Positions 1 to 64,000 of a DNA stretch of 64,000 nt are shown one piece after another. The stretch's first letter is position 1. Every line of letters starts with the position of its first letter. The position numbers and the translations under genes are program-made. Below the pieces are notes generated by a model. That model was not told the DNA's origin and searched no databases. It was given only the letters and a program-made list of their open reading frames with translations. The DNA is from Methylotenera sp. G11 (GTDB lineage Bacteria > Pseudomonadota > Gammaproteobacteria > Burkholderiales > Methylophilaceae): positions 1,302,001 through 1,366,000 of the forward strand of contig NZ_JUHH01000001.1 of the NCBI RefSeq assembly GCF_000799735.1, in the 5' to 3' direction.

Positions 1-2
1 CA

Positions 3-230
3 GGAGTGGTAAACGTCGCAGGCTTACGCGAAGCCCGCGCCTACGTCATCGTCGGCGCTTTTGTGCTGGGAGCGATTTTCACGCCGCCGGATATTATCTC
101 CCAGTTCATGCTGGCTATACCGCTGTGGCTATTATATGAAGCAGGGATTCTGGCAGCGAGCCTGATCCACAGACATCAAGGCGCAAGCGCTTCCGTAGTC
201 AACAGCCACTTACACACGGCTGATAAATAG
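3..230 (+). CDS. tatC: TatC C-terminal end (partial, enters from the left edge)
   Basis: This is the last ~75 residues of the Sec-independent (twin-arginine) translocase subunit TatC, the inner-membrane receptor for folded Tat substrates. The reading frame is open to the left edge, so the GTG at position 6 is not the true start. Recognisable parts are the segment EARAYVIVGAFVLGAIFTPP, conserved ahead of the fifth membrane helix, then DIISQFMLAIPLWLLYE and the last hydrophobic stretch. The tail after about residue 52 is hydrophilic. Complete TatC proteins are around 250 residues, so roughly 70% lies outside the window. tatA/tatB would be expected just upstream. Seen: motif and frame. Family role: established. 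Confidence 0.9.
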   Translation, partial: GVVNVAGLREARAYVIVGAFVLGAIFTPPDIISQFMLAIPLWLLYEAGILAASLIHRHQGASASVVNSHLHTADK

Positions 231-277
231 CGCCATCCTTTGCCCGCATCCTGAATCAGGTGGACCAGGCTACAAAC

Positions 278-314
278 AAAAAAGGCTGACTTCGTCGCAA
301 GCCAGCCTCTTTTT
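278..314. terminator. Bidirectional intrinsic terminator between tatC and the small repeat protein gene
   Basis: An A-tract, an arm AGGCTGAC, a 10-nt loop, an arm GCCAGCCT and a T-tract lie between the convergent ends of tatC (+) and the gene at 329-673 (-). The A and T tracts on the two sides let it work for both strands. Confidence 0.75.
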
Positions 315-328
315 ACCTCTCAAATCCG

Positions 329-673
329 TTATTTTTTACTATGGCCTTTGGATTTATGTTTGCCTTCATTTGAATGCGTCTTCTCTTGCCTGACGGCTTT
401 ATCATCGGCGTTGCTGCCGCTGGCTGCAGCCTGTTCATTGCCTACGGTCATATCGTGTTCACCTCTTTCATGCCCCTGGTCAGCATGAGGCTTTTCTTCC
501 CGGACCGTCTTATTGTCCGCGATGCTACCGCTGGCTGCAGCTTTTTCATTGCCTACAGTAACGTCATGTACACTTTTGGGTGAGGGCTCACTCTTTTCAT
601 GCTTGCCGGCAGCAAATGTCAGTGTAGCGGAACATGCAAGAACAGCTGCCAATACCACTAAAGATTTTTTCAT
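329..673 (-). CDS. Small secreted repeat protein, unknown function
   Basis: A 114-residue protein of unrecognised family. It begins with a clear Sec signal peptide (MKKSLVVLAAVLACSATLTFA, cleavage near residue 21). The mature part is very hydrophilic and built from two imperfect repeats of about 37 residues, each containing a TVGNE(K/Q)AAASGS block followed by AD(N/D)K(T/A)VR(E/Q)EK. The C-terminus is rich in His, Lys and Ser. It contains no cysteine after the signal peptide and looks disordered. A periplasmic metal- or polyanion-binding role could be imagined from the His/Lys content, but nothing in the sequence proves one. It stands alone, convergent with tatC. The upstream sequence (AAGGAGATG on the minus strand) gives a good ribosome binding site for this start. 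Confidence 0.7.
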   Translation of the reverse strand: MKKSLVVLAAVLACSATLTFAAGKHEKSEPSPKSVHDVTVGNEKAAASGSIADNKTVREEKPHADQGHERGEHDMTVGNEQAAASGSNADDKAVRQEKTHSNEGKHKSKGHSKK

Positions 674-746
674 TTACATCTCCTTGTAAACAGTTATGAA
701 AGTATGTAAAAAATCAACGCCAGACAAGCAAAAACAGTTGACCGCT

Positions 747-1679
747 TTACATAATGCAGTTCCGGCCTTCTTTCTTCGCCCGGTATAGGCGCATATCAAC
801 CTCTGCAACAAACTTGATCAATTCGTCATTGCGCGTCGGAATAATCGTGCCCACCCCAAAACTTGCGGTCATCAGCTGGCTGACCTGGGATTTTTCATGG
901 AAGATCTGTTCCTTGAATATCAGGTTCCGGCATCGCTCAGCGACATTCTTGGCCGCTGTAGCATCCGTTTCCGGCAAGACCAGTACAAACTCTTCCCCGC
1001 CAAACCGTGCGAAAAAGTCCCGGGATCGGGTAGCGGCAGAGCTCAAAGCCTGCGCCACCCGCTTCAGGCAATCATCCCCCTGAATATGGCCATAGTGGTC
1101 GTTATATTGCTTGAAATAATCAATGTCCAGCATGATTAATGAAAGCGGCTGGTGATTGCGCATGGCATTAGCCCATTCCGCTTCCATAATGGTATCGAAC
1201 ATACGGCGGTTGGGAACACCGGTTAAGCCATCCTTGAATGAAAGATCTTCCAGCTCTTTCTGCAGCACGATCAATTTCTCTTCTGTAGTTTTTCGCTCGC
1301 TGATATCAAACATGAACCCGATCAGCGCTTCAACCTCGCCCTGCTCGTTACGAACGACATGCACTACATCACGAATCCACACATAATCGCCATCTTTGCC
1401 AAGCGCACGATAATCTGCTTCATGGTCAGTGCCAGCCTTGGACTGTGCAACGCAAAAATCCACAACCCATGCCCGGTCTTCAGGGTGCATCCTGGAAGCC
1501 CAATCCTCAACAGATACCCAGCTTGAACGCGGCCAGCCGAGCAGGCTCTCAATCTGCGGCCCGATATAGGAAAACTTCAGTGTAGCCCAGTCTATTTTCC
1601 ACGGAATCGCATTCGTTGATTCCAGCAGCGTTTTATAAACGGCACTGTCTGTTTCTATATCATTATCCATGATGGTCAT
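747..1679 (-). CDS. PAS-domain diguanylate cyclase (GGEEF)
   Basis: A 310-residue cytoplasmic protein without membrane segments. Residues ~20-130 form a PAS/PAC sensor domain (LLGWPRSSW, MHPEDRAWV, DISERK). Residues ~145-308 form a GGDEF domain with DGLTGVPNRR at its start, LDIDYFKQYNDHYGH for Mg-GTP binding, and the signature RFGGEEF. An RxxD inhibitory site (RSRD) stands five residues before GGEEF, so both activity and product inhibition by cyclic-di-GMP are expected. No EAL or HD-GYP domain is present. The upstream GGGAA supports the ATG at 1679; the ATG three codons later is possible. It is monocistronic and divergent from pstS. What the PAS domain senses cannot be read from the sequence. 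Confidence 0.88.
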   Translation of the reverse strand: MTIMDNDIETDSAVYKTLLESTNAIPWKIDWATLKFSYIGPQIESLLGWPRSSWVSVEDWASRMHPEDRAWVVDFCVAQSKAGTDHEADYRALGKDGDYVWIRDVVHVVRNEQGEVEALIGFMFDISERKTTEEKLIVLQKELEDLSFKDGLTGVPNRRMFDTIMEAEWANAMRNHQPLSLIMLDIDYFKQYNDHYGHIQGDDCLKRVAQALSSAATRSRDFFARFGGEEFVLVLPETDATAAKNVAERCRNLIFKEQIFHEKSQVSQLMTASFGVGTIIPTRNDELIKFVAEVDMRLYRAKKEGRNCIM

Positions 1680-1871
1680 TTCCCGGTCTTAAATTTTTCT
1701 GCGGTGTCTAGTTTAATACTTTGCGCCTGTATCTTCATGTAATTCTTTATATTTATCAAATAGCTAAAGACACCACCCTGAATGATAAACGAATACAAGC
1801 ATGGCAGAATATACCATTTCGTATTTAAAAATCAGGTACAGGAGGCTCCGGCGATTGTCCGAGCCACCGCT

Positions 1872-1916
1872 CCGTCATCAATCCGTCACAGTTCTGTCAT
1901 AAATTAAACTTAAAAT
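1872..1916 (+). promoter_or_regulatory. Triple Pho box and -10 element of pstS
   Basis: Three 11-bp direct repeats lie end to end: CCGTCATCAAT (1872-1882), CCGTCACAGTT (1883-1893) and CTGTCATAAAT (1894-1904). This is the PhoB half-site (CTGTCAT plus a 4-bp AT-rich spacer) in perfect register. TAAAAT at 1911-1916 begins 10 bp after the last CTGTCAT, the usual position of the -10 in a PhoB-activated promoter, where the Pho box replaces a -35. The rest of the 320-bp gap 1680-1999 shows nothing else I can name. Confidence 0.88.
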
Positions 1917-1999
1917 CTGCGGCTTTGATTTCCGCGGAGCAAGTGCATAGCCGCGTGAAATCCAAAAAATTAATTTAAAAACCTATCACCCGGAACATC

Positions 2000-2998
2000 A
2001 TGTCAAAAAAACAAATAAAACACGTTCTTATCGCAGCGTTGATTGCTTTCAGCACTTCAACAGCACATGCAGCAGAGAAAATCATCAACATAGACGGATC
2101 CAGTACGGTCTATCCGATTACCAAAGAAGTCGCGGATGAATTCCAGAAAATCAGGAAAACAAAAGTCAACATCAACATTTCCGGCACCGGCGGCGGCTTT
2201 GCAAAATTCTGCCGCGGCGAGACGCAGATACAGAATGCATCACGGCCTATCCTTAAAAAAGAAATGGAGCAATGCAAAGAGGCTGGTGTCCAGTATATCG
2301 AGCTACCAATTGCTTATGACGCATTGACGGTGGTTGTGAATAAAAACAATGACTTTGTTAAAAGCCTGACCGTGGAAGAACTCAGGAAAATATGGCGCCC
2401 CGCTGCACAGGGAAAAATAAAGACCTGGCGCCAGGTAAACCCTGCCTGGCCTAACGTAGCGCTGGCTTTATATGGCCCGGGCACTGACTCCGGTACGTTT
2501 GATTACTTCACGGAAGCCATTGTCGGCAAGGCAAAACAGAGCCGCAACGACTATACGGCCAGCGAGGATGATAATGTGCTGGTACAAGGGGTTGCCGGAG
2601 AGCAAGGTGCCCTTGGCTACTTCGGTTATGCCTATTATGAGGAAAATCAGCAGAAACTGGCTGCGGTGCCAATTATTGCAAAAAAAGATGCGCCTGCCGT
2701 GCTGCCTTCCGTACAGTCAGTGAAAGACGGTTCTTACCAGCCACTGTCGCGCCCGCTGTTTATTTATGTCAACGCGACTGCAGCAGCTTTCAAGCCTGAA
2801 GTAAGGGACTTTGTTGATTTTTACCTTTACCTCAAAAGCTCGCCCAAGCTAGCCAAGCAGATCAAATATATCTCCTTGCCTCAGAACGAATATCTTGCCG
2901 TAAACAATCACTGGAAAGCGCTTAAACCGGGTACCGGCTTTGATGGCGTGCCTGAAGTAGGCGTGAAGGTTGAAGACCTGTTATCAAGAATCAAGTAA
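2000..2998 (+). CDS. pstS: Phosphate ABC transporter substrate-binding protein PstS
   Basis: A 332-residue periplasmic protein of the PstS family, which binds inorganic phosphate and delivers it to the PstCAB importer. A signal peptide ends near AHAAE (residue ~25). Phosphate-site motifs are visible: IDGSSTVYPI near the N-terminus, the glycine-rich SGTGGGFAKFC, ASRPI, and GPGTDSGTFDYF in the middle. The protein has the family's usual length. The usual pstC, pstA, pstB and phoU partners do not follow; the next gene is on the opposite strand. This is therefore either a stand-alone pstS paralogue or a split pst operon. Regulation by PhoB is strongly indicated by the triple Pho box upstream. Confidence 0.93.
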   Translation: MSKKQIKHVLIAALIAFSTSTAHAAEKIINIDGSSTVYPITKEVADEFQKIRKTKVNINISGTGGGFAKFCRGETQIQNASRPILKKEMEQCKEAGVQYIELPIAYDALTVVVNKNNDFVKSLTVEELRKIWRPAAQGKIKTWRQVNPAWPNVALALYGPGTDSGTFDYFTEAIVGKAKQSRNDYTASEDDNVLVQGVAGEQGALGYFGYAYYEENQQKLAAVPIIAKKDAPAVLPSVQSVKDGSYQPLSRPLFIYVNATAAAFKPEVRDFVDFYLYLKSSPKLAKQIKYISLPQNEYLAVNNHWKALKPGTGFDGVPEVGVKVEDLLSRIK

Positions 2999-3040
2999 CG
3001 CCCTTTGCCATACCCCCATGCATCGGCATTGAACAACACG

Positions 3041-3070
3041 CCTGGCAAGGCTGCATGCCGCCTTGCCAGG
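3041..3070. terminator. Perfect 11-bp hairpin downstream of pstS
   Basis: CCTGGCAAGGC and GCCTTGCCAGG form a perfect stem around an 8-nt loop, 43 bp after the pstS stop. It has no T-tract on the pstS strand, so it is either a weak terminator or an mRNA 3'-end stabiliser. Confidence 0.5.
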
Positions 3071-3090
3071 GCAATAAAAACATGACCATG

Positions 3091-3414
3091 CTAGCCTTGA
3101 TGATCAGCCATTTCGCATATGGTCTGGCTAGGCTTGAAAATAACCTCCGGGCTTGATGAAGGCCGGGGACTCATGTTTGCGGCGAGATTGCCGCCTGCCG
3201 CGCCCGGCTTAATATTCAGCCTGAACGTACCAAAACCTCGCAGCTCTATGCGGCCGCCGCCAATCAATCGTGCTGACATCGCTTCAATAATAATCTCGGC
3301 TGATAGCAGCACATCCTTTTCGGTCAGATCAGGAAACCTTGCTGCGAGCTTTGCAATCAACTGATGCATAAACGTGGTTTCCTGTGCTGCATGCTGTGGT
3401 TTATGGTCGTGCAT
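3091..3414 (-). CDS. Atypical IHF/HU-family DNA-binding protein
   Basis: A 107-residue member of the IHF/HU superfamily. The start at 3414 is chosen because GGGAGGA lies 6-7 bp upstream of that ATG; an in-frame GTG five codons earlier lacks a site. An extra N-terminal stretch of ~15 residues rich in His and Gln precedes the helical part (LIAKLAARFPDLTEKDV), followed by the family core GRIELRGFGTFRLN. The DNA-binding arm is unusual: where IHF/HU proteins carry R-x-G-R-N-P-x-T-G, this protein reads KPGAAGGNLAANMSP, so the intercalating proline and the arm arginines are missing or displaced. It may bind DNA without the usual sharp bend, or bind a partner. It is a single gene. Confidence 0.75.
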   Translation of the reverse strand: MHDHKPQHAAQETTFMHQLIAKLAARFPDLTEKDVLLSAEIIIEAMSARLIGGGRIELRGFGTFRLNIKPGAAGGNLAANMSPRPSSSPEVIFKPSQTICEMADHQG

Positions 3415-3630
3415 AATTCTTCCTCCCACCTGAAATAACCAGCTGTATAAACCTATGGGTTATTTTGACGCATCCATATTTAACATGGGAAATTATTCCA
3501 TAAATAATAAAAATAATCATCTTATAAAATGACGCCATGGATGATAAATATGCAGCCACCTGCTGCTGCCAATTGTGACGATGGGTTCAGCGTGCTATCC
3601 TGCGGCCAATCGATTATTCAAGAAGCACCC

Positions 3631-4887
3631 ATGTCATCAAGCACCCCTCACTCTGTCGCAATCATCGGTGGCGGCCCCGCCGGCCTGATGGCGGCAGAAG
3701 TACTATGCCGGGGCGGGGTGAAAGTAGATGTTTTTGACGCGATGCCAAGCGCAGGCCGTAAATTCCTGATGGCTGGCAAGGGTGGCATGAACATTACGCA
3801 TTCAGAACCACTGCCCGCTTTTGCCGCGCGGTATGGCAACCGCCAGAAAGATATCGCACCCTTGCTGGAAACCTTCGGCCCGCAGGCACTGCGCGAATGG
3901 ATACATGCACTCGGGATCGAAACCTTTATCGGCACATCCGGGCGGGTATTTCCGCGTGAAATGAAAGCGGCGCCTTTGCTGCGATCATGGCTGCACCGGT
4001 TGCGCGAAGCCGGTTGCAGCTTTCACATGCGCCACCGCTGGTTTGGCTGGAATGAAGAAAATGCGCTGCGCTTTACCGTTGCCGGTCAAGAGAAAACCAT
4101 TCAGGCTGATGCAGTGATACTGGCGTTAGGCGGCGGCAGCTGGGCCAGGCTAGGGTCCGATGGTTTGTGGGTTCCGCTGCTTGAGCAGCGTGGCATTCCG
4201 GTTGCAGCACTGAAACCTGCAAACTGCGGCTTCGATACCTCCTGGAGCGAACACTTCAGCACCCGCTTTGCCGGTCAGCCTGTAAAAACCGTGACACTGT
4301 CCTATATAGATATGGCAGGCATGACACACCGTAAACAGGGTGAACTCATGATCACCGCGAACGGTATTGAAGGCGGTTTGATCTATGCCTTGTCGTCCGG
4401 ACTGCGTGACAGCATAAGCGCATCCGGAACAGTTCAGGTTTACCTCGATTTGCTGCCGGATACAAGCATCGATCAGGTGATGAATGAAATCGCGCACCCG
4501 CGCGGTTCAAGATCAATGTCCAGCCATCTGCAAAGCCGTCTTGGCATCAAGGGCGTTAAAGCGGGGCTGCTGCGGGAGCTGGTAACGGCCCAGGATTATG
4601 CTGATCCCAGGCTGCTGGGCGCCGCCGTAAAGTCTTTACCGCTGACGCTTTCGGCAACGCGCCCGCTGGATGAGGCCATCAGCAGTGCAGGCGGCGTGAT
4701 GTTTGAAAGCATGGATGAGCGCCTGATGATCCGCGGCTTGCCCGGCGTATTCTGCGCCGGAGAGATGCTGGACTGGGAGGCGCCCACCGGCGGCTACCTG
4801 CTGACCGCATGCTTTGCAAGCGGCAAAGCTGCCGGGCAAGGCGCACTGGACTGGCTACAGGGCAAAGCCTCCCGAACCACAGAATAA
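3631..4887 (+). CDS. NAD(P)/FAD-dependent oxidoreductase of the HI0933/YhiN family
   Basis: A flavoprotein of ~418 residues. It begins with an FAD-binding Rossmann motif, VAIIGGGPAGLMAAEVL, at residues ~7-23, and has the family's second signature GRKFLMAGKGGMNITHSE. A glycine-rich ALGGGSWARLGSDG segment lies mid-protein, and a C-terminal FAD contact GVFCAGEMLDWEAPTGGYLL closes the fold. The longer frame opens at 3529, but the 34 extra residues do not resemble the family and the Rossmann fold normally begins within ten residues of the start, so the ATG at 3631 is preferred. The substrate of this family is not established. It is a single gene, convergent with the membrane cyclase downstream. 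Confidence 0.87.
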   Translation: MSSSTPHSVAIIGGGPAGLMAAEVLCRGGVKVDVFDAMPSAGRKFLMAGKGGMNITHSEPLPAFAARYGNRQKDIAPLLETFGPQALREWIHALGIETFIGTSGRVFPREMKAAPLLRSWLHRLREAGCSFHMRHRWFGWNEENALRFTVAGQEKTIQADAVILALGGGSWARLGSDGLWVPLLEQRGIPVAALKPANCGFDTSWSEHFSTRFAGQPVKTVTLSYIDMAGMTHRKQGELMITANGIEGGLIYALSSGLRDSISASGTVQVYLDLLPDTSIDQVMNEIAHPRGSRSMSSHLQSRLGIKGVKAGLLRELVTAQDYADPRLLGAAVKSLPLTLSATRPLDEAISSAGGVMFESMDERLMIRGLPGVFCAGEMLDWEAPTGGYLLTACFASGKAAGQGALDWLQGKASRTTE

Positions 4888-4944
4888 CAGGCTACGAAGC
4901 AACTCAGCCGCATCTGAGCGGGCAGCCTCACCAGGATTCAGGCA

Positions 4945-7461
4945 TCAATGCACACTGTTGATTTCATAGAACCTGACCTGGTTACTGCCGGAATCCTTGG
5001 CGCGATACATCGCATTATCGGCGCGCTTCAGGATTTCTTTCTGGCTGATTTCATTGCCGATAAATAAAACGACACCGATACTTGCAGTGCAATGATGCAC
5101 CACTGTCGTTTCCTCACCCGATTCGGCCATCACTTTCAATACGTAGGGCTCAGCCAGCAGCTGGCGTATCTTGTCTGCTGCGGACTCGGCTTCTTTCTGG
5201 GATAGCCCCCTATCCGTATCAAGCTGCTCCAGCTCAACCACAAACTCGTCACCGCCGATGCGTGCCACAGTGTCTGCCGCACGCACAGAGCTTTTCAGAC
5301 GGGCTGCCACCTCGATCAACAGCAAGTCACCAACCACGTGCCCATAGCTGTCGTTAAGCTGCTTGAAGTTATCCATATCCAGGAACATCAATGCTCCATA
5401 ACAGCTGGTACGCTTGCTTTTCACCATGGCCTGCCGCAGCCGGTCTTCAAACAGATAGCGGTTAGGCAGCTGGGTCAAGCCGTCATACAGCGCCTGGTAA
5501 CGGATCTGTTCTTCCATGAGTTTACGCTCGGTGATATCAGTGTGCGTGCCGCACATGCGAATGGCTTTATGATTGGCATCACGCTCGACTACCTGCGCCT
5601 GGTCGAGTACCCACTTATACTGCCCATCCTTGGTTTGCATGCGATATTCAATACTGTGCAATGACGCTACCCCCTCCAGGCAATCCTGAATGGATTTGTA
5701 AGCCATTGCCTGGTCATCCGGGTGGATAAAGTCAATCCATTGCTTCACCGTCAGCTCGATATCTTTCAGGCTATAGTCCAGCATCTTTGCCCAGCGTTCA
5801 TTCCTGACCACTTTATTGCTTGCAATATCCCAATCCCAAAAACCAAGCTGGCTCGCATCCAGCACCAGCGCAAGCTGTCGCTCCCTGTCATGCAGCTGTA
5901 CCTCAGCTGCATTTTTATCAAGCGCGACACTGATCAGATCGGCGCACTGCTCGATCAGCGTAATATCCGCCGCGCTGGGTTGGTTAATTTCACGATGATA
6001 GATTGCCAGCGTGCCCAGCACATGATGCATCGAAGACCTGATCGGCTGCGACCAGCAAGCAGCCAAACCGGCACTGGCAGCGAGCTGTTTGTACAATTGC
6101 CAGTAAGGGTGCGTGGCGATATCATCCACGATCACGCGTTCACCGACCACAGCCGCAGTCCCGCAAGAGCCCTTGCCCACGCCGACTTCTATCCCTTTGA
6201 TGGCATCATTATAAAATGTCGGCAGACTAGGGGCGATCACATCGACCAGCCGCTTGCCTGCATCATCCAGCAGCAGGATACTGCATATCATTTCAGGGTG
6301 AATCGCCTCAATACCGGTCACGATGGCCAGCATCACCTGCTCAATCGGCTCGCCACGCGCCAGCATCACCAGTATGCGGTTACGGAACTGCATGAGGGCT
6401 TCCTGTAGTTTCAATGCCGAAATATCCGTGTGTATGCCCACCGCACGAAGCGGGTTTCCGGCACTGTCACGGTCGACCACCAGGCCCCGGGTAAGAATCC
6501 ATTTATAGCTTCCGTCCTTGCAAAGCAGGCGATGCTCAGTGGAATAGCTAGGGGTTTTCTGTGCGAAATGTCGGTTCACTGCGGCTAAAGTTGCAGCCTT
6601 ATCCTCAGGGTGTATACGCTTATTCCATTCATCCTGGCCATCGCCGACCTCGTCTTCAGTGTAGCCCAGCAGCTCTTTCCACCTTTTTGAATAAACCACC
6701 TTTTCATTCACCACATCCCAATCCCAGACACCGCCGCCCGAACCTTCTACGGCTAACTTCCAGAGAGCATCGCTTTCTTTAAGCTCAGTCAAAGCCTGTT
6801 GTGTACGCTCAACAGCATCCGAATGCTGAAATTGCAACCGTGTGCTTACAATCAGCATCAGCGTTAACGGAAGCCACATACTGAGCAGCAGCGCATAAAT
6901 ATATGGCACGGCCTCAACCAGCTGCAAAGTGCTATAGTCAGCAGGGGCAGCCTGTAACGGCGGGTTCAGTGCGCGGTAAATGAACAGGATGGCGCCGGCT
7001 GCAAATATCAGCGCCGCAATACGCCTCGTTATTCTCAGTTTATGCTCACCTTTAGCCCAGAACAGGACGCTACAGGCCGCAAAGAATAAAGCATGTAGTG
7101 ATGAAATTGCTGTGATACGCTGTGAAATGTCCGGCACCAGCACACAGATCAGAAATGCAAGGCCGACCGCGTACCATTGCCACTGGTGCCCGGCATCTTC
7201 GCGCAGCAGCATGCGCGCGCCCGCGTACATAAATCCGAGGCCAAGCATGATTACCGTATTAGCGATGACCTCGGAAAAAAAAACGGATGTATACCCATGC
7301 ATCCCAAGCAGGAACAAACCGGACGCGACCAGCAGCGCAGACAGCCCCCAATACTTCATGCTGCGCTCATGCGGCACGAGGTGCCACAGCATCATCGCTA
7401 TAAAGACAAAACCGACAAAGCTCACCGTTGCGATGAGTCGCAGGGTATTTAACTCAATCAT
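4945..7461 (-). CDS. Membrane-anchored PAS-GAF-PAS-GGDEF diguanylate cyclase
   Basis: An 838-residue multidomain sensor. Residues 1-~215 hold about seven hydrophobic helices (a MASE-like membrane sensor). A short coiled linker follows, then PAS/PAC 1 (~230-355), a GAF domain (~370-520, with GKGSCGTAAVVGERV and DDIATHPYW), PAS/PAC 2 (~535-660) and a GGDEF domain (~670-835). The GGDEF domain shows YDGLTQLPNRYLFEDRL, LDMDNFKQLNDSYGHVVGD and RIGGDEF. RAAD five residues before GGDEF is an intact inhibitory RxxD site. No EAL domain is present, so it should only make cyclic-di-GMP. It is monocistronic. The ligand of the membrane domain is unknown. Confidence 0.88.
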   Translation of the reverse strand: MIELNTLRLIATVSFVGFVFIAMMLWHLVPHERSMKYWGLSALLVASGLFLLGMHGYTSVFFSEVIANTVIMLGLGFMYAGARMLLREDAGHQWQWYAVGLAFLICVLVPDISQRITAISSLHALFFAACSVLFWAKGEHKLRITRRIAALIFAAGAILFIYRALNPPLQAAPADYSTLQLVEAVPYIYALLLSMWLPLTLMLIVSTRLQFQHSDAVERTQQALTELKESDALWKLAVEGSGGGVWDWDVVNEKVVYSKRWKELLGYTEDEVGDGQDEWNKRIHPEDKAATLAAVNRHFAQKTPSYSTEHRLLCKDGSYKWILTRGLVVDRDSAGNPLRAVGIHTDISALKLQEALMQFRNRILVMLARGEPIEQVMLAIVTGIEAIHPEMICSILLLDDAGKRLVDVIAPSLPTFYNDAIKGIEVGVGKGSCGTAAVVGERVIVDDIATHPYWQLYKQLAASAGLAACWSQPIRSSMHHVLGTLAIYHREINQPSAADITLIEQCADLISVALDKNAAEVQLHDRERQLALVLDASQLGFWDWDIASNKVVRNERWAKMLDYSLKDIELTVKQWIDFIHPDDQAMAYKSIQDCLEGVASLHSIEYRMQTKDGQYKWVLDQAQVVERDANHKAIRMCGTHTDITERKLMEEQIRYQALYDGLTQLPNRYLFEDRLRQAMVKSKRTSCYGALMFLDMDNFKQLNDSYGHVVGDLLLIEVAARLKSSVRAADTVARIGGDEFVVELEQLDTDRGLSQKEAESAADKIRQLLAEPYVLKVMAESGEETTVVHHCTASIGVVLFIGNEISQKEILKRADNAMYRAKDSGSNQVRFYEINSVH

Positions 7462-7528
7462 GAGATGCTCTTCTTGTTGATTTTTATCAACAAATTATAA
7501 GCATTAATTCATCGCTGTGTTAAAAAAT

Positions 7529-7556
7529 TAAAAAGCCGCACACAGGCGGCATTTTT
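7529..7556 (-). terminator. Intrinsic terminator of the metal-efflux operon
   Basis: On the minus strand GCCGC, a 6-nt loop and GCGGC are followed by TTTTT, 15 bp beyond the stop of the DUF3240 gene. Flanking A/T tracts also make it usable from the other side. Confidence 0.7.
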
Positions 7557-7570
7557 ATACACGAAGATCA

Positions 7571-7888
7571 TTAAACGGATTGCGCAGCAAGCACCGGCAG
7601 CAGCATATAGTGCAGGCCTGCACCCTCGAACTTAATCCTGATTTCAGCTATGACCGCCTGCAGAACCGGCAATGGCGCATGCAGCATGAACTGCACCCTG
7701 CCTTGCCGCCCGCTCACCTGCTCAACCAGGCTGAGCCTTTCCGTGCCCCGCACAGTGCCATGGCCGCTCACCGGCATGCTGGTGAATCCGGTTATGGCCT
7801 GCTGCTGTAATAAAAAGTCTACCAGCACCTCTTCCAGCCTGGGCGGCGCGATCAATATTAGAAGTGCTTCCACTGCATGTTCCTGCAT
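7571..7888 (-). CDS. DUF3240 family protein of a metal-efflux operon
   Basis: A 105-residue protein that I recognise as DUF3240, a small PII-like ferredoxin-fold family usually encoded as the last gene of CzcCBA-type operons. It shows an alternating strand/helix pattern: EALLILIAPPRLEEVLVDFLL, then a loop containing GHG, and RVQFMLHAPLPVLQAVIAEI in the second half. It has no signal peptide, so it should be cytoplasmic. It starts 11 bp after the RND pump stop, so the two are almost certainly co-transcribed and perhaps translationally coupled. PII-like proteins next to transporters often bind nucleotides or metal and adjust transport; that role here is inference. Confidence 0.75.
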   Translation of the reverse strand: MQEHAVEALLILIAPPRLEEVLVDFLLQQQAITGFTSMPVSGHGTVRGTERLSLVEQVSGRQGRVQFMLHAPLPVLQAVIAEIRIKFEGAGLHYMLLPVLAAQSV

Positions 7889-7899
7889 CCCTTTTACTC

Positions 7900-10800
7900 C
7901 TATTTGAAAAACCGACGGTAAAAAATCGGCAGCAGTACTAAAGTCAGCACCGTTGAACTCACCAGCCCACCGATCACAACCACAGCTAGCGGCCGCTGTA
8001 TCTCAGAACCCGGGCCAGTAGCAAACAGCAGCGGAATCAGGCCGAATGCCGTGATACTCGCCGTCATCAATACAGGCCTTAACCTGCGCTTCGCACCCTC
8101 GACTACAATATCAAACACCGCCATCCCCTGCGCTTCGAGCTGATTGAAGTAACTGACCATCACCACGCCATTCAGGACCGCAATGCCTAGCAGCGCAATA
8201 AAGCCAACCGAAGCCGGCACCGACAGGTACTCACCCGACAGCCACAAGGCAAATACGCCGCCTATCATGGCAAAAGGAATATTGGACAGAATCAATAACG
8301 CCTGTTTCACAGAACCGAAGGTAGCGAACAACAGCAGGAACACCAGGGCGACCGCTGCCGGCACCACGATCGCCAGGCGCGCGGCGGCACGTTGCTGGTT
8401 CTCGAACTGGCCACCCCATTTGATAGAGTAGCCTTCGTCCAGCTTCACTTCCGTGGCTACGCGCTGCTTTGCTTCTTCCACAAAACTCACCAGGTCACGG
8501 TCACGCACATTGGCGGTGACGATGACATTGCGTGCGCCGCGTTCCCGGTCTACTTTCACCGGCCCCTCTTCCCGCATGACTTTTGCAACCGCGCCCAACG
8601 GAATATTGGCCCCGCTCGGCAATGTCAGCATCAAGTTATCAAAGTCCGCCGGCGAATCACGCAATGCCTGGCTGCCCCTGATCAGCACCGGCGTACGCCT
8701 TTGCCCTTCCTGCACCACGCCTAGCTGCTTGCCTTCCAGCTGTGCAAGCAGTATCGACTGAATTTCGGTAACATCCAACCCCAGGCGCCCTGCTGCCGCG
8801 CGGTCTATTTTGACTTGCAGGTACTGCACGCCGCTGTTTTCCGGCGTATAGACATCCTGGCTGCCGGGAATGGACTCCAGAATTTTGATGATCTGCTGCG
8901 CTTTCTGGTCCAGGGTTTTGAGGTCATGTCCGAAAATCTTGATCGCCAGGTCACCGCGCACGCCGAGGATCATTTCATTCACGCGCATATCAATCGGCTG
9001 GGTAAAACTATAAGCCAGCCCCGGCAGCTGATGCATGACCTTGCGCAGCTCATCGATCAATGCCGCCTTGCTTTCCACGCGCCATTCATTCGCAGGCTTC
9101 AGGATCAGGAAATTATCGGTCTGGTTCAAACCCATCGGATCCAGGCCAAGCTCATCAGAACCTACGCGAGAATAAATGCCCTGCACTTCCGGCACCTGCG
9201 CCAGGATGGTTCGCTGCACGTTCAAGTCAGTGCTGATGGTTTGCTGCAAGTTGATGGAAGGCAACTTCTCGACACCGATAATAATGTCGCCTTCATCCAT
9301 GACCGGCATGAATATTTTGCCGATCTGCATATACACCACGCCGGTAAAGGCCAGCATCACAAACGCACCGATCACAATCACCCTGGCATGCGCCAGGCAC
9401 CATTGCAGCGCTGGCTCATAAACCGCCAGCGCCTTCCTCACCAGCCAGGGCTCCGCATGGCTGACTTCCTTCAGCAGAAATGAAGACAACACCGGAATCA
9501 CGGTGAGCGACAGCAGCAGCGAGCCCGCCAGCGCAAACATGATCGTCAGCGCAACCGGCGTAAACAGCTTGCCCTCAAGTCCCTGCAATGTCAGCAGCGG
9601 CAGGAACACCGTAATGATAATGATCACGCCTGCCGTGACCGGCACGCTGACTTCACGTACCGCACGGTAAATCACATGCATTCTCGGCAAGATGCCCGCC
9701 TGCTTTTTATCGGCAAGGTGCGACACGATATTTTCCACCACGACCACCGCGGCATCCACCAGCATGCCGATCGCTATCGACAGGCCACCCAGGCTCATCA
9801 GGTTGGCAGACATGCCAAAATAATGCATGAGCAGAAAAGTAAACAAGGCGGAAAGCGGCAGGATAAATGCGATCGTGAGTGCCGCCCTGAAGTTGCCGAG
9901 AAACAGCACCAGCAACACCAGCACCAGCACCACCGCTTCCTGCAAGGCCTTGGTTACTGTGTTTACCGCACGCTCAACCAGGCTGCCGCGATCATAAAAC
10001 ACTTTGATTTTGACGTCTTTCGGCAGGCTGGGGGCCATCTCGGCAAGCTTTTCCTTGACGCCTTTTACCACCTGCTGTGCGTTGGCGCCACGCAGCCCCA
10101 GCACCAGGCCTTCTACCGCTTCACCCTGGCCGTTTCCGGTCACCGCGCCGTAACGGGTCAGGGAACCGATGCGCACATCCGCCACATCCGCCACTCTGAC
10201 CGACATGCCCTGATCTGTACGCAGAACCGTGTTCTGCACATCTTCTATTGTTTTGAAGCCGCCTTCAGACCTTACCAGCAACGCCCCCTCGCCATCGCTC
10301 AACCGGCCGGCACCGCCATTACGGTTATTATTCACCAGCGCCTCTTGCAGCACTTGAATGGAGACGCCACGCGCATACATGCGGGCATTATCCGGCACGA
10401 TTTCAAAACTGCGTACCAGGCCGCCAAGGGCATTCACATCCGCCACCCCCGCTACCGTACGCAACTGCGGTCGAATCACCCAGTCCAGCAGGCTGCGCCG
10501 TTCCTGCAGGCTTAAGGTATCGCTTTCTATGGTGAACATGAACATTTCGCCCAGCGGTGTGGTCATGGGTGCCATGCCACCGGTCACATCGGCCGGCAGA
10601 TTACCCCATACGGCATTCAGGCGTTCGGCCACCTGCTGGCGTGCCCAGTAGATATCGGTACCATCGATGAAATCCACCGTGATGTCAGTAAGTGCATACT
10701 TAGCTACCGACCTCAGGCCGGACTGCTTGGGAATCCCCAGCATCTCGACCTCGATCGGTGCCGTGATGCGCGCCTCAACTTCTTCCGGCGTCATGCCGGG

Positions 10801-10959
10801 CGCCTTGACGATGATCTTTACCTGCGTCGAGGATACGTCAGGAAAGGCATCAATCGGCAGCGACTGGTAGGCAATCGCACCTGCGATTGCGATCCCTGCG
10901 GTCATGATCAGCACCAGCAGCCGCTGCGTGAGTGCAAATTGGATCAGCCTGGCTAACAT
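7900..10959 (-). CDS. Heavy-metal RND efflux pump (CzcA/CusA family)
   Basis: A 1,019-residue inner-membrane resistance-nodulation-division pump of the heavy-metal efflux class. It drives metal ions from periplasm or cytoplasm through a tripartite channel using the proton gradient. The sequence shows the N-terminal helix, two large periplasmic loops (one with GRLSDGEGALLVRS, one with MPVMDEGDIIIGVEKLPS) and twelve expected membrane helices. The TM4 charge motif reads AIGMLVDAAVVVVEN. The DFG of classic Zn/Co/Cd pumps is replaced by AIG, as in CusA-like pumps, while the periplasmic MRVNEMILGVRGD segment is CzcA-like. Mono- versus divalent specificity therefore cannot be fixed from sequence. 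GGAGGC precedes the ATG. Confidence 0.92.
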   Translation of the reverse strand: MLARLIQFALTQRLLVLIMTAGIAIAGAIAYQSLPIDAFPDVSSTQVKIIVKAPGMTPEEVEARITAPIEVEMLGIPKQSGLRSVAKYALTDITVDFIDGTDIYWARQQVAERLNAVWGNLPADVTGGMAPMTTPLGEMFMFTIESDTLSLQERRSLLDWVIRPQLRTVAGVADVNALGGLVRSFEIVPDNARMYARGVSIQVLQEALVNNNRNGGAGRLSDGEGALLVRSEGGFKTIEDVQNTVLRTDQGMSVRVADVADVRIGSLTRYGAVTGNGQGEAVEGLVLGLRGANAQQVVKGVKEKLAEMAPSLPKDVKIKVFYDRGSLVERAVNTVTKALQEAVVLVLVLLVLFLGNFRAALTIAFILPLSALFTFLLMHYFGMSANLMSLGGLSIAIGMLVDAAVVVVENIVSHLADKKQAGILPRMHVIYRAVREVSVPVTAGVIIIITVFLPLLTLQGLEGKLFTPVALTIMFALAGSLLLSLTVIPVLSSFLLKEVSHAEPWLVRKALAVYEPALQWCLAHARVIVIGAFVMLAFTGVVYMQIGKIFMPVMDEGDIIIGVEKLPSINLQQTISTDLNVQRTILAQVPEVQGIYSRVGSDELGLDPMGLNQTDNFLILKPANEWRVESKAALIDELRKVMHQLPGLAYSFTQPIDMRVNEMILGVRGDLAIKIFGHDLKTLDQKAQQIIKILESIPGSQDVYTPENSGVQYLQVKIDRAAAGRLGLDVTEIQSILLAQLEGKQLGVVQEGQRRTPVLIRGSQALRDSPADFDNLMLTLPSGANIPLGAVAKVMREEGPVKVDRERGARNVIVTANVRDRDLVSFVEEAKQRVATEVKLDEGYSIKWGGQFENQQRAAARLAIVVPAAVALVFLLLFATFGSVKQALLILSNIPFAMIGGVFALWLSGEYLSVPASVGFIALLGIAVLNGVVMVSYFNQLEAQGMAVFDIVVEGAKRRLRPVLMTASITAFGLIPLLFATGPGSEIQRPLAVVVIGGLVSSTVLTLVLLPIFYRRFFK

Positions 10960-11014
10960 TGGCTGCCTCCTATACTTGGATACACTACGGTTTCAGGTTT
11001 CAGGCAGCGCGTCA

Positions 11015-12103
11015 TCACTCACCTCCCAAACCAAGCCATGCGCCTTTAATCGCAGAGACTCCCGTAACCGCGATTTTTTCGTCACCTTTGAACTTTGCAT
11101 CCACCATCGCATCGCTGCCTTGTTCAGAGATCACTTTAACTTTAACGGGACTAAAACCGTTTCTGGTCTGCACGAACACCATAGTTTCAGCGCCCTGTCT
11201 TGAAAGTGCAGATTTCGGGATACTGAAATACTGGACTTCACCACCAAGGCCGATCACCGCCTCCACAAACTGGCCGGGAGATAGTTTGTCGGCACCTTTG
11301 CTGATCTCGGCACGCAGATGCAAAGTCTGGTCAGCCTTGTTGACGCTGCGGATTACCGCAATCAGCTTGCCGCTTGCCTGCAGTTTCGGCACATTGACCG
11401 GCATGCCGACCTTTACAAATGGCAAGCCTTCAAGCGGTGCGTGTATCTCAAGCCAGAGCCGTGTCAGATTGCCTATCCGGTACAAAGGCATCGCCATATC
11501 CACGCGCTGGCCTGTTGTCGCCATCTGCTCCAGCACCTGGCCATCGATAGGTGCCGTTAATGTAATGCTGCTGCTCATGCCGGATTCAGGGCGCAGCTTG
11601 CCTATCGCCGCATCACTCATGCCCGCCAGCCGCAACGCCTGCCTGCGCTGCGCCAGAGCCGCACTGGCCTCATCATGCGTGCTTTCTGTTTCCAGGTAGC
11701 GACGCTGCGGAATAATGCCATCTTTCAATAACTCGGCATCACGTGCCAGGTTTTTTGATGCCAGCCTGTGCTGCGTCAGGGCCTGCAGGTAATCACGCTG
11801 CAGGTTCAGCAGATCCGGACTATTCAAATGCGCAAGCGGTTGCCCCTTCTTAACGGTCTGGCCTGCTGCAACATACATCTGGTCTATCAGTCCGGACTGC
11901 GGCGCACTCACGACACGCTCCTGCCCGACCGGCACCACGATCTCCGCCGGGAAATTGCGGCTGTTAAAAAAATCATTCTTGCCGATGGGGGCCACGCTCA
12001 CCCCCAGGTTCTGCTGCTGGACGGATGTCATCACGACATCTGCGGCCTGCGCATTCCCGATCAGGAAACCGGCGCTGACCAAATATAAAAAAACCTTATT
12101 CAT
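11015..12103 (-). CDS. Periplasmic adaptor (membrane fusion protein) of the metal-efflux RND system
   Basis: A ~362-residue CzcB/CusB-type adaptor that joins the RND pump to the outer-membrane channel. The start at 12103 gives a standard signal peptide (MNKVFLYLVSAGFLIGNAQA) and overlaps the stop of the preceding gene as ATGA; the longer frame to 12145 lacks a signal at its N-terminus. The barrel-sandwich/lipoyl half-motif VVSAPQSGLIDQMYVAAGQTV is followed by an alpha-hairpin (LLNLQRDYLQALTQHRLASK) and the second lipoyl half (ITLTAPIDGQVLEQMATTGQ). A beta-barrel and a membrane-proximal domain end the protein. There is no His-rich N-terminal extension like that of CzcB of Cupriavidus. Confidence 0.88.
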   Translation of the reverse strand: MNKVFLYLVSAGFLIGNAQAADVVMTSVQQQNLGVSVAPIGKNDFFNSRNFPAEIVVPVGQERVVSAPQSGLIDQMYVAAGQTVKKGQPLAHLNSPDLLNLQRDYLQALTQHRLASKNLARDAELLKDGIIPQRRYLETESTHDEASAALAQRRQALRLAGMSDAAIGKLRPESGMSSSITLTAPIDGQVLEQMATTGQRVDMAMPLYRIGNLTRLWLEIHAPLEGLPFVKVGMPVNVPKLQASGKLIAVIRSVNKADQTLHLRAEISKGADKLSPGQFVEAVIGLGGEVQYFSIPKSALSRQGAETMVFVQTRNGFSPVKVKVISEQGSDAMVDAKFKGDEKIAVTGVSAIKGAWLGLGGE

Positions 12104-13392
12104 GGAAGAACTCCTACTGTCTGGTTGTAACGTGCAATATCCCACTGCACCTGTATCTGGCGTGTCGTGAAGGCACGTTCCGCTTCAAAGCTCTGCGCCT
12201 GTACCCGCAGCAGACTCACCAGGTCGGTTTCGCCGAGCTGGAAAGCCTTCTGCGCCAAAGCCAAACTCTCTGCAGCAATCTCATGCTGCTTGGCAGCAAT
12301 AACCAGTTCGGCTTGACTTACGCTTAAATTATGCTCGGCCTCATGCATCGCGGCTTCGAGTTCAAACCGCATCGCCTCACGCTCGGTCAATGCATTACCG
12401 ACAACGACTTCCGCAGCTGCCCTTACCGGGGCGGCGCTTGCTTCACCGCCAAAAGGAACGCGCACATGCACGCCGACACTGTCATTATTTGTAGTATCAA
12501 ACGCGCCCTTACTGCTACGCACATTCAGCAGGACACGCATGTTTTCATGGCTTTCCACCTGCGCCAGGTCACGTTCGGTTTCTGCCAGCCCGACTTTAGA
12601 CTGCGCTTCCAGCCAGATAGGTGATTGACTGTAATCTTCCAGAACTGACTGCTTCTCAGCATAATCTGCCGGCAATTCACGCAAGCCTGTCAGTACATAA
12701 TAACGGTGGCGCGCATGCATCAATTCAGCCTCGGCGCGTACTTTCTCTTTTTCCACACGCAAGGTTTCCTGCTCGGCCAGCATGGCATCGGTTTTGGCTA
12801 ACTCGCCCGCACGGTAGCGCTTATCAACATCGGATTGCAGTTTTTTCGCCACCTGCAGTTTATTGAATGCCAGCGACAGGTTATTTTCATTCACGGCAAT
12901 ATTCCACACCGCTTCACGCAACTGCCCTGCAACCTGCAGCTTGAGGCTCTGGCGGCTTGCGCCGGCAGAAGCCTGGATTGCCTCGGCCACTTTCATGCGG
13001 TTGTCGCGCTGCTTCGGCAGCCATACCGGCAGTTCCAGCTCGGCCTGCCAGTCACGTTCGCCACGACCGCTGCCTATCGCATCATTCTGGTGGATAAGGT
13101 TAACGGCTGGCGCAGAAGGCAGCAGGGCATTGGCTACGCGATTTCTTGCTGCAACCATGACATCGCGCGACTGCAGCGATGCCTGCATGGGCGTGCGCGC
13201 ATAGGCTTTTTCCAGCACCTCGGATAACTGCAGGCCTGGATTCACCACAAGCTCGTCAAAATGATCAACATGGTGACTTGCCTGCGCTGCCGGCGGCAAA
13301 GTCTCCATTTGTTCCTGCGCTGCAGTAACCGTCATGCCGGCAAAGCAGGCAATACCGGCAAGCGGCAAGCAAAAACGACTGAAAATAGTCAT
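12100..13392 (-). CDS. TolC-family outer-membrane factor of the metal-efflux RND system
   Basis: A 430-residue CzcC/CusC-type outer-membrane channel. A signal peptide ends near TVTAAQE (residue ~26). Two TolC-type halves follow, each with long amphipathic helices rich in Ala, Glu and Gln (for example SLQSRDVMVAARNRVANALL, and EAAMHEAEHNLSVSQAELVI). A C-terminal conserved stretch LGETDLVSLLRVQAQSFEAER is typical of CzcC proteins. It is the first large gene of the operon, and its TGA overlaps the start codon of the adaptor by four bases, which implies translational coupling. No N-terminal lipobox cysteine is evident. Confidence 0.87.
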   Translation of the reverse strand: MTIFSRFCLPLAGIACFAGMTVTAAQEQMETLPPAAQASHHVDHFDELVVNPGLQLSEVLEKAYARTPMQASLQSRDVMVAARNRVANALLPSAPAVNLIHQNDAIGSGRGERDWQAELELPVWLPKQRDNRMKVAEAIQASAGASRQSLKLQVAGQLREAVWNIAVNENNLSLAFNKLQVAKKLQSDVDKRYRAGELAKTDAMLAEQETLRVEKEKVRAEAELMHARHRYYVLTGLRELPADYAEKQSVLEDYSQSPIWLEAQSKVGLAETERDLAQVESHENMRVLLNVRSSKGAFDTTNNDSVGVHVRVPFGGEASAAPVRAAAEVVVGNALTEREAMRFELEAAMHEAEHNLSVSQAELVIAAKQHEIAAESLALAQKAFQLGETDLVSLLRVQAQSFEAERAFTTRQIQVQWDIARYNQTVGVLP

Positions 13393-13454
13393 AAAACTCT
13401 CCTGAAATCAAAAGAACATCCGCGCAAACCGCGAACGTTGATTAAGCGATAGTT

Positions 13455-13847
13455 TTAGAACAAAGGAGGGGCGCGCGGCCTGGAAAGCGACCGCAAATAT
13501 AATAACGGAAGGGGATGCCTGGCTGGTTTGATACCAGCCAGGCTAATCGTGATGGCAGCCAGGCTGATCACAAACAGCAGCGTGAATAACGGCAAAGGCA
13601 GCGGATCGATATTTTTTTCGACGGCTTCATTCACACCGATGGTATGTACGGGAGGACTGCTGATTGTGTTGAATGCATGCTCGGCACCCGGAACTTGCGC
13701 CAGGCCCTGGGCATGCACATGCAGGCCCTGCCCCTGGGCTGGGGAATCAGCCTCTAGATGCGCATGGATAAAAGGCAACACGGTCTGCAATAATGCAAAC
13801 CAGATCACCACAATCCATAAAAGTCTTTTGCGCAGAGCCATCAACAT
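13455..13847 (-). CDS. Small membrane protein at the head of the metal-efflux operon, CzcI-like by position
   Basis: A 130-residue protein that I do not recognise by family. An N-terminal hydrophobic helix (LLWIVVIWFALLQTVLPF), probably an uncleaved or signal anchor, is followed by a His-containing region (IHAHLEADS, GLHVHAQG, EHAF, VHTIG), then a second membrane helix (LPLFTLLFVISLAAITISLAG) and a basic, Pro/Arg-rich tail (RHPLPLLYLRSLSRPRAPPLF). It lies 62 bp upstream of the CzcC-type gene in the same direction. In Cupriavidus a small periplasmic regulator, CzcI, occupies this place, but sequence similarity is not evident. The clustered histidines could bind metal; that is inference. Confidence 0.6.
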   Translation of the reverse strand: MLMALRKRLLWIVVIWFALLQTVLPFIHAHLEADSPAQGQGLHVHAQGLAQVPGAEHAFNTISSPPVHTIGVNEAVEKNIDPLPLPLFTLLFVISLAAITISLAGIKPARHPLPLLYLRSLSRPRAPPLF

Positions 13848-13943
13848 AAGGAAACTTTATCAGCTATCTTCAGCAATTACAAATCACATTATTACAGGCA
13901 TGCAACTAGCACATAGCTGCCTGAGGCCGCTATGTGCAGTAAT

Positions 13944-14204
13944 TTATTTGGTACGTCTTTTTGGGATGTAAGTTGCCCCGTTGGATTCAATATGGCGGAA
14001 GGTAATGCGTCCGTTATTCACATCATAAGGAGATAATTCCAGCGTGACTTTATCACCTGCAAGAATACGGATATGGTTCTTTTTCATTTTACCGCCGGTG
14101 TACGCAATGAGCGTGTGCCCGTTATCCAGCGTCACGCGATAGCGTGAATCCGGCAATATCTCCATTACCACGCCACTCATTTCAATCAGCTCTTCTTTAG
14201 CCAT
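13944..14204 (-). CDS. infA: Translation initiation factor IF-1, long form
   Basis: An 86-residue S1/OB-fold protein that binds the 30S A site with IF-2 and IF-3. Recognisable core: [20 protein letters not shown], then [20 protein letters not shown] and the end [14 protein letters not shown]. The ATG at 14204 is chosen because it begins the canonical MAKE and is preceded by GGAG; the frame opens four codons earlier. It is longer than the 72-residue Escherichia coli protein, with a C-terminal basic tail ([14 protein letters not shown]). Many betaproteobacteria carry a standard infA in the ribosomal protein cluster plus a second longer one, and this is probably the second. It is divergent from the cold-shock gene. 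Confidence 0.92.
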
Positions 14205-14311
14205 ATATTGCTCCAAAATAATATTAAGACCCGCATTGATGCAGCAAACTTAAAAATTTGTAGCAACCCTAAAACCGTGGGAATAGTGAGAATAAAATAA
14301 CCATACTGACT

Positions 14312-14337
14312 GCGCCTGCACCACCAAACGCAGGCGC
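14312..14337. other. Hairpin between infA and the cold-shock gene
   Basis: GCGCCTGC and GCAGGCGC form a perfect 8-bp stem around a 10-nt loop, inside the 377-bp gap 14205-14581 that holds the divergent promoters of infA and the cold-shock gene. No clear T-tract follows on either strand. Confidence 0.4.
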
Positions 14338-14440
14338 GACTATAGCCTTGCCGACCTAATTAAGCAAGCAATACCAATGAATTAAGTCAGGCAAATACCC
14401 ATCACCCCCCAGCCCCTGTCAAATATAATTCAAATAGTGC

Positions 14441-14581
14441 TTGACACGGCTGGCATTAGCACGTAAAAAGCTATTTAGGCGTTTGAATTTTTTTATTTTT
14501 GGCCTTTATTTAAGGCCTTTATTATTTAAAAACCCAAACTTTCTCAGGGTGCCTCCCTTTTAAAAAAGTATGGAATAAGAT
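14441..14581 (+). promoter_or_regulatory. Promoter and long 5' leader of the cold-shock gene
   Basis: TTGACA (14441-14446), a 17-bp spacer and TAAAAA (14464-14469) form a good sigma-70 promoter. Transcription from it would leave an AT-rich untranslated leader of ~105 nt before the ATG at 14582, with the purine-rich GGAATAAGAT as ribosome binding site. Long leaders of this kind act as temperature-sensing structures in cspA-type mRNAs; that function here is inferred. Confidence 0.6.
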
Positions 14582-14785
14582 ATGGCAACAGGTTTAGTAA
14601 AATGGTTTAATGACTCTAAAGGTTTTGGTTTCATTACTCCTGACGCAGGTGGCGACGATTTATTCGCACATTTCTCAGCTATCGTTGATAGCGGTTACAA
14701 AAGCTTGAAAGAAAACGAGCGCGTTTCTTTCGACGTAACAGACGGACCGAAAGGTAAACAAGCTTCTAACATTCAGAAGCTTTAA
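14582..14785 (+). CDS. Cold-shock protein, CspA family
   Basis: A 67-residue single cold-shock domain, the normal length for the family. It binds single-stranded RNA/DNA and melts mRNA structure at low temperature. The RNP1 motif KGFGFITPD and the RNP2-like region DLFAHFSAI are intact, and the protein starts with the familiar [18 protein letters not shown]. It ends with a [11 protein letters not shown] segment. It is monocistronic with its own promoter and terminator, which suits strong independent expression. Whether it is cold-induced or constitutive cannot be told from the protein. Confidence 0.95.
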
Positions 14786-14800
14786 TACTAAAGAATCCAT

Positions 14801-14831
14801 AAAAAATGACCCTATCATGGGTCATTTTTTT
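14801..14831 (+). terminator. Intrinsic terminator of the cold-shock gene
   Basis: AAAAAATGACCC, a 6-nt loop, GGGTCATT and a run of seven T lie 15 bp after the stop codon; a strong, symmetric terminator. Confidence 0.9.
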
Positions 14832-14963
14832 GGGCGCTAGCCATAGGTCGACATGGGTTTTCAGCTATTGCAATTTTAACTGCTGCATCGCTTAGCCAGC
14901 ATTTCTCATTTGCCTTGCCTTGCCTGCCGCAACGCATCGCCATTCGCGGCCGCCGAAACACCA

Positions 14964-16670
14964 TTAAAACGCGCCTGACATCTGCACCCAAAGCCTGGGG
15001 GCATGCTCAGAAGACGCCGGATCAGACAAAGGCGCCCCGCCCTGCACAGGCCACGCCAGATAGCTGTTAAGCTGCAAACCGAACAACGCCGCATTAACCC
15101 CCGCCCCGGCCCCGGACAGGGTGCGTGTATTATCAGTCGTCAGAAAATCATTCCGGTTAATCCGGATATTTCCATAGTCATAGAACAACACCCCTCTAAA
15201 CTTGGGTGTAAAGTAATGTACCAGTTCCAGGTTAAGCAGGTTACCTTCATCTCCGCTCGCCTCCCCCTGCGGGTAAGCCCGCACGCCATACGCGCCACCC
15301 AGGCTGAATTTTTCAGAGGAGTTCAGGTTGCTGCCGGCCCATTGACCGGAAAGCGTCATGGAAAACGTATCCTGGTCAGTCACACGCTGCAGGCGGTTCA
15401 GCATATACGTGGCTTTCACAAAGTCACCATTGCTACGCGCGCTGCCTTCATCGATCAGGCGTGAAGCTGCATCCATATTCAAATGACCGGCGTACATCAC
15501 TGCATCAAACGAATTTCGCCCGCCGCCGTATACCGTATCCTGCCGCTCGCCATTCAAACCCGCGCTCACCAGTTGCACCCGTTTATCGGTATCCGTGAAT
15601 ACTGCGTCCATGCGGTCATTCAACTTTTTATTTTCATAAGTCAGCACGCCGAACAATGCACTGGTCTGGCTCAACATCAATGGATAAGTTGCAAACAGGC
15701 TGGCGGTTTCACTGCGGCCACCAGCATCAAGCGATTCAAACTCCCTGCCTAACAGATAACGGTTGCGCGAATAGCTTGCGCCTATCCGCAATCCATCACC
15801 GCCTACCGGCACCTGGTAAGCTACGCGCCCGTACAGCAGGTCACCGCTGCTGCCGACGCCCCACATCGTAAGCTGATCACCCAATTTCAACGGACTGTTA
15901 ACATTCAAGGTCACGCCGAGCTGGTATTCGCCCGTGTAACGGTTACCATGATTACTGAGCTGTATGCGCCCGCTATAAGGCGCTGACGGCGTGGTTTCGA
16001 CCAGCAGGTCAGAGGTGCCTGCTTTATTGCCGCCCTGCAAGCTGGCATTCACATTATCAACGCCCACAGTGCCCCGCAGCAGTAGTAGCTGGCGATCAAT
16101 CGCGGGTTTCTGCAAGGCATCCCCGGTGTTCAAGTGCTTCAGGTGACCCAGTATCCTTCCATCAGAAACCCTGGAGCTATTCTTGAGCTTTACCTGATCA
16201 AGCGCCCCTTCCTGCACGGCAATATTCAGGATCCCGTTGTTGATATCCTGCTCCGGAATATAGGCATTGGCTAGAAAGTACCCACGTTTGCGATAATAAG
16301 CAGTAATGCGTGCCGCACCGGCTTCAAGCTGGCTTAAGGTGTGCGTCCCGACGGCCAGGTCGGCCACGAGCGCCTGCAGCACACGGGCAGGAAACTTCTC
16401 GGCACCGGTGACATGCACCCTGGTGACTGCAATCGCAGTATCGTCCGCCATCAGAGCAGTGGATGGCACTTCAGTCTCTGTAGCCAATGGCTCCGGGGAG
16501 CTTAACTCTTTTGGCGCAGCCTGAAGCCGCTGCCCCTGCTGCAATTCACGCGTCACCTGTCCGGCATCGGGCTGCGGCGAAGCAGCCTGCACGCCGGCAC
16601 TGAAACCGGCACTGGCGATTCCTGCCACGAGCAGCAGCCATCTGGTGCTGATTTTTTCTTCTGTACTCAA
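14964..16670 (-). CDS. Two-partner secretion outer-membrane transporter (TpsB, ShlB/FhaC family)
   Basis: A 568-residue Omp85-superfamily transporter that exports the TpsA exoprotein across the outer membrane. A signal peptide (~1-29, ending GVQA) is followed by a Pro/Gln-rich linker, a POTRA_2 domain (~75-150: VHVTGAEKFPARVLQAL, YYRKRGYFLANAYIPEQDI, ILNIAVQEG) and a second POTRA-like stretch. A beta-barrel follows (~230-568) with amphipathic strands. The lid-loop motif VRGY/F appears as GVRAYPQGEASGDEG. The protein ends in Phe, as usual for barrel proteins. It lies 67 bp downstream of the exoprotein gene in the same direction, so the order is tpsA-tpsB. Confidence 0.88.
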   Translation of the reverse strand: MSTEEKISTRWLLLVAGIASAGFSAGVQAASPQPDAGQVTRELQQGQRLQAAPKELSSPEPLATETEVPSTALMADDTAIAVTRVHVTGAEKFPARVLQALVADLAVGTHTLSQLEAGAARITAYYRKRGYFLANAYIPEQDINNGILNIAVQEGALDQVKLKNSSRVSDGRILGHLKHLNTGDALQKPAIDRQLLLLRGTVGVDNVNASLQGGNKAGTSDLLVETTPSAPYSGRIQLSNHGNRYTGEYQLGVTLNVNSPLKLGDQLTMWGVGSSGDLLYGRVAYQVPVGGDGLRIGASYSRNRYLLGREFESLDAGGRSETASLFATYPLMLSQTSALFGVLTYENKKLNDRMDAVFTDTDKRVQLVSAGLNGERQDTVYGGGRNSFDAVMYAGHLNMDAASRLIDEGSARSNGDFVKATYMLNRLQRVTDQDTFSMTLSGQWAGSNLNSSEKFSLGGAYGVRAYPQGEASGDEGNLLNLELVHYFTPKFRGVLFYDYGNIRINRNDFLTTDNTRTLSGAGAGVNAALFGLQLNSYLAWPVQGGAPLSDPASSEHAPRLWVQMSGAF

Positions 16671-16737
16671 TTAAAATCCCTTATGCAGACATGCCTGAAT
16701 TTAATTGTTTTTCATGTGTGATTTTCATCGGCACACC

Positions 16738-19700
16738 TCATGGCTTTTGTGCTTTATCTTTAACTGTGCTTCCTTCTTCATTCGGTTTGCACTTACGTTT
16801 TTTACTATCATTGCCATCCGCAGATTCATCCGCTGTAAAATCCAGCCCGCAGGTATCCTCCTCGGCATCGATGAATCGCTCAAAAACAGCCCCGGAAGAA
16901 CTCGTGATCAGCACGCCTTCCCCGCAGCTGGCTGCCAAAGGTTTTTCTGAGGGCTTATCACCAGACACTTCGTTCGGCGGTTTTTGTGCATCCGGGATAT
17001 TGGGCTGCACCACCACCAGCAGTTCCGCCTGCGAAGCGGCATTGTTCACAAAGGTATAACCCAGGCTGCTCAGCAGGCCATTCACGTAATTGATATCGTA
17101 AGAACCCGGATCAGATCCTCCGCCGGAAAACACGGCATTGCCGGATATTCCGGATGTCTGCGCGTTATCGCCATCGATAAAGCCATTGTATGTAAGGGCG
17201 TATGGGCCTGGATGATCGCCATAACTGACCGTTTGCTGACCGGGCGTCACTGAAAGTACGGGAGCTATGCTATAAAACAGCCAGTTACCGCTTGCAGCAT
17301 AAGCTGGCGTGCTGCCTGCCACATAAGCCTGGTTGTAATGCTTGCCGGTTGGCAGCATGCCGCCCAAAGTGTTGAGTGCCGGATCAGTGGAATATACCGC
17401 CCAGCGGCTAGCTATCAACGGGGCACTGCTCCCTGAGTTGTTGATAAAATTACCGCCGATAGCCGCCAGGGTAACGCTCCCCAGCCCTGCATCCAGCGTG
17501 ACGCCATTAGCAATAGTGATGGCTGCGATACCTGGGTCACGTTCCCCTGGAATCGCAGCAGTGTCACCGGCAACTGCGCTGAGATTTCCATTATCGGTCG
17601 TGATGCCCGCATCGAAATGAATATTGCGCCCGGCCTGCAACATCAGGCTGCCGCCATCGCCACTGGCATTATTTACCGCAACCGCACTGGAAACAGTAAT
17701 GTCATTGCTGGCCTGAAGAACGACATTGGTACCGGCACTCAGCATGGATGCCAACTCAGCATGTGAAACAGTCACGGCCTGGCCGGAATAATCGGCAAAA
17801 CCAATGGTGCTCGCGAGCGAACCCGTCATCTGGCTGAACAGGTAAACCGCGCCCCGGTCAAGCGCAGCATTGGCGGAACCGTCATCCAATATCGCTCCGG
17901 CAACAAGGCGGTCACCCAAACCATTGAGCGCAACCGAGGTGCCAAAATAATCCCCAGTGTCCAAGCCTGCGAGATTAAAATCACCAGTACCGGCATAGCC
18001 TTTACCTATTGTTGACTGCAGGCTGCCGCCAGCGAAGTTGGCATCCATAAAGCCAAACTGATAAACCGCACCGCTGCCTGGCGCCAGGTTACCGGCACCA
18101 TCATCATTAAAAGCGCCTACAGCAAGCCGGTCGCCGGCTGCATTAAGCGCAACCGCTCGCCCGAACCCATCACTGCTTTCCAGGTTAGCCACATCCATGT
18201 TATTGCTGCCGCTATAACCTTTACCCGCAATTGCCAGCAGGCTGCCCCCTGTAAAACTGCCATCGACAAACCCAAGCAGGTACACGGCACCGCTATCCGT
18301 CGCAAGGTTGGCTGCGCCGTCATCGCCAAAAGCACCTACGGCAAGGCGGTCACCTGCGCTGTTGAACGCAGCGGCAATCCCGAAGCGATCCTGATCACCA
18401 AGATTAACGACATCAAGGTTATTACTGCCGGTATAGCCCTTGCCGACCATCCCCAGCAAATTGCCACCGGTAAAATGATTATCGGCAAAACCATACAAGT
18501 ACACCGCACCGCTGTCGGCAGCGATATTGCCGGCACCATCGTCGCCGTAAGCGCCTACAGCCAGGCGGTTACCCAAGCCATTGAGCGCAACCGCGCTGCC
18601 GAAACCATCCAGCGTTTCCAGGCCAGAGACGTCCCGATTATTACCGCCGGCATAACCCTTGCCTATAACCGCCTGCAAGCTGCCAGCGGTGAACCTGTTA
18701 TCGGCAAAAGCGAAAAGATAGGCAGCGCCCGTATCAAGCGCAAGGTTACCGGCGCCATCATCGCCCAAAGCCCCCACGGCAAGACGATCACCCACGGCAT
18801 TCAGGGAAACGGAAGATCCAAAGAAGTCATTGCTATCCAGGCTGGCGATATCCACATTATTGCCGCCTGTATAACCTCTGCCGATAGTGCCCCGCAATGT
18901 ACCGCCGCTGAAGTTGCCATCGGTAAAACTGAATAGCTGCACGGCACCGCTGCCCACGGCGACGTTACCGGCGCCGTCATCACCAGGCAACCCGACAGCA
19001 AGCAGGGTGCCTGCGGCATTCAGGGCTACGGATGTTCCAAAATAGTCATACACAGCCCCGGCTGTATCTACATTGTTGCCCCCTGCGTAACCTGCCCCGA
19101 TCAAAGCATTGTAAGTCCAGCTGCTGATGCTCATGTAGTCACCGATGATGATGTTTTTGGGGTCTAGCAAAAGCGTATCGGCACCTGTCACACCGGCTAA
19201 ACCAGCCCGGCGCAGTGTCTCGGCTGAAGAAATCTCCACAGCGCCGCCACGCACTGCTCCGCTGGCATTGACACGGCCCAGCTGTGTTGTTTCTTTATCC
19301 GACCAGAAAATGGCTGTACCACCCACACCATGTGCAGACGACACATTCACCCGTGTGCTATCGTTCACAAACAGCTTCTGCGCGTTATCGATCTCCGGCA
19401 CACCCTGCCAGCGCGTAACAAACTGATCATAAGCCTGTGCTGCCGGCTGATATTTTCCGCCCTGAAAAGCACCGCCTATGCGAACCAGCCCCCCTTGCAG
19501 AACTCCGGAAGCATCAATCTCTGCCGAAAGCAGGCGCACGCTGTAACCGCTCATATCCACGTGCCCGCCGATACCCGCAGTGCCAAGTGCATGATAAGTG
19601 CCGGAGCTGAGAATGCCATCCGCGGCATTGACACTGATGCTGCCGCCATTGACACCACTCACGTCAGTATAGCTGGTGGAGGATTCGATGATCTCGCCAC

Positions 19701-20883
19701 CAGCCTGATAACTGACATGACCGCCATTGCCCGTTACACCGGTGGCAAGCACATGGTCGGACAGCGACAGGTCACCGCCGGCAACCACATTCACCTGGCC
19801 GCCATTGCGCCAGCCGCTGGCATTCACCTGGCCGCCAAGCGCAACAAAGCGGCCACTCACTTCCACTTCACCGCCGCTTCCGCCCTGGATTGCGCTAACA
19901 CCAGTTGCACTGGCATTCGCCGCACTGGCATCCAGCGTACCGGTATTGCTCACAACCGCATCACCGCTTAGGCGAATCACGCCTGCATTGTTTTTTACGG
20001 TGCGCGCCCGCACGATACCAGTATTGTTAACCGCCGCCGTGGTGATGGCATCGGCAGCCCTGGCACCCATAAACACCTGGCCGCCATCGGCCTGGATAAG
20101 CTGCCTGTTTTCGGCAAGGGCATTGATTGCCCCCTGGTCGATGGTATAGCCAAACAATGAACCATCATCGAGATTCAGCGTAACCTTATCACCGGCGGCC
20201 AGCAGCACAGTGCCAAGGCTGGCACTGATAACCCCCTCGTTACGCACTTCCGGCGCCAGCAGTGCAATGTAGCCACTTTGCGCTGCCGTCAACCTGCCCT
20301 GGTTAACCACAGAACCGGCACCACCGGGGTTGCTGAAAACATAGCGACCCGCCATAAAGTCAGCCACATCAAGGCCTAGTGTAGTCGCCACCAGGCCACC
20401 AACATTCACCTGCGCATGGCTGCCGAACAAAACACCATTAGGGTTACTGATAAAAAGCTGGCCTTTGGCATGGATGTTGCCCAATATACTGCTAGGATCC
20501 TGACCCAACACACGGATCAATGCAATATCAGTGTCGAAGTTTTGCTTAAGCACAAAGGTTTCGCCGGCTTGCACGCCAAATGCCGCGGCATTGATAGCAA
20601 GCCTGGCAGAATCCTGCACAACCAGATTACTGTTCACGATGGCGCCCTGCCCGCCGACGATCACGCCGCCTTCCAGGCCGGCAAAAACATGCACCGGCGA
20701 CAATAATGCCGCAATAAAAACGAACGGAGCCTTTTTTAACCAGAACCGGCAGCAGCCTTTTTGATGACTAAAATACTGATTACGTTGTTTTAACAAAAAA
20801 ACCCCCAGCCTATTGGGCACCATCACAATTTCTTGCCAAGCTGTATTTTTGTTATCAATCAAACGCATCTCACACGCATCCAT
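16738..20883 (-). CDS. Two-partner secretion exoprotein (TpsA) with filamentous-haemagglutinin N-domain and FG-GAP-like repeats
   Basis: A ~1,381-residue secreted surface protein. After an extended signal region (hydrophobic core KAPFVFIAALLSPVHVFA) comes the TPS domain with FISNPNGVLFGSHAQVNVGG. A beta-helix-like region with many N-T-G and G-G-x-V turns runs to residue ~580. Residues ~600-1,040 hold six repeats of ~73 residues of the form DxFGxSVALNxxGDRLAVGAxGDDGAGN, followed by a strand, related to FG-GAP propeller blades. Further on is an MBG-type domain (TVSYGDHPGPYALTYNGF). The tail is basic and Lys-rich. The start is uncertain: ATG at 20883, 20865 or 20823; none has a convincing ribosome binding site. 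It pairs with the transporter downstream. Confidence 0.85.
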   Translation of the reverse strand: MDACEMRLIDNKNTAWQEIVMVPNRLGVFLLKQRNQYFSHQKGCCRFWLKKAPFVFIAALLSPVHVFAGLEGGVIVGGQGAIVNSNLVVQDSARLAINAAAFGVQAGETFVLKQNFDTDIALIRVLGQDPSSILGNIHAKGQLFISNPNGVLFGSHAQVNVGGLVATTLGLDVADFMAGRYVFSNPGGAGSVVNQGRLTAAQSGYIALLAPEVRNEGVISASLGTVLLAAGDKVTLNLDDGSLFGYTIDQGAINALAENRQLIQADGGQVFMGARAADAITTAAVNNTGIVRARTVKNNAGVIRLSGDAVVSNTGTLDASAANASATGVSAIQGGSGGEVEVSGRFVALGGQVNASGWRNGGQVNVVAGGDLSLSDHVLATGVTGNGGHVSYQAGGEIIESSTSYTDVSGVNGGSISVNAADGILSSGTYHALGTAGIGGHVDMSGYSVRLLSAEIDASGVLQGGLVRIGGAFQGGKYQPAAQAYDQFVTRWQGVPEIDNAQKLFVNDSTRVNVSSAHGVGGTAIFWSDKETTQLGRVNASGAVRGGAVEISSAETLRRAGLAGVTGADTLLLDPKNIIIGDYMSISSWTYNALIGAGYAGGNNVDTAGAVYDYFGTSVALNAAGTLLAVGLPGDDGAGNVAVGSGAVQLFSFTDGNFSGGTLRGTIGRGYTGGNNVDIASLDSNDFFGSSVSLNAVGDRLAVGALGDDGAGNLALDTGAAYLFAFADNRFTAGSLQAVIGKGYAGGNNRDVSGLETLDGFGSAVALNGLGNRLAVGAYGDDGAGNIAADSGAVYLYGFADNHFTGGNLLGMVGKGYTGSNNLDVVNLGDQDRFGIAAAFNSAGDRLAVGAFGDDGAANLATDSGAVYLLGFVDGSFTGGSLLAIAGKGYSGSNNMDVANLESSDGFGRAVALNAAGDRLAVGAFNDDGAGNLAPGSGAVYQFGFMDANFAGGSLQSTIGKGYAGTGDFNLAGLDTGDYFGTSVALNGLGDRLVAGAILDDGSANAALDRGAVYLFSQMTGSLASTIGFADYSGQAVTVSHAELASMLSAGTNVVLQASNDITVSSAVAVNNASGDGGSLMLQAGRNIHFDAGITTDNGNLSAVAGDTAAIPGERDPGIAAITIANGVTLDAGLGSVTLAAIGGNFINNSGSSAPLIASRWAVYSTDPALNTLGGMLPTGKHYNQAYVAGSTPAYAASGNWLFYSIAPVLSVTPGQQTVSYGDHPGPYALTYNGFIDGDNAQTSGISGNAVFSGGGSDPGSYDINYVNGLLSSLGYTFVNNAASQAELLVVVQPNIPDAQKPPNEVSGDKPSEKPLAASCGEGVLITSSSGAVFERFIDAEEDTCGLDFTADESADGNDSKKRKCKPNEEGSTVKDKAQKP

Positions 20884-20996
20884 CACCTGAAAAAACTACG
20901 ACTCACTGCCGGGGCGCCACCAAAACACAGGCATCCATAAACAAAGGCATCATGAATTGTGTGCGCCTAAAAAACCCTTACGCAAACTGCAAGCCG

Positions 20997-21296
20997 CTAA
21001 ACCTTTTTCACTGCCGCAGCCTCAACTTGCTGCAAATACTCTTTCAGTTCTCCAAGTGCAGCCAACGGCAACGCCACCCTGTGCGATAAACGGCGGAACT
21101 CGCCTTTACCATCTGGCGTAGGCGCAACTGACTGGTAAAAATCAATCTTCAAAACCCCTGACCGGATCGCAAAGCTCATCACGCCATCTGCATATATTTC
21201 GCTATCAGGCCGCGCTGGCTCTCTCAACGTTTCACGAACCGCTGCATTTTCAAGAGTTTTAGCAACACTGTTATCCTGCTTTTTATCTTCTGCCAT
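20997..21296 (-). CDS. Hypothetical protein downstream of the giant adhesin
   Basis: A ~99-residue cytoplasmic protein without signal or membrane segment. The first ~35 residues are charged and Lys/Glu/Arg-rich (a likely disordered head). The rest, from YADGVMSFAIRSGVLKIDFYQ to RRLSHRVALPLAALGELKEYL, resembles small beta-rich proteins with a conserved R-V-x-L-P-L-x-x-L-x-E-L motif, DUF3467-like in style, but I cannot assign it. The start at 21296 or 21299 (consecutive ATGs) follows AAAGAGGA closely; an ATG at 21317 is also possible. It is 120 bp beyond the adhesin stop in the same direction and may be co-transcribed with the type I secretion locus. Confidence 0.6.
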   Translation of the reverse strand: MAEDKKQDNSVAKTLENAAVRETLREPARPDSEIYADGVMSFAIRSGVLKIDFYQSVAPTPDGKGEFRRLSHRVALPLAALGELKEYLQQVEAAAVKKV

Positions 21297-21416
21297 CATT
21301 CCTCTTTCTATTTTCAAATTAATTTAAAAAAACCTGTAAAGATGGGCTACCGTTAATAAAATGTTTTAAAAAACCTAGATTGCCAGGCCTTTCTGCAGAA
21401 CAACCTTTTCCATCAG

Positions 21417-24400
21417 CTACAGAATGCTTGTATTCACATTGCTGAGAATATCGGTATCAACCAGCAACTGCGCTGCAACCCCGGTAGCGTTATACACGGC
21501 ATAAGTCTGGCCGCCATTGGTCACCGTACCTACAGAGGCACCCCAGCCGCTTGAAATCACAGCATCATTCGCATCACCATCGATCACCAACTGGTGGCGT
21601 TGTTCCGGGTTAATCGGGTTTCCGTTACCATCAACGCCGCCTGCCGCCAAAGCAGCACCTACCCAGCCGTTTGCGTTGTTAAACAGGTTCATGCCGCTCA
21701 TATCCAGCACGTCTTTCACATTCAGCCTAAGCGTATTATCACCTGAACCAGTAATATCAATTCTTTCAATCGAATCTATACGTGAGCCGCCATCGGGGGT
21801 GCTTGCCGCCTGATTTTTAATGGCGGTAAAATCAAGCGTAATGCCGCTACCTCCAAGCAAACTGATGGTATCAATGCCGGTGCCGCCATCAATGCGTGCC
21901 AGCTGATCAATATTGTCACTACCAATGTCGCCAAGGTTTTCCCTTAGTGCTTTTATGTTGCTAGCATTAATAACGAAAGTATCATCACCTCTACCGCCAT
22001 ACATGACGTCTGCCCCGCCATTACCGGTAATGGTGTCGTTGCCGTCACCAGCCACAAAAATTTCAGAAGCAGTGGTACCAGCTAAACTATTTGCACCGGA
22101 AGTACCTAGATAATCAACCGCTGCCGCACCCGTTAAATGCGTTCCGCCAAAAATCACATAGCTGCGGCCAGCGTCAATGTTTGCACCAACATCGGCACGG
22201 TCTGACCCTACAATCAAATCATCAAAGCCATCGCCGTTCACATCGCCGGCAGCCGAAACGCTTTGACCGGTATGATCGCCTGCAGATTGTCCATTGATAG
22301 CAAAGCCGCCGTTGCCCAGCACTATTTGAGATAATTCAACCGCTGTACCAGAGGCTTTGCCATAAACAACATAGTTACGCCCGGAATCCACACCAAATGA
22401 TGTATCTCTAACCGGGGCACCAACAATCAGATCCGCCAATCCGTCGCCGTTAATGTCACCTGCAGCAGAAACACTATGGCCAGACCAACTATTAGCGTCA
22501 GCTCCAGTCTCAGCATTAATGGCAAAACCACCTATACCATTAGCAACATTAGCTAAATCAACATCCGCGAAACCTGATTTACCGAATACCACATAACTAC
22601 GCCCCGTATTGGTACCTGCATCGTCATCGAACTGCACTCCAACAATAAGGTCAGCGTAGCCATCACCGTTCACGTCACCGGCACCGGAAACTGCATAACT
22701 GATTGAACCATCAATACCAATACCATCGTTTACAGTCGCCAAGCTGTTTTTAATAATAAAACCAGCATTATTAGCAGTTAACTCACTCACGTTTAAGTGA
22801 CCGGTAAAACTACCTCCTAACACGACATAAGCGACACCGGCATCTACCGCATTAAAGTCGCTTCCGGGGATGCTAATCACCACATCAGCCTTACCGTCAC
22901 CGTTCACATCGCCGGCGCCGGACACGCTGTAACCCGTCATATCGCTTGAAACCAAGTTGCTAATGCCAAAACCACCTGTTCCACTAAATGCTGCGCTTAC
23001 ATCCACATCATTCGCATTTGCTTTACCGTAAACCACAACACCCACACCGGCATCTACCGCGTTATAGTTGCTTCCGGGCAGGCCAACGATAAGGTCAGCC
23101 AAGCCGTCACCATTCACATCACCAGCAGCAGAAACCGAACGACCATTAAGATCACCTGTAGCGGCATTGTAAATTCTGAAACCTTTCGCACCCAATGCAT
23201 CAAGATTAACGTTATCAGTGGTGTCGCCAACACCCACTTTACCAAACACCACAAAAGACTCACCCGAGCCGCTGTATCCTTCCGCGCCTACAAGCAAGTC
23301 CGCTAGACCATCACCATTCATATCCCCTGCTGCCGACACGCTATAACCATTTTTAGCACTAGCTTGAGAAGTGGTAATTGCAAAACCTCCTACACCCAAG
23401 GCAACGTCACTAAGCTCCACAGCTGCCGTATTGTCGCCCTTACCATACACAACATAGGTTTTACCAAGTGCAGTACCAGTAAGGCCAGGCGCCCCTACAA
23501 TCACATCATCACGGCCATCGCCGTTCACATCACCGGCGTTAGCTACGCTCCATCCACTCAAATCATCTGCAACTGCGCCGTTAATTACAAAACCGCCATT
23601 GCCGGCTGCGGTATTAACCAAATTCACATTAAGCTGTTGAATCCTTACGTCATTATCCACAAGAATCTGTGAGTTACCGATACGGCTGTTGTAGACGTTG
23701 TATGTATTACCGCCATGGGTGACAGTGCCGGCAACACTATTCCACTCGTCATTGAGCTGAAGAGTATCGGCACTGGTGCCATCCACCACCACCTGGTTGC
23801 GGAAATTGGCTGCCAGCGTCGGAAAGGTATAGGTGCCATTGGCCCAGCCATTAACCCCGTTGGTAAATTCGTTGTAACCACCCAGGCCTTGCAAGCCACT
23901 ATTACCACTATTGTCGGATTCATTTTGATGGACATTACCGCCAATAATCATATCGGCAGTCAAGGTAAGTGTCTGTGCAGTGGTAGCATCCAAGTCTAAG
24001 CTATGCCCTGCACCTGTAATCACCGGCGTGCCGCCGCTAGCATTGCTATCCGTTGGGTCGTTATTCAACCCACCTATACGAATCACAGCACTATTGGTAA
24101 CACCAAGATTGTTGTTATAAGTGAAGTAAACGTCTTTAATATCACCCTCTGCCAGCGCATCAGCGGTAGCGTTAGGAGTGAATACAACATTGCTACCAAC
24201 CACATCAACCCTACCATACTCAAAGCCACTGGCATCTCTAACAATGCCATAAATGCCATTCTCCAAGGTAAGACTTGTAGCAAGCGCTCCATCGTTACCT
24301 AGCAAACTATTCGAAGTACCACCGCTTCCTATTGCTATAGTCAGTGCCGTATCCTCATCCGTGCCTAAGTTCAGCGTCACTTGGTTTGCCAAATCAAACC

Positions 24401-27400
24401 GATCAGTCAATATATTGTAACGATAGAATACTGAGTTTTGATTCTGGTTACTTCCATTACTATTGTTTGCCACCACTAAATATTGCTCACCGTTGAGGGT
24501 ATAGCTCTCCCAATCAATAGCCCCAATTGTTGGAATATTTTGTAGCACGTCAAATCCACCGGCGCCTGCATTCTTAGCGGCATTCCATTTATAAATAGTT
24601 GAGTTAATGGAATAGTCTGACACTCCATCAAATAGATTTGCCACCGCTAGATATTGAGCACCATTGATCGTGAAACTCTCAAAGTCGATGGCACTGGAGG
24701 TTTGTATTAAATCTACTGGCGTAGTAATGAATAACCCTGTATTGGCATCCCATTCGTAAATGGCTGAATCCTGGATAAAGTTAGTAGCAAGCCGCGTGTT
24801 AGTCACTGCCAGATATTGCTTAGCCCCAACAGTGAAACTTTCAAAATCGTAAGCACCTTTAGTGGCTATATCTTGCAAAAATTGAAAGCTGGAGCCGTTC
24901 CATTCATATATTTTAGAGTTAAGCATAAAATTGCTATCACTCGTACCAGCACCATTATAATGACTGGTCTGTGCCAGATATTGCTTACCGTTGATGGTAA
25001 AACTTTCCCAATCTTGTACACCTACTGTTGCAATAACCTGATCCACTACAAACGCTGAACCATTCCATTTATAAATTGCAGAATTTGTATTTGGATTAAT
25101 CACTCCATCAGTATAGTTTGCCACTGCCAAATACTGCTCGCCATTAATGGTAAAACTTTCCAAATCATTGGCATATTGAGTGGTTGAAATGGTTTGCACA
25201 GCAGCACCAAACTGCGCAGTACTATTATTCCATTTATAAAAATTCAAGCTACTGTTACCAGCAGTGGCTAAATACTGCTCGCCACTTATGGTAAAGCTTT
25301 CAATCTCCCTGACACCGGCTCCTGTTGTGCCAGCTAAGCTTTCATAGTCAACAAAGATTGCACCATTCCAATGATAGATTTTTGAAGCTGCGCCTGGGGC
25401 ATTAGCTGCCTCAGCTAAATATTGCTCACCATTCACAGTGAAAGACTCCCAACCCGCGGCACCACTGGTTGCCATCTCCAAGCTGGTGCTGTTATAGGTT
25501 GTTGCATCGAGCACAGGGCTGCTGATTGTGATATCCAGCGCAGAACTAGCCGCACTGGCATTGCCCGCTGCATCAGTGGCAATTGCCTTGACACGATGGC
25601 TGCCAGGCGCCGCCAAGCTGATGTCGATACCTGTAGAAAAAGCTGCTGCCGTGCCGGTTGCAAGCAATTCACCGCCATCAATAACGCCATCATTGTCTGC
25701 ATCATCAAACAGTTGCACGGTGCTGCCTGCTTCTGCCGTACCGCTAATCGTTAACCCTGAAGTGTGGCTGGTGATATTGTCATTATTGATCTCAGTGTCA
25801 TCGGCCGCCGCCAAATCAAGCGCGCTTGGTGCTGCCGGGGACGATGTATCCACCAGATAACCTGCGTTATCTGCTACCGCACTGTGGCTGAGAATTGCAC
25901 TCTCACCACCGGCGTTTTTAATGCTGCCGCCGTTTAAGCTCAAGCTATTGATATTAATGGCAATACCATTAGCATCGTTCTGCCCTGACTGTATGGTGTA
26001 AGCAAAAACCAATGCAGTGCTGCCGGTGCCGGAGCTGTAATTGGCCTGCACTGTGGTGCCGCCTATGTTAATCGCAAGTTGCGGGGTGCCAGTAACGTTA
26101 ACCAACTGGCTCATGTTCACAGTGATATAGACAGTATCGCCTGCGTTAAGCGTATTATTCTGAGCGCCAGTGGCACTGGTGATAGAGACTGCGCTTACTG
26201 TAGGCTCTGTGCCGGAAAAAACCTGAAGCGCCAAATAATTATGGGTTACTCCCATTTCTGAAGCCACATACGCACCAGAAAAATTAACCCCTACATGACC
26301 GCCAACTGCAGGGGTCGATGACCAGAATGAATCACCCCAGCCTTGAGGTATGCCTGCTGACCCATTGATGCCGCTGTTAAAAGCATCCCAAATGGCTGTT
26401 AAATCATTATAAACGGCTGGATTTGCAACTGCGGTTTCACCAGTCACCCCACCGTCACCGAGAGCAGGAACTGTCGGGAATAAAGCATTTCCAGACCCGT
26501 CAACACCAATACCATAAGTAAGCAACGCCAGCTTATAACCGTTATAACTGCCTGATGCTGCAAAGCGATAGGTCTCTGTCGTACCATACATACCATCAGC
26601 ATTAAGAACAGTCGTGTTTTGCACCCCATTTACATCATAATTAAAAAGACTGTCTATCGTGTCATGGGCAGCTTGGTCAATGACTGTTGTTGTGCCATCT
26701 CCGTTCGTGTCCCAATAGAAATACCAATTACCTTCCACCTGTATGCCATGAGTCAGCAAACCTGTGCCTATATCAATTGCATCGACACGGGCATTTGCAT
26801 TATCTGCAACTGCGGAATGTGATATTGCAGCAGCTGAAGCATTTGCGACAGAAGCTATAGTGCCGCTATTCAGGGATAAACTTCCAGCATCAATACTGAT
26901 ACCGTTATGATCAAAATCTTCTCCAGTTGCTACACCGTTGGTAACAGAGTCGGCTTTTAATTCATATGCAAATTGCAAGGTATTAGTGCCACTGCCCACA
27001 CCATTATAAGTAGCGTAGCGTGTAATGCCCCCAATATTTAAAGCAAGCTGTGGGCTACCGGTTACATTAACAGCGTCATCAAAAGTTACGCTATAAATGA
27101 CGCTATCCCCATGTCCGGCAACCACATCGTAATCTAACGCAAACTTATTGCCATAAGTGGTTGTAGTTGCACTTGTAAGCGAAATACCTGTGATCTCAGC
27201 TATGTTGTTGACATTGACGGTGATGACCGCAGTGTCGCTTAAGCTGCTGTCAGTCGCACTCACGGTCAGGGCGTGACTGGTCGCGGTTTCGTAGTCCAGG
27301 GTTTTGCCCACTGCTATGGTGATGGCGCCGGTGGCGCTGTTAATCTCAAAGATGCCGTCGGCATTGCCCGCCGTGATGCTGTAGGTGATGGCGGCGCCAT

Positions 27401-30400
27401 CCCGGTCTAAGTCAGTGCTAGTAAAGCTGTCGCTCACATTGTAAACAGCGCTGCCGGCCGCGATGTTTTCATCGAGGGCGACACTGGCGTCTGCGATGTT
27501 AGGCGCGTTGTCATTGAGGTTGTTGACGCTGACCACCACCGCATCACTGGCGCTGTTGCCGTCGGCGTCAGTGACGGTCAGGGTGTAGTTGTAGACGTTG
27601 TCGGCGCCGGTGTCAGCCGGGGCTTCGTAGTCACGGGCGATCATGCTCACCACGCCGGTGGCAGGGTCAACCGTGAACAGTGCGGCGTCGGCGCCGCTTA
27701 AGCTGTACGTCACCGCGCCGATCGGGGTGCCGGTGAGTACCGGGGCGGCGCTGGTGTAGGCGCTGTTCTCGGCCACGGAGGCGTCGGCCTGGCTCAGGCT
27801 GAGTGCGGACACTTCGATGACGTCGGTGACGCTGACCACCACCGCATCACTGGCGCTGTTGCCGTCAGCATCGGTGACGGTCAGGGTGTAGTTGTAGACG
27901 TTGTCGGCGCCGGTGTCAGCCGGGGCTTCGTAGTCACGGGCGATCATGCTCACCACGCCGGTGGCAGGGTCAACCGTGAACAGTGCGGCGTCGGCGCCGC
28001 TTAAGCTGTACGTCACCGCGCCGATCGGGGTGCCGGTGAGTACCGGGGCGGCGCTGGTGTAGGCGCTGTTCTCGGCCACGGAGGCGTCGGCCTGGCTCAG
28101 GCTCAGGGTGGCGGTTTCGATGACGTCGGTGACGCTGACCACCACCGCATCACTGGCGCTGTTGCCGTCAGCATCGGTGACGGTCAGGGTGTAGTTGTAG
28201 ACGTTGTCAGCGCCGGTGTCAGCCGGGGCTTCGTAGTCACGGGCGATCATGCTCACGACGCCGGTGTTGGCGTCAACCGTGAACAGTGCGGCGTCGGCGC
28301 CGCTTAAGCTGTACGTCACCGCGCCAATCGGGGTGCCGGTAAGTACCGGGGCGGCGCTGGTGTAGGCGCTGTTCTCGGCCACGGAGGCGTCGGCCTGGCT
28401 CAGGCTGAGTGCGGACACTTCGATGACGTCGGTGACGGTGACCACGACCGCATCGCTGGCGCTGTTGCCGTCAGCATCGGTGACGGTCAGGGTGTAGTTG
28501 TAGACGTTGTCAGCGCCGGTGTCAGCCGGGGCTTCGTAGTCACGGGCGATCATGCTCACGACGCCGGTGTTGGCGTCAACCGTGAACAGTGCGGCGTCGG
28601 CGCCGCTTAAGCTGTAGGTGACGCTGCCAATCGGGGTGCCGGTGAGGACCGGGGCGGCGCTGGTGTAGGCGCTGTTCTCGGCCACGGAGGCGTCGGCCTG
28701 GCTCAGGCTGAGTGCGGACACTTCGATGACGTCGGTGACGCTGACCACCACCGCATCGCTGGCGCTGTTGCCGTCAGCATCGGTGACGGTCAGGGTGTAG
28801 TTGTAGACGTTGTCAGCGCCGGTGTCAGCCGGGGCTTCGTAGTCACGGGCGATCATGCTCACGACGCCGGTGGCAGGGTCAACCGTGAACAGTGCGGCGT
28901 CGGCGCCGCTTAAGCTGTACGTCACCGCGCCGATCGGGGTGCCGGTGAGTACCGGGGCGGCGCTGGTGTAGGCGCTGTTCTCGGCCACGGAGGCGTCGGC
29001 CTGGCTCAGGCTGAGTGCGGACACTTCGATGACGTCGGTGACGCTGACCACCACCGCATCACTGGCGCTGTTGCCGTCAGCATCGGTGACGGTCAGGGTG
29101 TAGTTGTAGACGTTGTCGGCGCCGGTGTCAGCCGGGGCTTCGTAGTCACGGGCGATCATGCTCACCACGCCGGTGGCAGGGTCAACCGTGAACAGTGCGG
29201 CGTCGGCGCCGCTTAAGCTGTACGTCACCGCGCCGATCGGGGTGCCGGTGAGTACCGGGGCGGCGCTGGTGTAGGCGCTGTTCTCGGCCACGGAGGCGTC
29301 GGCCTGGCTCAGGCTCAGGGTGGCGGTTTCGATGACGTCGGTGACGCTGACCACCACCGCATCACTGGCGCTGTTGCCGTCAGCATCGGTGACGGTCAGG
29401 GTGTAGTTGTAGACGTTGTCGGCGCCGGTGTCAGCCGGGGCTTCGTAGTCACGGGCGATCATGCTCACGACGCCGGTGTTGGCGTCAACCGTGAACAGTG
29501 CGGCGTCGGCGCCGCTTAAGCTGTACGTCACCGCGCCGATCGGGGTGCCGGTGAGTACCGGGGCGGCGCTGGTGTAGGCGCTGTTCTCGGCCACGGAGGC
29601 GTCGGCCTGGCTCAGGCTGAGTGCGGACACTTCGATGACGTCGGTGACGCTGACCACCACCGCATCACTGGCGCTGTTGCCGTCAGCATCGGTGACGGTC
29701 AGGGTGTAGTTGTAGACGTTGTCGGCGCCGGTGTCAGCCGGGGCTTCGTAGTCACGGGCGATCATGCTCACCACGCCGGTGGCAGGGTCAACCGTGAACA
29801 GTGCGGCGTCGGCGCCGCTTAAGCTGTACGTCACCGCGCCGATCGGGGTGCCGGTGAGGACCGGGGCGGCGCTGGTGTAGGCGCTGTTCTCGGCCACGGA
29901 GGCGTCGGCCTGGCTCAGGCTGAGTGCGGACACTTCGATGACGTCGGTGACGCTGACCACCACCGCATCGCTGGCGCTGTTGCCGTCAGCATCGGTGACG
30001 GTCAGGGTGTAGTTGTAGACGTTGTCAGCGCCGGTGTCAGCCGGGGCTTCGTAGTCACGGGCGATCATGCTCACGACGCCGGTGTTGGCGTCAACCGTGA
30101 ACAGTGCGGCGTCGGCGCCGCTTAAGCTGTAGGTGACGCTGCCAATCGGGGTGCCGGTGAGGACCGGGGCGGCGCTGGTGTAGGCGCTGTTCTCGGCCAC
30201 GGAGGCGTCGGCCTGGCTCAGGCTGAGTGCGGACACTTCGATGACGTCGGTGACGCTGACCACCACCGCATCACTGGCGCTGTTGCCGTCGGCGTCAGTG
30301 ACGGTCAGGGTGTAGTTGTAGACGTTGTCGGCGCCGGTGTCAGCCGGGGCTTCGTAGTCACGGGCGATCATGCTCACCACGCCGGTGGCAGGGTCAACCG

Positions 30401-33400
30401 TGAACAGTGCGGCGTCGGCGCCGCTTAAGCTGTACGTCACCGCGCCGATCGGGGTGCCGGTGAGTACCGGGGCGGCGCTGGTGTAGGCGCTGTTCTCGGC
30501 CACGGAGGCGTCGGCCTGGCTCAGGCTCAGGGTGGCGGTTTCGATGACGTCGGTGACGCTGACCACCACCGCATCACTGGCGCTGTTGCCGTCAGCATCG
30601 GTGACGGTCAGGGTGTAGTTGTAGACGTTGTCAGCGCCGGTGTCAGCCGGGGCTTCGTAGTCACGGGCGATCATGCTCACCACGCCGGTGGCAGGGTCTA
30701 CCGTGAACAGTGCGGCGTCGGCGCCGCTTAAGCTGTACGTCACCGCGCCGATCGGGGTGCCGGTGAGTACCGGGGCGGCGCTGGTGTAGGCGCTGTTCTC
30801 GGCCACGGAGGCGTCGGCCTGGCTCAGGCTGAGTGCGGACACTTCGATGACGTCGGTGACGGTGACCACGACCGCATCGCTGGCGCTGTTGCCGTCAGCA
30901 TCGGTGACGGTCAGGGTGTAGTTGTAGACGTTGTCGGCGCCGGTGTCCGCCGGGGCTTCGTAGTCACGGGCGATCATGCTCACGACGCCGGTGTTGGCGT
31001 CAACCGTGAACAGTGCGGCGTCGGCGCCGCTTAAGCTGTACGTCACCGCGCCGATCAGGGTGCCGGTGAGTACCGGGGCGGCGCTGGTGTAGGCGCTGTT
31101 CTCGGCCACGGAGGCGTCGGCCTGGCTCAGGCTGAGTGCGGACACTTCGATGACGTCGGTGACGCTGACCACCACCGCATCACTGGCGCTGTTGCCGTCA
31201 GCATCGGTGACGGTCAGGGTGTAGTTGTAGACGTTGTCAGCGCCGGTGTCAGCCGGGGCTTCGTAGTCACGGGCGATCATGCTCACCACGCCGGTGGCAG
31301 GGTCTACCGTGAACAGCGCGGCGTCGGCGCCGCTTAAGCTGTACGTCACCGCGCCGATCGGGGTGCCGGTGAGTACCGGGGCGGCGCTGGTGTAGGCGCT
31401 GTTCTCGGCCACGGAGGCGTCGGCCTGGCTCAGGCTGAGTGCGGACACTTCGATGACGTCGGTGACGCTGACCACCACCGCATCACTGGCGCTGTTGCCG
31501 TCAGCATCGGTGACGGTCAGGGTGTAGTTGTAGACGTTGTCGGCGCCGGTGTCAGCCGGGGCTTCGTAGTCACGGGCGATCATGCTCACCACGCCGGTGG
31601 CAGGGTCAACCGTGAACAGTGCGGCGTCGGCGCCGCTTAAGCTGTACGTCACCGCGCCGATCGGGGTGCCGGTGAGTACCGGGGCGGCGCTGGTGTAGGC
31701 GCTGTTCTCGGCCACGGAGGCGTCGGCCTGGCTCAGGCTCAGGGTGGCGGTTTCGATGACGTCGGTGACGCTGACCACCACCGCATCACTGGCGCTGTTG
31801 CCGTCAGCATCGGTGACGGTCAGGGTGTAGTTGTAGACGTTGTCGGCGCCGGTGTCAGCCGGGGCTTCGTAGTCACGGGCGATCATGCTCACGACGCCGG
31901 TGTTGGCGTCAACCGTGAACAGTGCGGCGTCGGCGCCGCTTAAGCTGTACGTCACCGCGCCGATCGGGGTGCCGGTGAGTACCGGGGCGGCGCTGGTGTA
32001 GGCGCTGTTCTCGGCCACGGAGGCGTCGGCCTGGCTCAGGCTGAGTGCGGACACTTCGATGACGTCGGTGACGCTGACCACCACCGCATCACTGGCGCTG
32101 TTGCCGTCAGCATCGGTGACGGTCAGGGTGTAGTTGTAGACGTTGTCGGCGCCGGTGTCAGCCGGGGCTTCGTAGTCACGGGCGATCATGCTCACCACGC
32201 CGGTGGCAGGGTCAACCGTGAACAGTGCGGCGTCGGCGCCGCTTAAGCTGTACGTCACCGCGCCGATCGGGGTGCCGGTGAGGACCGGGGCGGCGCTGGT
32301 GTAGGCGCTGTTCTCGGCCACGGAGGCGTCGGCCTGGCTCAGGCTGAGTGCGGACACTTCGATGACGTCGGTGACGCTGACCACCACCGCATCGCTGGCG
32401 CTGTTGCCGTCAGCATCGGTGACGGTCAGGGTGTAGTTGTAGACGTTGTCAGCGCCGGTGTCAGCCGGGGCTTCGTAGTCACGGGCGATCATGCTCACGA
32501 CGCCGGTGTTGGCGTCAACCGTGAACAGTGCGGCGTCGGCGCCGCTTAAGCTGTAGGTGACGCTGCCAATCGGGGTGCCGGTGAGGACCGGGGCGGCGCT
32601 GGTATAGGCGGCATTCTCGGCCACGGAGGCGTCGGCCTGGCTCAGGCTGAGTGCGGACACTTCGATGACGTCGGTGACGCTGACCACCACCGCATCACTG
32701 GCGCTGTTGCCGTCGGCGTCAGTGACGGTCAGGGTGTAGTTGTAGACGTTGTCGGCGCCGGTGTCAGCCGGGGCTTCGTAGTCACGGGCGATCATGCTCA
32801 CCACGCCGGTGGCAGGGTCAACCGTGAACAGTGCGGCGTCGGCGCCGCTTAAGCTGTACGTCACCGCGCCGATCGGGGTGCCGGTGAGTACCGGGGCGGC
32901 GCTGGTGTAGGCGCTGTTCTCGGCCACGGAGGCGTCGGCCTGGCTCAGGCTGAGTGCGGACACTTCGATGACGTCGGTGACGCTGACCACCACCGCATCA
33001 CTGGCGCTGTTGCCGTCAGCATCGGTGACGGTCAGGGTGTAGTTGTAGACGTTGTCAGCGCCGGTGTCAGCCGGGGCTTCGTAGTCACGGGCGATCATGC
33101 TCACCACGCCGGTGGCAGGGTCTACCGTGAACAGCGCGGCGTCGGCGCCGCTTAAGCTGTACGTCACCGCGCCGATCGGGGTGCCGGTGAGTACCGGGGC
33201 GGCGCTGGTGTAGGCGCTGTTCTCGGCCACGGAGGCGTCGGCCTGGCTCAGGCTCAGGGTGGCGGTTTCGATGACGTCGGTGACGCTTAATGTGATTGCG
33301 CTGACAACCGACCATTGCGCGCCATCACTAGCTTGTATGCCATAATTAAAAATATTGGGAGAGATTTCATAGTCATTCTGGGCTACGCCTGCTAAAACAC

Positions 33401-35351
33401 CAGCCGAAGTAATACTTATCTGACCACTATTGTTAATTGAAAAAAATCCATCTGCGCTGGTTTGTGTACCTGTTGCGCTAAAACGAAATGCGGTCACACC
33501 AATATTATCAGTAGCAGTAACCGTAGCAACTAGCGCCCCATCAATTTGATTTTCATCATAATTAAAAGTTTGCGCCAGAATGACCAACGGCTTAGAGCTA
33601 TCAACCGTCACCAATTGCTCTTTTTCCGTGCTGTAGTTAGCACCATCAGAGACACGAAATTTAATTGTACTGGTACTGGTAAGCGCCCCATCCACGATGG
33701 TAGCGCTGTTGCCGCTCAGTTCAGTCACCAATACGTCGCGCCAGCCGCTGATGCCGTTGCTGTATTGCAGGGTTTCGCTGGCATTTAGTGCCGCGCTTAA
33801 GGTGGCATTGATGATGAGGCCGTCGTTGTCGTTGGTGATGAAGTCGCCTGCGATGCCGCTATCTGCACTGATGCTGTTGATAGTGACAGTCTGTGTTGGG
33901 GCTGCAGTATCAATGGTAATTACTTGGCTGGCTGCAGGGCCATAGTTGGTGCCGTCCGAGACGCGGAATTGAATGGTGTTGCTGCTGGTGAGCGCTGCGT
34001 CAGCAAAGGAGACATTAACCGCTGGGCTGCCGGTGATGTTGACGGCGGCTACGGTGTTCCAGCTTGCGCCATTGTTGTTACTATATTGCAGGGTTTCACC
34101 CGCGCCAAGCGCTGCGGACAGGGTAGCGTTGATGGTGAGGCCATTGTTGTCATTAGTAATGAAGTCGCCCGGCGTGCCGCTATCTGCACTGATGCTGTTG
34201 ATGGTGATGGTCTGTGTTGGAGCCACAGTGTCAATCTTGATTACCAATGGCCCGCTTTGGGCGCTCACATTTCCAGCCAAGTCAGTCAACGTGAATGTGA
34301 AGTTATGCGTGCCGTCATTGACCGGAGCATTTGGCGTAAGCGTGCCGGTAACCGGATTATATGTGGATGGCGTTAAGACACCATCTATATAGAGGCTAGG
34401 CGTATCGGTGTATCCGGTACCGATATTGACACCGGGCGTCTTGTCGTCCGTGACAGCTGCGATACTCACCGGGTTCTGGTATGCCCCTGCGTTATCGTCA
34501 TAGCTTGACGGAGCCGCCGGGGTCGCTGGTGCCACGGTATCTACCGTAAAGGTGATAACATTACTTTGTGCGACGGTATTGCCGCCCGCATCATGCAGTA
34601 CATAGGCAAGCGTATGCACACCATCACTCAAAGGCGTTACAGGCGTGAGGCTGTTAGTGGCTGAGTTCCAAACTGATGGCACAATTACACCATCCAGCAG
34701 CAAAACGGGTGTCTGCCCGGCAGCCGGCGGTGCTATCACAAGCGCAGGGACATTATCATCGGTAACTCCCCCATTAGAAATTGCACCTGTGATTACGCCA
34801 ACATCATCCATTGCTGTAGTGGTTACCGACACCGGGGTTATTGTTCCGTCCCCTCTTCCGCTATGACCTCCACCTCCAGTACTTAGTAAAATGAAACCTA
34901 AACCTGCAATACCGCCTAACGTACCTATAGGTGGCTCCTGTGAAGGAGGTAAATATACCCCCTTATCATTGTCATCTTCTTTAGCTGGCGTTTGGCCAGG
35001 CGTATCTTTTGCTATTTCATTACCGGCATTAGCAGCTGTTTCGGTTGCAACAGCATTTATTGGTTCTGAACTGGTACTGATTATTTCCTTTTCCTGTCCC
35101 AGGGTATCATCCCATGACAGTAGCTGCCCTTCTTCCTCACTTGCAGATTGAACATAAAAATCCTTCAGGACATACTCATCGCCTGCAGCGTCTTTAACGA
35201 CCAGATCATTTCCCTTGCGCTTGGTACTGATATCCGCTTTCTTTGTCAGTCTGATAGTGTCACCTTTGGCAACCACCATTTGCTCGCCTTTTGCAAGGTT
35301 AACCACTTTGGCTTGATGCGTCGCGTTAACTACGATCATTTCGATTGTCAT
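21417..35351 (-). CDS. Giant type I-secreted BapA/RTX-type adhesin, 4,644 residues
   Basis: A huge surface adhesin. Residues 1-~75 match the BapA-type prefix (VVAKGDTIRL, NDLVVKDAAGDEYVLKDFY). A linker and glycine-rich stretch follow, then four Ig-like domains (~173-600), a cadherin-like domain, and 19 tandem 101-residue cadherin-like repeats (~692-2,610). Another cadherin-like domain follows, then a DUF1566/C-type-lectin-like segment (~2,880-3,040), SwmB/Ig-like modules, seven EPTP repeats (~3,300-3,625), seven FG-GAP repeats (~3,920-4,385), and an RTX nonapeptide patch (GDGNDTITGNGGADVMYGG, ~4,430) ahead of a C-terminal secretion region. There is no Sec signal, as expected for type I export. 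No canonical LapG TAAG/PAAG site is evident. Transport genes lie just upstream on the same strand. Confidence 0.92.
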   Translation of the reverse strand: MTIEMIVVNATHQAKVVNLAKGEQMVVAKGDTIRLTKKADISTKRKGNDLVVKDAAGDEYVLKDFYVQSASEEEGQLLSWDDTLGQEKEIISTSSEPINAVATETAANAGNEIAKDTPGQTPAKEDDNDKGVYLPPSQEPPIGTLGGIAGLGFILLSTGGGGHSGRGDGTITPVSVTTTAMDDVGVITGAISNGGVTDDNVPALVIAPPAAGQTPVLLLDGVIVPSVWNSATNSLTPVTPLSDGVHTLAYVLHDAGGNTVAQSNVITFTVDTVAPATPAAPSSYDDNAGAYQNPVSIAAVTDDKTPGVNIGTGYTDTPSLYIDGVLTPSTYNPVTGTLTPNAPVNDGTHNFTFTLTDLAGNVSAQSGPLVIKIDTVAPTQTITINSISADSGTPGDFITNDNNGLTINATLSAALGAGETLQYSNNNGASWNTVAAVNITGSPAVNVSFADAALTSSNTIQFRVSDGTNYGPAASQVITIDTAAPTQTVTINSISADSGIAGDFITNDNDGLIINATLSAALNASETLQYSNGISGWRDVLVTELSGNSATIVDGALTSTSTIKFRVSDGANYSTEKEQLVTVDSSKPLVILAQTFNYDENQIDGALVATVTATDNIGVTAFRFSATGTQTSADGFFSINNSGQISITSAGVLAGVAQNDYEISPNIFNYGIQASDGAQWSVVSAITLSVTDVIETATLSLSQADASVAENSAYTSAAPVLTGTPIGAVTYSLSGADAALFTVDPATGVVSMIARDYEAPADTGADNVYNYTLTVTDADGNSASDAVVVSVTDVIEVSALSLSQADASVAENSAYTSAAPVLTGTPIGAVTYSLSGADAALFTVDPATGVVSMIARDYEAPADTGADNVYNYTLTVTDADGNSASDAVVVSVTDVIEVSALSLSQADASVAENAAYTSAAPVLTGTPIGSVTYSLSGADAALFTVDANTGVVSMIARDYEAPADTGADNVYNYTLTVTDADGNSASDAVVVSVTDVIEVSALSLSQADASVAENSAYTSAAPVLTGTPIGAVTYSLSGADAALFTVDPATGVVSMIARDYEAPADTGADNVYNYTLTVTDADGNSASDAVVVSVTDVIEVSALSLSQADASVAENSAYTSAAPVLTGTPIGAVTYSLSGADAALFTVDANTGVVSMIARDYEAPADTGADNVYNYTLTVTDADGNSASDAVVVSVTDVIETATLSLSQADASVAENSAYTSAAPVLTGTPIGAVTYSLSGADAALFTVDPATGVVSMIARDYEAPADTGADNVYNYTLTVTDADGNSASDAVVVSVTDVIEVSALSLSQADASVAENSAYTSAAPVLTGTPIGAVTYSLSGADAALFTVDPATGVVSMIARDYEAPADTGADNVYNYTLTVTDADGNSASDAVVVSVTDVIEVSALSLSQADASVAENSAYTSAAPVLTGTLIGAVTYSLSGADAALFTVDANTGVVSMIARDYEAPADTGADNVYNYTLTVTDADGNSASDAVVVTVTDVIEVSALSLSQADASVAENSAYTSAAPVLTGTPIGAVTYSLSGADAALFTVDPATGVVSMIARDYEAPADTGADNVYNYTLTVTDADGNSASDAVVVSVTDVIETATLSLSQADASVAENSAYTSAAPVLTGTPIGAVTYSLSGADAALFTVDPATGVVSMIARDYEAPADTGADNVYNYTLTVTDADGNSASDAVVVSVTDVIEVSALSLSQADASVAENSAYTSAAPVLTGTPIGSVTYSLSGADAALFTVDANTGVVSMIARDYEAPADTGADNVYNYTLTVTDADGNSASDAVVVSVTDVIEVSALSLSQADASVAENSAYTSAAPVLTGTPIGAVTYSLSGADAALFTVDPATGVVSMIARDYEAPADTGADNVYNYTLTVTDADGNSASDAVVVSVTDVIEVSALSLSQADASVAENSAYTSAAPVLTGTPIGAVTYSLSGADAALFTVDANTGVVSMIARDYEAPADTGADNVYNYTLTVTDADGNSASDAVVVSVTDVIETATLSLSQADASVAENSAYTSAAPVLTGTPIGAVTYSLSGADAALFTVDPATGVVSMIARDYEAPADTGADNVYNYTLTVTDADGNSASDAVVVSVTDVIEVSALSLSQADASVAENSAYTSAAPVLTGTPIGAVTYSLSGADAALFTVDPATGVVSMIARDYEAPADTGADNVYNYTLTVTDADGNSASDAVVVSVTDVIEVSALSLSQADASVAENSAYTSAAPVLTGTPIGSVTYSLSGADAALFTVDANTGVVSMIARDYEAPADTGADNVYNYTLTVTDADGNSASDAVVVTVTDVIEVSALSLSQADASVAENSAYTSAAPVLTGTPIGAVTYSLSGADAALFTVDANTGVVSMIARDYEAPADTGADNVYNYTLTVTDADGNSASDAVVVSVTDVIETATLSLSQADASVAENSAYTSAAPVLTGTPIGAVTYSLSGADAALFTVDPATGVVSMIARDYEAPADTGADNVYNYTLTVTDADGNSASDAVVVSVTDVIEVSALSLSQADASVAENSAYTSAAPVLTGTPIGAVTYSLSGADAALFTVDPATGVVSMIARDYEAPADTGADNVYNYTLTVTDADGNSASDAVVVSVNNLNDNAPNIADASVALDENIAAGSAVYNVSDSFTSTDLDRDGAAITYSITAGNADGIFEINSATGAITIAVGKTLDYETATSHALTVSATDSSLSDTAVITVNVNNIAEITGISLTSATTTTYGNKFALDYDVVAGHGDSVIYSVTFDDAVNVTGSPQLALNIGGITRYATYNGVGSGTNTLQFAYELKADSVTNGVATGEDFDHNGISIDAGSLSLNSGTIASVANASAAAISHSAVADNANARVDAIDIGTGLLTHGIQVEGNWYFYWDTNGDGTTTVIDQAAHDTIDSLFNYDVNGVQNTTVLNADGMYGTTETYRFAASGSYNGYKLALLTYGIGVDGSGNALFPTVPALGDGGVTGETAVANPAVYNDLTAIWDAFNSGINGSAGIPQGWGDSFWSSTPAVGGHVGVNFSGAYVASEMGVTHNYLALQVFSGTEPTVSAVSITSATGAQNNTLNAGDTVYITVNMSQLVNVTGTPQLAINIGGTTVQANYSSGTGSTALVFAYTIQSGQNDANGIAININSLSLNGGSIKNAGGESAILSHSAVADNAGYLVDTSSPAAPSALDLAAADDTEINNDNITSHTSGLTISGTAEAGSTVQLFDDADNDGVIDGGELLATGTAAAFSTGIDISLAAPGSHRVKAIATDAAGNASAASSALDITISSPVLDATTYNSTSLEMATSGAAGWESFTVNGEQYLAEAANAPGAASKIYHWNGAIFVDYESLAGTTGAGVREIESFTISGEQYLATAGNSSLNFYKWNNSTAQFGAAVQTISTTQYANDLESFTINGEQYLAVANYTDGVINPNTNSAIYKWNGSAFVVDQVIATVGVQDWESFTINGKQYLAQTSHYNGAGTSDSNFMLNSKIYEWNGSSFQFLQDIATKGAYDFESFTVGAKQYLAVTNTRLATNFIQDSAIYEWDANTGLFITTPVDLIQTSSAIDFESFTINGAQYLAVANLFDGVSDYSINSTIYKWNAAKNAGAGGFDVLQNIPTIGAIDWESYTLNGEQYLVVANNSNGSNQNQNSVFYRYNILTDRFDLANQVTLNLGTDEDTALTIAIGSGGTSNSLLGNDGALATSLTLENGIYGIVRDASGFEYGRVDVVGSNVVFTPNATADALAEGDIKDVYFTYNNNLGVTNSAVIRIGGLNNDPTDSNASGGTPVITGAGHSLDLDATTAQTLTLTADMIIGGNVHQNESDNSGNSGLQGLGGYNEFTNGVNGWANGTYTFPTLAANFRNQVVVDGTSADTLQLNDEWNSVAGTVTHGGNTYNVYNSRIGNSQILVDNDVRIQQLNVNLVNTAAGNGGFVINGAVADDLSGWSVANAGDVNGDGRDDVIVGAPGLTGTALGKTYVVYGKGDNTAAVELSDVALGVGGFAITTSQASAKNGYSVSAAGDMNGDGLADLLVGAEGYSGSGESFVVFGKVGVGDTTDNVNLDALGAKGFRIYNAATGDLNGRSVSAAGDVNGDGLADLIVGLPGSNYNAVDAGVGVVVYGKANANDVDVSAAFSGTGGFGISNLVSSDMTGYSVSGAGDVNGDGKADVVISIPGSDFNAVDAGVAYVVLGGSFTGHLNVSELTANNAGFIIKNSLATVNDGIGIDGSISYAVSGAGDVNGDGYADLIVGVQFDDDAGTNTGRSYVVFGKSGFADVDLANVANGIGGFAINAETGADANSWSGHSVSAAGDINGDGLADLIVGAPVRDTSFGVDSGRNYVVYGKASGTAVELSQIVLGNGGFAINGQSAGDHTGQSVSAAGDVNGDGFDDLIVGSDRADVGANIDAGRSYVIFGGTHLTGAAAVDYLGTSGANSLAGTTASEIFVAGDGNDTITGNGGADVMYGGRGDDTFVINASNIKALRENLGDIGSDNIDQLARIDGGTGIDTISLLGGSGITLDFTAIKNQAASTPDGGSRIDSIERIDITGSGDNTLRLNVKDVLDMSGMNLFNNANGWVGAALAAGGVDGNGNPINPEQRHQLVIDGDANDAVISSGWGASVGTVTNGGQTYAVYNATGVAAQLLVDTDILSNVNTSIL
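27520..33276 (-). repeat. 19 tandem 303-bp repeats inside the adhesin gene
   Basis: Nineteen in-frame copies of a 303-bp (101-aa) unit lie head to tail. Protein variants are few: VIETATLS or VIEVSALS at the start, DPATG or DANTG mid-unit, GAV or GSV, and one ENAAY. The ETATLS variant recurs near 28103, 29315, 30527, 31739 and 33254, spacings of 1,212, 1,212, 1,212 and 1,515 bp, that is every four or five units. The array therefore also has a higher-order period of 1,212 bp, a sign of block duplication. Copy number in an assembly should be treated with caution. Confidence 0.95.
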
Positions 35352-35449
35352 TTTACTACCCCTAACATTAAGTAATATTCAGTGTGAAGCTATCGGATTT
35401 TTCGGTTACCAATATCATTGATGCATTCAATACAACTACAACATTTTAA

Positions 35450-35463
35450 GGGAATTTTTCCCG
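35450..35463 (-). promoter_or_regulatory. 14-bp dyad operator candidate upstream of the adhesin
   Basis: GGGAATTTTTCCCG (plus strand) ends 98 bp before the adhesin start codon, in the 239-bp gap after the HlyD-type gene. It differs by one base from the site at 40930 and resembles those at 41048 and 48357. The adhesin may therefore have its own promoter in addition to read-through from the secretion genes. Nothing else identifiable lies in this gap. Confidence 0.5.
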
Positions 35464-35590
35464 TTTTTTTCAGCATATCTCGACATAAACTTTCAGTCAA
35501 TCAGTTAGTTTCTTACCACAGGCATTGCAATTGCCGTTTGATTAATCCAAGTAATGAATGGACTACTACATACTTAACATCTATCAAGAA

Positions 35591-36778
35591 CTATCTTTCG
35601 TGCAGACTTTCTTTTAAACCACGGGTAATCGGCTTGAGCAGATACTGCATGACCGTGCGCTGCCCAGTCTTAATCTCTGCACTGGCAGTCATGCCGGGAA
35701 TGATCTCGATTTTTTCTGAACGTGGGTTACGCAGCTTGCTGCCAGCAGTGCGGACGATGCCACGATAATATTTCACGTCTTCCCGCGAGGTTTCCTCACG
35801 CAACGTATCCGGGCTTATGTATGTAAGTTCACCATTCAGTGTGCCGTAAATGGTGTAATCATAGGCATCCAGCTTAATACTGGCTGGCAGCCCTGGCCTC
35901 AGAAATGCCACATCGGCAGGCTTGATTTTGATTTCGACCAATAACTCCTCATCAATAGGTACAAGCTGCATGATTTCTTCAGCAGGGCGTACGACACCAC
36001 CGCGGGTAGTAATGCGAATGTTTTTAACCACGCCTTTCACCGGGGCATATATATCGACCTGGTCAAGCACGGTTTTACGCGCCGCCAGCTGCTCTGTCTG
36101 CGACGAGAGTTCATCTTGCGCTTTTGCCAGTTCGGCCTGAGCTTCGCTCAGGTAGCGGTTGCGGCGCTGGGTGATTGAACCTTTGATTTCATTCACTTGC
36201 CGGCGCAGACGAATCACATCAACTTCACTTACTTCCCCTGTTTCCAGCATAGGTTCATTCAAGTTCAGTTCTTTCTGCACTAGCTGCATGGTTTCCTGTA
36301 GCACAGCAACCTCTTCATTCAGTGCAGATAATCGTTTTGAATATAGAATTTTTTGCGCATTCACTACCTCAGGAAAGTCGGCTGTACTTTTTGGGAAAAT
36401 AAGCGGCACACCTAAAACCTCTGATCGTGACCTTGCAATTGCAGCTTCAAGTGAAGCTACTTTAGAGAGCGTTTCGCGATAGATTGCCTGTGCTTTGTCA
36501 CTATCAATACGCAGCAGCAATTCACCCTTCTCAACAATATCCCCTTCTGAAACTTTTATCTCATTTACAATTCCACCATCCAGGCTTTGTATCGATTGGA
36601 CGCGGCTGCTTGGTATTACCGTACCGGCGGCCCGGGTAACAATGTCCAGCTGCGATGCATATGCCCACCATCCAAACGCAATCACGCCTCCAATCAGCGA
36701 TAGCAGTAATATGCCCCCCATCAGGAACTTGGCGCCATGATTTGTTGATACAACATTATTCAATTGATAACACTCCAA
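35591..36778 (-). CDS. HlyD/LapC-family type I secretion adaptor
   Basis: A 395-residue inner-membrane adaptor of a type I secretion system. A single membrane helix near residues 20-45 (LMGGILLLSLIGGVIAFGWW) is followed by the lipoyl half SIQSLDGGIVNEIKVSEGDIV, a long coiled-coil hairpin (~100-235), the second lipoyl half VDIYAPVKGVVKNIRI, and a beta-barrel/C-terminal domain (EIKIKPADVAFLRPGLPASI, EIIPGMTASAEIKTGQRTV), the last being a classic HlyD family signature. It starts 15 bp after the ABC transporter stop, in one operon with the ABC and TolC-type genes. The likely cargo is the giant adhesin encoded next. Confidence 0.9.
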   Translation of the reverse strand: MECYQLNNVVSTNHGAKFLMGGILLLSLIGGVIAFGWWAYASQLDIVTRAAGTVIPSSRVQSIQSLDGGIVNEIKVSEGDIVEKGELLLRIDSDKAQAIYRETLSKVASLEAAIARSRSEVLGVPLIFPKSTADFPEVVNAQKILYSKRLSALNEEVAVLQETMQLVQKELNLNEPMLETGEVSEVDVIRLRRQVNEIKGSITQRRNRYLSEAQAELAKAQDELSSQTEQLAARKTVLDQVDIYAPVKGVVKNIRITTRGGVVRPAEEIMQLVPIDEELLVEIKIKPADVAFLRPGLPASIKLDAYDYTIYGTLNGELTYISPDTLREETSREDVKYYRGIVRTAGSKLRNPRSEKIEIIPGMTASAEIKTGQRTVMQYLLKPITRGLKESLHER

Positions 36779-36793
36779 TCAAACTCATGGTTC

Positions 36794-38914
36794 TCAAGCC
36801 GCCCTTATATGGGTGACAGGAGTTGAGAGTTGCTGCAGAACCTGGTCGCGCGGTCCATCAATAAGAACCTGGCCTTGTTCAAGCACGATAATGCGGCTGA
36901 CCAAAGACAATATAGAAGGTTTATGCGTTGCGATTACCAGACTGCGATCTTTGCCAAGCCAGTCAGAGAAACGCTGTATGAACTCATTTTCAGTTTGCTG
37001 ATCCATTGCGGCAGTTGGTTCATCCAGCAGAAAAACCCCGGGGTCTGCCAACATTAAACGGGCCAATCCAACTGCCTGTTTCTGGCCGCCTGACAACCCG
37101 CCGCCGCCTTCATATATAGGCATATCAAACCCTTTGGGATGATATGAAAGGTAACGGTCTATCCCTGTCACCTTTGCAGTCTCAAGCATCCGGTCATCGC
37201 TGACATCTCCAGCACCCAGCAGAAGGTTATCTTTCAATGTGCCTGAGAACAGGCGCACATCCTGCGTCATATAGCCAACCGAATGACGGAATATAGATGG
37301 ATCAATCTGGTGAATGTCCACACCATCCATCAGCACTCGGCCTTTAGTTGGCATATATAACCCAGACAACAGTCGCAACAGGGTGGATTTACCTGAGCCG
37401 GTTCTGCCAAGCAGGGCTACACGTTCACCCGCTGCGATATCCAGCTTTGGAATATTTAAAGCAACAACATCCGACTCCCCATACGAAAACTGCACATTGG
37501 CAAGCGACAGATTACCCTGACAGCGATCCAGCAGCAGGAAGTTAGCATCACTAGGCCTGTCAATCGGCATACCCATAATCTTGTCTAAGGTTTGCGCCGA
37601 AGCTCTCACCTGGTATATGCGTGTTAACAGCCCGATGATTTGCGACACTGGCGCCACGGCACGACCGGCAAGAATGGAGCAAGCAATTAATGCACCGGCG
37701 GTTAAATTTCCATCCCTGATCATTAAGGCGCCGAGCGCCACGATGGCGATATACAAAAGTGACTGCACGGTAGATGCAAAATTGGTCGTAAAGTTACTGA
37801 TTGATTTAACACGCATGCTCGTGCCACTTACCAGCTCCGTCAGTTCACGCCAGCGGCGGCGCATGCGCCATTCAGCATTCAACGTCTTCAGGGTTTCGGC
37901 ACCTTCTATTGACTCAATAAGCAAACCGGAACGCGCATTACTCTCCCTGATGTGTTCCCGCGAAAGCTTCATCATCGGCCATTGCATCAAAGCGCTGAAT
38001 ATAATGAGCGCGGGTATAACCACAAGCGGCACAAAAACAAGATTACCGCCTATCAGCCACATGGCTACCAAGAAAATGATAAGAAACGGAAAATCTGCCA
38101 GCGTAAAGATTGCAGCAGAGGTCACAAAATCACGCAGAGATTCATGTTCCCGTAGTTGAGAAATAAAGGTACCTGTGTGCTGAGGGCGTGATTCCATCCG
38201 AATGCCGATGCCTTGATTAAATACTTTTTCAGAGACATCCAAATCCACTTTTTTTCCAGCATAGTCGACGACATAAGCGCGGAATGAGCGCAAAATCAAC
38301 TCCAGCACATACACAATCACCACTCCAATTGTGAGTACCATTAGAGTATTGGTAGAGTCACTGGGAATAACCCGGTCATACACCTGCATTGAATAAAGTG
38401 CCGCGGACAATGCCAGTAAACTGGCAAATCCCGTAGCGATAGCTGCTTGCAAATATGCCCACCAGTTCGCTGTAAATGCATCCCAGAACCAGCTTGCACC
38501 CGAACTATTGGCTCCTAAAATTTGCTGATGCAATCGCTTGGAAGTAATACTGACCTGCAGCCATCCAACAATGTTTTCAGTAGAGACTATCGCAGCATCA
38601 CCACCTACCTGGCTGGATACCATACGGCCCTGCATATCCATCTGGCGTATAGCGCTCACCGTACCATCACCCATCACAGCAATAAGCGGGAAACTTTCAG
38701 GCTTAGGCTGCACCTTATTTCGTTTTTTATAACTTAGGTGTATACCTACAGATCGCCCTGCTTTCTGCAAAGCAGACCAGTTTGCCTCGCCGCTTATTGG
38801 AGGAAAGTGCTGCGAAAGCATATTGTGTGGTATGGCATGACCGCGCCAACGCATCCACAACGCAAGTGCATCAATAAGTAGATCGCGGTCTAGTTTGATT
38901 TTATCTATACGCAC
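36794..38914 (-). CDS. Type I secretion ABC transporter (LapB-like) with degenerate C39-like domain
   Basis: A 706-residue inner-membrane exporter. Residues 1-~130 form a C39 peptidase-like domain with no catalytic Cys in the expected N-terminal position, so it should bind rather than cleave its substrate (a CLD, as in LapB and HlyB). Six membrane helices span ~150-430. The ATPase domain shows Walker A GRTGSGKST (~503), the signature LSGGQKQAV (~610), Walker B VFLLDEPTAAMD (~630) and the switch histidine IATHKP (~660). It sits between the TolC-type gene (99 bp upstream) and the HlyD-type gene (15 bp downstream). Confidence 0.92.
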   Translation of the reverse strand: MRIDKIKLDRDLLIDALALWMRWRGHAIPHNMLSQHFPPISGEANWSALQKAGRSVGIHLSYKKRNKVQPKPESFPLIAVMGDGTVSAIRQMDMQGRMVSSQVGGDAAIVSTENIVGWLQVSITSKRLHQQILGANSSGASWFWDAFTANWWAYLQAAIATGFASLLALSAALYSMQVYDRVIPSDSTNTLMVLTIGVVIVYVLELILRSFRAYVVDYAGKKVDLDVSEKVFNQGIGIRMESRPQHTGTFISQLREHESLRDFVTSAAIFTLADFPFLIIFLVAMWLIGGNLVFVPLVVIPALIIFSALMQWPMMKLSREHIRESNARSGLLIESIEGAETLKTLNAEWRMRRRWRELTELVSGTSMRVKSISNFTTNFASTVQSLLYIAIVALGALMIRDGNLTAGALIACSILAGRAVAPVSQIIGLLTRIYQVRASAQTLDKIMGMPIDRPSDANFLLLDRCQGNLSLANVQFSYGESDVVALNIPKLDIAAGERVALLGRTGSGKSTLLRLLSGLYMPTKGRVLMDGVDIHQIDPSIFRHSVGYMTQDVRLFSGTLKDNLLLGAGDVSDDRMLETAKVTGIDRYLSYHPKGFDMPIYEGGGGLSGGQKQAVGLARLMLADPGVFLLDEPTAAMDQQTENEFIQRFSDWLGKDRSLVIATHKPSILSLVSRIIVLEQGQVLIDGPRDQVLQQLSTPVTHIRAA

Positions 38915-39013
38915 TTTAAGTTGCCTCTACGATTAACAATTGCCTTACAGACCGATGCAATCGACATCATTGACACAGGATTGCAAAAGATGGACAACAC
39001 CTTTTCGTACCGA

Positions 39014-40333
39014 TTATTTGGCAGGAGTATTGCGGTAAGCATCAATTAAATAATCCATCTCACCACCAACAAATGCCAATTGCATCCTGGCTGTCATGAC
39101 GGCATATTTTGCATCGACCCTCTGACTGTTAGCCGAATACAAATCTTGCAATGTATTAGTAACTTCAGGCCACGATCTGCGGCCAATAGTGAACTGCCGT
39201 TTGAACAGCTTTACGGTTTCAGCAGCTGATACAGCAAATTTCTCTAGCTCTTCACTGCGACTGAGTGCAGTTGTGTAATCCGACCAATAATTACTTGAAG
39301 TCTGCACCAATACACGCTCTTCAGATTCCAATGCATGTTTAGCTGCGTCAACCATGTGCTGGGCAGCCTCTACCTGAAAGCGTTGTGTTAATGCCACATC
39401 GTTCTGCCATTGAAAATTGACAGAAAACCTGGTGTCACTGTCGAATGGACCACTGCCGAAATATCGAGTGTTATCGACCCTTGCATATAAAGTTGGATAT
39501 AACAGCGCCTTTTTGGACTCTACCGTAGCTTCGGCGACTTTCACTTCTTCACGGAGCTTCTGCAATGAGGGTGATCGTGTCACGACGCGAGATATCAGAC
39601 CACTTTCACCATCAGCAACAGTCCATGATTGAATCGTCGGCAAACTGCCGGCTGCGGCTGCAGAACCTATCACTGAAAGATATACCGCCTCAGCACGAGA
39701 TACTGAACCACTCCATTGCCTTTCAACTGCACGCGCCTGTTGCAACCTTGATGTTGTTAACGTGACATCCGATTTACTGCCAATACCGTTATCACTGCGT
39801 TTCAGTACACTGAAATGCAGTTTTTTGTGTTCGTTAAGGTTTTCTTCAGCAACAGCCCTTTGCTCGCGCGCCCTGGCAACATCAAGATAAGCGATTGCAG
39901 CAGCCATGCCTACTGACTGTATTGCAGCATTTTTTCCTGACATGGCTCCCAGTTCACTTGCTTTAGCCGCCTCAAAATCAGCATTAATCTTCCCGTGATC
40001 CCACAAGGTCTGATTTAATCCTACAGTTGAGTACCGGTCACCAGTCTCCCCCGTTCTGACAGCGACCTCAGCTTTAGGGTACCAGCGATAACCACCAGCT
40101 TCCACCTGCGATTTGGCCGATAGCATTTTTGAATCAGCAGCCATCACATCCGGATGTGTCTGCATCGCTGAACGAATTGCCGATATCATTTCATCCGGCA
40201 GTTCTGTAATGTTGGAAGCTGCTGTTGCAGTTGAAGCAGACAACAAAAATAAAAACCCACCCAATTTGCATAATAAGTCCCGCTTGCAGACCTTAAGCAA
40301 ATTCACTGGCAATCCATCATTCGCATTCAACAT
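39014..40333 (-). CDS. TolC-family outer-membrane channel of the type I secretion system (LapE-like)
   Basis: An outer-membrane efflux protein of ~439 residues. The start at 40333 (ATG) places a usable signal peptide (core LGGFLFLLSASTATAAS) near the N-terminus. The frame extends 23 codons further to a TTG at 40402, which I consider less likely. A pair of TolC repeats is visible, with the LapE-type opening MISAIRSAMQTHPDVMAADS, YPKAEVAVRTGETGDRY, and NQTLWDHGKINADFEAAKAS (the family's conserved Q-x-L-x-D-x-G-x-x). The helix-rich second half contains FTIGRRSWPEVTNTLQDLYS. It is the first gene of the T1SS operon. Confidence 0.87.
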   Translation of the reverse strand: MLNANDGLPVNLLKVCKRDLLCKLGGFLFLLSASTATAASNITELPDEMISAIRSAMQTHPDVMAADSKMLSAKSQVEAGGYRWYPKAEVAVRTGETGDRYSTVGLNQTLWDHGKINADFEAAKASELGAMSGKNAAIQSVGMAAAIAYLDVARAREQRAVAEENLNEHKKLHFSVLKRSDNGIGSKSDVTLTTSRLQQARAVERQWSGSVSRAEAVYLSVIGSAAAAGSLPTIQSWTVADGESGLISRVVTRSPSLQKLREEVKVAEATVESKKALLYPTLYARVDNTRYFGSGPFDSDTRFSVNFQWQNDVALTQRFQVEAAQHMVDAAKHALESEERVLVQTSSNYWSDYTTALSRSEELEKFAVSAAETVKLFKRQFTIGRRSWPEVTNTLQDLYSANSQRVDAKYAVMTARMQLAFVGGEMDYLIDAYRNTPAK

Positions 40334-40532
40334 TAAACTTTGTCCATTAAAATTACAGCCATCTGGATACAATGTCGCTGTTGACCGTATTATTGTTAGC
40401 AATTAGAACTGGCGTCATCATCAATAATGGTGACAAATGCAACTTAATAATCATTACCTTCATTATTAAGCAATGAATTACAAACCCGTATCAGCCCTGA
40501 ATCCATCGACTCCAGACGCAATCACACCTGAA

Positions 40533-40883
40533 TTAGGCAGCTATACTTAAAGCAGCTACTTTTTCGCGAAAATCGTCCTGCTGATAAAACCATCCGCCAT
40601 CATCACAGCCATAAACGCGCCAGGCATCCGGCCCCAGCAAACTAACCAGCTCTTCATGTGCAACTTCTATCAGCTCGGTAAGCATGACTCGATCGCCACA
40701 CTTCAACTGCATGCCGACAAATATTTCATGCAATGCGCCAACATCAAGACCCAGCAATTTCATTTTCGCGATTAATCGAATAGCCTGATCTGTCATGCTC
40801 ACAACATTTGCATCAGTAATATTCTTACCTTCGTCAATACTCACGACGATATCTGCCAACTGATTTAGATATTCAAACTTCAT
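40533..40883 (-). CDS. Hypothetical protein upstream of the type I secretion operon
   Basis: A ~116-residue soluble protein of no family I recognise. It is mostly helical (MKFEYLNQLADIVVSIDEG, VSMTDQAIRLIAKMKLLG, RVMLTELIEVAHEELVSLLG), with an aromatic end, WRVYGCDDGGWFYQQDDF. The ATG at 40883 is chosen because GAGG lies 8 bp upstream; the frame opens three codons earlier at a GTG. It is 200 bp upstream of the TolC-type gene on the same strand and has the dyad site 46 bp before its start, shared with the adhesin. This suggests co-regulation with adhesion, perhaps as a small regulator or chaperone; that is inference. Confidence 0.65.
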   Translation of the reverse strand: MKFEYLNQLADIVVSIDEGKNITDANVVSMTDQAIRLIAKMKLLGLDVGALHEIFVGMQLKCGDRVMLTELIEVAHEELVSLLGPDAWRVYGCDDGGWFYQQDDFREKVAALSIAA

Positions 40884-40921
40884 AACGCACACCTCAAGTT
40901 TCTTTGAATGTTTAACGTCAA

Positions 40922-40952
40922 ATTTAAATGGGATTTTTTCCCGTCATTTAAA
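40922..40952. promoter_or_regulatory. Extended dyad upstream of the 40.5-kb gene
   Basis: ATTTAAATG and CATTTAAAT flank the core GGGATTTTTTCCCG (40930-40943), making a 31-bp interrupted inverted repeat 46 bp before the start at 40883. The core is a one-base variant of the site before the adhesin. Confidence 0.55.
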
Positions 40953-41047
40953 TATAAACACTCAAAGCTACCTTGTCAAATTTAATTTTGCAATTCAACA
41001 AAAACAGTCATTAAAATAGCGATATTTAATAAAATTAAAATAATCAT

Positions 41048-41061
41048 GGGAATAATTACCG
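41048..41061 (+). promoter_or_regulatory. 14-bp dyad operator candidate upstream of the DUF6502 gene
   Basis: GGGAATAATTACCG ends exactly 98 bp before the start at 41160, the same distance as the related site before the adhesin. Together with 40930 it places two copies in the 276-bp divergent gap 40884-41159. Confidence 0.45.
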
Positions 41062-41159
41062 CAAATGTTTTTTTTATGTAATAATCGAAATAAAAACAAC
41101 ATTTGTATGTACTGAAAGTGCCCGACAAACATCAGACTAAAACTTACAAATAAATCATT

Positions 41160-42008
41160 ATGACCATTGAAACGCCACCATCCATCATCAGCGCGCTTGA
41201 GCAGTGCCTCAAGCCAATAGCCAGGCTGTGCATTCATTTTGGAATCGATCACCGCCACATTTCGGAAATGCTTAAAGCCGCTTTCGTTTCTGTTGCCAAA
41301 GAAGAGTTCAAAGTAAACGGAAAATCACAAACGGACAGCAGGATTGCATTACTCACGGGCGTACACCGCAAAGATGTACGCCGATTGCTTGGACGTGCCC
41401 CGGAAAAAACAACGGGCCACCAGCAAGGCTTGGTAGCGAACTTAATTGCACAATGGCTTGGTACCCCGGAATTGCTGAATCAGGATGGGGAACCTAACCC
41501 CATTCCTCGCAACCCGCACCCGGATTACAAAATCTCGTTCATATCGCTGGCCGAAACATTGACCAATGACATTCACCCGCGCGCGTTAATGGATGAATGT
41601 CTGAACCGTGGAATCATCAAGCTTACTGATGATGGCATGGTCCATCTGATTGTCGAATCCCTGATACCGGCTGACGACCTGGATGAAAAAGCGCATTTTT
41701 TCGGACAAAACATACACGACCATATTTCAGCTGCAGAGCACAACCTGAATGGAGATCAGCCGCCATTCCTTGATAGGTTTGTCTGGCATGAAGGATTATC
41801 GGAAGCCGATGTGAAAGTCGTAGCCGCAGCCGCCAGGAAGGCTGCCATGAATGCATTGAAACAAGTCAACAATCAGGCGATTCAGCATAAGCAGCAGCAT
41901 TACGGCGACGGCACAAAGCCTGAATTCAGAATCCACTTCGGGACATTCTTTTATAGCAGCCGCGTCCAGGCTGCAGACATAAAAGACGAGCCTAACGAGC
42001 AGATATAA
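41160..42008 (+). CDS. DUF6502-like protein, possible DNA-binding regulator
   Basis: A 282-residue cytoplasmic protein resembling what I know as DUF6502. The N-terminal ~80 residues are helical and look like a helix-turn-helix region (ALEQCLKPIARLCIHFGIDH, HISEMLKAAFVSVAKEEF, SRIALLTGVHRKDVRRLLG), where LTGVHRKDVRRL has the shape of a recognition helix. The central part covers RNPHPDYKISFISLAETLTN and RALMDECLNRGIIKLTDDG, and the C-terminal helical part contains VKVVAAAARKAAMNALKQVN. No signal peptide is present. It is six bases upstream of the FecR-like gene, so the two are one operon. A transcription factor role is inferred from the fold-like pattern only. Confidence 0.65.
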   Translation: MTIETPPSIISALEQCLKPIARLCIHFGIDHRHISEMLKAAFVSVAKEEFKVNGKSQTDSRIALLTGVHRKDVRRLLGRAPEKTTGHQQGLVANLIAQWLGTPELLNQDGEPNPIPRNPHPDYKISFISLAETLTNDIHPRALMDECLNRGIIKLTDDGMVHLIVESLIPADDLDEKAHFFGQNIHDHISAAEHNLNGDQPPFLDRFVWHEGLSEADVKVVAAAARKAAMNALKQVNNQAIQHKQQHYGDGTKPEFRIHFGTFFYSSRVQAADIKDEPNEQI

Positions 42009-42014
42009 ACTGTT

Positions 42015-42983
42015 ATGAACCTTCACCATCTATCATTAGCGGTAGCACTTATTCTACCCCTAAGCTATTTAGGTGAAGTGTCCGCAGCTACACGCGCGCC
42101 TCGCACATGCAGTATAGATGCCGGCTCTGTTCTAGAACAAAGCGATGGCTCTGCCAGCGGCATCGGCGGTACCGGGCATAACGCGGCTATCCCATCAAGC
42201 GGCATCGGCGGCACCGGACATGAAAATACCATTCCACCAGGCGGCATCGGCGGTACAGAGCATAATGTTGCCGTACAATCAAGCGGCATCGGCGGCACTG
42301 GACACGACACGGCCATCCCACCTGGAGGCATCGGCGGTACTGGTCATGAAAATTCTATTCCTCCGGGCGGCATTGGAGGCACAGGACACGAACCGGGCGT
42401 TCCACCGGGCGGCATTGGAGGCACAGGCATTGTCGCCGCGGGAACCCTGATGAATGTCAGCGGTATTATTACCGCCGAGGATTACACTAAAAAACAACTC
42501 CAGTTGGCCAAAGGCGATCAAATTTGTCCAGGTGACACAATTGCTACAAACCAGGATGCAAAGGTCAAAATCCAGTTTGCAGATGGCGCCATATTGCACC
42601 TTCTCAAAAACACAGAAATCAGCCTGGTTGACTACAACTACTCACCCCAGCAGCCTGAATTAAACCGCAGCCTGATAATACTGGCAAAAGGTGATATCCG
42701 CTCCATATCTGGCAAGATGTCCAAACTTAATCCGCAAAAATACAGCTTCAAGACGCCATCATCCACTATTCGCGTGATTGGCACGGATTTTCTGGTGACG
42801 CATCTGCTACAGCAAGAAGGCGCGCTTGATGCTGGAACTTACACCAAAGTGATCTCCGGAGAGGTGAGTGTGCAGAGCACCACCAGCACAATACGGTTAC
42901 GCGCCGGGGAGTCCAGTCACGTCATGCTCAATGGCACGCAGTCAATCATCACCAGCGGGGGCGGCACCTGCTCGGTGCATTAA
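42015..42983 (+). CDS. Secreted FecR-domain protein with GIGGTGH repeats
   Basis: A 322-residue exported protein. A signal peptide (LSLAVALILPLSYLGEVSA) ends near residue 24. Residues ~49-138 carry a 14-residue repeat, six copies and a partial one, pattern GIGGTGHxxxIPPG. A FecR-type beta-domain follows (~150-300): GDTIATNQDAKVKIQFADGA, the FecR-like RVIGTDFLVT, and GEVSVQSTTSTIRLRAGESS. Free FecR domains of this kind are found in periplasmic or surface proteins and are not limited to iron signalling; no TonB receptor or ECF sigma factor is next to it. The repeat block is rich in Gly and His. It lies six bases after the DUF6502-like gene. Confidence 0.8.
   Translation: MNLHHLSLAVALILPLSYLGEVSAATRAPRTCSIDAGSVLEQSDGSASGIGGTGHNAAIPSSGIGGTGHENTIPPGGIGGTEHNVAVQSSGIGGTGHDTAIPPGGIGGTGHENSIPPGGIGGTGHEPGVPPGGIGGTGIVAAGTLMNVSGIITAEDYTKKQLQLAKGDQICPGDTIATNQDAKVKIQFADGAILHLLKNTEISLVDYNYSPQQPELNRSLIILAKGDIRSISGKMSKLNPQKYSFKTPSSTIRVIGTDFLVTHLLQQEGALDAGTYTKVISGEVSVQSTTSTIRLRAGESSHVMLNGTQSIITSGGGTCSVH
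42159..42428 (+). repeat. 42-bp tandem repeats in the FecR-domain gene
   Basis: Six in-frame 42-bp units plus a partial seventh encode the 14-residue pattern beginning GIGGTGH. Units alternate between endings IPSS/VQSS and IPPG, so the array also has a loose 84-bp period in its first half. Confidence 0.85.
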
Positions 42984-43054
42984 CACCTCCTCCACGACTT
43001 AAAATCACTTAATTACTCAACACAGGAATACCCCCTCACCTATTAGGGTGATTG

Positions 43055-43070
43055 CTATCAATTCTGATAG
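43055..43070. promoter_or_regulatory. Perfect dyad CTATCA-ATTC-TGATAG upstream of the LuxR-type regulator
   Basis: A 16-bp inverted repeat with 6-bp perfect arms lies 119 bp before the regulator start. A wider pair, CACCTAT (43037) and ATAGGTG (43067-43073), overlaps it. It is a candidate autoregulatory operator; the gap 42984-43189 holds nothing else recognisable. Confidence 0.45.
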
Positions 43071-43189
43071 GTGGTAACTTTAACTCTGTCTTAGATGGGT
43101 TTATTTTTAAGTTGATCTATTAATGGCATTTCACATTGATGGATATCTGCTATTTAAAGCAGCTAATCCAAAACCAAAAGGAAATCCAG

Positions 43190-43921
43190 ATGAAGGCTGC
43201 CCCAATAGAAAGGTGCAGAACCTGCTTTTGCGGGCAATGCTCCATCAGTGAAGTCAGCAAGGTTTATGCACTAAACTCAGCGCTTGACCATGCTTATTCT
43301 ATATTCGGTGTTGGATTGGTCTTTTTTGACAGCGAACGCAACCTGACCCATCTCAACGAACTTGCAAGAATCAAACTGAAACTTCCGGAAGAGTTCATCC
43401 TTTTGGGCGGCGACCTGATCAAAGAATGCTTCAATCATCAGTCCCATATCGAGCTGCGGCGTTCTATAGACCAGTTAATCAATGACAGATGTGCAAATGA
43501 GATCCACCTTAACATCCCCATCCGGGAAGAAAAAAGCAATGTAATGCTGCAGCGACTGGAAAAAACTGCGTTCGGGATTGATACTCCCGGAATTGCCATG
43601 TTCATTTTTGAATCGAAACAGGAGAACGATACATCTTCTGCCGATGTAGCACGAATTTTCGGTCTTACAAAAGCGGAGGCACGCCTGATGCTAGCCATTA
43701 CCAATGGCATGACCGCCAAAGAATACTCCGCTATGCATGGCATTTCCATCAATACCGCTTATAGCCAGATTAAAGAAATATTGGCTAAAACAGGCACCCG
43801 ACGCCAAGCCGAACTCGTAAAACTTGTACTTGAACACTCACCTGGCCTTGAGAGGCGGAAAAATATCATTCCGGTAATGACAGAGCGCAGGGCACCCTCT
43901 CTCAGATTGCCCGCCATTTAA
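43190..43921 (+). CDS. LuxR-type transcriptional regulator with N-terminal CxxCxCxxC motif
   Basis: A ~243-residue regulator. The start at 43190 is preferred because AAGGA lies 7 bp upstream; the frame opens 18 codons earlier at 43136. Immediately after the start is a cysteine cluster, C-R-T-C-F-C-G-Q-C-S-I-S (residues ~9-17), resembling the cysteine-rich N-terminus of FNR-type sensors. A PAS-like middle follows (VYALNSALDHAYSIFGVGL, FDSERNLTHLNELARIKL), then a C-terminal LuxR/GerE helix-turn-helix (FGLTKAEARLMLAITNGMTA, YSAMHGISINTAYSQIKEIL, TGTRRQAELVKLVL). It follows the FecR-domain gene by ~200 bp. Metal or Fe-S sensing is inferred from the cysteines alone. Confidence 0.75.
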   Translation: MKAAPIERCRTCFCGQCSISEVSKVYALNSALDHAYSIFGVGLVFFDSERNLTHLNELARIKLKLPEEFILLGGDLIKECFNHQSHIELRRSIDQLINDRCANEIHLNIPIREEKSNVMLQRLEKTAFGIDTPGIAMFIFESKQENDTSSADVARIFGLTKAEARLMLAITNGMTAKEYSAMHGISINTAYSQIKEILAKTGTRRQAELVKLVLEHSPGLERRKNIIPVMTERRAPSLRLPAI

Positions 43922-44137
43922 TACTGTTTTATTAACCATACGGCACTTTCTACCAGCCAAAGTTTTGCACTTGAGCTTGCCTGTGAATAAACACCAGCGC
44001 TCTCGCTGCAAACCTTCTTGAACCCAACAGGATTCCGCCATTAACGGCCATAACCCAAGCGTAATATCCAATATATCCTGTTGCTAGCAAGCCCTTATTT
44101 GCTTAATATCCTAGTAATTTAGTAAACATTATGCAAA

Positions 44138-45619
44138 ATGAAAACTTCAAGTTACTCAGCTCCAGAACAGTCCGGATTCAAGTTTGACAATAGCTACGCA
44201 AAACTCGCATCCAAGCTATATCAGAAACAAAAGCCAGAAGCCGCCAGAAACCCGAACCTGCTATTACTTAATCATGCACTTGCCAAAACGCTGGGATTGA
44301 ATGTGCAGGCTCTTGAAAAGGAAGGTGCAGAATATCTCGGTGGGAATGCTTTATACGCAACTGCCGAACCTATTGCCCAAGCTTATGCAGGACATCAATT
44401 CGGTGGATTTAACATGCTGGGAGATGGCCGCGCCGTGTTATTAGGCGAACACATTACTCCGGACAACAAAAGATTCGACATCCAGCTGAAAGGCTCCGGC
44501 AGAACTGCATACTCACGCTCAGGAGATGGCCGCGCAGCGTTGGCACCGATGCTGCGCGAGTACATTATCAGCGAAGCCATGCATGCCCTGGGCATCCCCA
44601 CCACAAGAAGCCTGGCGGTGGTCACAACCGGTGAAATGGTATACCGTGATGATGCATACCCAGGCGCAGTATTGACCCGCGTTGCATCCAGCCACATTCG
44701 CATCGGAACGTTTCAGTACGCGTCTGCGCTGCAGGATCGTCAGCTACTCGCTGAATTAGCTGATTACACCATCCATCGCCATTTTCCAGAAATTGCTGCT
44801 GCAGAAAATAAATATGCGAGACTTCTGGAAAAAGTCATCGACCTACAAGCATCACTGATAGCGAAGTGGATGCAGGTTGGCTTTATTCATGGCGTAATGA
44901 ATACCGATAATATGAGTATCTGCGGCGAAACTATTGACTATGGTCCATGCGCCTTCATGAATAACTATGACCCAGGCACTGTATTTAGCTCAATTGACAG
45001 CAAAGGCCGCTATGCTTTCGGCAATCAGGCGCCAATCGCACACTGGAACTTGTACCGGTTTGCTGAAACGCTGCTTCCGCTCATCAACACGGATGAGGAT
45101 CAATCCATCGTCACCGCAAAAGAATTACTGGAAGCGTTCCCAGCCAGATTCCTAGCTTACTGGCTGGCCGGCATGCGGCATAAATTAGGGCTTTTCAATC
45201 AGGAGCAGGGCGATTTGGAACTCGTGGAAGATTTATTAATGTATATGCAGAAAAATAATGCCGACTACACCAATACATTCAGGTCGCTTGGAAAAGAACT
45301 CTTAAAAACAATGCAGATTTACCATGATGCAGGGTTTAAAAACTGGCTGCAGGCATGGGAAGCAAGATTATCCAGGCAGCAAGAAAATTTCGCGCAAAGT
45401 CTCACTTTGATGGACAGAACCAACCCGGCCATCATTCCGCGCAATCACCTGGTAGAAGACGCTATTTCAGCAGCTGTCGATCAACAAACACTACAACCAC
45501 TGGAACAATTATTATCCGCAATCACCGCCCCTTACAGCACAGATGCAGTCCATAGTAAATTTACACAGCCACCCGAACCGAGCTTCGACATTCATTACAA
45601 AACTTTTTGCGGCACTTAA
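44138..45619 (+). CDS. selO: Protein adenylyltransferase SelO (YdiU, UPF0061)
   Basis: A 493-residue pseudokinase-fold enzyme that transfers AMP from ATP to Ser, Thr or Tyr of target proteins, mostly redox enzymes. Typical motifs are present: YAGHQFGGFNMLGDGRAVLL, the nucleotide loop QLKGSGRTAYSRSGDGRAAL, REYIISEAMHALGIPTTRSL and the metal-binding GVMNTDNMSICGETIDYGPC. The length is normal for the family. A cysteine four residues from the C-terminus (FCGT) fits the redox-sensitive C-terminal cysteine known in Escherichia coli SelO. It stands alone between the LuxR-type regulator and a convergent cytochrome operon. In the gap before it (43922-44137) I see nothing identifiable. Confidence 0.93.
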   Translation: MKTSSYSAPEQSGFKFDNSYAKLASKLYQKQKPEAARNPNLLLLNHALAKTLGLNVQALEKEGAEYLGGNALYATAEPIAQAYAGHQFGGFNMLGDGRAVLLGEHITPDNKRFDIQLKGSGRTAYSRSGDGRAALAPMLREYIISEAMHALGIPTTRSLAVVTTGEMVYRDDAYPGAVLTRVASSHIRIGTFQYASALQDRQLLAELADYTIHRHFPEIAAAENKYARLLEKVIDLQASLIAKWMQVGFIHGVMNTDNMSICGETIDYGPCAFMNNYDPGTVFSSIDSKGRYAFGNQAPIAHWNLYRFAETLLPLINTDEDQSIVTAKELLEAFPARFLAYWLAGMRHKLGLFNQEQGDLELVEDLLMYMQKNNADYTNTFRSLGKELLKTMQIYHDAGFKNWLQAWEARLSRQQENFAQSLTLMDRTNPAIIPRNHLVEDAISAAVDQQTLQPLEQLLSAITAPYSTDAVHSKFTQPPEPSFDIHYKTFCGT

Positions 45620-45644
45620 GTAAGTGAACGATGGTTGTAGTTAC

Positions 45645-45787
45645 AAAAAAGCAGGCTACAGCCTGCCCATATAGATTTTGCATGCCTCAACAAGAGTCTC
45701 CAGCAAAAACCTGTTATCAAACAGGGATCTCCTTATAAAGAATAGATCCCGCACACAAAAAGAAAAAAACTGGCCATTTCTGGCCAG
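45645..45787 (-). terminator. Two intrinsic terminators downstream of the cytochrome operon
   Basis: On the minus strand, CTGGCCA and TGGCCAG (45770-45787) form a hairpin followed by TTTTTTTC. Further on, GCAGGCT and AGCCTGC (45651-45666) are followed by TTTTTT. They lie 75-215 bp beyond the cytochrome c stop and account for most of the 241-bp gap after selO; the second could also affect selO read-through. Confidence 0.7.
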
Positions 45788-45860
45788 GCCTTCTAGGAAA
45801 TGACATATCACGATCATATTACTTTCATCGCTTGCAAGCCCTTATACAGAGTGGTCATAT

Positions 45861-46241
45861 TTAATGCAGGCTGGATAAAAACTCTATCAGATCAGCCCTG
45901 TCTTTTGGATTATCAAGCCCATCATATTTCATCTTGCCAGCTGGCACTAAAACCTTAGGATGTTCCATATATGCCGATAACTGATCGGATGTCCATATTA
46001 TCTGTGAGCTGCGCATATTATCTGAGTAGTTGAAATCATTGATAGAAGCAGATTTTCTACCTAGGATATTCCACAAAGAGGGTCCTTTCTTATTCTTACC
46101 TTCTTTAACACTATGGCATTCCGCACACTCCTGATTGAACATGTTCTTGCCGTTATTGATATCAACGGCGGCATAAAGCGCATTGGAGTTAGCAAGCAGC
46201 AGCAAAGCTGACAATCCAATTAAATATCTGATGTTCACCAT
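45861..46241 (-). CDS. Small class I cytochrome c
   Basis: A 126-residue periplasmic monohaem cytochrome. A signal peptide (YLIGLSALLLLANSNALYA) is followed by the haem-binding CAECH near residue 40, and the axial Met is probably in AGKMKYDGL. The domain pattern GPSLWNILGRKSAS and DFNYSDNMRSS-x-I-x-W matches the cytochrome c2/c550 class. It ends in LIEFLSSLH, the usual C-terminal helix. It is the last gene of a three-gene operon, 12 bp after the porin-like cytochrome gene, and probably exchanges electrons with cytochrome b561 and the outer-membrane partner; the pathway is inferred from the neighbourhood. Confidence 0.88.
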   Translation of the reverse strand: MVNIRYLIGLSALLLLANSNALYAAVDINNGKNMFNQECAECHSVKEGKNKKGPSLWNILGRKSASINDFNYSDNMRSSQIIWTSDQLSAYMEHPKVLVPAGKMKYDGLDNPKDRADLIEFLSSLH

Positions 46242-46253
46242 ATTTATCCCTTC

Positions 46254-47606
46254 TTAAAATGCGAGCCAGGCAAAAGCAAATAACGTATTGTTATCCGAAG
46301 CATTCCTGCCCAAGCCATCATAGTTGTTCTTTGCGCCATTAAACTTGGTATAACCCGTATATTGCAGGCCCAGGCGCATATTCGCCCATGGACTACCCCA
46401 TGACTCGTCCTTGCCCCATGGCGTCCAGTCTGCCTGTACTATATAGCCGCGGCTGTCTGGCGAGCCATTGATGCTGCCGCTATCTGCTTCACCGGAGTTA
46501 TAGAGTTTGTCATCCGTGTTGCCGCGGATATCAAACACACCTAAAGTCACGCCATACGTATTGTTATAGTGGTAGCTGCCAGCCAGATCAAAGCGTTTCA
46601 AGTCACCATGCTTGCTATCGGCACCGTCACTGCCGAAAGTGCTGCCCAGAGTGCGCCTTTCATCAATGTAGCTGGTATTTACCGTAAAAATATGTTCCCT
46701 GGTACCCAGAAACTGGTAGGAAGCATCCACCCCGATATCGTGGTACTTATCGGTCGGACCGCTTAAGAAATCAGGCTGCAGTTTTGCATCCATGCCGAAC
46801 AGTCCAACATGAAATGCCTGTTTTTTAAAGTCTTTGAAATATCCCAGCCTCCAATACGGCGATGTTCCGCTGATACGGCCATCTTCACCCGCATTAATCT
46901 TGTTTCTCAAGCTTCTGGACAAGGTCTGGTAACCGCCGAATTCAGCATAAAAACTATTGTCATAGAAGCCGTATGCGGTAGCGCCCAGCACCTGCTGTTC
47001 CAACGCACCGTTGATGAAAGGTGAAGCGGCAGGCCCCGGAGCCAGCTCAGAAGACATGTAAGGGAATTTGAATCCGTTAAGGGTGTTAAACGGATCCTGC
47101 ACTGTAGGATTGTTATTGAGTGAGATGCCGTAAGTCAGGTCTTTACCACCAAACTGCCTGCTGTCTGCGATGCGGATATCCATATTGTCCATGGCGAATT
47201 TTCGGTCAAAATCATTGCCGGTTACCTGCACAAAGGAACCTACGTGGTCAGAGAGCCTGCCCGCAAGAAATATCGATAATTCCTGCAATGATAGATTATC
47301 GTTCTTGCCAAAATGCGGCTGCGCATCATCACTCAACTTTTTGTTCGTGTGTGTAAATCCTTCTACCAGCATGGCCGAGAGCGGAACCTTGCCGTCCTTG
47401 CCATCGGTATCGACATAACCGCCTAATTTAAATTGCATACCATGCGGCGTAAGCTGCGGCCCAAAGGCGCCAATGTGGCACGCCGAGCAGGACTCCCCTG
47501 TCTGCCTGGCAAAGCTTGGGATGGCATTTGCATAGGCACTAAAAAAAACGAGACCTGTCACAAATGTCATCTTGAACCACTGAATGATTGTTTTTTTGAA
47601 CAACAT
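46254..47606 (-). CDS. Outer-membrane protein with N-terminal c-type haem motif
   Basis: A 450-residue protein with a signal peptide (FVTGLVFFSAYANA), a single haem-binding motif CSACH directly after it (TGESCSACHIGAFGPQLTPHG), and then a long region of alternating strands with many aromatic residues, typical of an outer-membrane beta-barrel (for example YGFYDNSFYAEFGGYQTLS, YWRLGYFKDFKKQAFHVGLF, MRLGLQYTGYTKFNGAKNNY). It ends AFAWLAF, a barrel-type C-terminal Phe. I recognise the type but not a named family. A haem at the periplasmic mouth of a barrel suggests electron transfer across the outer membrane, or a porin tied to respiration; both are inferences. Confidence 0.72.
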   Translation of the reverse strand: MLFKKTIIQWFKMTFVTGLVFFSAYANAIPSFARQTGESCSACHIGAFGPQLTPHGMQFKLGGYVDTDGKDGKVPLSAMLVEGFTHTNKKLSDDAQPHFGKNDNLSLQELSIFLAGRLSDHVGSFVQVTGNDFDRKFAMDNMDIRIADSRQFGGKDLTYGISLNNNPTVQDPFNTLNGFKFPYMSSELAPGPAASPFINGALEQQVLGATAYGFYDNSFYAEFGGYQTLSRSLRNKINAGEDGRISGTSPYWRLGYFKDFKKQAFHVGLFGMDAKLQPDFLSGPTDKYHDIGVDASYQFLGTREHIFTVNTSYIDERRTLGSTFGSDGADSKHGDLKRFDLAGSYHYNNTYGVTLGVFDIRGNTDDKLYNSGEADSGSINGSPDSRGYIVQADWTPWGKDESWGSPWANMRLGLQYTGYTKFNGAKNNYDGLGRNASDNNTLFAFAWLAF

Positions 47607-47646
47607 GATAATTCCCCCCGGTTTGAAGATATTGGATTAGTTGAAG

Positions 47647-48195
47647 TTATTTAAATATTGGAGCCATCGCGCGCAGCACGTTGTCTTTTTTGAAATAGTG
47701 ATGCCATAACGCGGCAAGGGCGTGCATAAAAATCAAGGCCAATAATATATAAGCCGCCCACTCATGCCAGTCGGCCAAAGTTTCTGCCATATCCATATCC
47801 TCGGACACCAATGCCGGCAGATGGATAAATCCAAGGAAATTTACCGGCTGTCCCTTAGCACTCACCTGTGCCCAGCCAAGAAGAGGAATAACCAACAAAC
47901 TGAGATACAGTGCAAAATGCACTGTTTTTGCAGCGACCTTTGAAAACAGGTCAAGTTCGTGATCCGGGAAATGTTTACGATACTTTATGACAAACAGCAC
48001 ACGAAGCATTAATAACGCCGGGACTAATAACCCAATAAATTTATGAATACTCAGCATCCATAACCGCGCAGGTTTACCCTCTATAAGGTCCCTGATGAAT
48101 ATTAATGTCAGCCCCAGTAAGATCAAACCAGTGGTGAGCCAGTGAATGATTACAACGGCTTTAGGATATCTTGGATTGCTCATAGGTATCTTCAA
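47647..48195 (-). CDS. Cytochrome b561 family membrane protein
   Basis: A 182-residue inner-membrane dihaem cytochrome b561. Four hydrophobic helices are clear: VIIHWLTTGLILLGLTLIFI, IHKFIGLLVPALLMLRVLFV, VHFALYLSLLVIPLLGWAQV, and AAYILLALIFMHALAALWHH. Haem-ligand histidines lie in the first, second, third and fourth (WLTT-preceding H, IHKF, VHFALY, HALAALWHH). Members move electrons from the quinone pool to periplasmic acceptors. It heads the three-gene operon with the porin-like cytochrome (40 bp downstream) and cytochrome c, which suits a quinol to periplasm to outer-membrane path. A dyad related to the adhesin-operon site lies 162 bp upstream. Confidence 0.88.
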   Translation of the reverse strand: MKIPMSNPRYPKAVVIIHWLTTGLILLGLTLIFIRDLIEGKPARLWMLSIHKFIGLLVPALLMLRVLFVIKYRKHFPDHELDLFSKVAAKTVHFALYLSLLVIPLLGWAQVSAKGQPVNFLGFIHLPALVSEDMDMAETLADWHEWAAYILLALIFMHALAALWHHYFKKDNVLRAMAPIFK

Positions 48196-48356
48196 AATAT
48201 ATGGACACCTACAACAAAAGCAACCCGCGTGCCAATTAATATTTATTAAGCAATATCAATCAGTTAATATTAACTATCAGTATTTACAATGCATTAATAA
48301 TACTTAAATTGCGCATTAATCTATATTAAAAACTGTAAAATTCATACAATATTTGC

Positions 48357-48370
48357 GGGAAAAATTACCG
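48357..48370. promoter_or_regulatory. 14-bp dyad related to the adhesin-operon site
   Basis: GGGAAAAATTACCG lies between the cytochrome b561 gene and att-like repeat A. It shares the GGGAA..TT.CCG skeleton of the sites at 35450, 40930 and 41048. Its target gene is unclear; cytochrome b561 is the nearest. Confidence 0.3.
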
Positions 48371-48402
48371 CACCAATACCGCGCCCCGTATAAGCAAAAC
48401 GC

Positions 48403-48655
48403 AAAAAGAAAAAGCCTAGTCATTTCTGACTAGGCTTTATATCTTGGTAGGGCATGTGGGGATCGAACCCACAACAAACGGATTAAAAGTTGTTATAACA
48501 AATTGATTTTTAATGTTATTTGTTCGCCCTCTTTCGCCAATACTCGCTGACACTCGTTAAAGTTGTCACGTTTAATATTTTAGAATGGCAACAATCGGCC
48601 AATTGCTGACCATCGTCAATTTACTGTATCCGGTGCTTAAGCGGGACAAAGTGGT
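48403..48655. repeat. att-like repeat A: drifted tRNA-Lys 3' half plus recombination region
   Basis: From left to right: a terminator hairpin like that of the tRNA-Lys (48411-48438); a 46-bp copy of the tRNA-Lys 3' half (48445-48490) with several substitutions relative to the native tRNA; the core GATTAAAAGT followed by the 12-bp palindrome TTGTTATAACAA; and ~160 bp shared with repeat B (TACTCGCTGACACTCG, GAATGGCAACAATCGG, GACCATCGTCAATTTAC). This marks the outer edge of the island. It accounts for most of the 474-bp gap 48196-48669. Confidence 0.85.
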
Positions 48656-48669
48656 CATTCACAGTTAAA

Positions 48670-49305
48670 CTATTTCTTGGTATTCGCTGGCCAGTTCTGC
48701 ATGGCAATATCAATAATATCCATGAGCGCATCCTTGCTTGCGCCACTAGAAGCTTGTACTGAAATCCCCTGATGAATGGTGGCGACGTATTTTGCCAGTG
48801 CAGTTGTATTGGCACCTTCAGGCAAATCTCTTTTTTCCTTCGCTAAATCAAATCGTTTTTTTAAACTTTCTTCCAAATTGGCACGATACGCGATGAGTTT
48901 TTTCTGCATCATTTCTGCTTCTGGCCCACAAGATAATGCACCTTGCACAATCATGCATCCTCGTGGATTTTGATGTTGGGTTAGTAGCTCCACGGCTTTA
49001 GTAAGAAACGTTTTAGCTACCAGATAAGAAGTGGGCTCTGCCATCGCCTCCTTCACAAATGCGCTTGGGCCAGTGACATATTTATCTAAAACTTGATTAA
49101 ACAAAGCTTCCTTATTGCCAAAAGCTGCATAGATACTAGGTTTATTCATACCCATGGCTTCGATAAGTGCTGCCATAGAAGTGCCTTCATAGCCAAACGT
49201 CCAAAATGTTTGCATGGCTTTTTCTAGCGCATCTTCATAGTTAAATGCAGGCGGTCTCCCGCGTCGTTTTAGAACATCTGCTTGTTGATCTTCTGTGCTA
49301 CTCAT
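48670..49305 (-). CDS. TetR-family repressor
   Basis: A 211-residue regulator. The N-terminal helix-turn-helix covers residues ~20-65 (ALEKAMQTFWTFGYEGTSMA, LIEAMGMNKPSIYAAFGNKE, where GMNKPSIYAAF is the recognition helix). The C-terminal ligand domain is helical, with the TetR_C motif NPRGCMIVQGALSCGPEAE. It is divergent from the SDR gene across a 126-bp gap that contains two TACC-N4-GGTA operator candidates around a sigma-70 promoter, so it very likely represses the SDR/DUF2798/hydrolase operon and perhaps itself. The inducer is unknown; similar YxaF/LmrA-type and AcuR-like repressors sense small organic compounds. Confidence 0.9.
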   Translation of the reverse strand: MSSTEDQQADVLKRRGRPPAFNYEDALEKAMQTFWTFGYEGTSMAALIEAMGMNKPSIYAAFGNKEALFNQVLDKYVTGPSAFVKEAMAEPTSYLVAKTFLTKAVELLTQHQNPRGCMIVQGALSCGPEAEMMQKKLIAYRANLEESLKKRFDLAKEKRDLPEGANTTALAKYVATIHQGISVQASSGASKDALMDIIDIAMQNWPANTKK

Positions 49306-49337
49306 AAGTTAACTCACATGTGATATTTTTAATATTA

Positions 49338-49404
49338 TACCATTCGGTAATAAATGTGTTGACATATTAATGAATGCCCTTTATTATTTATTTACCGTTT
49401 GGTA
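49338..49404 (+). promoter_or_regulatory. SDR-operon promoter flanked by two TetR-type operators
   Basis: TACCATTCGGTA (49338-49349) and TACCGTTTGGTA (49393-49404) are matching palindromes, 55 bp apart start to start. Between them lies TTGACA (49359-49364), a 17-bp spacer and TATTAT (49382-49387), a near-consensus promoter. The second operator starts six bases after the -10, so it covers the transcription start. Confidence 0.8.
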
Positions 49405-49431
49405 CATATTAAATAAATGATGGAGAAAAGA

Positions 49432-50175
49432 ATGAGTAATCATGAAAACAAGGTGGCTTTTATCAGTGGCGCGAATCGTGGCATTGGCTTTGAAACAGCC
49501 AGAAAATTAGGAGAGCTTGGGATAACAGTCATTATCGGTGCACGCGACGTCGCGAAAGGTAAAGCAGCCGCTAATGACTTAATTTCAAGAGGAATAAAAG
49601 CAGATGCAATTTACTACGACGCGAATGACGTAAAATCCGCACACGATGTTTATGATTATCTTGATAAACATTACGGGAAGTTAGATATTCTTGTGAACAA
49701 TGCAGGCGTCAACCACGAGCAATTGATGGGCAAGAATAACAGTAGCTCTTTAAGCAAAGATGCTTTACAGAATACATTCCAAACCAACTTATTTTCCGTA
49801 ATTGAAATTACACAGAGATTATTGCCCTTAATTAGCAAAGCGCCTGCTGGTCGCATTGTGAATCTATCTAGCATACTGGCATCACTAACTCTGCACAGTA
49901 TGCCAAACTCCCCAATAGATCCTGCTAAAGCGTTTGCCTATAACGCTTCAAAGACAGCATTAAATGTCTATACGGTTCATTTAGCCCACGAGTTGCGTGA
50001 TACCAATATCAAAGTGAACTCCGCACACCCAGGTTGGGTAAAAACTGAGCTTGGCGGTGAACATGCGCCAATGGAAGTTGCAGATAGTTACAAAACCAGT
50101 GTTTACCTTGCCACATTAGATGAAAATGGTCCAAGCGGTGGTTTTTTCCATGAAACAGACCCACTCCCTTGGTAA
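49432..50175 (+). CDS. Short-chain dehydrogenase/reductase
   Basis: A ~247-residue classical SDR, an NAD(P)-dependent oxidoreductase of carbonyl compounds. The coenzyme motif SGANRGIGFETARKLGELG is at the N-terminus, the structural NNAG in ILVNNAGVNHE, the catalytic Ser in VNLSS and the Tyr/Lys pair in AYNASKTALN. The downstream segment VNSAHPGWVKTELGGEHAPM resembles carbonyl-reductase-like members. The ATG at 49432 is chosen since GGAG lies 8 bp upstream; the frame opens five codons earlier. It is the first gene of the TetR-controlled operon. The substrate is unknown; it may detoxify reactive carbonyls. Confidence 0.9.
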   Translation: MSNHENKVAFISGANRGIGFETARKLGELGITVIIGARDVAKGKAAANDLISRGIKADAIYYDANDVKSAHDVYDYLDKHYGKLDILVNNAGVNHEQLMGKNNSSSLSKDALQNTFQTNLFSVIEITQRLLPLISKAPAGRIVNLSSILASLTLHSMPNSPIDPAKAFAYNASKTALNVYTVHLAHELRDTNIKVNSAHPGWVKTELGGEHAPMEVADSYKTSVYLATLDENGPSGGFFHETDPLPW

Positions 50176-50189
50176 GTTAGGAAATAGAC

Positions 50190-50426
50190 ATGGCTAAAAA
50201 AATTCCATTTCGTTACCGCGTATATTGTTTTGCGCTAGTAATGTCATTTTTTACATCAATGATTGTCTCCGGCACTGTGATTAGTTTGCGCACTAGCGCT
50301 CTTGAGGGATTTTTACATATTTGGCCATCGTCTTTCGCGATTGCATGGCCAATTGTATTTATCGCGATTCTTATCATCGCACCGCTTGTTAACAAATTTT
50401 TAAATGTGTTTATTGAGTCTAGCTAA
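50190..50426 (+). CDS. DUF2798 small membrane protein
   Basis: A 78-residue inner-membrane protein of the DUF2798 type: two hydrophobic helices (FALVMSFFTSMIVSGTVISL, FAIAWPIVFIAILIIAPLVN) joined by a short loop with FLHIWPSS, and a basic N-terminus (MAKKIPFRYR). Length and layout are as expected for the family, whose function is not known. It lies 14 bp after the SDR gene and 19 bp before the hydrolase gene, inside one operon. Confidence 0.8.
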   Translation: MAKKIPFRYRVYCFALVMSFFTSMIVSGTVISLRTSALEGFLHIWPSSFAIAWPIVFIAILIIAPLVNKFLNVFIESS

Positions 50427-50445
50427 AAGTAAGGAATAACCAATA

Positions 50446-51297
50446 ATGAATCACATCTCCAAGTTAGAACAACTTCAGGAAATTAACATAGGTGCCAACT
50501 GCACACTCCGATACCTAAAAGCAGGTGCTGGCAAGCCACTCATTTTGATGCATACCATACGGACGCAATTAGATTACTTTCAGGAAGTAATTCCCGAGTT
50601 AGCAAAACACTATACAGTTTATGCAGTGGATTTACCTGGTCATGGCAGATCGTCTATCGATACAAGAGTCAATTACGATGAACCTTATATGCGAAAAGCA
50701 ATAGTCGCTTTTATTGAAAAATTAGATTTAAGCGACGTCACGCTGGTAGGCGAATCGATAGGCGCAGTGTTGGCGCTTACAGTGGCTAATGAGGTACCGG
50801 AGCGTATTATCAAAGTAATTTCCTCTAACACCTACGACTACGAAACCCGTTATGCCGATGGTTTACGCAGGGGAAATATATTTTCGAATATCGTGATTGC
50901 CAATTATGCAGTACCCATCCATGGTGCAATCTTTGCCCTATTTGAAAACTGGCTATTTTTAGGCCTGGCAATGAAAGGTGGTTTAAGAAATAAAAGCTGG
51001 ATGCCCTCTAAGCTCTTAAGTGAATTTAATCGCACAGGATTCCGCAGAGGCTATAGATATGTGGAGCGTAACGTTTTTGCTAACTGGCGATCATGGAATA
51101 AAGCAAGAGCGCAATATACTGGTGTAAAAGCACCAGTAACCTTAGTTTACGGCGATCATGACTGGTCAACAATTCCTGAGCGTCAGCGCACTGCAAAAGC
51201 ACTGGGTAACATCAATATCATTACGTTAGAAAATACAGGGCATTTTGGATTTGTGGACAACCCCAAAAAATTATTAGAAGTAATTTTAAAACTTTAA
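50446..51297 (+). CDS. Alpha/beta hydrolase
   Basis: A 283-residue alpha/beta-hydrolase-fold enzyme. The oxyanion region is in LILMHTIRTQLDYF, and YAVDLPGHGRSS follows strand 4. The nucleophile elbow is GESIG (LVGESIGAVLAL), the acid is probably Asp in VYGDHDWSTIP, and the catalytic His is in LENTGHFGFVDNP. Together they form a full Ser-Asp-His triad. It ends the TetR-controlled operon; together with the SDR it may process a small ester or a hydroxy/keto compound. Specificity cannot be read from the sequence. The 230 bp after it, up to repeat B, contain nothing I can identify. Confidence 0.88.
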   Translation: MNHISKLEQLQEINIGANCTLRYLKAGAGKPLILMHTIRTQLDYFQEVIPELAKHYTVYAVDLPGHGRSSIDTRVNYDEPYMRKAIVAFIEKLDLSDVTLVGESIGAVLALTVANEVPERIIKVISSNTYDYETRYADGLRRGNIFSNIVIANYAVPIHGAIFALFENWLFLGLAMKGGLRNKSWMPSKLLSEFNRTGFRRGYRYVERNVFANWRSWNKARAQYTGVKAPVTLVYGDHDWSTIPERQRTAKALGNINIITLENTGHFGFVDNPKKLLEVILKL

Positions 51298-51530
51298 CCA
51301 TTAGCTGTTAAAGATGATTTTCATGGAGTTAACTCAGTATAAATACAGGTTATGCAGAGTAACTCCATAAAAGACTACCTAAATTAATGATGTTTGGAAT
51401 GGCAGCTATGCGGATTAACACGCCTTCGGCATGTTAGCGGCGACCTGCCATAGATTTTCAATTAGTGAATTACCGAAAGAACTCTAAGAAGCAATTTGAA
51501 ACTTTCAGTCTACTATAAGGCTACTAAAAA

Positions 51531-51785
51531 AAGAAAAAGGCTTAGCCATTTCTGACTAAGCCTTATATATCTTGGTAGGGTGTGCGGGGATCGAACCCAC
51601 GACAAACGGATTAAAAGTTGTTATAACAAATTGATTTTTAATGTTATTTACTCGACCTCTCTCGCCAATACTCGCTGACACTCGTCAAAGTTGTCACGTT
51701 TAAGATTTTCGAATGGCAACAATCGGTCAATTGCTGACCATCGTCAATTTACGGTATCCGGCGCCTAAGCCGGACAAAGCAGACG
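51531..51785. repeat. att-like repeat B: 88-bp copy of the tRNA-Lys 3' end and its terminator
   Basis: Positions 51531-51618 match 55663-55750 with no difference seen, covering the tRNA terminator hairpin and the 46 bp of the tRNA-Lys 3' half up to the anticodon stem. The core GATTAAAAGT, the palindrome TTGTTATAACAA and ~165 bp similar to repeat A follow. With the native tRNA it brackets a 4.1-kb unit as direct repeats. It takes up the middle of the 684-bp gap 51298-51981. Confidence 0.92.
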
Positions 51786-51839
51786 GTCATTTATTCAATA
51801 TTTAATCAAATTCAATTACAATCAATCAAGTGGTGCTGC

Positions 51840-51960
51840 GTCTCTATATTAATATTTCAATATAGAGACCGAGAAACAATAAAACCAAGAAAAGACAAGG
51901 GGTTCCAGCCATGCGTCATGCAATTACATTTATTAATATAGAGACCCATGGGCCTCTATA
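51840..51960. repeat. Inverted repeats with TATAGAG arms upstream of the GNAT gene
   Basis: GTCTCTATATT (51840-51850) and AATATAGAGAC (51859-51869) form an 11-bp perfect hairpin with an 8-nt loop. Further on, TATAGAG and CTCTATA (51937-51960) flank the palindrome CCCATGGG, giving a nearly perfect 24-bp dyad 21 bp before the GNAT start. The two elements share the TATAGAGAC arm. Confidence 0.7.
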
Positions 51961-51981
51961 ATTACTGTTGGGCCCCATGAA

Positions 51982-52461
51982 ATGAGCGCGAACTTCACGA
52001 TCCAAAGGGCGCATGCCAACGACGCGCAGGAGGTTGCTGTAATGGTTGGCGAGCTACTGGCTGAAATCATGAACGCCATTGGTGTTCAGGCGTTCAACTT
52101 CGACCTTGCCGAAACGACATCCAGACTCCAGGATTTCCTTAACCGTGAGAAGTATTTTGTATTTGTCGCTTGTGGCGAGAGTGGAAATCCGGTAGGTTTT
52201 ATTGCCCTTTATGAAAGCTATGCCCTTTACGCTGAGGGCGCTTTCGGCACCATGCCTGAACTTTACGTTCGTCCGGGGTACCGCACAAATGGGCTGGGCC
52301 TTCGTCTCGTATCCCAAGCAAAGTCTTTCGGAGTGTCGCGTGGCTGGACACGGTTGGAGGTTACAACGCCGCCGCTGCCGCAGTTCGACAGAACTTTGGC
52401 GTTTTATGAGCGTGAGGGTTTCGCTATAAGTGGTGGCCGCAAACTGAAGGTCTCTCTGTGA
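51982..52461 (+). CDS. GNAT-family N-acetyltransferase
   Basis: A 159-residue acetyltransferase using acetyl-CoA. The GNAT fold is visible: strand pair FVFVACGESGNPVGFIALYE, AFGTMPELYVRPGYRTNGLG with the CoA-pyrophosphate loop (R-x-x-G-x-G/A appearing as RTNGLG), LRLVSQAKSFGVSRGWTRL, and the C-terminal ALAFYE-like TLAFYEREGFAISGG. The acceptor is unknown. Its base composition and codon use (many GCC, GGC, CTG, CGC) are richer in G+C than the neighbouring AT-rich genes, which suggests recent transfer. It lies alone between repeats B and C. Similar single-gene GNATs are common in mobile cassettes. No antibiotic-specific motif is evident. Confidence 0.87.
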   Translation: MSANFTIQRAHANDAQEVAVMVGELLAEIMNAIGVQAFNFDLAETTSRLQDFLNREKYFVFVACGESGNPVGFIALYESYALYAEGAFGTMPELYVRPGYRTNGLGLRLVSQAKSFGVSRGWTRLEVTTPPLPQFDRTLAFYEREGFAISGGRKLKVSL

Positions 52462-52483
52462 TCTGTGACCCACCCCATCATTC

Positions 52484-52518
52484 CACCGGACCTGCGGGAA
52501 AAGCCGCGCAGGCCGGTG
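52484..52518. terminator. Strong GC hairpin downstream of the GNAT gene
   Basis: CACCGG-A-CCTGCG pairs with CGCAGG-CCGGTG around a short loop, 22 bp after the GNAT stop, without a T-tract. A small hairpin at ~52535 (GTCCGC/GCGGAT) follows. The 397-bp gap 52462-52858 also contains repeat C. Confidence 0.5.
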
Positions 52519-52619
52519 AATTCAGACGTTGACAGTCCGCTTAGCGGATGTTGCAGCCAGTCATTCTTAATTTTGTATGTTCCTTAGCATCGTGACAGCG
52601 CTCGGTCACAGCCTCACAA

Positions 52620-52835
52620 TAACCTATTGATTTTATTCGCAAATAATAGAATTAAAAGTTGTTATAACCAATTGTTTTTAAATAAAAATAACCCGCCACC
52701 ACTCGCTAGTCATCGCTGATAACCGTCATAATTTTCATGTTTAATGTTTTTTCTAATGTCCATACTTGGCCCTTAACGGTCAACTACAATTATTACTACA
52801 TCCGGCAACTAAGCGGAGAAAGCAGACGATTGGAT
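52620..52835. repeat. att-like repeat C: conserved core, different left flank
   Basis: The core GAATTAAAAGTTGTTATAAC (52649-52668) followed by CAATTG and a TTTTTAAAT arm matches A and B. Weaker similarity continues through ACTCGCTAGTCATCGCTGA and CATCCGGCAACTAAGCGG. In place of the tRNA fragment the left flank reads TAACCTATTGATTTTATT, which is shared with repeat D. Confidence 0.7.
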
Positions 52836-52858
52836 ATTCATTGGTAGAAATATATGCT

Positions 52859-53134
52859 TCATTGGCCAATTGAAAACATGGCATCTAAATCATGTTTTGA
52901 ATAGGTTTTATATGCTAGCAAGGTGTCTGTTTTTTCAATGCTGTCTAACTTTAACAAGTGATTTGTTACAAGTGCTGAAAGATCATCAATATTCTGTACT
53001 CGTACTATGGCAATCAGATCATATCGGCCGCTGACAGAAAACACCTCTGATATTTCAGTCATGTCATTCAATAGTTCAGCTGTTTCATTGATTTTGTGTC
53101 TTTCAATATTCATTAAGATAATGGCTGAGATCAT
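52859..53134 (-). CDS. Stand-alone Lrp/AsnC ligand-binding (RAM) domain protein
   Basis: A 91-residue protein that is only the RAM domain of the Lrp/AsnC family, with no DNA-binding helix-turn-helix. Pattern: AIILMNIERHKINETAELLN, the typical EVFSVSGRYDLIAIVRVQNI (family consensus V-x-x-x-x-x-G-x-x-D), LSALVTNHLLKLDSIEKTDT and the end TLLAYKTYSKHD. Stand-alone RAM proteins bind amino acids or small metabolites and form rings or join partner regulators. It is alone between repeats C and D on the minus strand. Its target is unknown. Confidence 0.87.
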   Translation of the reverse strand: MISAIILMNIERHKINETAELLNDMTEISEVFSVSGRYDLIAIVRVQNIDDLSALVTNHLLKLDSIEKTDTLLAYKTYSKHDLDAMFSIGQ

Positions 53135-53205
53135 GATTTTGTGTATTCCTTTTTAGAAATATATTTACAACTTTTGAAGCAATAATTTATTGTCACGCCG
53201 ACATG

Positions 53206-53365
53206 TAACCTATAGATTTTGTTGAATTTAAATAGGATTAAAAGTTTCTATAACCAATTGATTTTTAATACAATTAACTCGAAATTACTAGCCAATTATC
53301 GCCGACAACTTTCATAAAAAGTCACATTTTTAATTTTAAAAACAGCGGCTATCTTCGCCAATAAC
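53206..53365. repeat. att-like repeat D: third flank variant
   Basis: The core GGATTAAAAGTTTCTATAAC (53234-53253), then CAATTGATTTTTAAT, matches the A/B core arms. Downstream traces remain (ATTATCGCCGACAACTTTC, AAAAAGTCACATTTTTAATT, CTATCTTCGCCAATAACTG). The left flank TAACCTATAGATTTTGTT is like that of repeat C (29 of 39 positions agree with C over the flank and core start). Confidence 0.65.
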
Positions 53366-53391
53366 TGATGTTTGAAACTAAATCATGCGGC

Positions 53392-54288
53392 TTACATTGC
53401 CGCATTCCATATCCGCACGCAATTCCTCCCCGCGGCTTTTGCTGCATACATTGCCTTATCCGCACGATCAATCGACGTTTCAACCGGCACATCAGGATCA
53501 AGGAGCACCACACCAAAAGATGCCGTAATATAAATCGGTTTTTTTCCATTGCACTCAATGGGCATCAAGGCTAGTCCTTCGCGCAAACGCTCCATCATGT
53601 CGTAGCAAGCCGCTAATTCAGTGTGCTGCATTAATAACAGGAACTCTTCCCCACCATAGCGGAATACTTTGTCATAAGGTCGGAGATGTTCGATGATGTA
53701 ATGAACAAAAGTTGTCAACACGCAGTCGCCTGCCAGATGCCCATGGACATCGTTGACCGTCTTAAAATGGTCTAAATCTACCATGACAACACAGCAAGGC
53801 GGTAATTTGCGTTTTACTAATTCCTGCTGCTCACGAAGGGCTGGCAGGATACCTACTTTAGTAATCGCACCGGTAAGTGAATCGTGGTTGTAAAGCACGT
53901 TTTCCAATTCGTGCTCTAAGGCTGATATTTCAAGGCGCAACCGTTCTAGTGAGTTAGAGAAATTGTCAAAGTCAAAGGTGCTAACAGGTTTCCCTTTTTT
54001 TGCTTTCACCAGCAATTTTGCTGCCCGCTCGTGCATGAGTTTATGCGCTTCTCCCAAAGCAACAAATCCAGAAAGATCACGCAATTTCTCAGGGATTTTA
54101 CTGTAGTACCATTGACCGAAGCGGCACGCCTCATGAGCATGAGGCGCAATATCATGTTGGTCTGCCGGCAACTGGCAAGCGAGTGCACGAACTAAGCCCG
54201 CATACCACTGGTTGTGATTAAAGAGAGCTTGCTCCAGCTGATTGAGCATTGCTTGCAGCTCATCTCGGGTCAGATCATAGAGTTCCAT
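53392..54288 (-). CDS. dgcZ: Zinc-responsive diguanylate cyclase, DgcZ (YdeH) type
   Basis: A 298-residue cytosolic cyclase. The N-terminal ~125 residues form a CZB (chemoreceptor zinc-binding) domain with the expected His/Cys set: H25 in LFNHNQWYAGLV, C56 in HEACRFGQWYYSKIP, and two His in EAHKLMHERAA. The GGDEF domain (~135-298) has HDSLTGAITKVGI, MVDLDHFKTVNDVHGHLAGD and RYGGEEF, with an RxxD inhibitory site (RPYD) five residues before. In Escherichia coli the homologue has the same domain order and near-identical length (296); zinc binding inhibits it. It lies between repeat D and the YegP-like gene on an island, an unusual place for a cyclase. Confidence 0.88.
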   Translation of the reverse strand: MELYDLTRDELQAMLNQLEQALFNHNQWYAGLVRALACQLPADQHDIAPHAHEACRFGQWYYSKIPEKLRDLSGFVALGEAHKLMHERAAKLLVKAKKGKPVSTFDFDNFSNSLERLRLEISALEHELENVLYNHDSLTGAITKVGILPALREQQELVKRKLPPCCVVMVDLDHFKTVNDVHGHLAGDCVLTTFVHYIIEHLRPYDKVFRYGGEEFLLLMQHTELAACYDMMERLREGLALMPIECNGKKPIYITASFGVVLLDPDVPVETSIDRADKAMYAAKAAGRNCVRIWNAAM

Positions 54289-54320
54289 TTAATTCTCCCG
54301 TGACTTCAATACTAGATGTA

Positions 54321-54440
54321 ATGTTTCGTGTAATAGTAGCATTTATGCATGAATATCTAGATTTAGAATCAGCAATGACTTTACTCAAATCTCTCCTTCC
54401 TGATGCAGAGTGGTTTATAGCTCAAGTTGAGTCGAAATAG
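54321..54440 (+). CDS. Possible small protein, 39 residues
   Basis: An ORF beginning ATGTTTCGTG that would encode MFRVIVAFMHEYLDLESAMT and a further 19 residues ending in QVESK. It has no recognisable family, a weak ribosome binding site, and lies in the gap between the divergent dgcZ start and the YegP-like gene end. It could be a decayed fragment. Low confidence. Confidence 0.25.
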   Translation: MFRVIVAFMHEYLDLESAMTLLKSLLPDAEWFIAQVESK

Positions 54441-54507
54441 GGAATTTTTAAATGCGCGTCAACAGACCTGCTACCGTGAGATGAAAAAACAATGATTTCT
54501 AAGCTTA

Positions 54508-54837
54508 TTACAGCTTAACAACAACTGCTCCTGGGGCGTGATTCTTAACCGACTCAATACCATTATCTCTTGCCGTGGCGGTCTCATATGACTCGCTAGC
54601 TCCTATAATCTGGCTATTAGCCGCCTTGAGATTAAACATGAATTTACCCGAGCTTGTTAACTTTCGTTCATAGCTACTGTCAATAGTGGCATTTTTCTTC
54701 ACTGACTCTATGCCGTTATTGCAACCTGACTTAGCTTTATAACCCTCACTTGTTAAAATTGTCTGTCCGTTAGAAGCTTTTAGCCTAAACCTGAACTCGT
54801 CCGCTTTATCAGTGTAAATTTCAAATTTTCCAGCCAT
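54508..54837 (-). CDS. YegP-like (UPF0339/DUF1508) protein
   Basis: A 109-residue protein made of two DUF1508 repeats. The first runs FEIYTDKADEFRFRLKASNG with GYKAKSGCNNGIESVKKNA, the second KFMFNLKAANSQIIGASESY with ETATARDNGIESVKNHAP. Each is a beta-beta-beta-alpha unit with the G-I-x-S-V-K-x-x-A helix typical of the family. The function is not known. The start at 54837 has AGGAGAAAG upstream. It lies on the island between dgcZ and the broken integrase; its promoter region directly abuts the truncated integrase N-terminus. Confidence 0.88.
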   Translation of the reverse strand: MAGKFEIYTDKADEFRFRLKASNGQTILTSEGYKAKSGCNNGIESVKKNATIDSSYERKLTSSGKFMFNLKAANSQIIGASESYETATARDNGIESVKNHAPGAVVVKL

Positions 54838-54856
54838 ATCTTTCTCCTATTTTTAG

Positions 54857-55677
54857 TTACAAAGGATACATGAATATTTAGGTGACTTAACTCTGAACCA
54901 GATTAATGGTGATGTAATCTGGAACATCATCCAAGGTGAAATGAAGCGTGGAAATAAGACTGCAACGGTGAATCGTCATTTGGCGGTCACTAGGGCAATT
55001 TTAAGAATGGCGCGGGATGAGTGGCAGTGGATTGATGCGATGCCTAAAATCCGATTGTTGTCGGGTGAGGTTGAACGCGATCGCTGGCTAACACGTGATG
55101 AGGCTAATCGGTTGATCGAAGCTTCACCGCCTCATTTAGCGGCTTTAATACGCTTTGCTTTAGCTACGGCTGCCGTGCTGGGAAGATCACCAGTCTTGAA
55201 TGGCATCGGGTCGATTTAGATCGTAAAACGGCTTGGTTAGACAAGACTAAAAATGGAACACCGAGAGGTGTACCGCTAAATTCGGATGCGATTGAAGTAT
55301 TGTTGTCGGTGCAAGGAAACCATTCCTAATACTGCTTCACTTATCAAAAACAACCGATTAAAACGGCAATAACGAATCATGCTTGGTATGCCGCAATTGA
55401 GAAAGCGGGCTTGAATGATCTAAGGTTTCACGATCTCAGGCATACATGGGCATCATGGCATCATGGCATCATGGCATCATGGCATCGTCAGGCTGGCACT
55501 TCATGCGATGAGTTGAAAGACTTAGGCGGATGGAAGTCACGTTCGATGGTAGATCGTTATGCAAAGTTTGCTACGGAACACTTAACCGTCGCCGCGTCTA
55601 GGATTGAAACTGGACGCACCGCAAACGTGATGGATTTGGTCACGTTTAAGTCACGCCAAGAAAAGAAAAAGGCTTAG
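54857..55677 (+). pseudogene. Tyrosine recombinase (phage-type integrase), inactivated and N-terminally truncated
   Basis: The remains of a site-specific integrase. The core-binding domain survives (HEYLGDLTLNQINGD, KTATVNRHLAVTRAILRMA), then the catalytic domain: box I as GCRAGKITSLEW (Arg at 55174-55176), [39 protein letters not shown] with the Tyr nucleophile. Three faults are seen: the first ~70 residues are missing (an in-frame stop at 54854 and the YegP-like promoter region precede it); a one-base deletion near 55168 (ACGGC for expected ACGGGC) shifts frame; and TAA at 55327-55329 interrupts it. An 8-bp repeat expansion adds eight residues after [11 protein letters not shown]. The last codons overlap the tRNA-Lys terminator. 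Confidence 0.88.
55449..55480 (+). repeat. 8-bp microsatellite inside the integrase remnant
   Basis: Four tandem copies of GGCATCAT followed by GGCATCG. Three extra units (24 bp, in frame) insert eight residues just after the HxxR catalytic box; slippage is the likely cause. Confidence 0.85.
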
Positions 55678-55696
55678 CCATTTCTGACTAAGCCTT
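55669..55696 (-). terminator. tRNA-Lys terminator, overlapping the integrase 3' end
   Basis: AAGGCTTAG and CTAAGCCTT form a 9-bp stem with a 10-nt loop; on the minus strand it is followed by TTTTTCTTTT. The integrase stop codon TAG lies in one arm. The same hairpin is present in repeat B and, with changes, in repeat A. Confidence 0.9.
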
Positions 55697-55704
55697 ATAT
55701 ATCT

Positions 55705-55780
55705 TGGTAGGGTGTGCGGGGATCGAACCCACGACAAACGGATTAAAAGTCCGCTGCTCTACCAGCTGAGCTAACACCCC
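55705..55780 (-). tRNA. tRNA-Lys, anticodon TTT
   Basis: A complete 76-nt cloverleaf on the minus strand: acceptor GGGGTGT pairing with ACACCCT (one G-T), D-arm with AGCTCAGCTGGTAGAGC, anticodon stem-loop GCGGACTTTTAATCCGT with anticodon TTT, T-arm GTGGGTTCGATCCCCGC and encoded CCA. It is the integration target of the island. Integration rebuilt its 3' half, and copies of that half lie at 48445 and 51573. Its promoter and terminator are intact, so it should be functional. Confidence 0.96.
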
Positions 55781-55822
55781 ATTCGTTTCTCAAGTAATTT
55801 GTGTCACTCAGGAAAGGCCGCA

Positions 55823-55851
55823 ATTATGGGGGAAACTATTCACTTGGTCAA
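55823..55851 (-). promoter_or_regulatory. Sigma-70 promoter of tRNA-Lys
   Basis: On the minus strand TTGACC (55851-55846), a 17-bp spacer with a C-run, and CATAAT (55828-55823) end 42 bp before the tRNA 5' end. Confidence 0.75.
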
Positions 55852-55954
55852 TGACAAAATAGAAAATTTTCATATTTTTATCGCATTTATTTTTATTGAC
55901 TTCGGCATGATTTTATACATGCCGGAATTTACCCCAAAATTGCCTTAATTTTAA

Positions 55955-57319
55955 TCAGCGCATGCCGGGTAGCTTGCCGCCCATCAGGCCTCCCATGCTG
56001 CGCATCATTTTTGACATGCCGCCTTTGCTGAACATTTTCATCATTTTTTGCGTTTCTTCAAACTGTTTCAGCAAACGGTTTACTTCCTGTACTTGCACGC
56101 CTGAACCATCGGCAATACGCTTTTTACGGGTTGCCTTGATAATCTCGGGCTTGCGGCGTTCCATTGGCGTCATGCTATTAATGATGCCCTCTATGCGACG
56201 CAGGCTTTTATCGGCATCATCCGGGTTAACCTTGGCCGCCATGCCGGCTATCTGGGATGGCATTTTGTCCATAAGCGCCCCCATGCCGCCCATTTTACGC
56301 ATTTGCGACATTTGCGCTTTAAAGTCATCAAGGTCAAAATTCTTACCTGACTTCACTTTATCGGCGAGTTTCTGCGCTTCTGCCATATCGACATTTTTAT
56401 GCGCCTGCTCAATCAGGCCGAGCACGTCACCCATACCTAATATGCGCGATGCCATGCGATCCGGATAGAATGGCTCCAGCCCATCGACTTTTTCACTGAC
56501 GCCGACAAACTTGATTGGCTTACCCGTCACATGGCGGACTGATAAAGCGGCACCGCCGCGAGAGTCACCATCCAGCTTGGTAAGAATCACACCGGTAAGC
56601 GGCAAAGTATCGCCAAAGGCTTTCGCCGTGTTAATCGCATCCTGCCCTTGCATAGCATCAACTACAAACAGGGTTTCAATCGGGTTCAGCTGCGCATGCA
56701 ATGCCTTGATCTCGGCCATCATGGCCTCATCAATACCCAGGCGGCCTGCCGTGTCAAAAATCACCACATCATAGTAACCGCGTTTGGCAAAATCCAGCGT
56801 AGCGGCAGCAATATCAGCCGGCTTCTGGCTGGCATTGCTATCAAAACACTCGACTTCAAGCTGCTTTGCCAGTGTTTTAAGCTGTTCTATCGCTGCCGGG
56901 CGGTAAACATCGGCACTCGCGAGCAACACCTTCTTTTTCTGCTCTTTAAGTAATTTTGCCAGTTTGCCTGAGGTTGTCGTTTTACCGGAGCCCTGCAAAC
57001 CCGCCATCAGGATAATGGCTGGCGGCACGGCGGCTAGATTCAGGCCGACATTTTCCTTACCCATCAGCTCCGTCAACTCATCATTCACGACCTCGATGAC
57101 AGCCTGCCCTGGGGTGAGGCTTTGCAATACTTCTTTACCCTGCGCGCGCAATTTAACCGCCGCGATAAAGTCTTTTACTACCGGCAATGCAACGTCGGCC
57201 TCCAGCAGTGCCATACGCACTTCACGCATGGCATCTGCAATGTTTTCGTCCGTCAAGCGCGCCTGTCCACGCAGGTTCTTAATGACGCCTTGCAGGCGTC
57301 CGGTTAGGTTTTCTAGCAT
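55955..57319 (-). CDS. ffh: Signal recognition particle protein Ffh (SRP54)
   Basis: A 454-residue GTPase that, with 4.5S RNA, targets nascent membrane proteins to the translocon through FtsY. The N domain (residues 1-~90) is helical. The G domain (~95-300) has GLQGSGKTTTSGKLAKLL, DTAGRLGIDEAMM, and TKLDGDSRGGAALS. The Met-rich M domain (~320-454) binds RNA and signal peptides: KVKSGKNFDLDDFKAQMSQM, IIKATRKKRIADGSGVQVQE, ending MMRSMGGLMGGKLPGMR. The length is normal. It is divergent from the ypjD-like gene, a pairing conserved in many beta- and gammaproteobacteria. The 174-bp gap to the tRNA carries the tRNA promoter. Confidence 0.97.
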   Translation of the reverse strand: MLENLTGRLQGVIKNLRGQARLTDENIADAMREVRMALLEADVALPVVKDFIAAVKLRAQGKEVLQSLTPGQAVIEVVNDELTELMGKENVGLNLAAVPPAIILMAGLQGSGKTTTSGKLAKLLKEQKKKVLLASADVYRPAAIEQLKTLAKQLEVECFDSNASQKPADIAAATLDFAKRGYYDVVIFDTAGRLGIDEAMMAEIKALHAQLNPIETLFVVDAMQGQDAINTAKAFGDTLPLTGVILTKLDGDSRGGAALSVRHVTGKPIKFVGVSEKVDGLEPFYPDRMASRILGMGDVLGLIEQAHKNVDMAEAQKLADKVKSGKNFDLDDFKAQMSQMRKMGGMGALMDKMPSQIAGMAAKVNPDDADKSLRRIEGIINSMTPMERRKPEIIKATRKKRIADGSGVQVQEVNRLLKQFEETQKMMKMFSKGGMSKMMRSMGGLMGGKLPGMR

Positions 57320-57400
57320 TTTTATACTCTTTACGTCATTTAAGTTTCAATTTTACATCAACCTATTATCTTTACCGCACATTTGCGCCATAATTACATC

Positions 57401-58207
57401 ATGCAGAAATTAATTCCTTATATTGTCGTTGTATTTATTTACCTGGCTGTAGCGGCCGATTTCTGGCGCGCACCCAAATTAGCCGAAAAAAGTAAACACC
57501 TGAAGCTGCATTCAATGATGATTGCCCTTGGCCTGCTGGTGCATGGCTGGCTTTTGCATCAGAGTATTTTCTCGGCGGGGTTCAACCTGGGATTCTATGA
57601 GTCGGTTTCGGCAATACTTTGGCTCACGGTTTTAATCTACTGGGTCACAGACCGCGACCATCAACTGCACAGCCTGCAGGCATTTGTACTGCCGCCAGCG
57701 GCATTATTCGCATTACTGCCCGCATTCTTCTCCAGCCACCATTTTTTACCTGATGCCAACAACAGCCTGTTCATCGCGCATGTATGGATAGCGATGCTCG
57801 CCTATAGCCTGTTCACTTTTGCGGCACTGCATGCGGCGCTGATGGCAATTGCCGAGCGCAGCCTGCATCATAAAAGCAGCCTGATCACGCTGCCGAGCTT
57901 CCCCCCGCTCATGATGATGGAATCTTTGCTGTTTAAAATTATCGGCCTGGGTTTCGCTTTGCTGACTATCACACTGATCAGCGGCATGTGGTTCTCTGAA
58001 GAAATTTTTCACAAAGCACTGGATTTTAACCACAAGACCATCTTTTCGATTGCAAGCTGGTTTATCTACGCAGCCCTGCTATTTGGCAGATACCAATATG
58101 GATGGCGCGGCCTCAAGGCGATCAGATGGACCATGATAGGCTTTGTGCTGTTGCTGCTGGCTTACATCGGCAGCAAATTTGTTTCGCAGATCCTGCTCGG
58201 CAGATAA
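57401..58207 (+). CDS. CcsA/YpjD-family inner-membrane protein
   Basis: A ~268-residue integral membrane protein with about eight hydrophobic helices, of the cytochrome c assembly (CcsA) superfamily in its YpjD form. Recognisable are the first helix (IPYIVVVFIYLAVAADFW), LHSMMIALGLLVHGWLLH, ESVSAILWLTVLIYWV, HVWIAMLAYSLFTFAALHAA, and GMWFSEEIFHKALDFNHKTI, where the last His-containing loop corresponds to the family's conserved W-x-x-x-x-x-x-x-D-x-K-x region. YpjD proteins lack the full WWD haem-handling motif and their role is uncertain. The ATG at 57401 is preferred over the TTG six codons upstream. It adjoins ffh divergently. Confidence 0.85.
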   Translation: MQKLIPYIVVVFIYLAVAADFWRAPKLAEKSKHLKLHSMMIALGLLVHGWLLHQSIFSAGFNLGFYESVSAILWLTVLIYWVTDRDHQLHSLQAFVLPPAALFALLPAFFSSHHFLPDANNSLFIAHVWIAMLAYSLFTFAALHAALMAIAERSLHHKSSLITLPSFPPLMMMESLLFKIIGLGFALLTITLISGMWFSEEIFHKALDFNHKTIFSIASWFIYAALLFGRYQYGWRGLKAIRWTMIGFVLLLLAYIGSKFVSQILLGR

Positions 58208-58221
58208 ACGGGTAGCCCAAT

Positions 58222-58260
58222 AAAAATGGACCAGGTAGCTTGACTGCCTGGTCCATTTTT
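58222..58260. terminator. Bidirectional terminator between the ypjD-like and HAD genes
   Basis: AAAAATGGACCAGG(TAGC) and (CTG)CCTGGTCCATTTTT form a long stem with a short loop between two convergent genes; A and T tracts serve both strands. Confidence 0.9.
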
Positions 58261-58291
58261 ATTTTTAAAGCCTGATATAAGCCGACGCTGA

Positions 58292-58972
58292 TTAACGCAA
58301 ACTGATCTGCGGCCAGCCTTGCTGTTTTGCATAATCAGATAAAATCTCATCTGCATCAACCGCTACCGGGTTGCTTACCAGCTTCATCAGCGGCAAGTCA
58401 TTGTGCGAGTCGCTGTAGAAATAGCTGGTAGCATAATCGGTTAACGCGCTACCGCGTTCTGCCAGCCACTGGTTGATTCGCGTCACCTTCCCTTCTTTAA
58501 AGCTGGGCACACCGCTTACGCCGCCGGTATATTCACCATTCACCATTTCCGGATCGGTACCGATCAGGTTATCGATGCCATAAGCCGCTGCAATCGGCCT
58601 GGTCACAAAGCTATTGGTCGCCGTGATCACCAGGCACAGATCACCCGCCGCCTTATGCTTATTCACCAGATCCTGCGCTTTTTGCGTCATCATGGGGCGA
58701 ATCACTTTTTCCATATACCTTTGGTGCAGTTCGTCGAGAAACTTTTTAGGGAGCTGGCTAAGCGGTTTTAATTGAAACTCCAGAAACGCATAAATATCCA
58801 GGGTACCGTTTTTATAATCCTGATAGAACTGCTCATTGCGTGCCTGATGCGCTGCGCCGTCGAGAAGCCCTTCATTGATTAAGAACAAGCTCCAGTTATA
58901 GTCGCTATCACCTGCAAGCAGCGTGTTATCCAAGTCAAATAAAGCCAGATTCTGTGTATTGTTTTGAACCAT
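58292..58972 (-). CDS. HAD-IB family phosphatase (SerB-like)
   Basis: A 226-residue haloacid-dehalogenase-type hydrolase. Motif I is LALFDLDNTLLAGDSDY (nucleophile and general acid Asp), motif II lies in LCLVITATNSFVTRPIAAAY (T-A-T-N), the Lys of motif III is in FKEGKVTRI, and motif IV is FYSDSHNDLPLMKLVSNPVA. This pattern, with a long helical cap (~20-110), matches the HAD-IB subfamily of SerB-like and related phosphatases. The substrate is unknown. It begins two bases before the end of the DMT gene region, 1 bp after its stop, so the two are co-transcribed on the minus strand. Confidence 0.88.
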   Translation of the reverse strand: MVQNNTQNLALFDLDNTLLAGDSDYNWSLFLINEGLLDGAAHQARNEQFYQDYKNGTLDIYAFLEFQLKPLSQLPKKFLDELHQRYMEKVIRPMMTQKAQDLVNKHKAAGDLCLVITATNSFVTRPIAAAYGIDNLIGTDPEMVNGEYTGGVSGVPSFKEGKVTRINQWLAERGSALTDYATSYFYSDSHNDLPLMKLVSNPVAVDADEILSDYAKQQGWPQISLR

Positions 58973-58973
58973 A

Positions 58974-59852
58974 TTAAATATCTTTTTGTTGAGTTGCTGA
59001 AAGTACTAAAAATACGCCTATTAAAATCACAGCCAGCGCGACCAACTCCATAGAGGTCACATGCTCGCCCGCAAACCAGATGCCTACCGTAAATGCCACC
59101 ACCGGGTTCACAAAAGTATTGCTGCTGGCTACCAGCGGCCGCACCGTGCGCAATAAATACTGGTACGCGCTATAGGCAACAAGCGACCCCAGCACTATCT
59201 GGAATAGCAGCGCACCCCATGACTTGATGCTAATTACCTGAGGCCAGGTTTCACCGGTGACAGCACTGACTATCAGCAGAGCCACACCACCCGCCAGCAT
59301 CTGCGCCGCACTTGCCATCAACCCCTGCGGCATGGCCAGATGTTTACTCCAAACCGAGCCGAACGACCAGCTTGCTGCCGCAAATATCAGCAGAAATGCG
59401 CTGATAAAGTGTCCGCTGAAACTGCCACCAAGATTAAGCAATACAATACCAAGCAAACCAATAGCAATACCGAGCCACTCCCTGGCAACGATCTTATGCC
59501 CCCAAAGTGAAGAAAACACCGCCATCCATATGGGTGCCGTAGCGATTGATAATGCGGCGACACTCGATGAAACGGTCTGCTGCACATAACATACTGTCCC
59601 ATTGCCTAATGCAGGCAGCAACAAGCCCACGACAGCGGCACCTGCCCACTGCCGCTTGTTGGGGTCAGGCACGCCCAGATAGCGCATCACCGCATATAAA
59701 ATCACGCCAGCTATTGTAAAGCGCATGCCGGCCATCATAAACGGCGGAAAACTTTCAATGCCAAAACGAATGGCAAGGTAAGTGGAGCCCCAAATGAAAT
59801 AGGTGCAGAAAAGCGCTGCTACGATCAACAGGGTTTGCCGGGCTTTAGGCAT
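58974..59852 (-). CDS. EamA/DMT-family exporter (YedA/RhaT type)
   Basis: A 292-residue inner-membrane drug/metabolite transporter. Two EamA repeats of five helices are visible; the first starts ALFCTYFIWGSTYLAIRFGI with FPPFMMAGMRFTIAGVILYA, the second contains SFGSVWSKHLAMPQGLMASA and ASSNTFVNPVVAFTVGIWFA with the conserved N-P-V. It ends in a short soluble tail (SATQQKDI). Family members export amino acids or small metabolites; YedA-like proteins are the nearest in my reading. It is the first gene of a two-gene operon with the HAD phosphatase. Confidence 0.9.
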   Translation of the reverse strand: MPKARQTLLIVAALFCTYFIWGSTYLAIRFGIESFPPFMMAGMRFTIAGVILYAVMRYLGVPDPNKRQWAGAAVVGLLLPALGNGTVCYVQQTVSSSVAALSIATAPIWMAVFSSLWGHKIVAREWLGIAIGLLGIVLLNLGGSFSGHFISAFLLIFAAASWSFGSVWSKHLAMPQGLMASAAQMLAGGVALLIVSAVTGETWPQVISIKSWGALLFQIVLGSLVAYSAYQYLLRTVRPLVASSNTFVNPVVAFTVGIWFAGEHVTSMELVALAVILIGVFLVLSATQQKDI

Positions 59853-59919
59853 GGTAATTTTTGTACGTTCCTTTCCGATTAGGCTAGAGATGTGCTTAAG
59901 CAGAAGTCATCTGCAAACC

Positions 59920-60022
59920 GTTTCATCGTTAAATCAAGCCAAGACAAGGCGCACGAGCGCAGACAGTACACCCGGTACGGCAAGCGAGCGCAACGCCGTA
60001 TGGCTTGATTTTACGATGAAAC
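59920..60022. repeat. 103-bp element with 21-bp terminal inverted repeats
   Basis: The left arm GTTTCATCGTTAAATCAAGC(C) at 59920-59940 and the right arm at 60002-60022 match in inverted orientation at 20 of 21 positions. The inner 61 bp contain GGCGCACGAGCGCAGAC and GCAAGCGAGCGCAACGCC around GTACACCCGGTAC, so the inner part also folds. The right arm ends in the first base of the leuA stop codon. Confidence 0.8.
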
Positions 60023-61575
60023 TACACCTGAGGGTGGGCGCGTTCGAGTTTAGAATGCAGCTTGTTCAGACCATTCAAGTACGCTTTGGCTGAAGCCACC
60101 ACGATATCCGTATCGGCACCCTGCCCGTTCACGATACGGCCGCCTTTTGAAAGCCGCACAGTCACCTCACCCTGCGCATCGGTACCGCTGGTGATGTTAT
60201 TCACGGAATACAGCAACAGTTCAGCACCGCTATCCACGATTTTCTCTATCGCCTTAAATGCAGCATCCACCGGGCCGCCGCCATCCGCTTCTGATTTCTG
60301 CTCTGCGCCGTTGTCTGAAATGGTAATCAGCGCATGCGGCACTTCTCCGGTTTCTGAAGCCACTTGCAGGTAAACCAATTTAAAGTTTTCCGTCGCCTCG
60401 GAAACGAATTCATCACTGACCAACGCATGCAGGTCTTCATCAAAAATCTCGGATTTTTTATCTGCCAAGTCCTTGAAGCGTGCAAAAGCGGCATTGAGCA
60501 GATCTTCGGTCTCAAGCTCAATCCCAAGTTCTTTCAATCGTGTCCTGAATGCATTGCGGCCAGACAGTTTTCCCAAGGTCAATTTATTCGTATTCCAGCC
60601 CACATCTTCCGCACGCATGATTTCATAAGTTTCTCGGTGCTTCAATACGCCATCCTGGTGAATGCCGCTCTCGTGGGCAAATGCGTTAGCACCGACAATC
60701 GCCTTGTTCGGCTGAACCGGGTAGCCCGTGATCGAAGAAACCAGCTTGCTCGCCGGCACGATTTGCGTAGTATCGATGGTTGTAGCCAGATTGAAGATAT
60801 CACCGCGAGTCTTGATCGCCATGACCACCTCCTCCAAACTGGCATTGCCTGCACGCTCACCCAAGCCGTTAATCGTACATTCCACCTGGCGTGCGCCGCT
60901 CATTACAGCAGCCAGGGAGTTGGCGACCGCCATCCCCAAATCATTATGGCAGTGTGTTGACCATACGACTTTATCGCTGTTCGGTACGCGCGCGATCAGG
61001 TCACGCATACGCTCGCCCCAGGCTGCAGGAATGGAATAGCCCACCGTATCCGGCACATTGATGGTTTTTGCACCCGCTTTGATCACTTCGTCGAAAATAC
61101 GCACTAGGAAGTCCATTTCCGAGCGCACAGCGTCTTCGGCCGAAAACTCGACATCATCGGTATATTCCAACGCCCATTTGACTGCCTGTACTGCGCGCTC
61201 GACCACCTGGTCTTCCGTCATGCGGAGCTTGTTTTCCATATGGATCCTGCTGGTGGCGATAAAGGTATGGATACGGCCGCTGGCGGCCGGCTTGATTGCC
61301 TCGCCGGCACGCCGCACATCGTTTTCACTTGCGCGCGCAAGCGAACAGACCGTAGAGTTCTTGATGATTTTTGCAATTTCATGGATCGCATCGAAATCAC
61401 CGGGGCTTGCAGCTGCAAAACCGGCTTCAATCACGTTGACACCCAACTTCTCAAGCTGGCGTGCAATACGGATTTTTTCTTCTTTAGTCATTGCTGCGCC
61501 CGGACTCTGCTCGCCATCGCGCAACGTGGTATCAAAAATGATAATCTGCTCTTGTTTCTTAGTGGTTTGGTTCAT
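60022..61575 (-). CDS. leuA: 2-isopropylmalate synthase
   Basis: A 517-residue enzyme that condenses acetyl-CoA with 2-ketoisovalerate, the first committed step of leucine synthesis. The TIM-barrel catalytic domain (~1-280) starts with [20 protein letters not shown] (catalytic Arg and metal Asp) and has [20 protein letters not shown] (metal His pair) and [15 protein letters not shown] linker region ([20 protein letters not shown]) and the C-terminal allosteric LeuA dimer domain (~390-510), which binds leucine, follow. The length is normal for the short bacterial form. pssA lies upstream, a neighbourhood usual in betaproteobacteria. Regulation is probably by attenuation: a Leu-rich leader ORF and a terminator precede it. 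Confidence 0.97.
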
Positions 61576-61634
61576 ATACGGTTACCTAACTTTTTATTCA
61601 GTTTTTAGCTAACTATTGCTTGAATAATTCAGCT

Positions 61635-61681
61635 CAAAAACCGCACCTGATCAGAAACGCCAAGGTTCAGACATCAGGTGC
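61635..61681 (-). terminator. Candidate attenuator terminator of leuA
   Basis: On the minus strand GCACCTGAT, a 21-nt loop and ATCAGGTGC are followed by GGTTTTTG, 60 bp before the leuA start codon. A terminator just ahead of a biosynthetic gene and after a leucine-rich ORF fits attenuation. Confidence 0.65.
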
Positions 61682-61692
61682 AGCGCGCTTTA

Positions 61693-61706
61693 ATACTAGT
61701 ATGGGG
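61693..61706. other. G8-T-G5 homopolymer tract in the leuA leader
   Basis: Eight G, one T and five G on the plus strand (C-rich in the leuA transcript), between the leader ORF and the attenuator. It is striking against the otherwise mixed sequence, slippage-prone, and could be a C-rich protein- or Rho-binding site. Confidence 0.8.
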
Positions 61707-61730
61707 GGGGTGGGGGATATAGTCTGCGCA

Positions 61731-61838
61731 CTAGCGCAGCAACGCACGCAGGCGTAACGCAAAGGTTTTGCGTAAAACAAAAGCACTGGCAGCGAGGCTG
61801 AGTGCAAAAGAAATATAGATGATGTGTGAGTTCAACAT
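61731..61838 (-). CDS. Putative leucine-rich leader peptide of leuA, 35 residues
   Basis: A short ORF, MLNSHIIYISFALSLAASAF followed by VLRKTFALRLRALLR, ends 155 bp before leuA. Eight of 35 residues are Leu, five of them in the last fourteen residues before the stop (positions 22, 28, 30, 33 and 34), plus several Ile/Val. The stop codon sits inside a perfect 16-bp hairpin, CTGCGC-ACTA-GCGCAG (61724-61739), and the attenuator-like terminator lies ~50 bp further on. No ribosome binding site precedes it, and the best promoter would start the mRNA only about 4 nt upstream, so it would be leaderless. That is the weak point. Otherwise the design matches ribosome-stalling control of leucine synthesis. 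Confidence 0.5.
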   Translation of the reverse strand: MLNSHIIYISFALSLAASAFVLRKTFALRLRALLR

Positions 61839-61848
61839 GATGAATAGA

Positions 61849-61877
61849 AATATAATGTTTTTCAGCGAGTTACGCAA
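61849..61877 (-). promoter_or_regulatory. Candidate promoter of the leuA leader
   Basis: On the minus strand TTGCGT (61877-61872), a 17-bp spacer and TATATT (61854-61849), 10 bp ahead of the leader ATG. The -10 agrees at 5 of 6 positions, the -35 at 4 of 6. Confidence 0.5.
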
Positions 61878-61888
61878 GCATTTAACTA

Positions 61889-61925
61889 TTTGAATTTATT
61901 TATCATAATGATAAATAAATTCAAA
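61889..61925. other. 37-bp AT-rich palindrome between pssA and the leuA promoter
   Basis: TTTGAATTTATTTATCA and its exact complement flank a 3-nt TAA centre (17-bp arms). It lies 9 bp after the pssA stop and 11 bp ahead of the leuA -35. It could end pssA transcription, extrude as a cruciform, or act as a large operator for leuA. Confidence 0.75.
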
Positions 61926-61934
61926 GTTGACCGG

Positions 61935-62726
61935 CTACGGTTGTTTCGCTGATTTAAGCTTGCCGCGTACCCACATGACATAGCCGGAAAGTGCGTACAC
62001 CACCATAACCAGGAACAACACCTCAGGCGGGCTGTATGAGATCAGCACCAGCGCAAGCACAACCCCCAAAATCACAAAGAACGGTACGCTGGCTTTTAAA
62101 TTAATATCCTTACCGCTGTAGTAGCGCAAATCGCTCACCATGGACGCGCCGGCAAACACGGTCAGGCTCCAGGCCATCCATTTCCATTTCAATACGCCAA
62201 AGAACACATCGCGTTCACTTACCCCATACTCATATGACACCCAGACAAACCCCGCCAGCAATGCTGCCGCAGCCGGACTTGGCAAGCCCTGGAAATAACG
62301 CTTATCCTGATGCTCATCATCAAGCTTGGTATTGAAACGTGCCAGTCGCAATGCTGCGCAGGCGCAATAAATAAAGGCTGCGATCCAGCCCAGTTTGCCC
62401 AGCGGTTTTAATGCCCAGACATAAAGTATCAAGGCCGGCGCCACCCCAAAAGAAACCATATCGGACAGACTATCATATTCAGCGCCAAAAGCACTTTGCG
62501 TATTCGTCATACGTGCAACACGCCCATCCAACCCATCCATCACCATGGCGATAAAAATAGCGATCGCCGCCAGTTCAAACTTGCCGTTCATGGCCTGCAC
62601 AATGGCATAAAAACCAGCAAACAAAGCTGCTGAAGTAAACAGGTTCGGCAGTAAATAAATACCCCGCGAGCGCAAAGACGGAATATCGGAATTACGGCGG
62701 GATAGTTTTTGTTTAGGTTCGATCAT
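61935..62726 (-). CDS. pssA: CDP-diacylglycerol-serine O-phosphatidyltransferase
   Basis: A 263-residue inner-membrane enzyme that makes phosphatidylserine, the precursor of phosphatidylethanolamine. The CDP-alcohol phosphotransferase signature D-G-x2-A-R-x8-G-x3-D-x3-D is present as DGRVARMTNTQSAFGAEYDS followed by LSD. About six to eight hydrophobic helices follow (ALILYVWALKPLG, AAALLAGFVWVSYEYG, VPFFVILGVVLALVLISY). A basic N-terminus precedes GIYLLPNLFTSAALFAGFYA, the usual opening of the long betaproteobacterial form. It lies upstream of leuA on the same strand, as in many betaproteobacteria where psd, pssA and leuA cluster. Confidence 0.95.
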   Translation of the reverse strand: MIEPKQKLSRRNSDIPSLRSRGIYLLPNLFTSAALFAGFYAIVQAMNGKFELAAIAIFIAMVMDGLDGRVARMTNTQSAFGAEYDSLSDMVSFGVAPALILYVWALKPLGKLGWIAAFIYCACAALRLARFNTKLDDEHQDKRYFQGLPSPAAAALLAGFVWVSYEYGVSERDVFFGVLKWKWMAWSLTVFAGASMVSDLRYYSGKDINLKASVPFFVILGVVLALVLISYSPPEVLFLVMVVYALSGYVMWVRGKLKSAKQP

Positions 62727-62804
62727 AGCGATATCACATAGTTGGATATGCTAAGTATAAATCATGAATAATCACGGCGTGAAAAAATAAGCTGACCGCC
62801 AAGC

Positions 62805-62832
62805 AAAAAGCCGGCATTCATGCCGGCTTTTT
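62805..62832. terminator. Bidirectional terminator downstream of the OmpA-family gene
   Basis: AAAAAGCCGGCA and TGCCGGCTTTTT form a perfect 12-bp stem around TTCA, 22 bp after the OmpA-family stop on the minus strand, ahead of pssA. Confidence 0.92.
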
Positions 62833-62854
62833 GCCATTACAATTCACTCACGGG

Positions 62855-63517
62855 CTAGTTTGCCGCGGCTGGCGCCGGTTCTGCAACAAATATCTCTACA
62901 CGGCGATTTTTAGCGCGATTGGCGGCCGTATCATTTGCCACCAGAGGCTCGCGTGACCCACGGCCATCAATCGTAATGCGGCTTGCGGGTACGCCTTTTG
63001 CAGCCAGGTAATCACGTGTGCTGGCAGCACGGTTTAATGATAACGGATTGTTGATTGCATCCGTACCCGTACTGTCGGTATGGCCGATGATGGTGACTGT
63101 AGTCGCCGGATTGCTTACCAGGCTTTTCGCGAACGTATCCAGGACAGGCCTGAAATTTGACTTGACATCGGCACGGCCGACATCAAACGAAATATCACTG
63201 GGGATATCCAGTTTCAGGCGATTATCTGCGGTTTGCGTAACGGCAACCCCGGTACCTGCAGTTGCCTTTTCCATCTCGGCTTTCTGCTCCTGCATGCGTT
63301 TGGACCATACATTACCAGCCACACCGCCGGCAGCCGCGCCCACAGCAGCACCAATCACGGCACCTTTGCCGCCGCCGGCCACTGCACCAACCACCGCGCC
63401 TGCACCTGCGCCAATTGCCGCGCCCTTGGCTGTGCCTTTTTGTGTTTCTGTCATGCTAGCGCAACCACTGAATATGAAAGTCGCAGCTACTGCGCCCACT
63501 ATCAATTTCTTGTTCAT
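62855..63517 (-). CDS. OmpA-family lipoprotein with glycine-zipper region
   Basis: A 220-residue lipoprotein. The signal peptide ends in a lipobox (FSGCAS, Cys at residue 19). Residues ~27-70 are a glycine-zipper segment (GAAIGAGAGAVVGAVAGGGK, AVIGAAVGAAAGGVAG) that can cross or pack in a membrane. The C-terminal ~115 residues form the OmpA peptidoglycan-binding domain (FDVGRADVKSNFRPVLDTFA, TVTIIGHTDSTGTDAINNPL, LNRAASTRDYLAAKGV, NRAKNRRVEIFV). It is of the YiaD type in layout and probably links the outer membrane to the cell wall. It is monocistronic. The 257-bp gap after it up to tgt shows no clear feature. Confidence 0.92.
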   Translation of the reverse strand: MNKKLIVGAVAATFIFSGCASMTETQKGTAKGAAIGAGAGAVVGAVAGGGKGAVIGAAVGAAAGGVAGNVWSKRMQEQKAEMEKATAGTGVAVTQTADNRLKLDIPSDISFDVGRADVKSNFRPVLDTFAKSLVSNPATTVTIIGHTDSTGTDAINNPLSLNRAASTRDYLAAKGVPASRITIDGRGSREPLVANDTAANRAKNRRVEIFVAEPAPAAAN

Positions 63518-63774
63518 ATTATTCTCCTCATTGTTGATTCCAGCAGAATGTCATTCTACACCCATAAAATTACGCTTTAAATACATAAAATAACAGCTGA
63601 TTAAATGGGTAACGCGGTTCATGGACAAAAGTTAACAACCACGTGCCAAGTTTTTGAAAAAACAGCCAAATAAAGCTTATCCAACCAACACCGACCTATG
63701 GAACTGCCCGGCAAAATGAGTGGAACACGCAGGATTATGTTAGTATCGCGGCTTCAAAATATTAATGCTTCACC

Positions 63775-64000
63775 ATGCAATTTACCTTACACAAACAAGA
63801 TGGCCTGGCTCGCCGCGGCACGTTGAACCTGGCGCACGGCAATGTTGAAACCCCCGCTTTCATGCCTGTTGGCACTTATGGCACCGTGAAGGCGATGTCA
63901 CCGCTGGAACTTGATGAAATCAATGCACACATCGTGCTCGGCAACACATTCCATTTATGGCTGCGCCCGGGGCTGGAAGTCATCGCAGCACATGGCGGCC
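63775..64000 (+). CDS. tgt: tRNA-guanine transglycosylase, N-terminal part (runs off the right edge)
   Basis: The first 75 residues of queuine tRNA-ribosyltransferase, which swaps guanine-34 of GUN-anticodon tRNAs for preQ1. Visible: [20 protein letters not shown], then [20 protein letters not shown], a family hallmark, and [18 protein letters not shown], the start of the substrate pocket. The barrel's catalytic Asp residues and the zinc site lie outside the window. The frame is open to the last base. The start ATG at 63775 matches the family's N-terminus. Confidence 0.95.

Follow-up and report, generated by a model that had tools for sequence, protein, structure and literature searches.

The tRNA-Lys end of the window (the whole 64-kb stretch of DNA that was analysed) is probably a tRNA-anchored site-specific recombination array containing two kinds of unit, the second of which is stacked in trans at the left site; we put the probability of this reading at roughly 0.6. 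Type I would be an integrative element of modest size (median 6.4 kb), with one gene for a tyrosine integrase and another for a replication-initiation-like protein; it would integrate into the anticodon loop of a tRNA and restore that tRNA through a 3′ half carried beside int. Type II would be an integrase-less cassette of 0.6-4.2 kb with few genes and a compact, complete attP lacking a tRNA half. This attP would comprise: a P arm; an IHF-like site; the core; and a P′ arm, often with a second IHF-like site. An integrase supplied in trans would recombine a type II circle into the left site (tRNA half-core-P′) of a resident type I element, where successive cassettes would pile up in the way that integron cassettes accumulate at attI.

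The analysis agrees with an initial annotation of this DNA in placing four related repeats at a tRNA-Lys. The anchor of the array, an intact tRNA-Lys(ttt) at 55705..55780 on the minus strand, is called by ARAGORN and Rfam, and Rfam at E <= 0.1 identifies no other known RNA family between 48300 and 55900. A profile trained on 15 complete sites from other genomes, with the window left out, scores B at 85.1, A at 75.3, C at 67.7 (E 2.5e-20) and D at 47.9 bits (E 3.2e-14). These are the only sites in the window, where the next-best match reaches 5.0 bits; in 200 dinucleotide shuffles of 11.5 kb, no score exceeds 7.5 bits. C and D are only 71% and 61% identical to A over 109 nt, and the initial annotation had allowed that their core similarity might be no better than expected for AT-rich sequence. 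Set against the shuffles, their scores leave chance resemblance of C and D a negligible probability, and chance similarity of the sites was rejected on this comparison; the weak tail of site-search matches is counted as chance. In the opposite orientation, one P′-only site (L118) and one weak match (L128) occur.

The positions first proposed for the four sites mark the left arm in C and D and, in A and B, the copy of the terminator; the cores themselves start at 48481 (A), 51609 (B), 52650 (C) and 53236 (D). A core followed by a palindrome had been described for all four, yet a perfect TTGTTATAACAA is present in A and B only, with TTGTTATAACCA in C and TTTCTATAACCA in D; C reads AATTAAAAGT rather than GATTAAAAGT. 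The conserved feature is an arm of ~100 bp, not the palindrome.

The sites fall into two classes and are not equivalent. A and B consist of the tRNA-Lys 3′ half, the core (anticodon loop) and a right arm (P′). In A, a displaced copy of the terminator and of the tRNA-Lys 3′ half as far as the core (48398..48480; over 93 nt, 65% identical to its counterpart in B, the tRNA part 91% over 46 nt) is followed by the core and P′ arm (48481..48613, plus strand). In B, the displaced copy (51526..51608) is 99% identical to the functional copy over 93 nt and precedes the core and P′ arm at 51609..51741 (plus strand). By profile score and geometry, C (52594..52746) and D (53180..53332), both on the plus strand, are complete sites of the attP type, with a left arm (P), an IHF-like motif, the core and P′. 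Both lack the tRNA 3′ half and terminator carried by A and B. The complete site that ends units B-C and C-D cannot rebuild the tRNA.

This anatomy is repeated in other genomes. There are 17 complete sites in 14 genomes, C and D included. A GTCAC/GTTAC-like motif lies at -45/-46 in 14 of the 17 (12 exact to TGT[CT]A[CT], two with a changed first base), and an IHF-like motif with 0-2 mismatches lies at -29/-30 in 15, by comparison with the usual IHF pattern. None of 20 left-type sites has its best IHF-like match at -29/-30. Right of the core, a further IHF-like motif occurs at +15/16 in 9/17 complete sites and TGTCA[CT] at +81 to +84 in 10/17. Exceptions are G135, which lacks the -45 motif, and L163 and L164, in which that motif is at -37 and the IHF-like motif at -29/-30 is missing. 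P-only sites with no P′ after them (L046, L058 at 19416, L109, L110/L243, L111, L112, L113 and L242) lie outside the 17; G253 had a good model score and was dropped when its sequence was found to contain a tRNA half. In the preferred reading, the integrase would bind the arms and IHF the IHF-like motifs.

The arrays that contain these sites recur in other Betaproteobacteria, among relatives compared at one genome per species. In all 12 readable genomes, the complete sites have a tRNA half-core-P′ site on one side and an integrase-bearing element or tRNA on the other. They end 14 units of 0.6-4.2 kb, in none of which was int or the Rep-like gene found, and all 14 are flanked by sites of the same class and core, a feature of CIMEs and accretion. 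The core letters follow tRNA-Lys, -Asn, -Phe or -Leu: the core equals the anticodon loop of the array's own tRNA in 13 of 15 assignable complete sites, and the own tRNA class is the best core match in all 15. The P′ arm of a complete site is closest to the left site of its own array in only 9/13. This last count speaks against the two-unit reading, whereas site anatomy, order, the lack of int and the core agreement speak for it, as does the fact that a type II unit entering the tRNA itself would cost the tRNA its 3′ half.

Within the window, the cargo list given earlier is correct by Pfam. Unit A-B contains TetR (minus strand), SDR, DUF2798 and alpha/beta hydrolase genes (48670..51297) and no integrase match at E<1. 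Unit B-C holds a dispersed repeat that lies between the B arm and the GNAT gene (51755..51981, plus strand; in 29/187 family genomes) and the GNAT acetyltransferase gene itself (51982..52461, plus strand; PF00583). A putative attC-like hairpin was noted by eye 3′ of the GNAT gene. Unit C-D carries a RAM (AsnC_trans_reg) domain gene (52859..53134, minus strand). Beyond D lie, on the minus strand, a DgcZ-like CZB-GGDEF diguanylate cyclase gene (53392..54288; Pfam, NCBIfam PRK09894) and a YegP-like DUF1508 gene (54508..54837; Pfam), which is 75.7% identical at the nucleotide level over 296 nt to L053/L133 and is the first cargo also in the Methylobacillus flagellatus L1B element. The description of the region as a cassette array on a tRNA gene is borne out by its site-cargo-site order, its phage-type tyrosine recombinase and recurrence with other small cargoes; only B-C and C-D are cassette-like. 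Unit A-B is consistent with ordinary tandem accretion in which the element brought along its own tRNA 3′ half, and the GNAT and RAM units are best read as integrase-less cassettes that would have entered at the left site via an integrase in trans.

One alternative is plain tandem accretion followed by decay, with four integrase-bearing elements inserted in series at tRNA-Lys, most of which lost their integrases to leave a CIME, and with C and D as degenerate A/B-type sites. Both accretion and CIMEs have ample documentation (PMC5704250); A-B lacks an integrase and is flanked on either side by a tRNA half, the integrase next to the tRNA has decayed, and tRNA-half elements devoid of int are seen in the same genome, at tRNA-Phe, and in others, at tRNA-Asn and tRNA-Lys (L061, L048, L051). 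However, the left arm of C and D recurs with the same spacing in 15 further complete sites from 13 other genomes and is not a decayed tRNA half, so that its conservation already appears to strain the decay reading. Units of 0.6-1 kb without int or the Rep-like gene also adjoin intact integrases (G158, G452). We regard this alternative as unlikely, at about one chance in four.

Less probable still, and improbable overall, is a single composite element, mobile only in its entirety, its inner P-core-P′ being a leftover or regulatory site and its small units immobile alone. The whole block from B to the tRNA could indeed move as one circle, and most arrays with an intact integrase have a single internal site. 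Against this, unit cargo varies between arrays, two complete sites follow one left site in both the window and G171, and the RAM gene has a history separate from its array: it is 93.6% identical at the nucleotide level to a copy in the near species G133 that adjoins gdhA at an unrelated locus without arms, as compared to 84.5% for ffh and 76.6% for gdhA. The possibility that the region is one element with fixed gene order, raised earlier, is seen in no examined relative. In favor of the two-unit reading, G116 and G152 have in common a complete site plus a GGDEF gene (83% over 1437) with different flanks; against it, the common stretch stops where the gene does rather than at a core. In the two-unit model, the units would be excised and would move individually.

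The proposed helper is a tRNA-targeted integrative element of the anticodon-loop class, a name used in the available text of PMC2647930: int lies beside the target tRNA and the displaced 3′ half at the far end. A tRNA is found within 400 bp of int in 59/80 loci, and a 3′-half copy in 33. The phage-type integrase reported at tRNA-Lys is present in the window as a broken remnant (54857..55632, plus strand), which by tblastn lacks its N-terminal part and runs in two frames from query residue 100 on. As this integrase is broken, the array in this genome is probably frozen. N-terminally truncated integrases occur in three arrays, that of the window included, a point against the two-unit reading. 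Two GTCACG motifs at 55638..55657, read from the sequence, are putative left-arm motifs of the integrase element; the motif is found in 45/59 relatives. An intact relative, L041, matches Phage_integrase (Pfam) and PHROG integrase families, lies far below NCBIfam cut-offs (NF040815 59.9 bits, cut-off 220) and is not of the IntI type. The ~440-aa protein that precedes int is called a replication initiation factor by several sources, and in one of four members matches Pfam Rep_trans at E 0.035, below the cut-off; it may be a replication initiator or else a relaxase of the kind expected in an IME. A phage origin was considered and rejected: the best of 17 integrase relatives in viral contigs are 47-49% identical, and the Rep-like protein has no match to phage records at E <= 1e-5. 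Its six plasmid matches at E <= 1e-60 are only 35-36% identical.

The arrays are best seen as a variant of accretion/CIME arrays, and no published description of them was found in the literature searched. Like CIMEs and tandemly accreted ICEs/IMEs, they combine chimeric internal att sites with integrase-less units that adjoin a unit bearing an integrase. The CIMEs described in PMC5704250 are decayed elements that keep attL and attR; in contrast, type II units measure 0.6-4.2 kb, contain few genes, are free of int or Rep-like remnants, and turn up repeatedly with a complete P-core-P′ and no tRNA half. A-B could be a decay-derived CIME. The ssrA islands of Dehalococcoides are likewise serial and bounded by RNA-gene repeats, 15 of 31 lack an integration module, and their recombinases are likened to Ccr (PMC3146451, in part); fGI-2 is an additive island of 330 bp-42 kb at tRNA-Lys(ctt) of Ca. 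Methylopumilus, in the same bacterial family (PMC10872708, in part). The repeats there are RNA gene ends (20 bp), and in the available text of both sources there is no mention of a further class of site with a complete attP. Tycheposons, named in PMC10872708 and given sizes of 4-200 kb there, may be another parallel, with tRNA anchoring, a tyrosine recombinase and cargo.

With integrons, the arrays share small, promoter-poor gene units between recombination sites, stacking by an integrase gene, and proposed entry at one leading site. The sites here are instead double-arm attP-type with a tRNA anticodon loop as core, which probably sets them apart from attC sites, and the enzyme is a phage-type integrase beside a tRNA, not IntI. 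Tentatively, and at somewhat less than even odds, the arrays may represent a second, independent bacterial gene-cassette system: the phage-type integrase of a resident tRNA-borne element would capture integrase-less cassettes with a compact double-stranded attP and stack them at the left site of that element, on Lys, Asn, Phe and Leu platforms across Betaproteobacteria, and the system could take up plain chromosomal genes such as RAM. If cassettes truly come and go through these sites, site-specific recombination would move single genes independently of integrons, transposons and any conjugation genes of their own. This would explain one-gene islands at tRNA loci and provide a sequence signature for counting them.

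Among 40 ffh/tRNA-Lys loci not selected for sites, none has the arm at tRNA-Lys; four of these have no visible tRNA-Lys, and at least three (L084, L092, L093) break off no more than 200 bp from the tRNA. The two carriers of the arm, G158 and G061, were already known. The left flank of the window, with three cytochrome-related proteins, is in none of the surveyed loci, which supply no clean empty site for A. L084 (G135) contains the integrase end and terminator of the window up to the contig end. Copies of the tRNA-Lys 3′ half belonging to other elements are seen at L068, L076, L088 and L099.

The 2.55 Mb genome of Methylotenera sp. G11, a single contig, carries in this window a tRNA-Lys(ttt) gene on the minus strand (55705-55780) and four att-like sites, A to D, with cores at 48481, 51609, 52650 and 53236. 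A repeat search of the window returns a four-copy family (starts 48473, 51601, 52642 and 53228) and a 93-nt family comprising the terminator and the tRNA 3′ half (starts 48398, 51526 and 55658). The sites fall into two classes: in A and B (left-type), the tRNA 3′ half lies directly before the core, which is the anticodon loop; in C and D (complete), a conserved left arm (P) takes the place of the tRNA half. Trained on 15 complete sites, all from other genomes, a profile finds only these four in the 64 kb (A 75.3, B 85.1, C 67.7 and D 47.9 bits); the next score is 5.0 bits, and the top score among 200 shuffles is 7.5 bits. The match covers core and right arm (P′) only in A and B, and runs from the left arm onward in C and D.

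The complete-site set (17 sites, 14 genomes) has a recurring geometry: a GTCAC/GTTAC-like motif at -45/-46 in 14 sites (12 exact to TGT[CT]A[CT]) and at -37 in two (L163, L164); an IHF-like motif with 0-2 mismatches at -29/-30 in 15; and, on the right side, an IHF-like motif at +15/16 in nine and TGTCA[CT] at +81 to +84 in ten. The complete site of G135 is without the GTCAC/GTTAC-like motif, and none of the 20 tabulated left-type sites has its best IHF-like match at -29/-30. Judged by sequence, the IHF-like motif and the arms are putative binding sites. Because the models started from sites originally detected by their similarity to the window, this geometry is partly selected. The checks on it are the profile test, which leaves the window out, and the eight complete sites outside the first model (R1), of which six have the -45 motif (one with its first base changed) and two the -37 motif.

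Complete sites lie to the right of a tRNA half-core-P′ site, to the left of the tyrosine integrase gene (int) or tRNA, or both, in 12/12 genomes readable for order (G152 and G135, whose contigs are not, were left out), and are oriented as int wherever it is in view. The units ended by a complete site measure 586-4207 bp (median 1498, n = 14), and neither int nor the Rep-like gene of helper elements is found in any of them (tblastn, E 1e-3). Their cargo includes GNAT, RAM, DUF6988, DUF3465 with an addiction pair, GGDEF and GGDEF-EAL (both identified by eye), and unknowns. The core equals the anticodon loop of its own array's tRNA in 13 of the 15 assignable sites, with a one-base difference in the other two, and the own tRNA class is the best core match in all 15; for G169, G171 and L171, where the tRNA gene lies beyond the contig, its identity was taken from the left-site half. 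P′ is closest to that of the own array's left site in 9/13. In the named collection, 33 elements can be followed all the way from left site to tRNA, and four of them (L128, L161, L163, L164) contain a complete internal site.

Cyclic-di-GMP enzymes are a repeated array cargo (L043, L105, L106, L109 and the window): GGDEF in G116 and G152, GGDEF-EAL in G121, and DgcZ in the window (53392-54288), all but DgcZ called by eye. A GGDEF-EAL gene also adjoins a P-only site in G163. G116 and G152 have a complete site and GGDEF gene in common (83% over 1437 nt) between differing flanks; the right boundary of this stretch is the gene end, not a core.

Earlier papers already describe accretion, CIMEs and chimeric internal sites (PMC5704250), serial ssrA islands (PMC3146451) and further, different tRNA-borne elements (PMC2647930). 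An additive island in which 20-bp repeats of tRNA-Lys(ctt) recur is known from the same bacterial family, alongside other small insertions that are not bona fide integrons (PMC10872708). In the literature covered, which excludes most subscription journals, no account was found of cassettes that lack an integrase and carry complete attP sites.

Helper elements carry int and the Rep-like gene, which codes for a protein of ~440 aa. Of 105 integrase relatives, 80 were kept; in 59 of these, the 400 bp downstream contain a tRNA on the opposite strand (Lys(ttt) 19, Asn 18, Phe 11, Lys(ctt) 7, Met 4), and in the other 21 none was found there. Arm motifs between the last 75 nt of int and the tRNA occur in 45/59, versus 49/2950 random segments. 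A tRNA-half copy forms the left boundary of 33 elements (median 6372 bp, 2162-8661; L160 has two copies, and its value rests on the longer match). The Rep-like protein is encoded ahead of int in 32 of these 33, and in 47/56 loci with more than 2.5 kb before int. Scans of its members against Pfam, PHROG and NCBIfam gave no match at E ≤ 0.001; one member gives a weak Rep_trans match (E 0.035), and homologues are named replication initiation factor by their sources. KAP and NACHT-LRR NTPases, linked elsewhere to phage defence, are among the cargo of two examples (L041, L153), and helper elements with the Rep-like protein and such NTPases could represent small defence islands.

The right arm of B occurs in 23/187 family genomes, attached to 3′ halves of various tRNAs, and R1 matches 68/187 at E ≤ 0.01, weak tail included. 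Across 399 genomes of the order, R1 matches 47 (E 0.01) and the second model, R2, 26 (E 0.001), mostly at left-type sites. Two complete sites each occur in the window, G116 and G171, and one each in G169, G158, G121, G152, G135, G452 (from another family of the order), Nitrosomonas oligotropha Nm75 (L128), an uncultured Nitrosomonas (L171), Thiobacillus (L161), a Comamonadaceae genome (L163) and Rhizobacter sp. Root404 (L164).

The history of the window array is inferential throughout. Of the displaced tRNA ends, A would be the oldest. Element A-B, in which no int remains, would have brought its own tRNA 3′ half, to be followed by a second, integrase-bearing element from D to the tRNA. The latter now holds DgcZ, YegP and an integrase remnant (54857-55632), and is without a Rep-like gene. 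The RAM unit and later the GNAT unit would have entered at the left site of this element, since entry at the tRNA itself would have cost that gene its 3′ half. In the G11 genome, no intact member of this integrase family was found.

The RAM gene (52859-53134) is 93.6% identical over 299 nt to its counterpart in the near species G133, where it stands solo behind gdhA, with no arms. Between the two, ffh is 84.5% and gdhA 76.6% identical, which points to an exchange of the RAM gene since the species diverged. The RAM gene has a match in only 6/187 family genomes (E ≤ 1e-8) and has the appearance of a chromosomal gene trapped between P′ and P.

Before the GNAT gene lies a dispersed repeat (51755-51981), present in 29/187 family genomes with up to seven matches per genome; similarity stops within 5 bp after ACTGTT in 13/13 compared copies. 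This end resembles the integron attI/attC boundary (G|TTRRRY), and the GNAT gene within unit B-C may once have been an integron cassette. A second copy (91% over 219 nt) lies behind the P′ arm of this genome's tRNA-Phe element (L061), which spans ~3.2 kb, has a left site and lacks int; elsewhere in the genome, a P′ arm stands without a tRNA half (L062). At the ffh/tRNA-Lys loci of relatives (L063-L102), the tRNA is nearly identical and the terminator behind it differs, as if successive integrations had replaced it.
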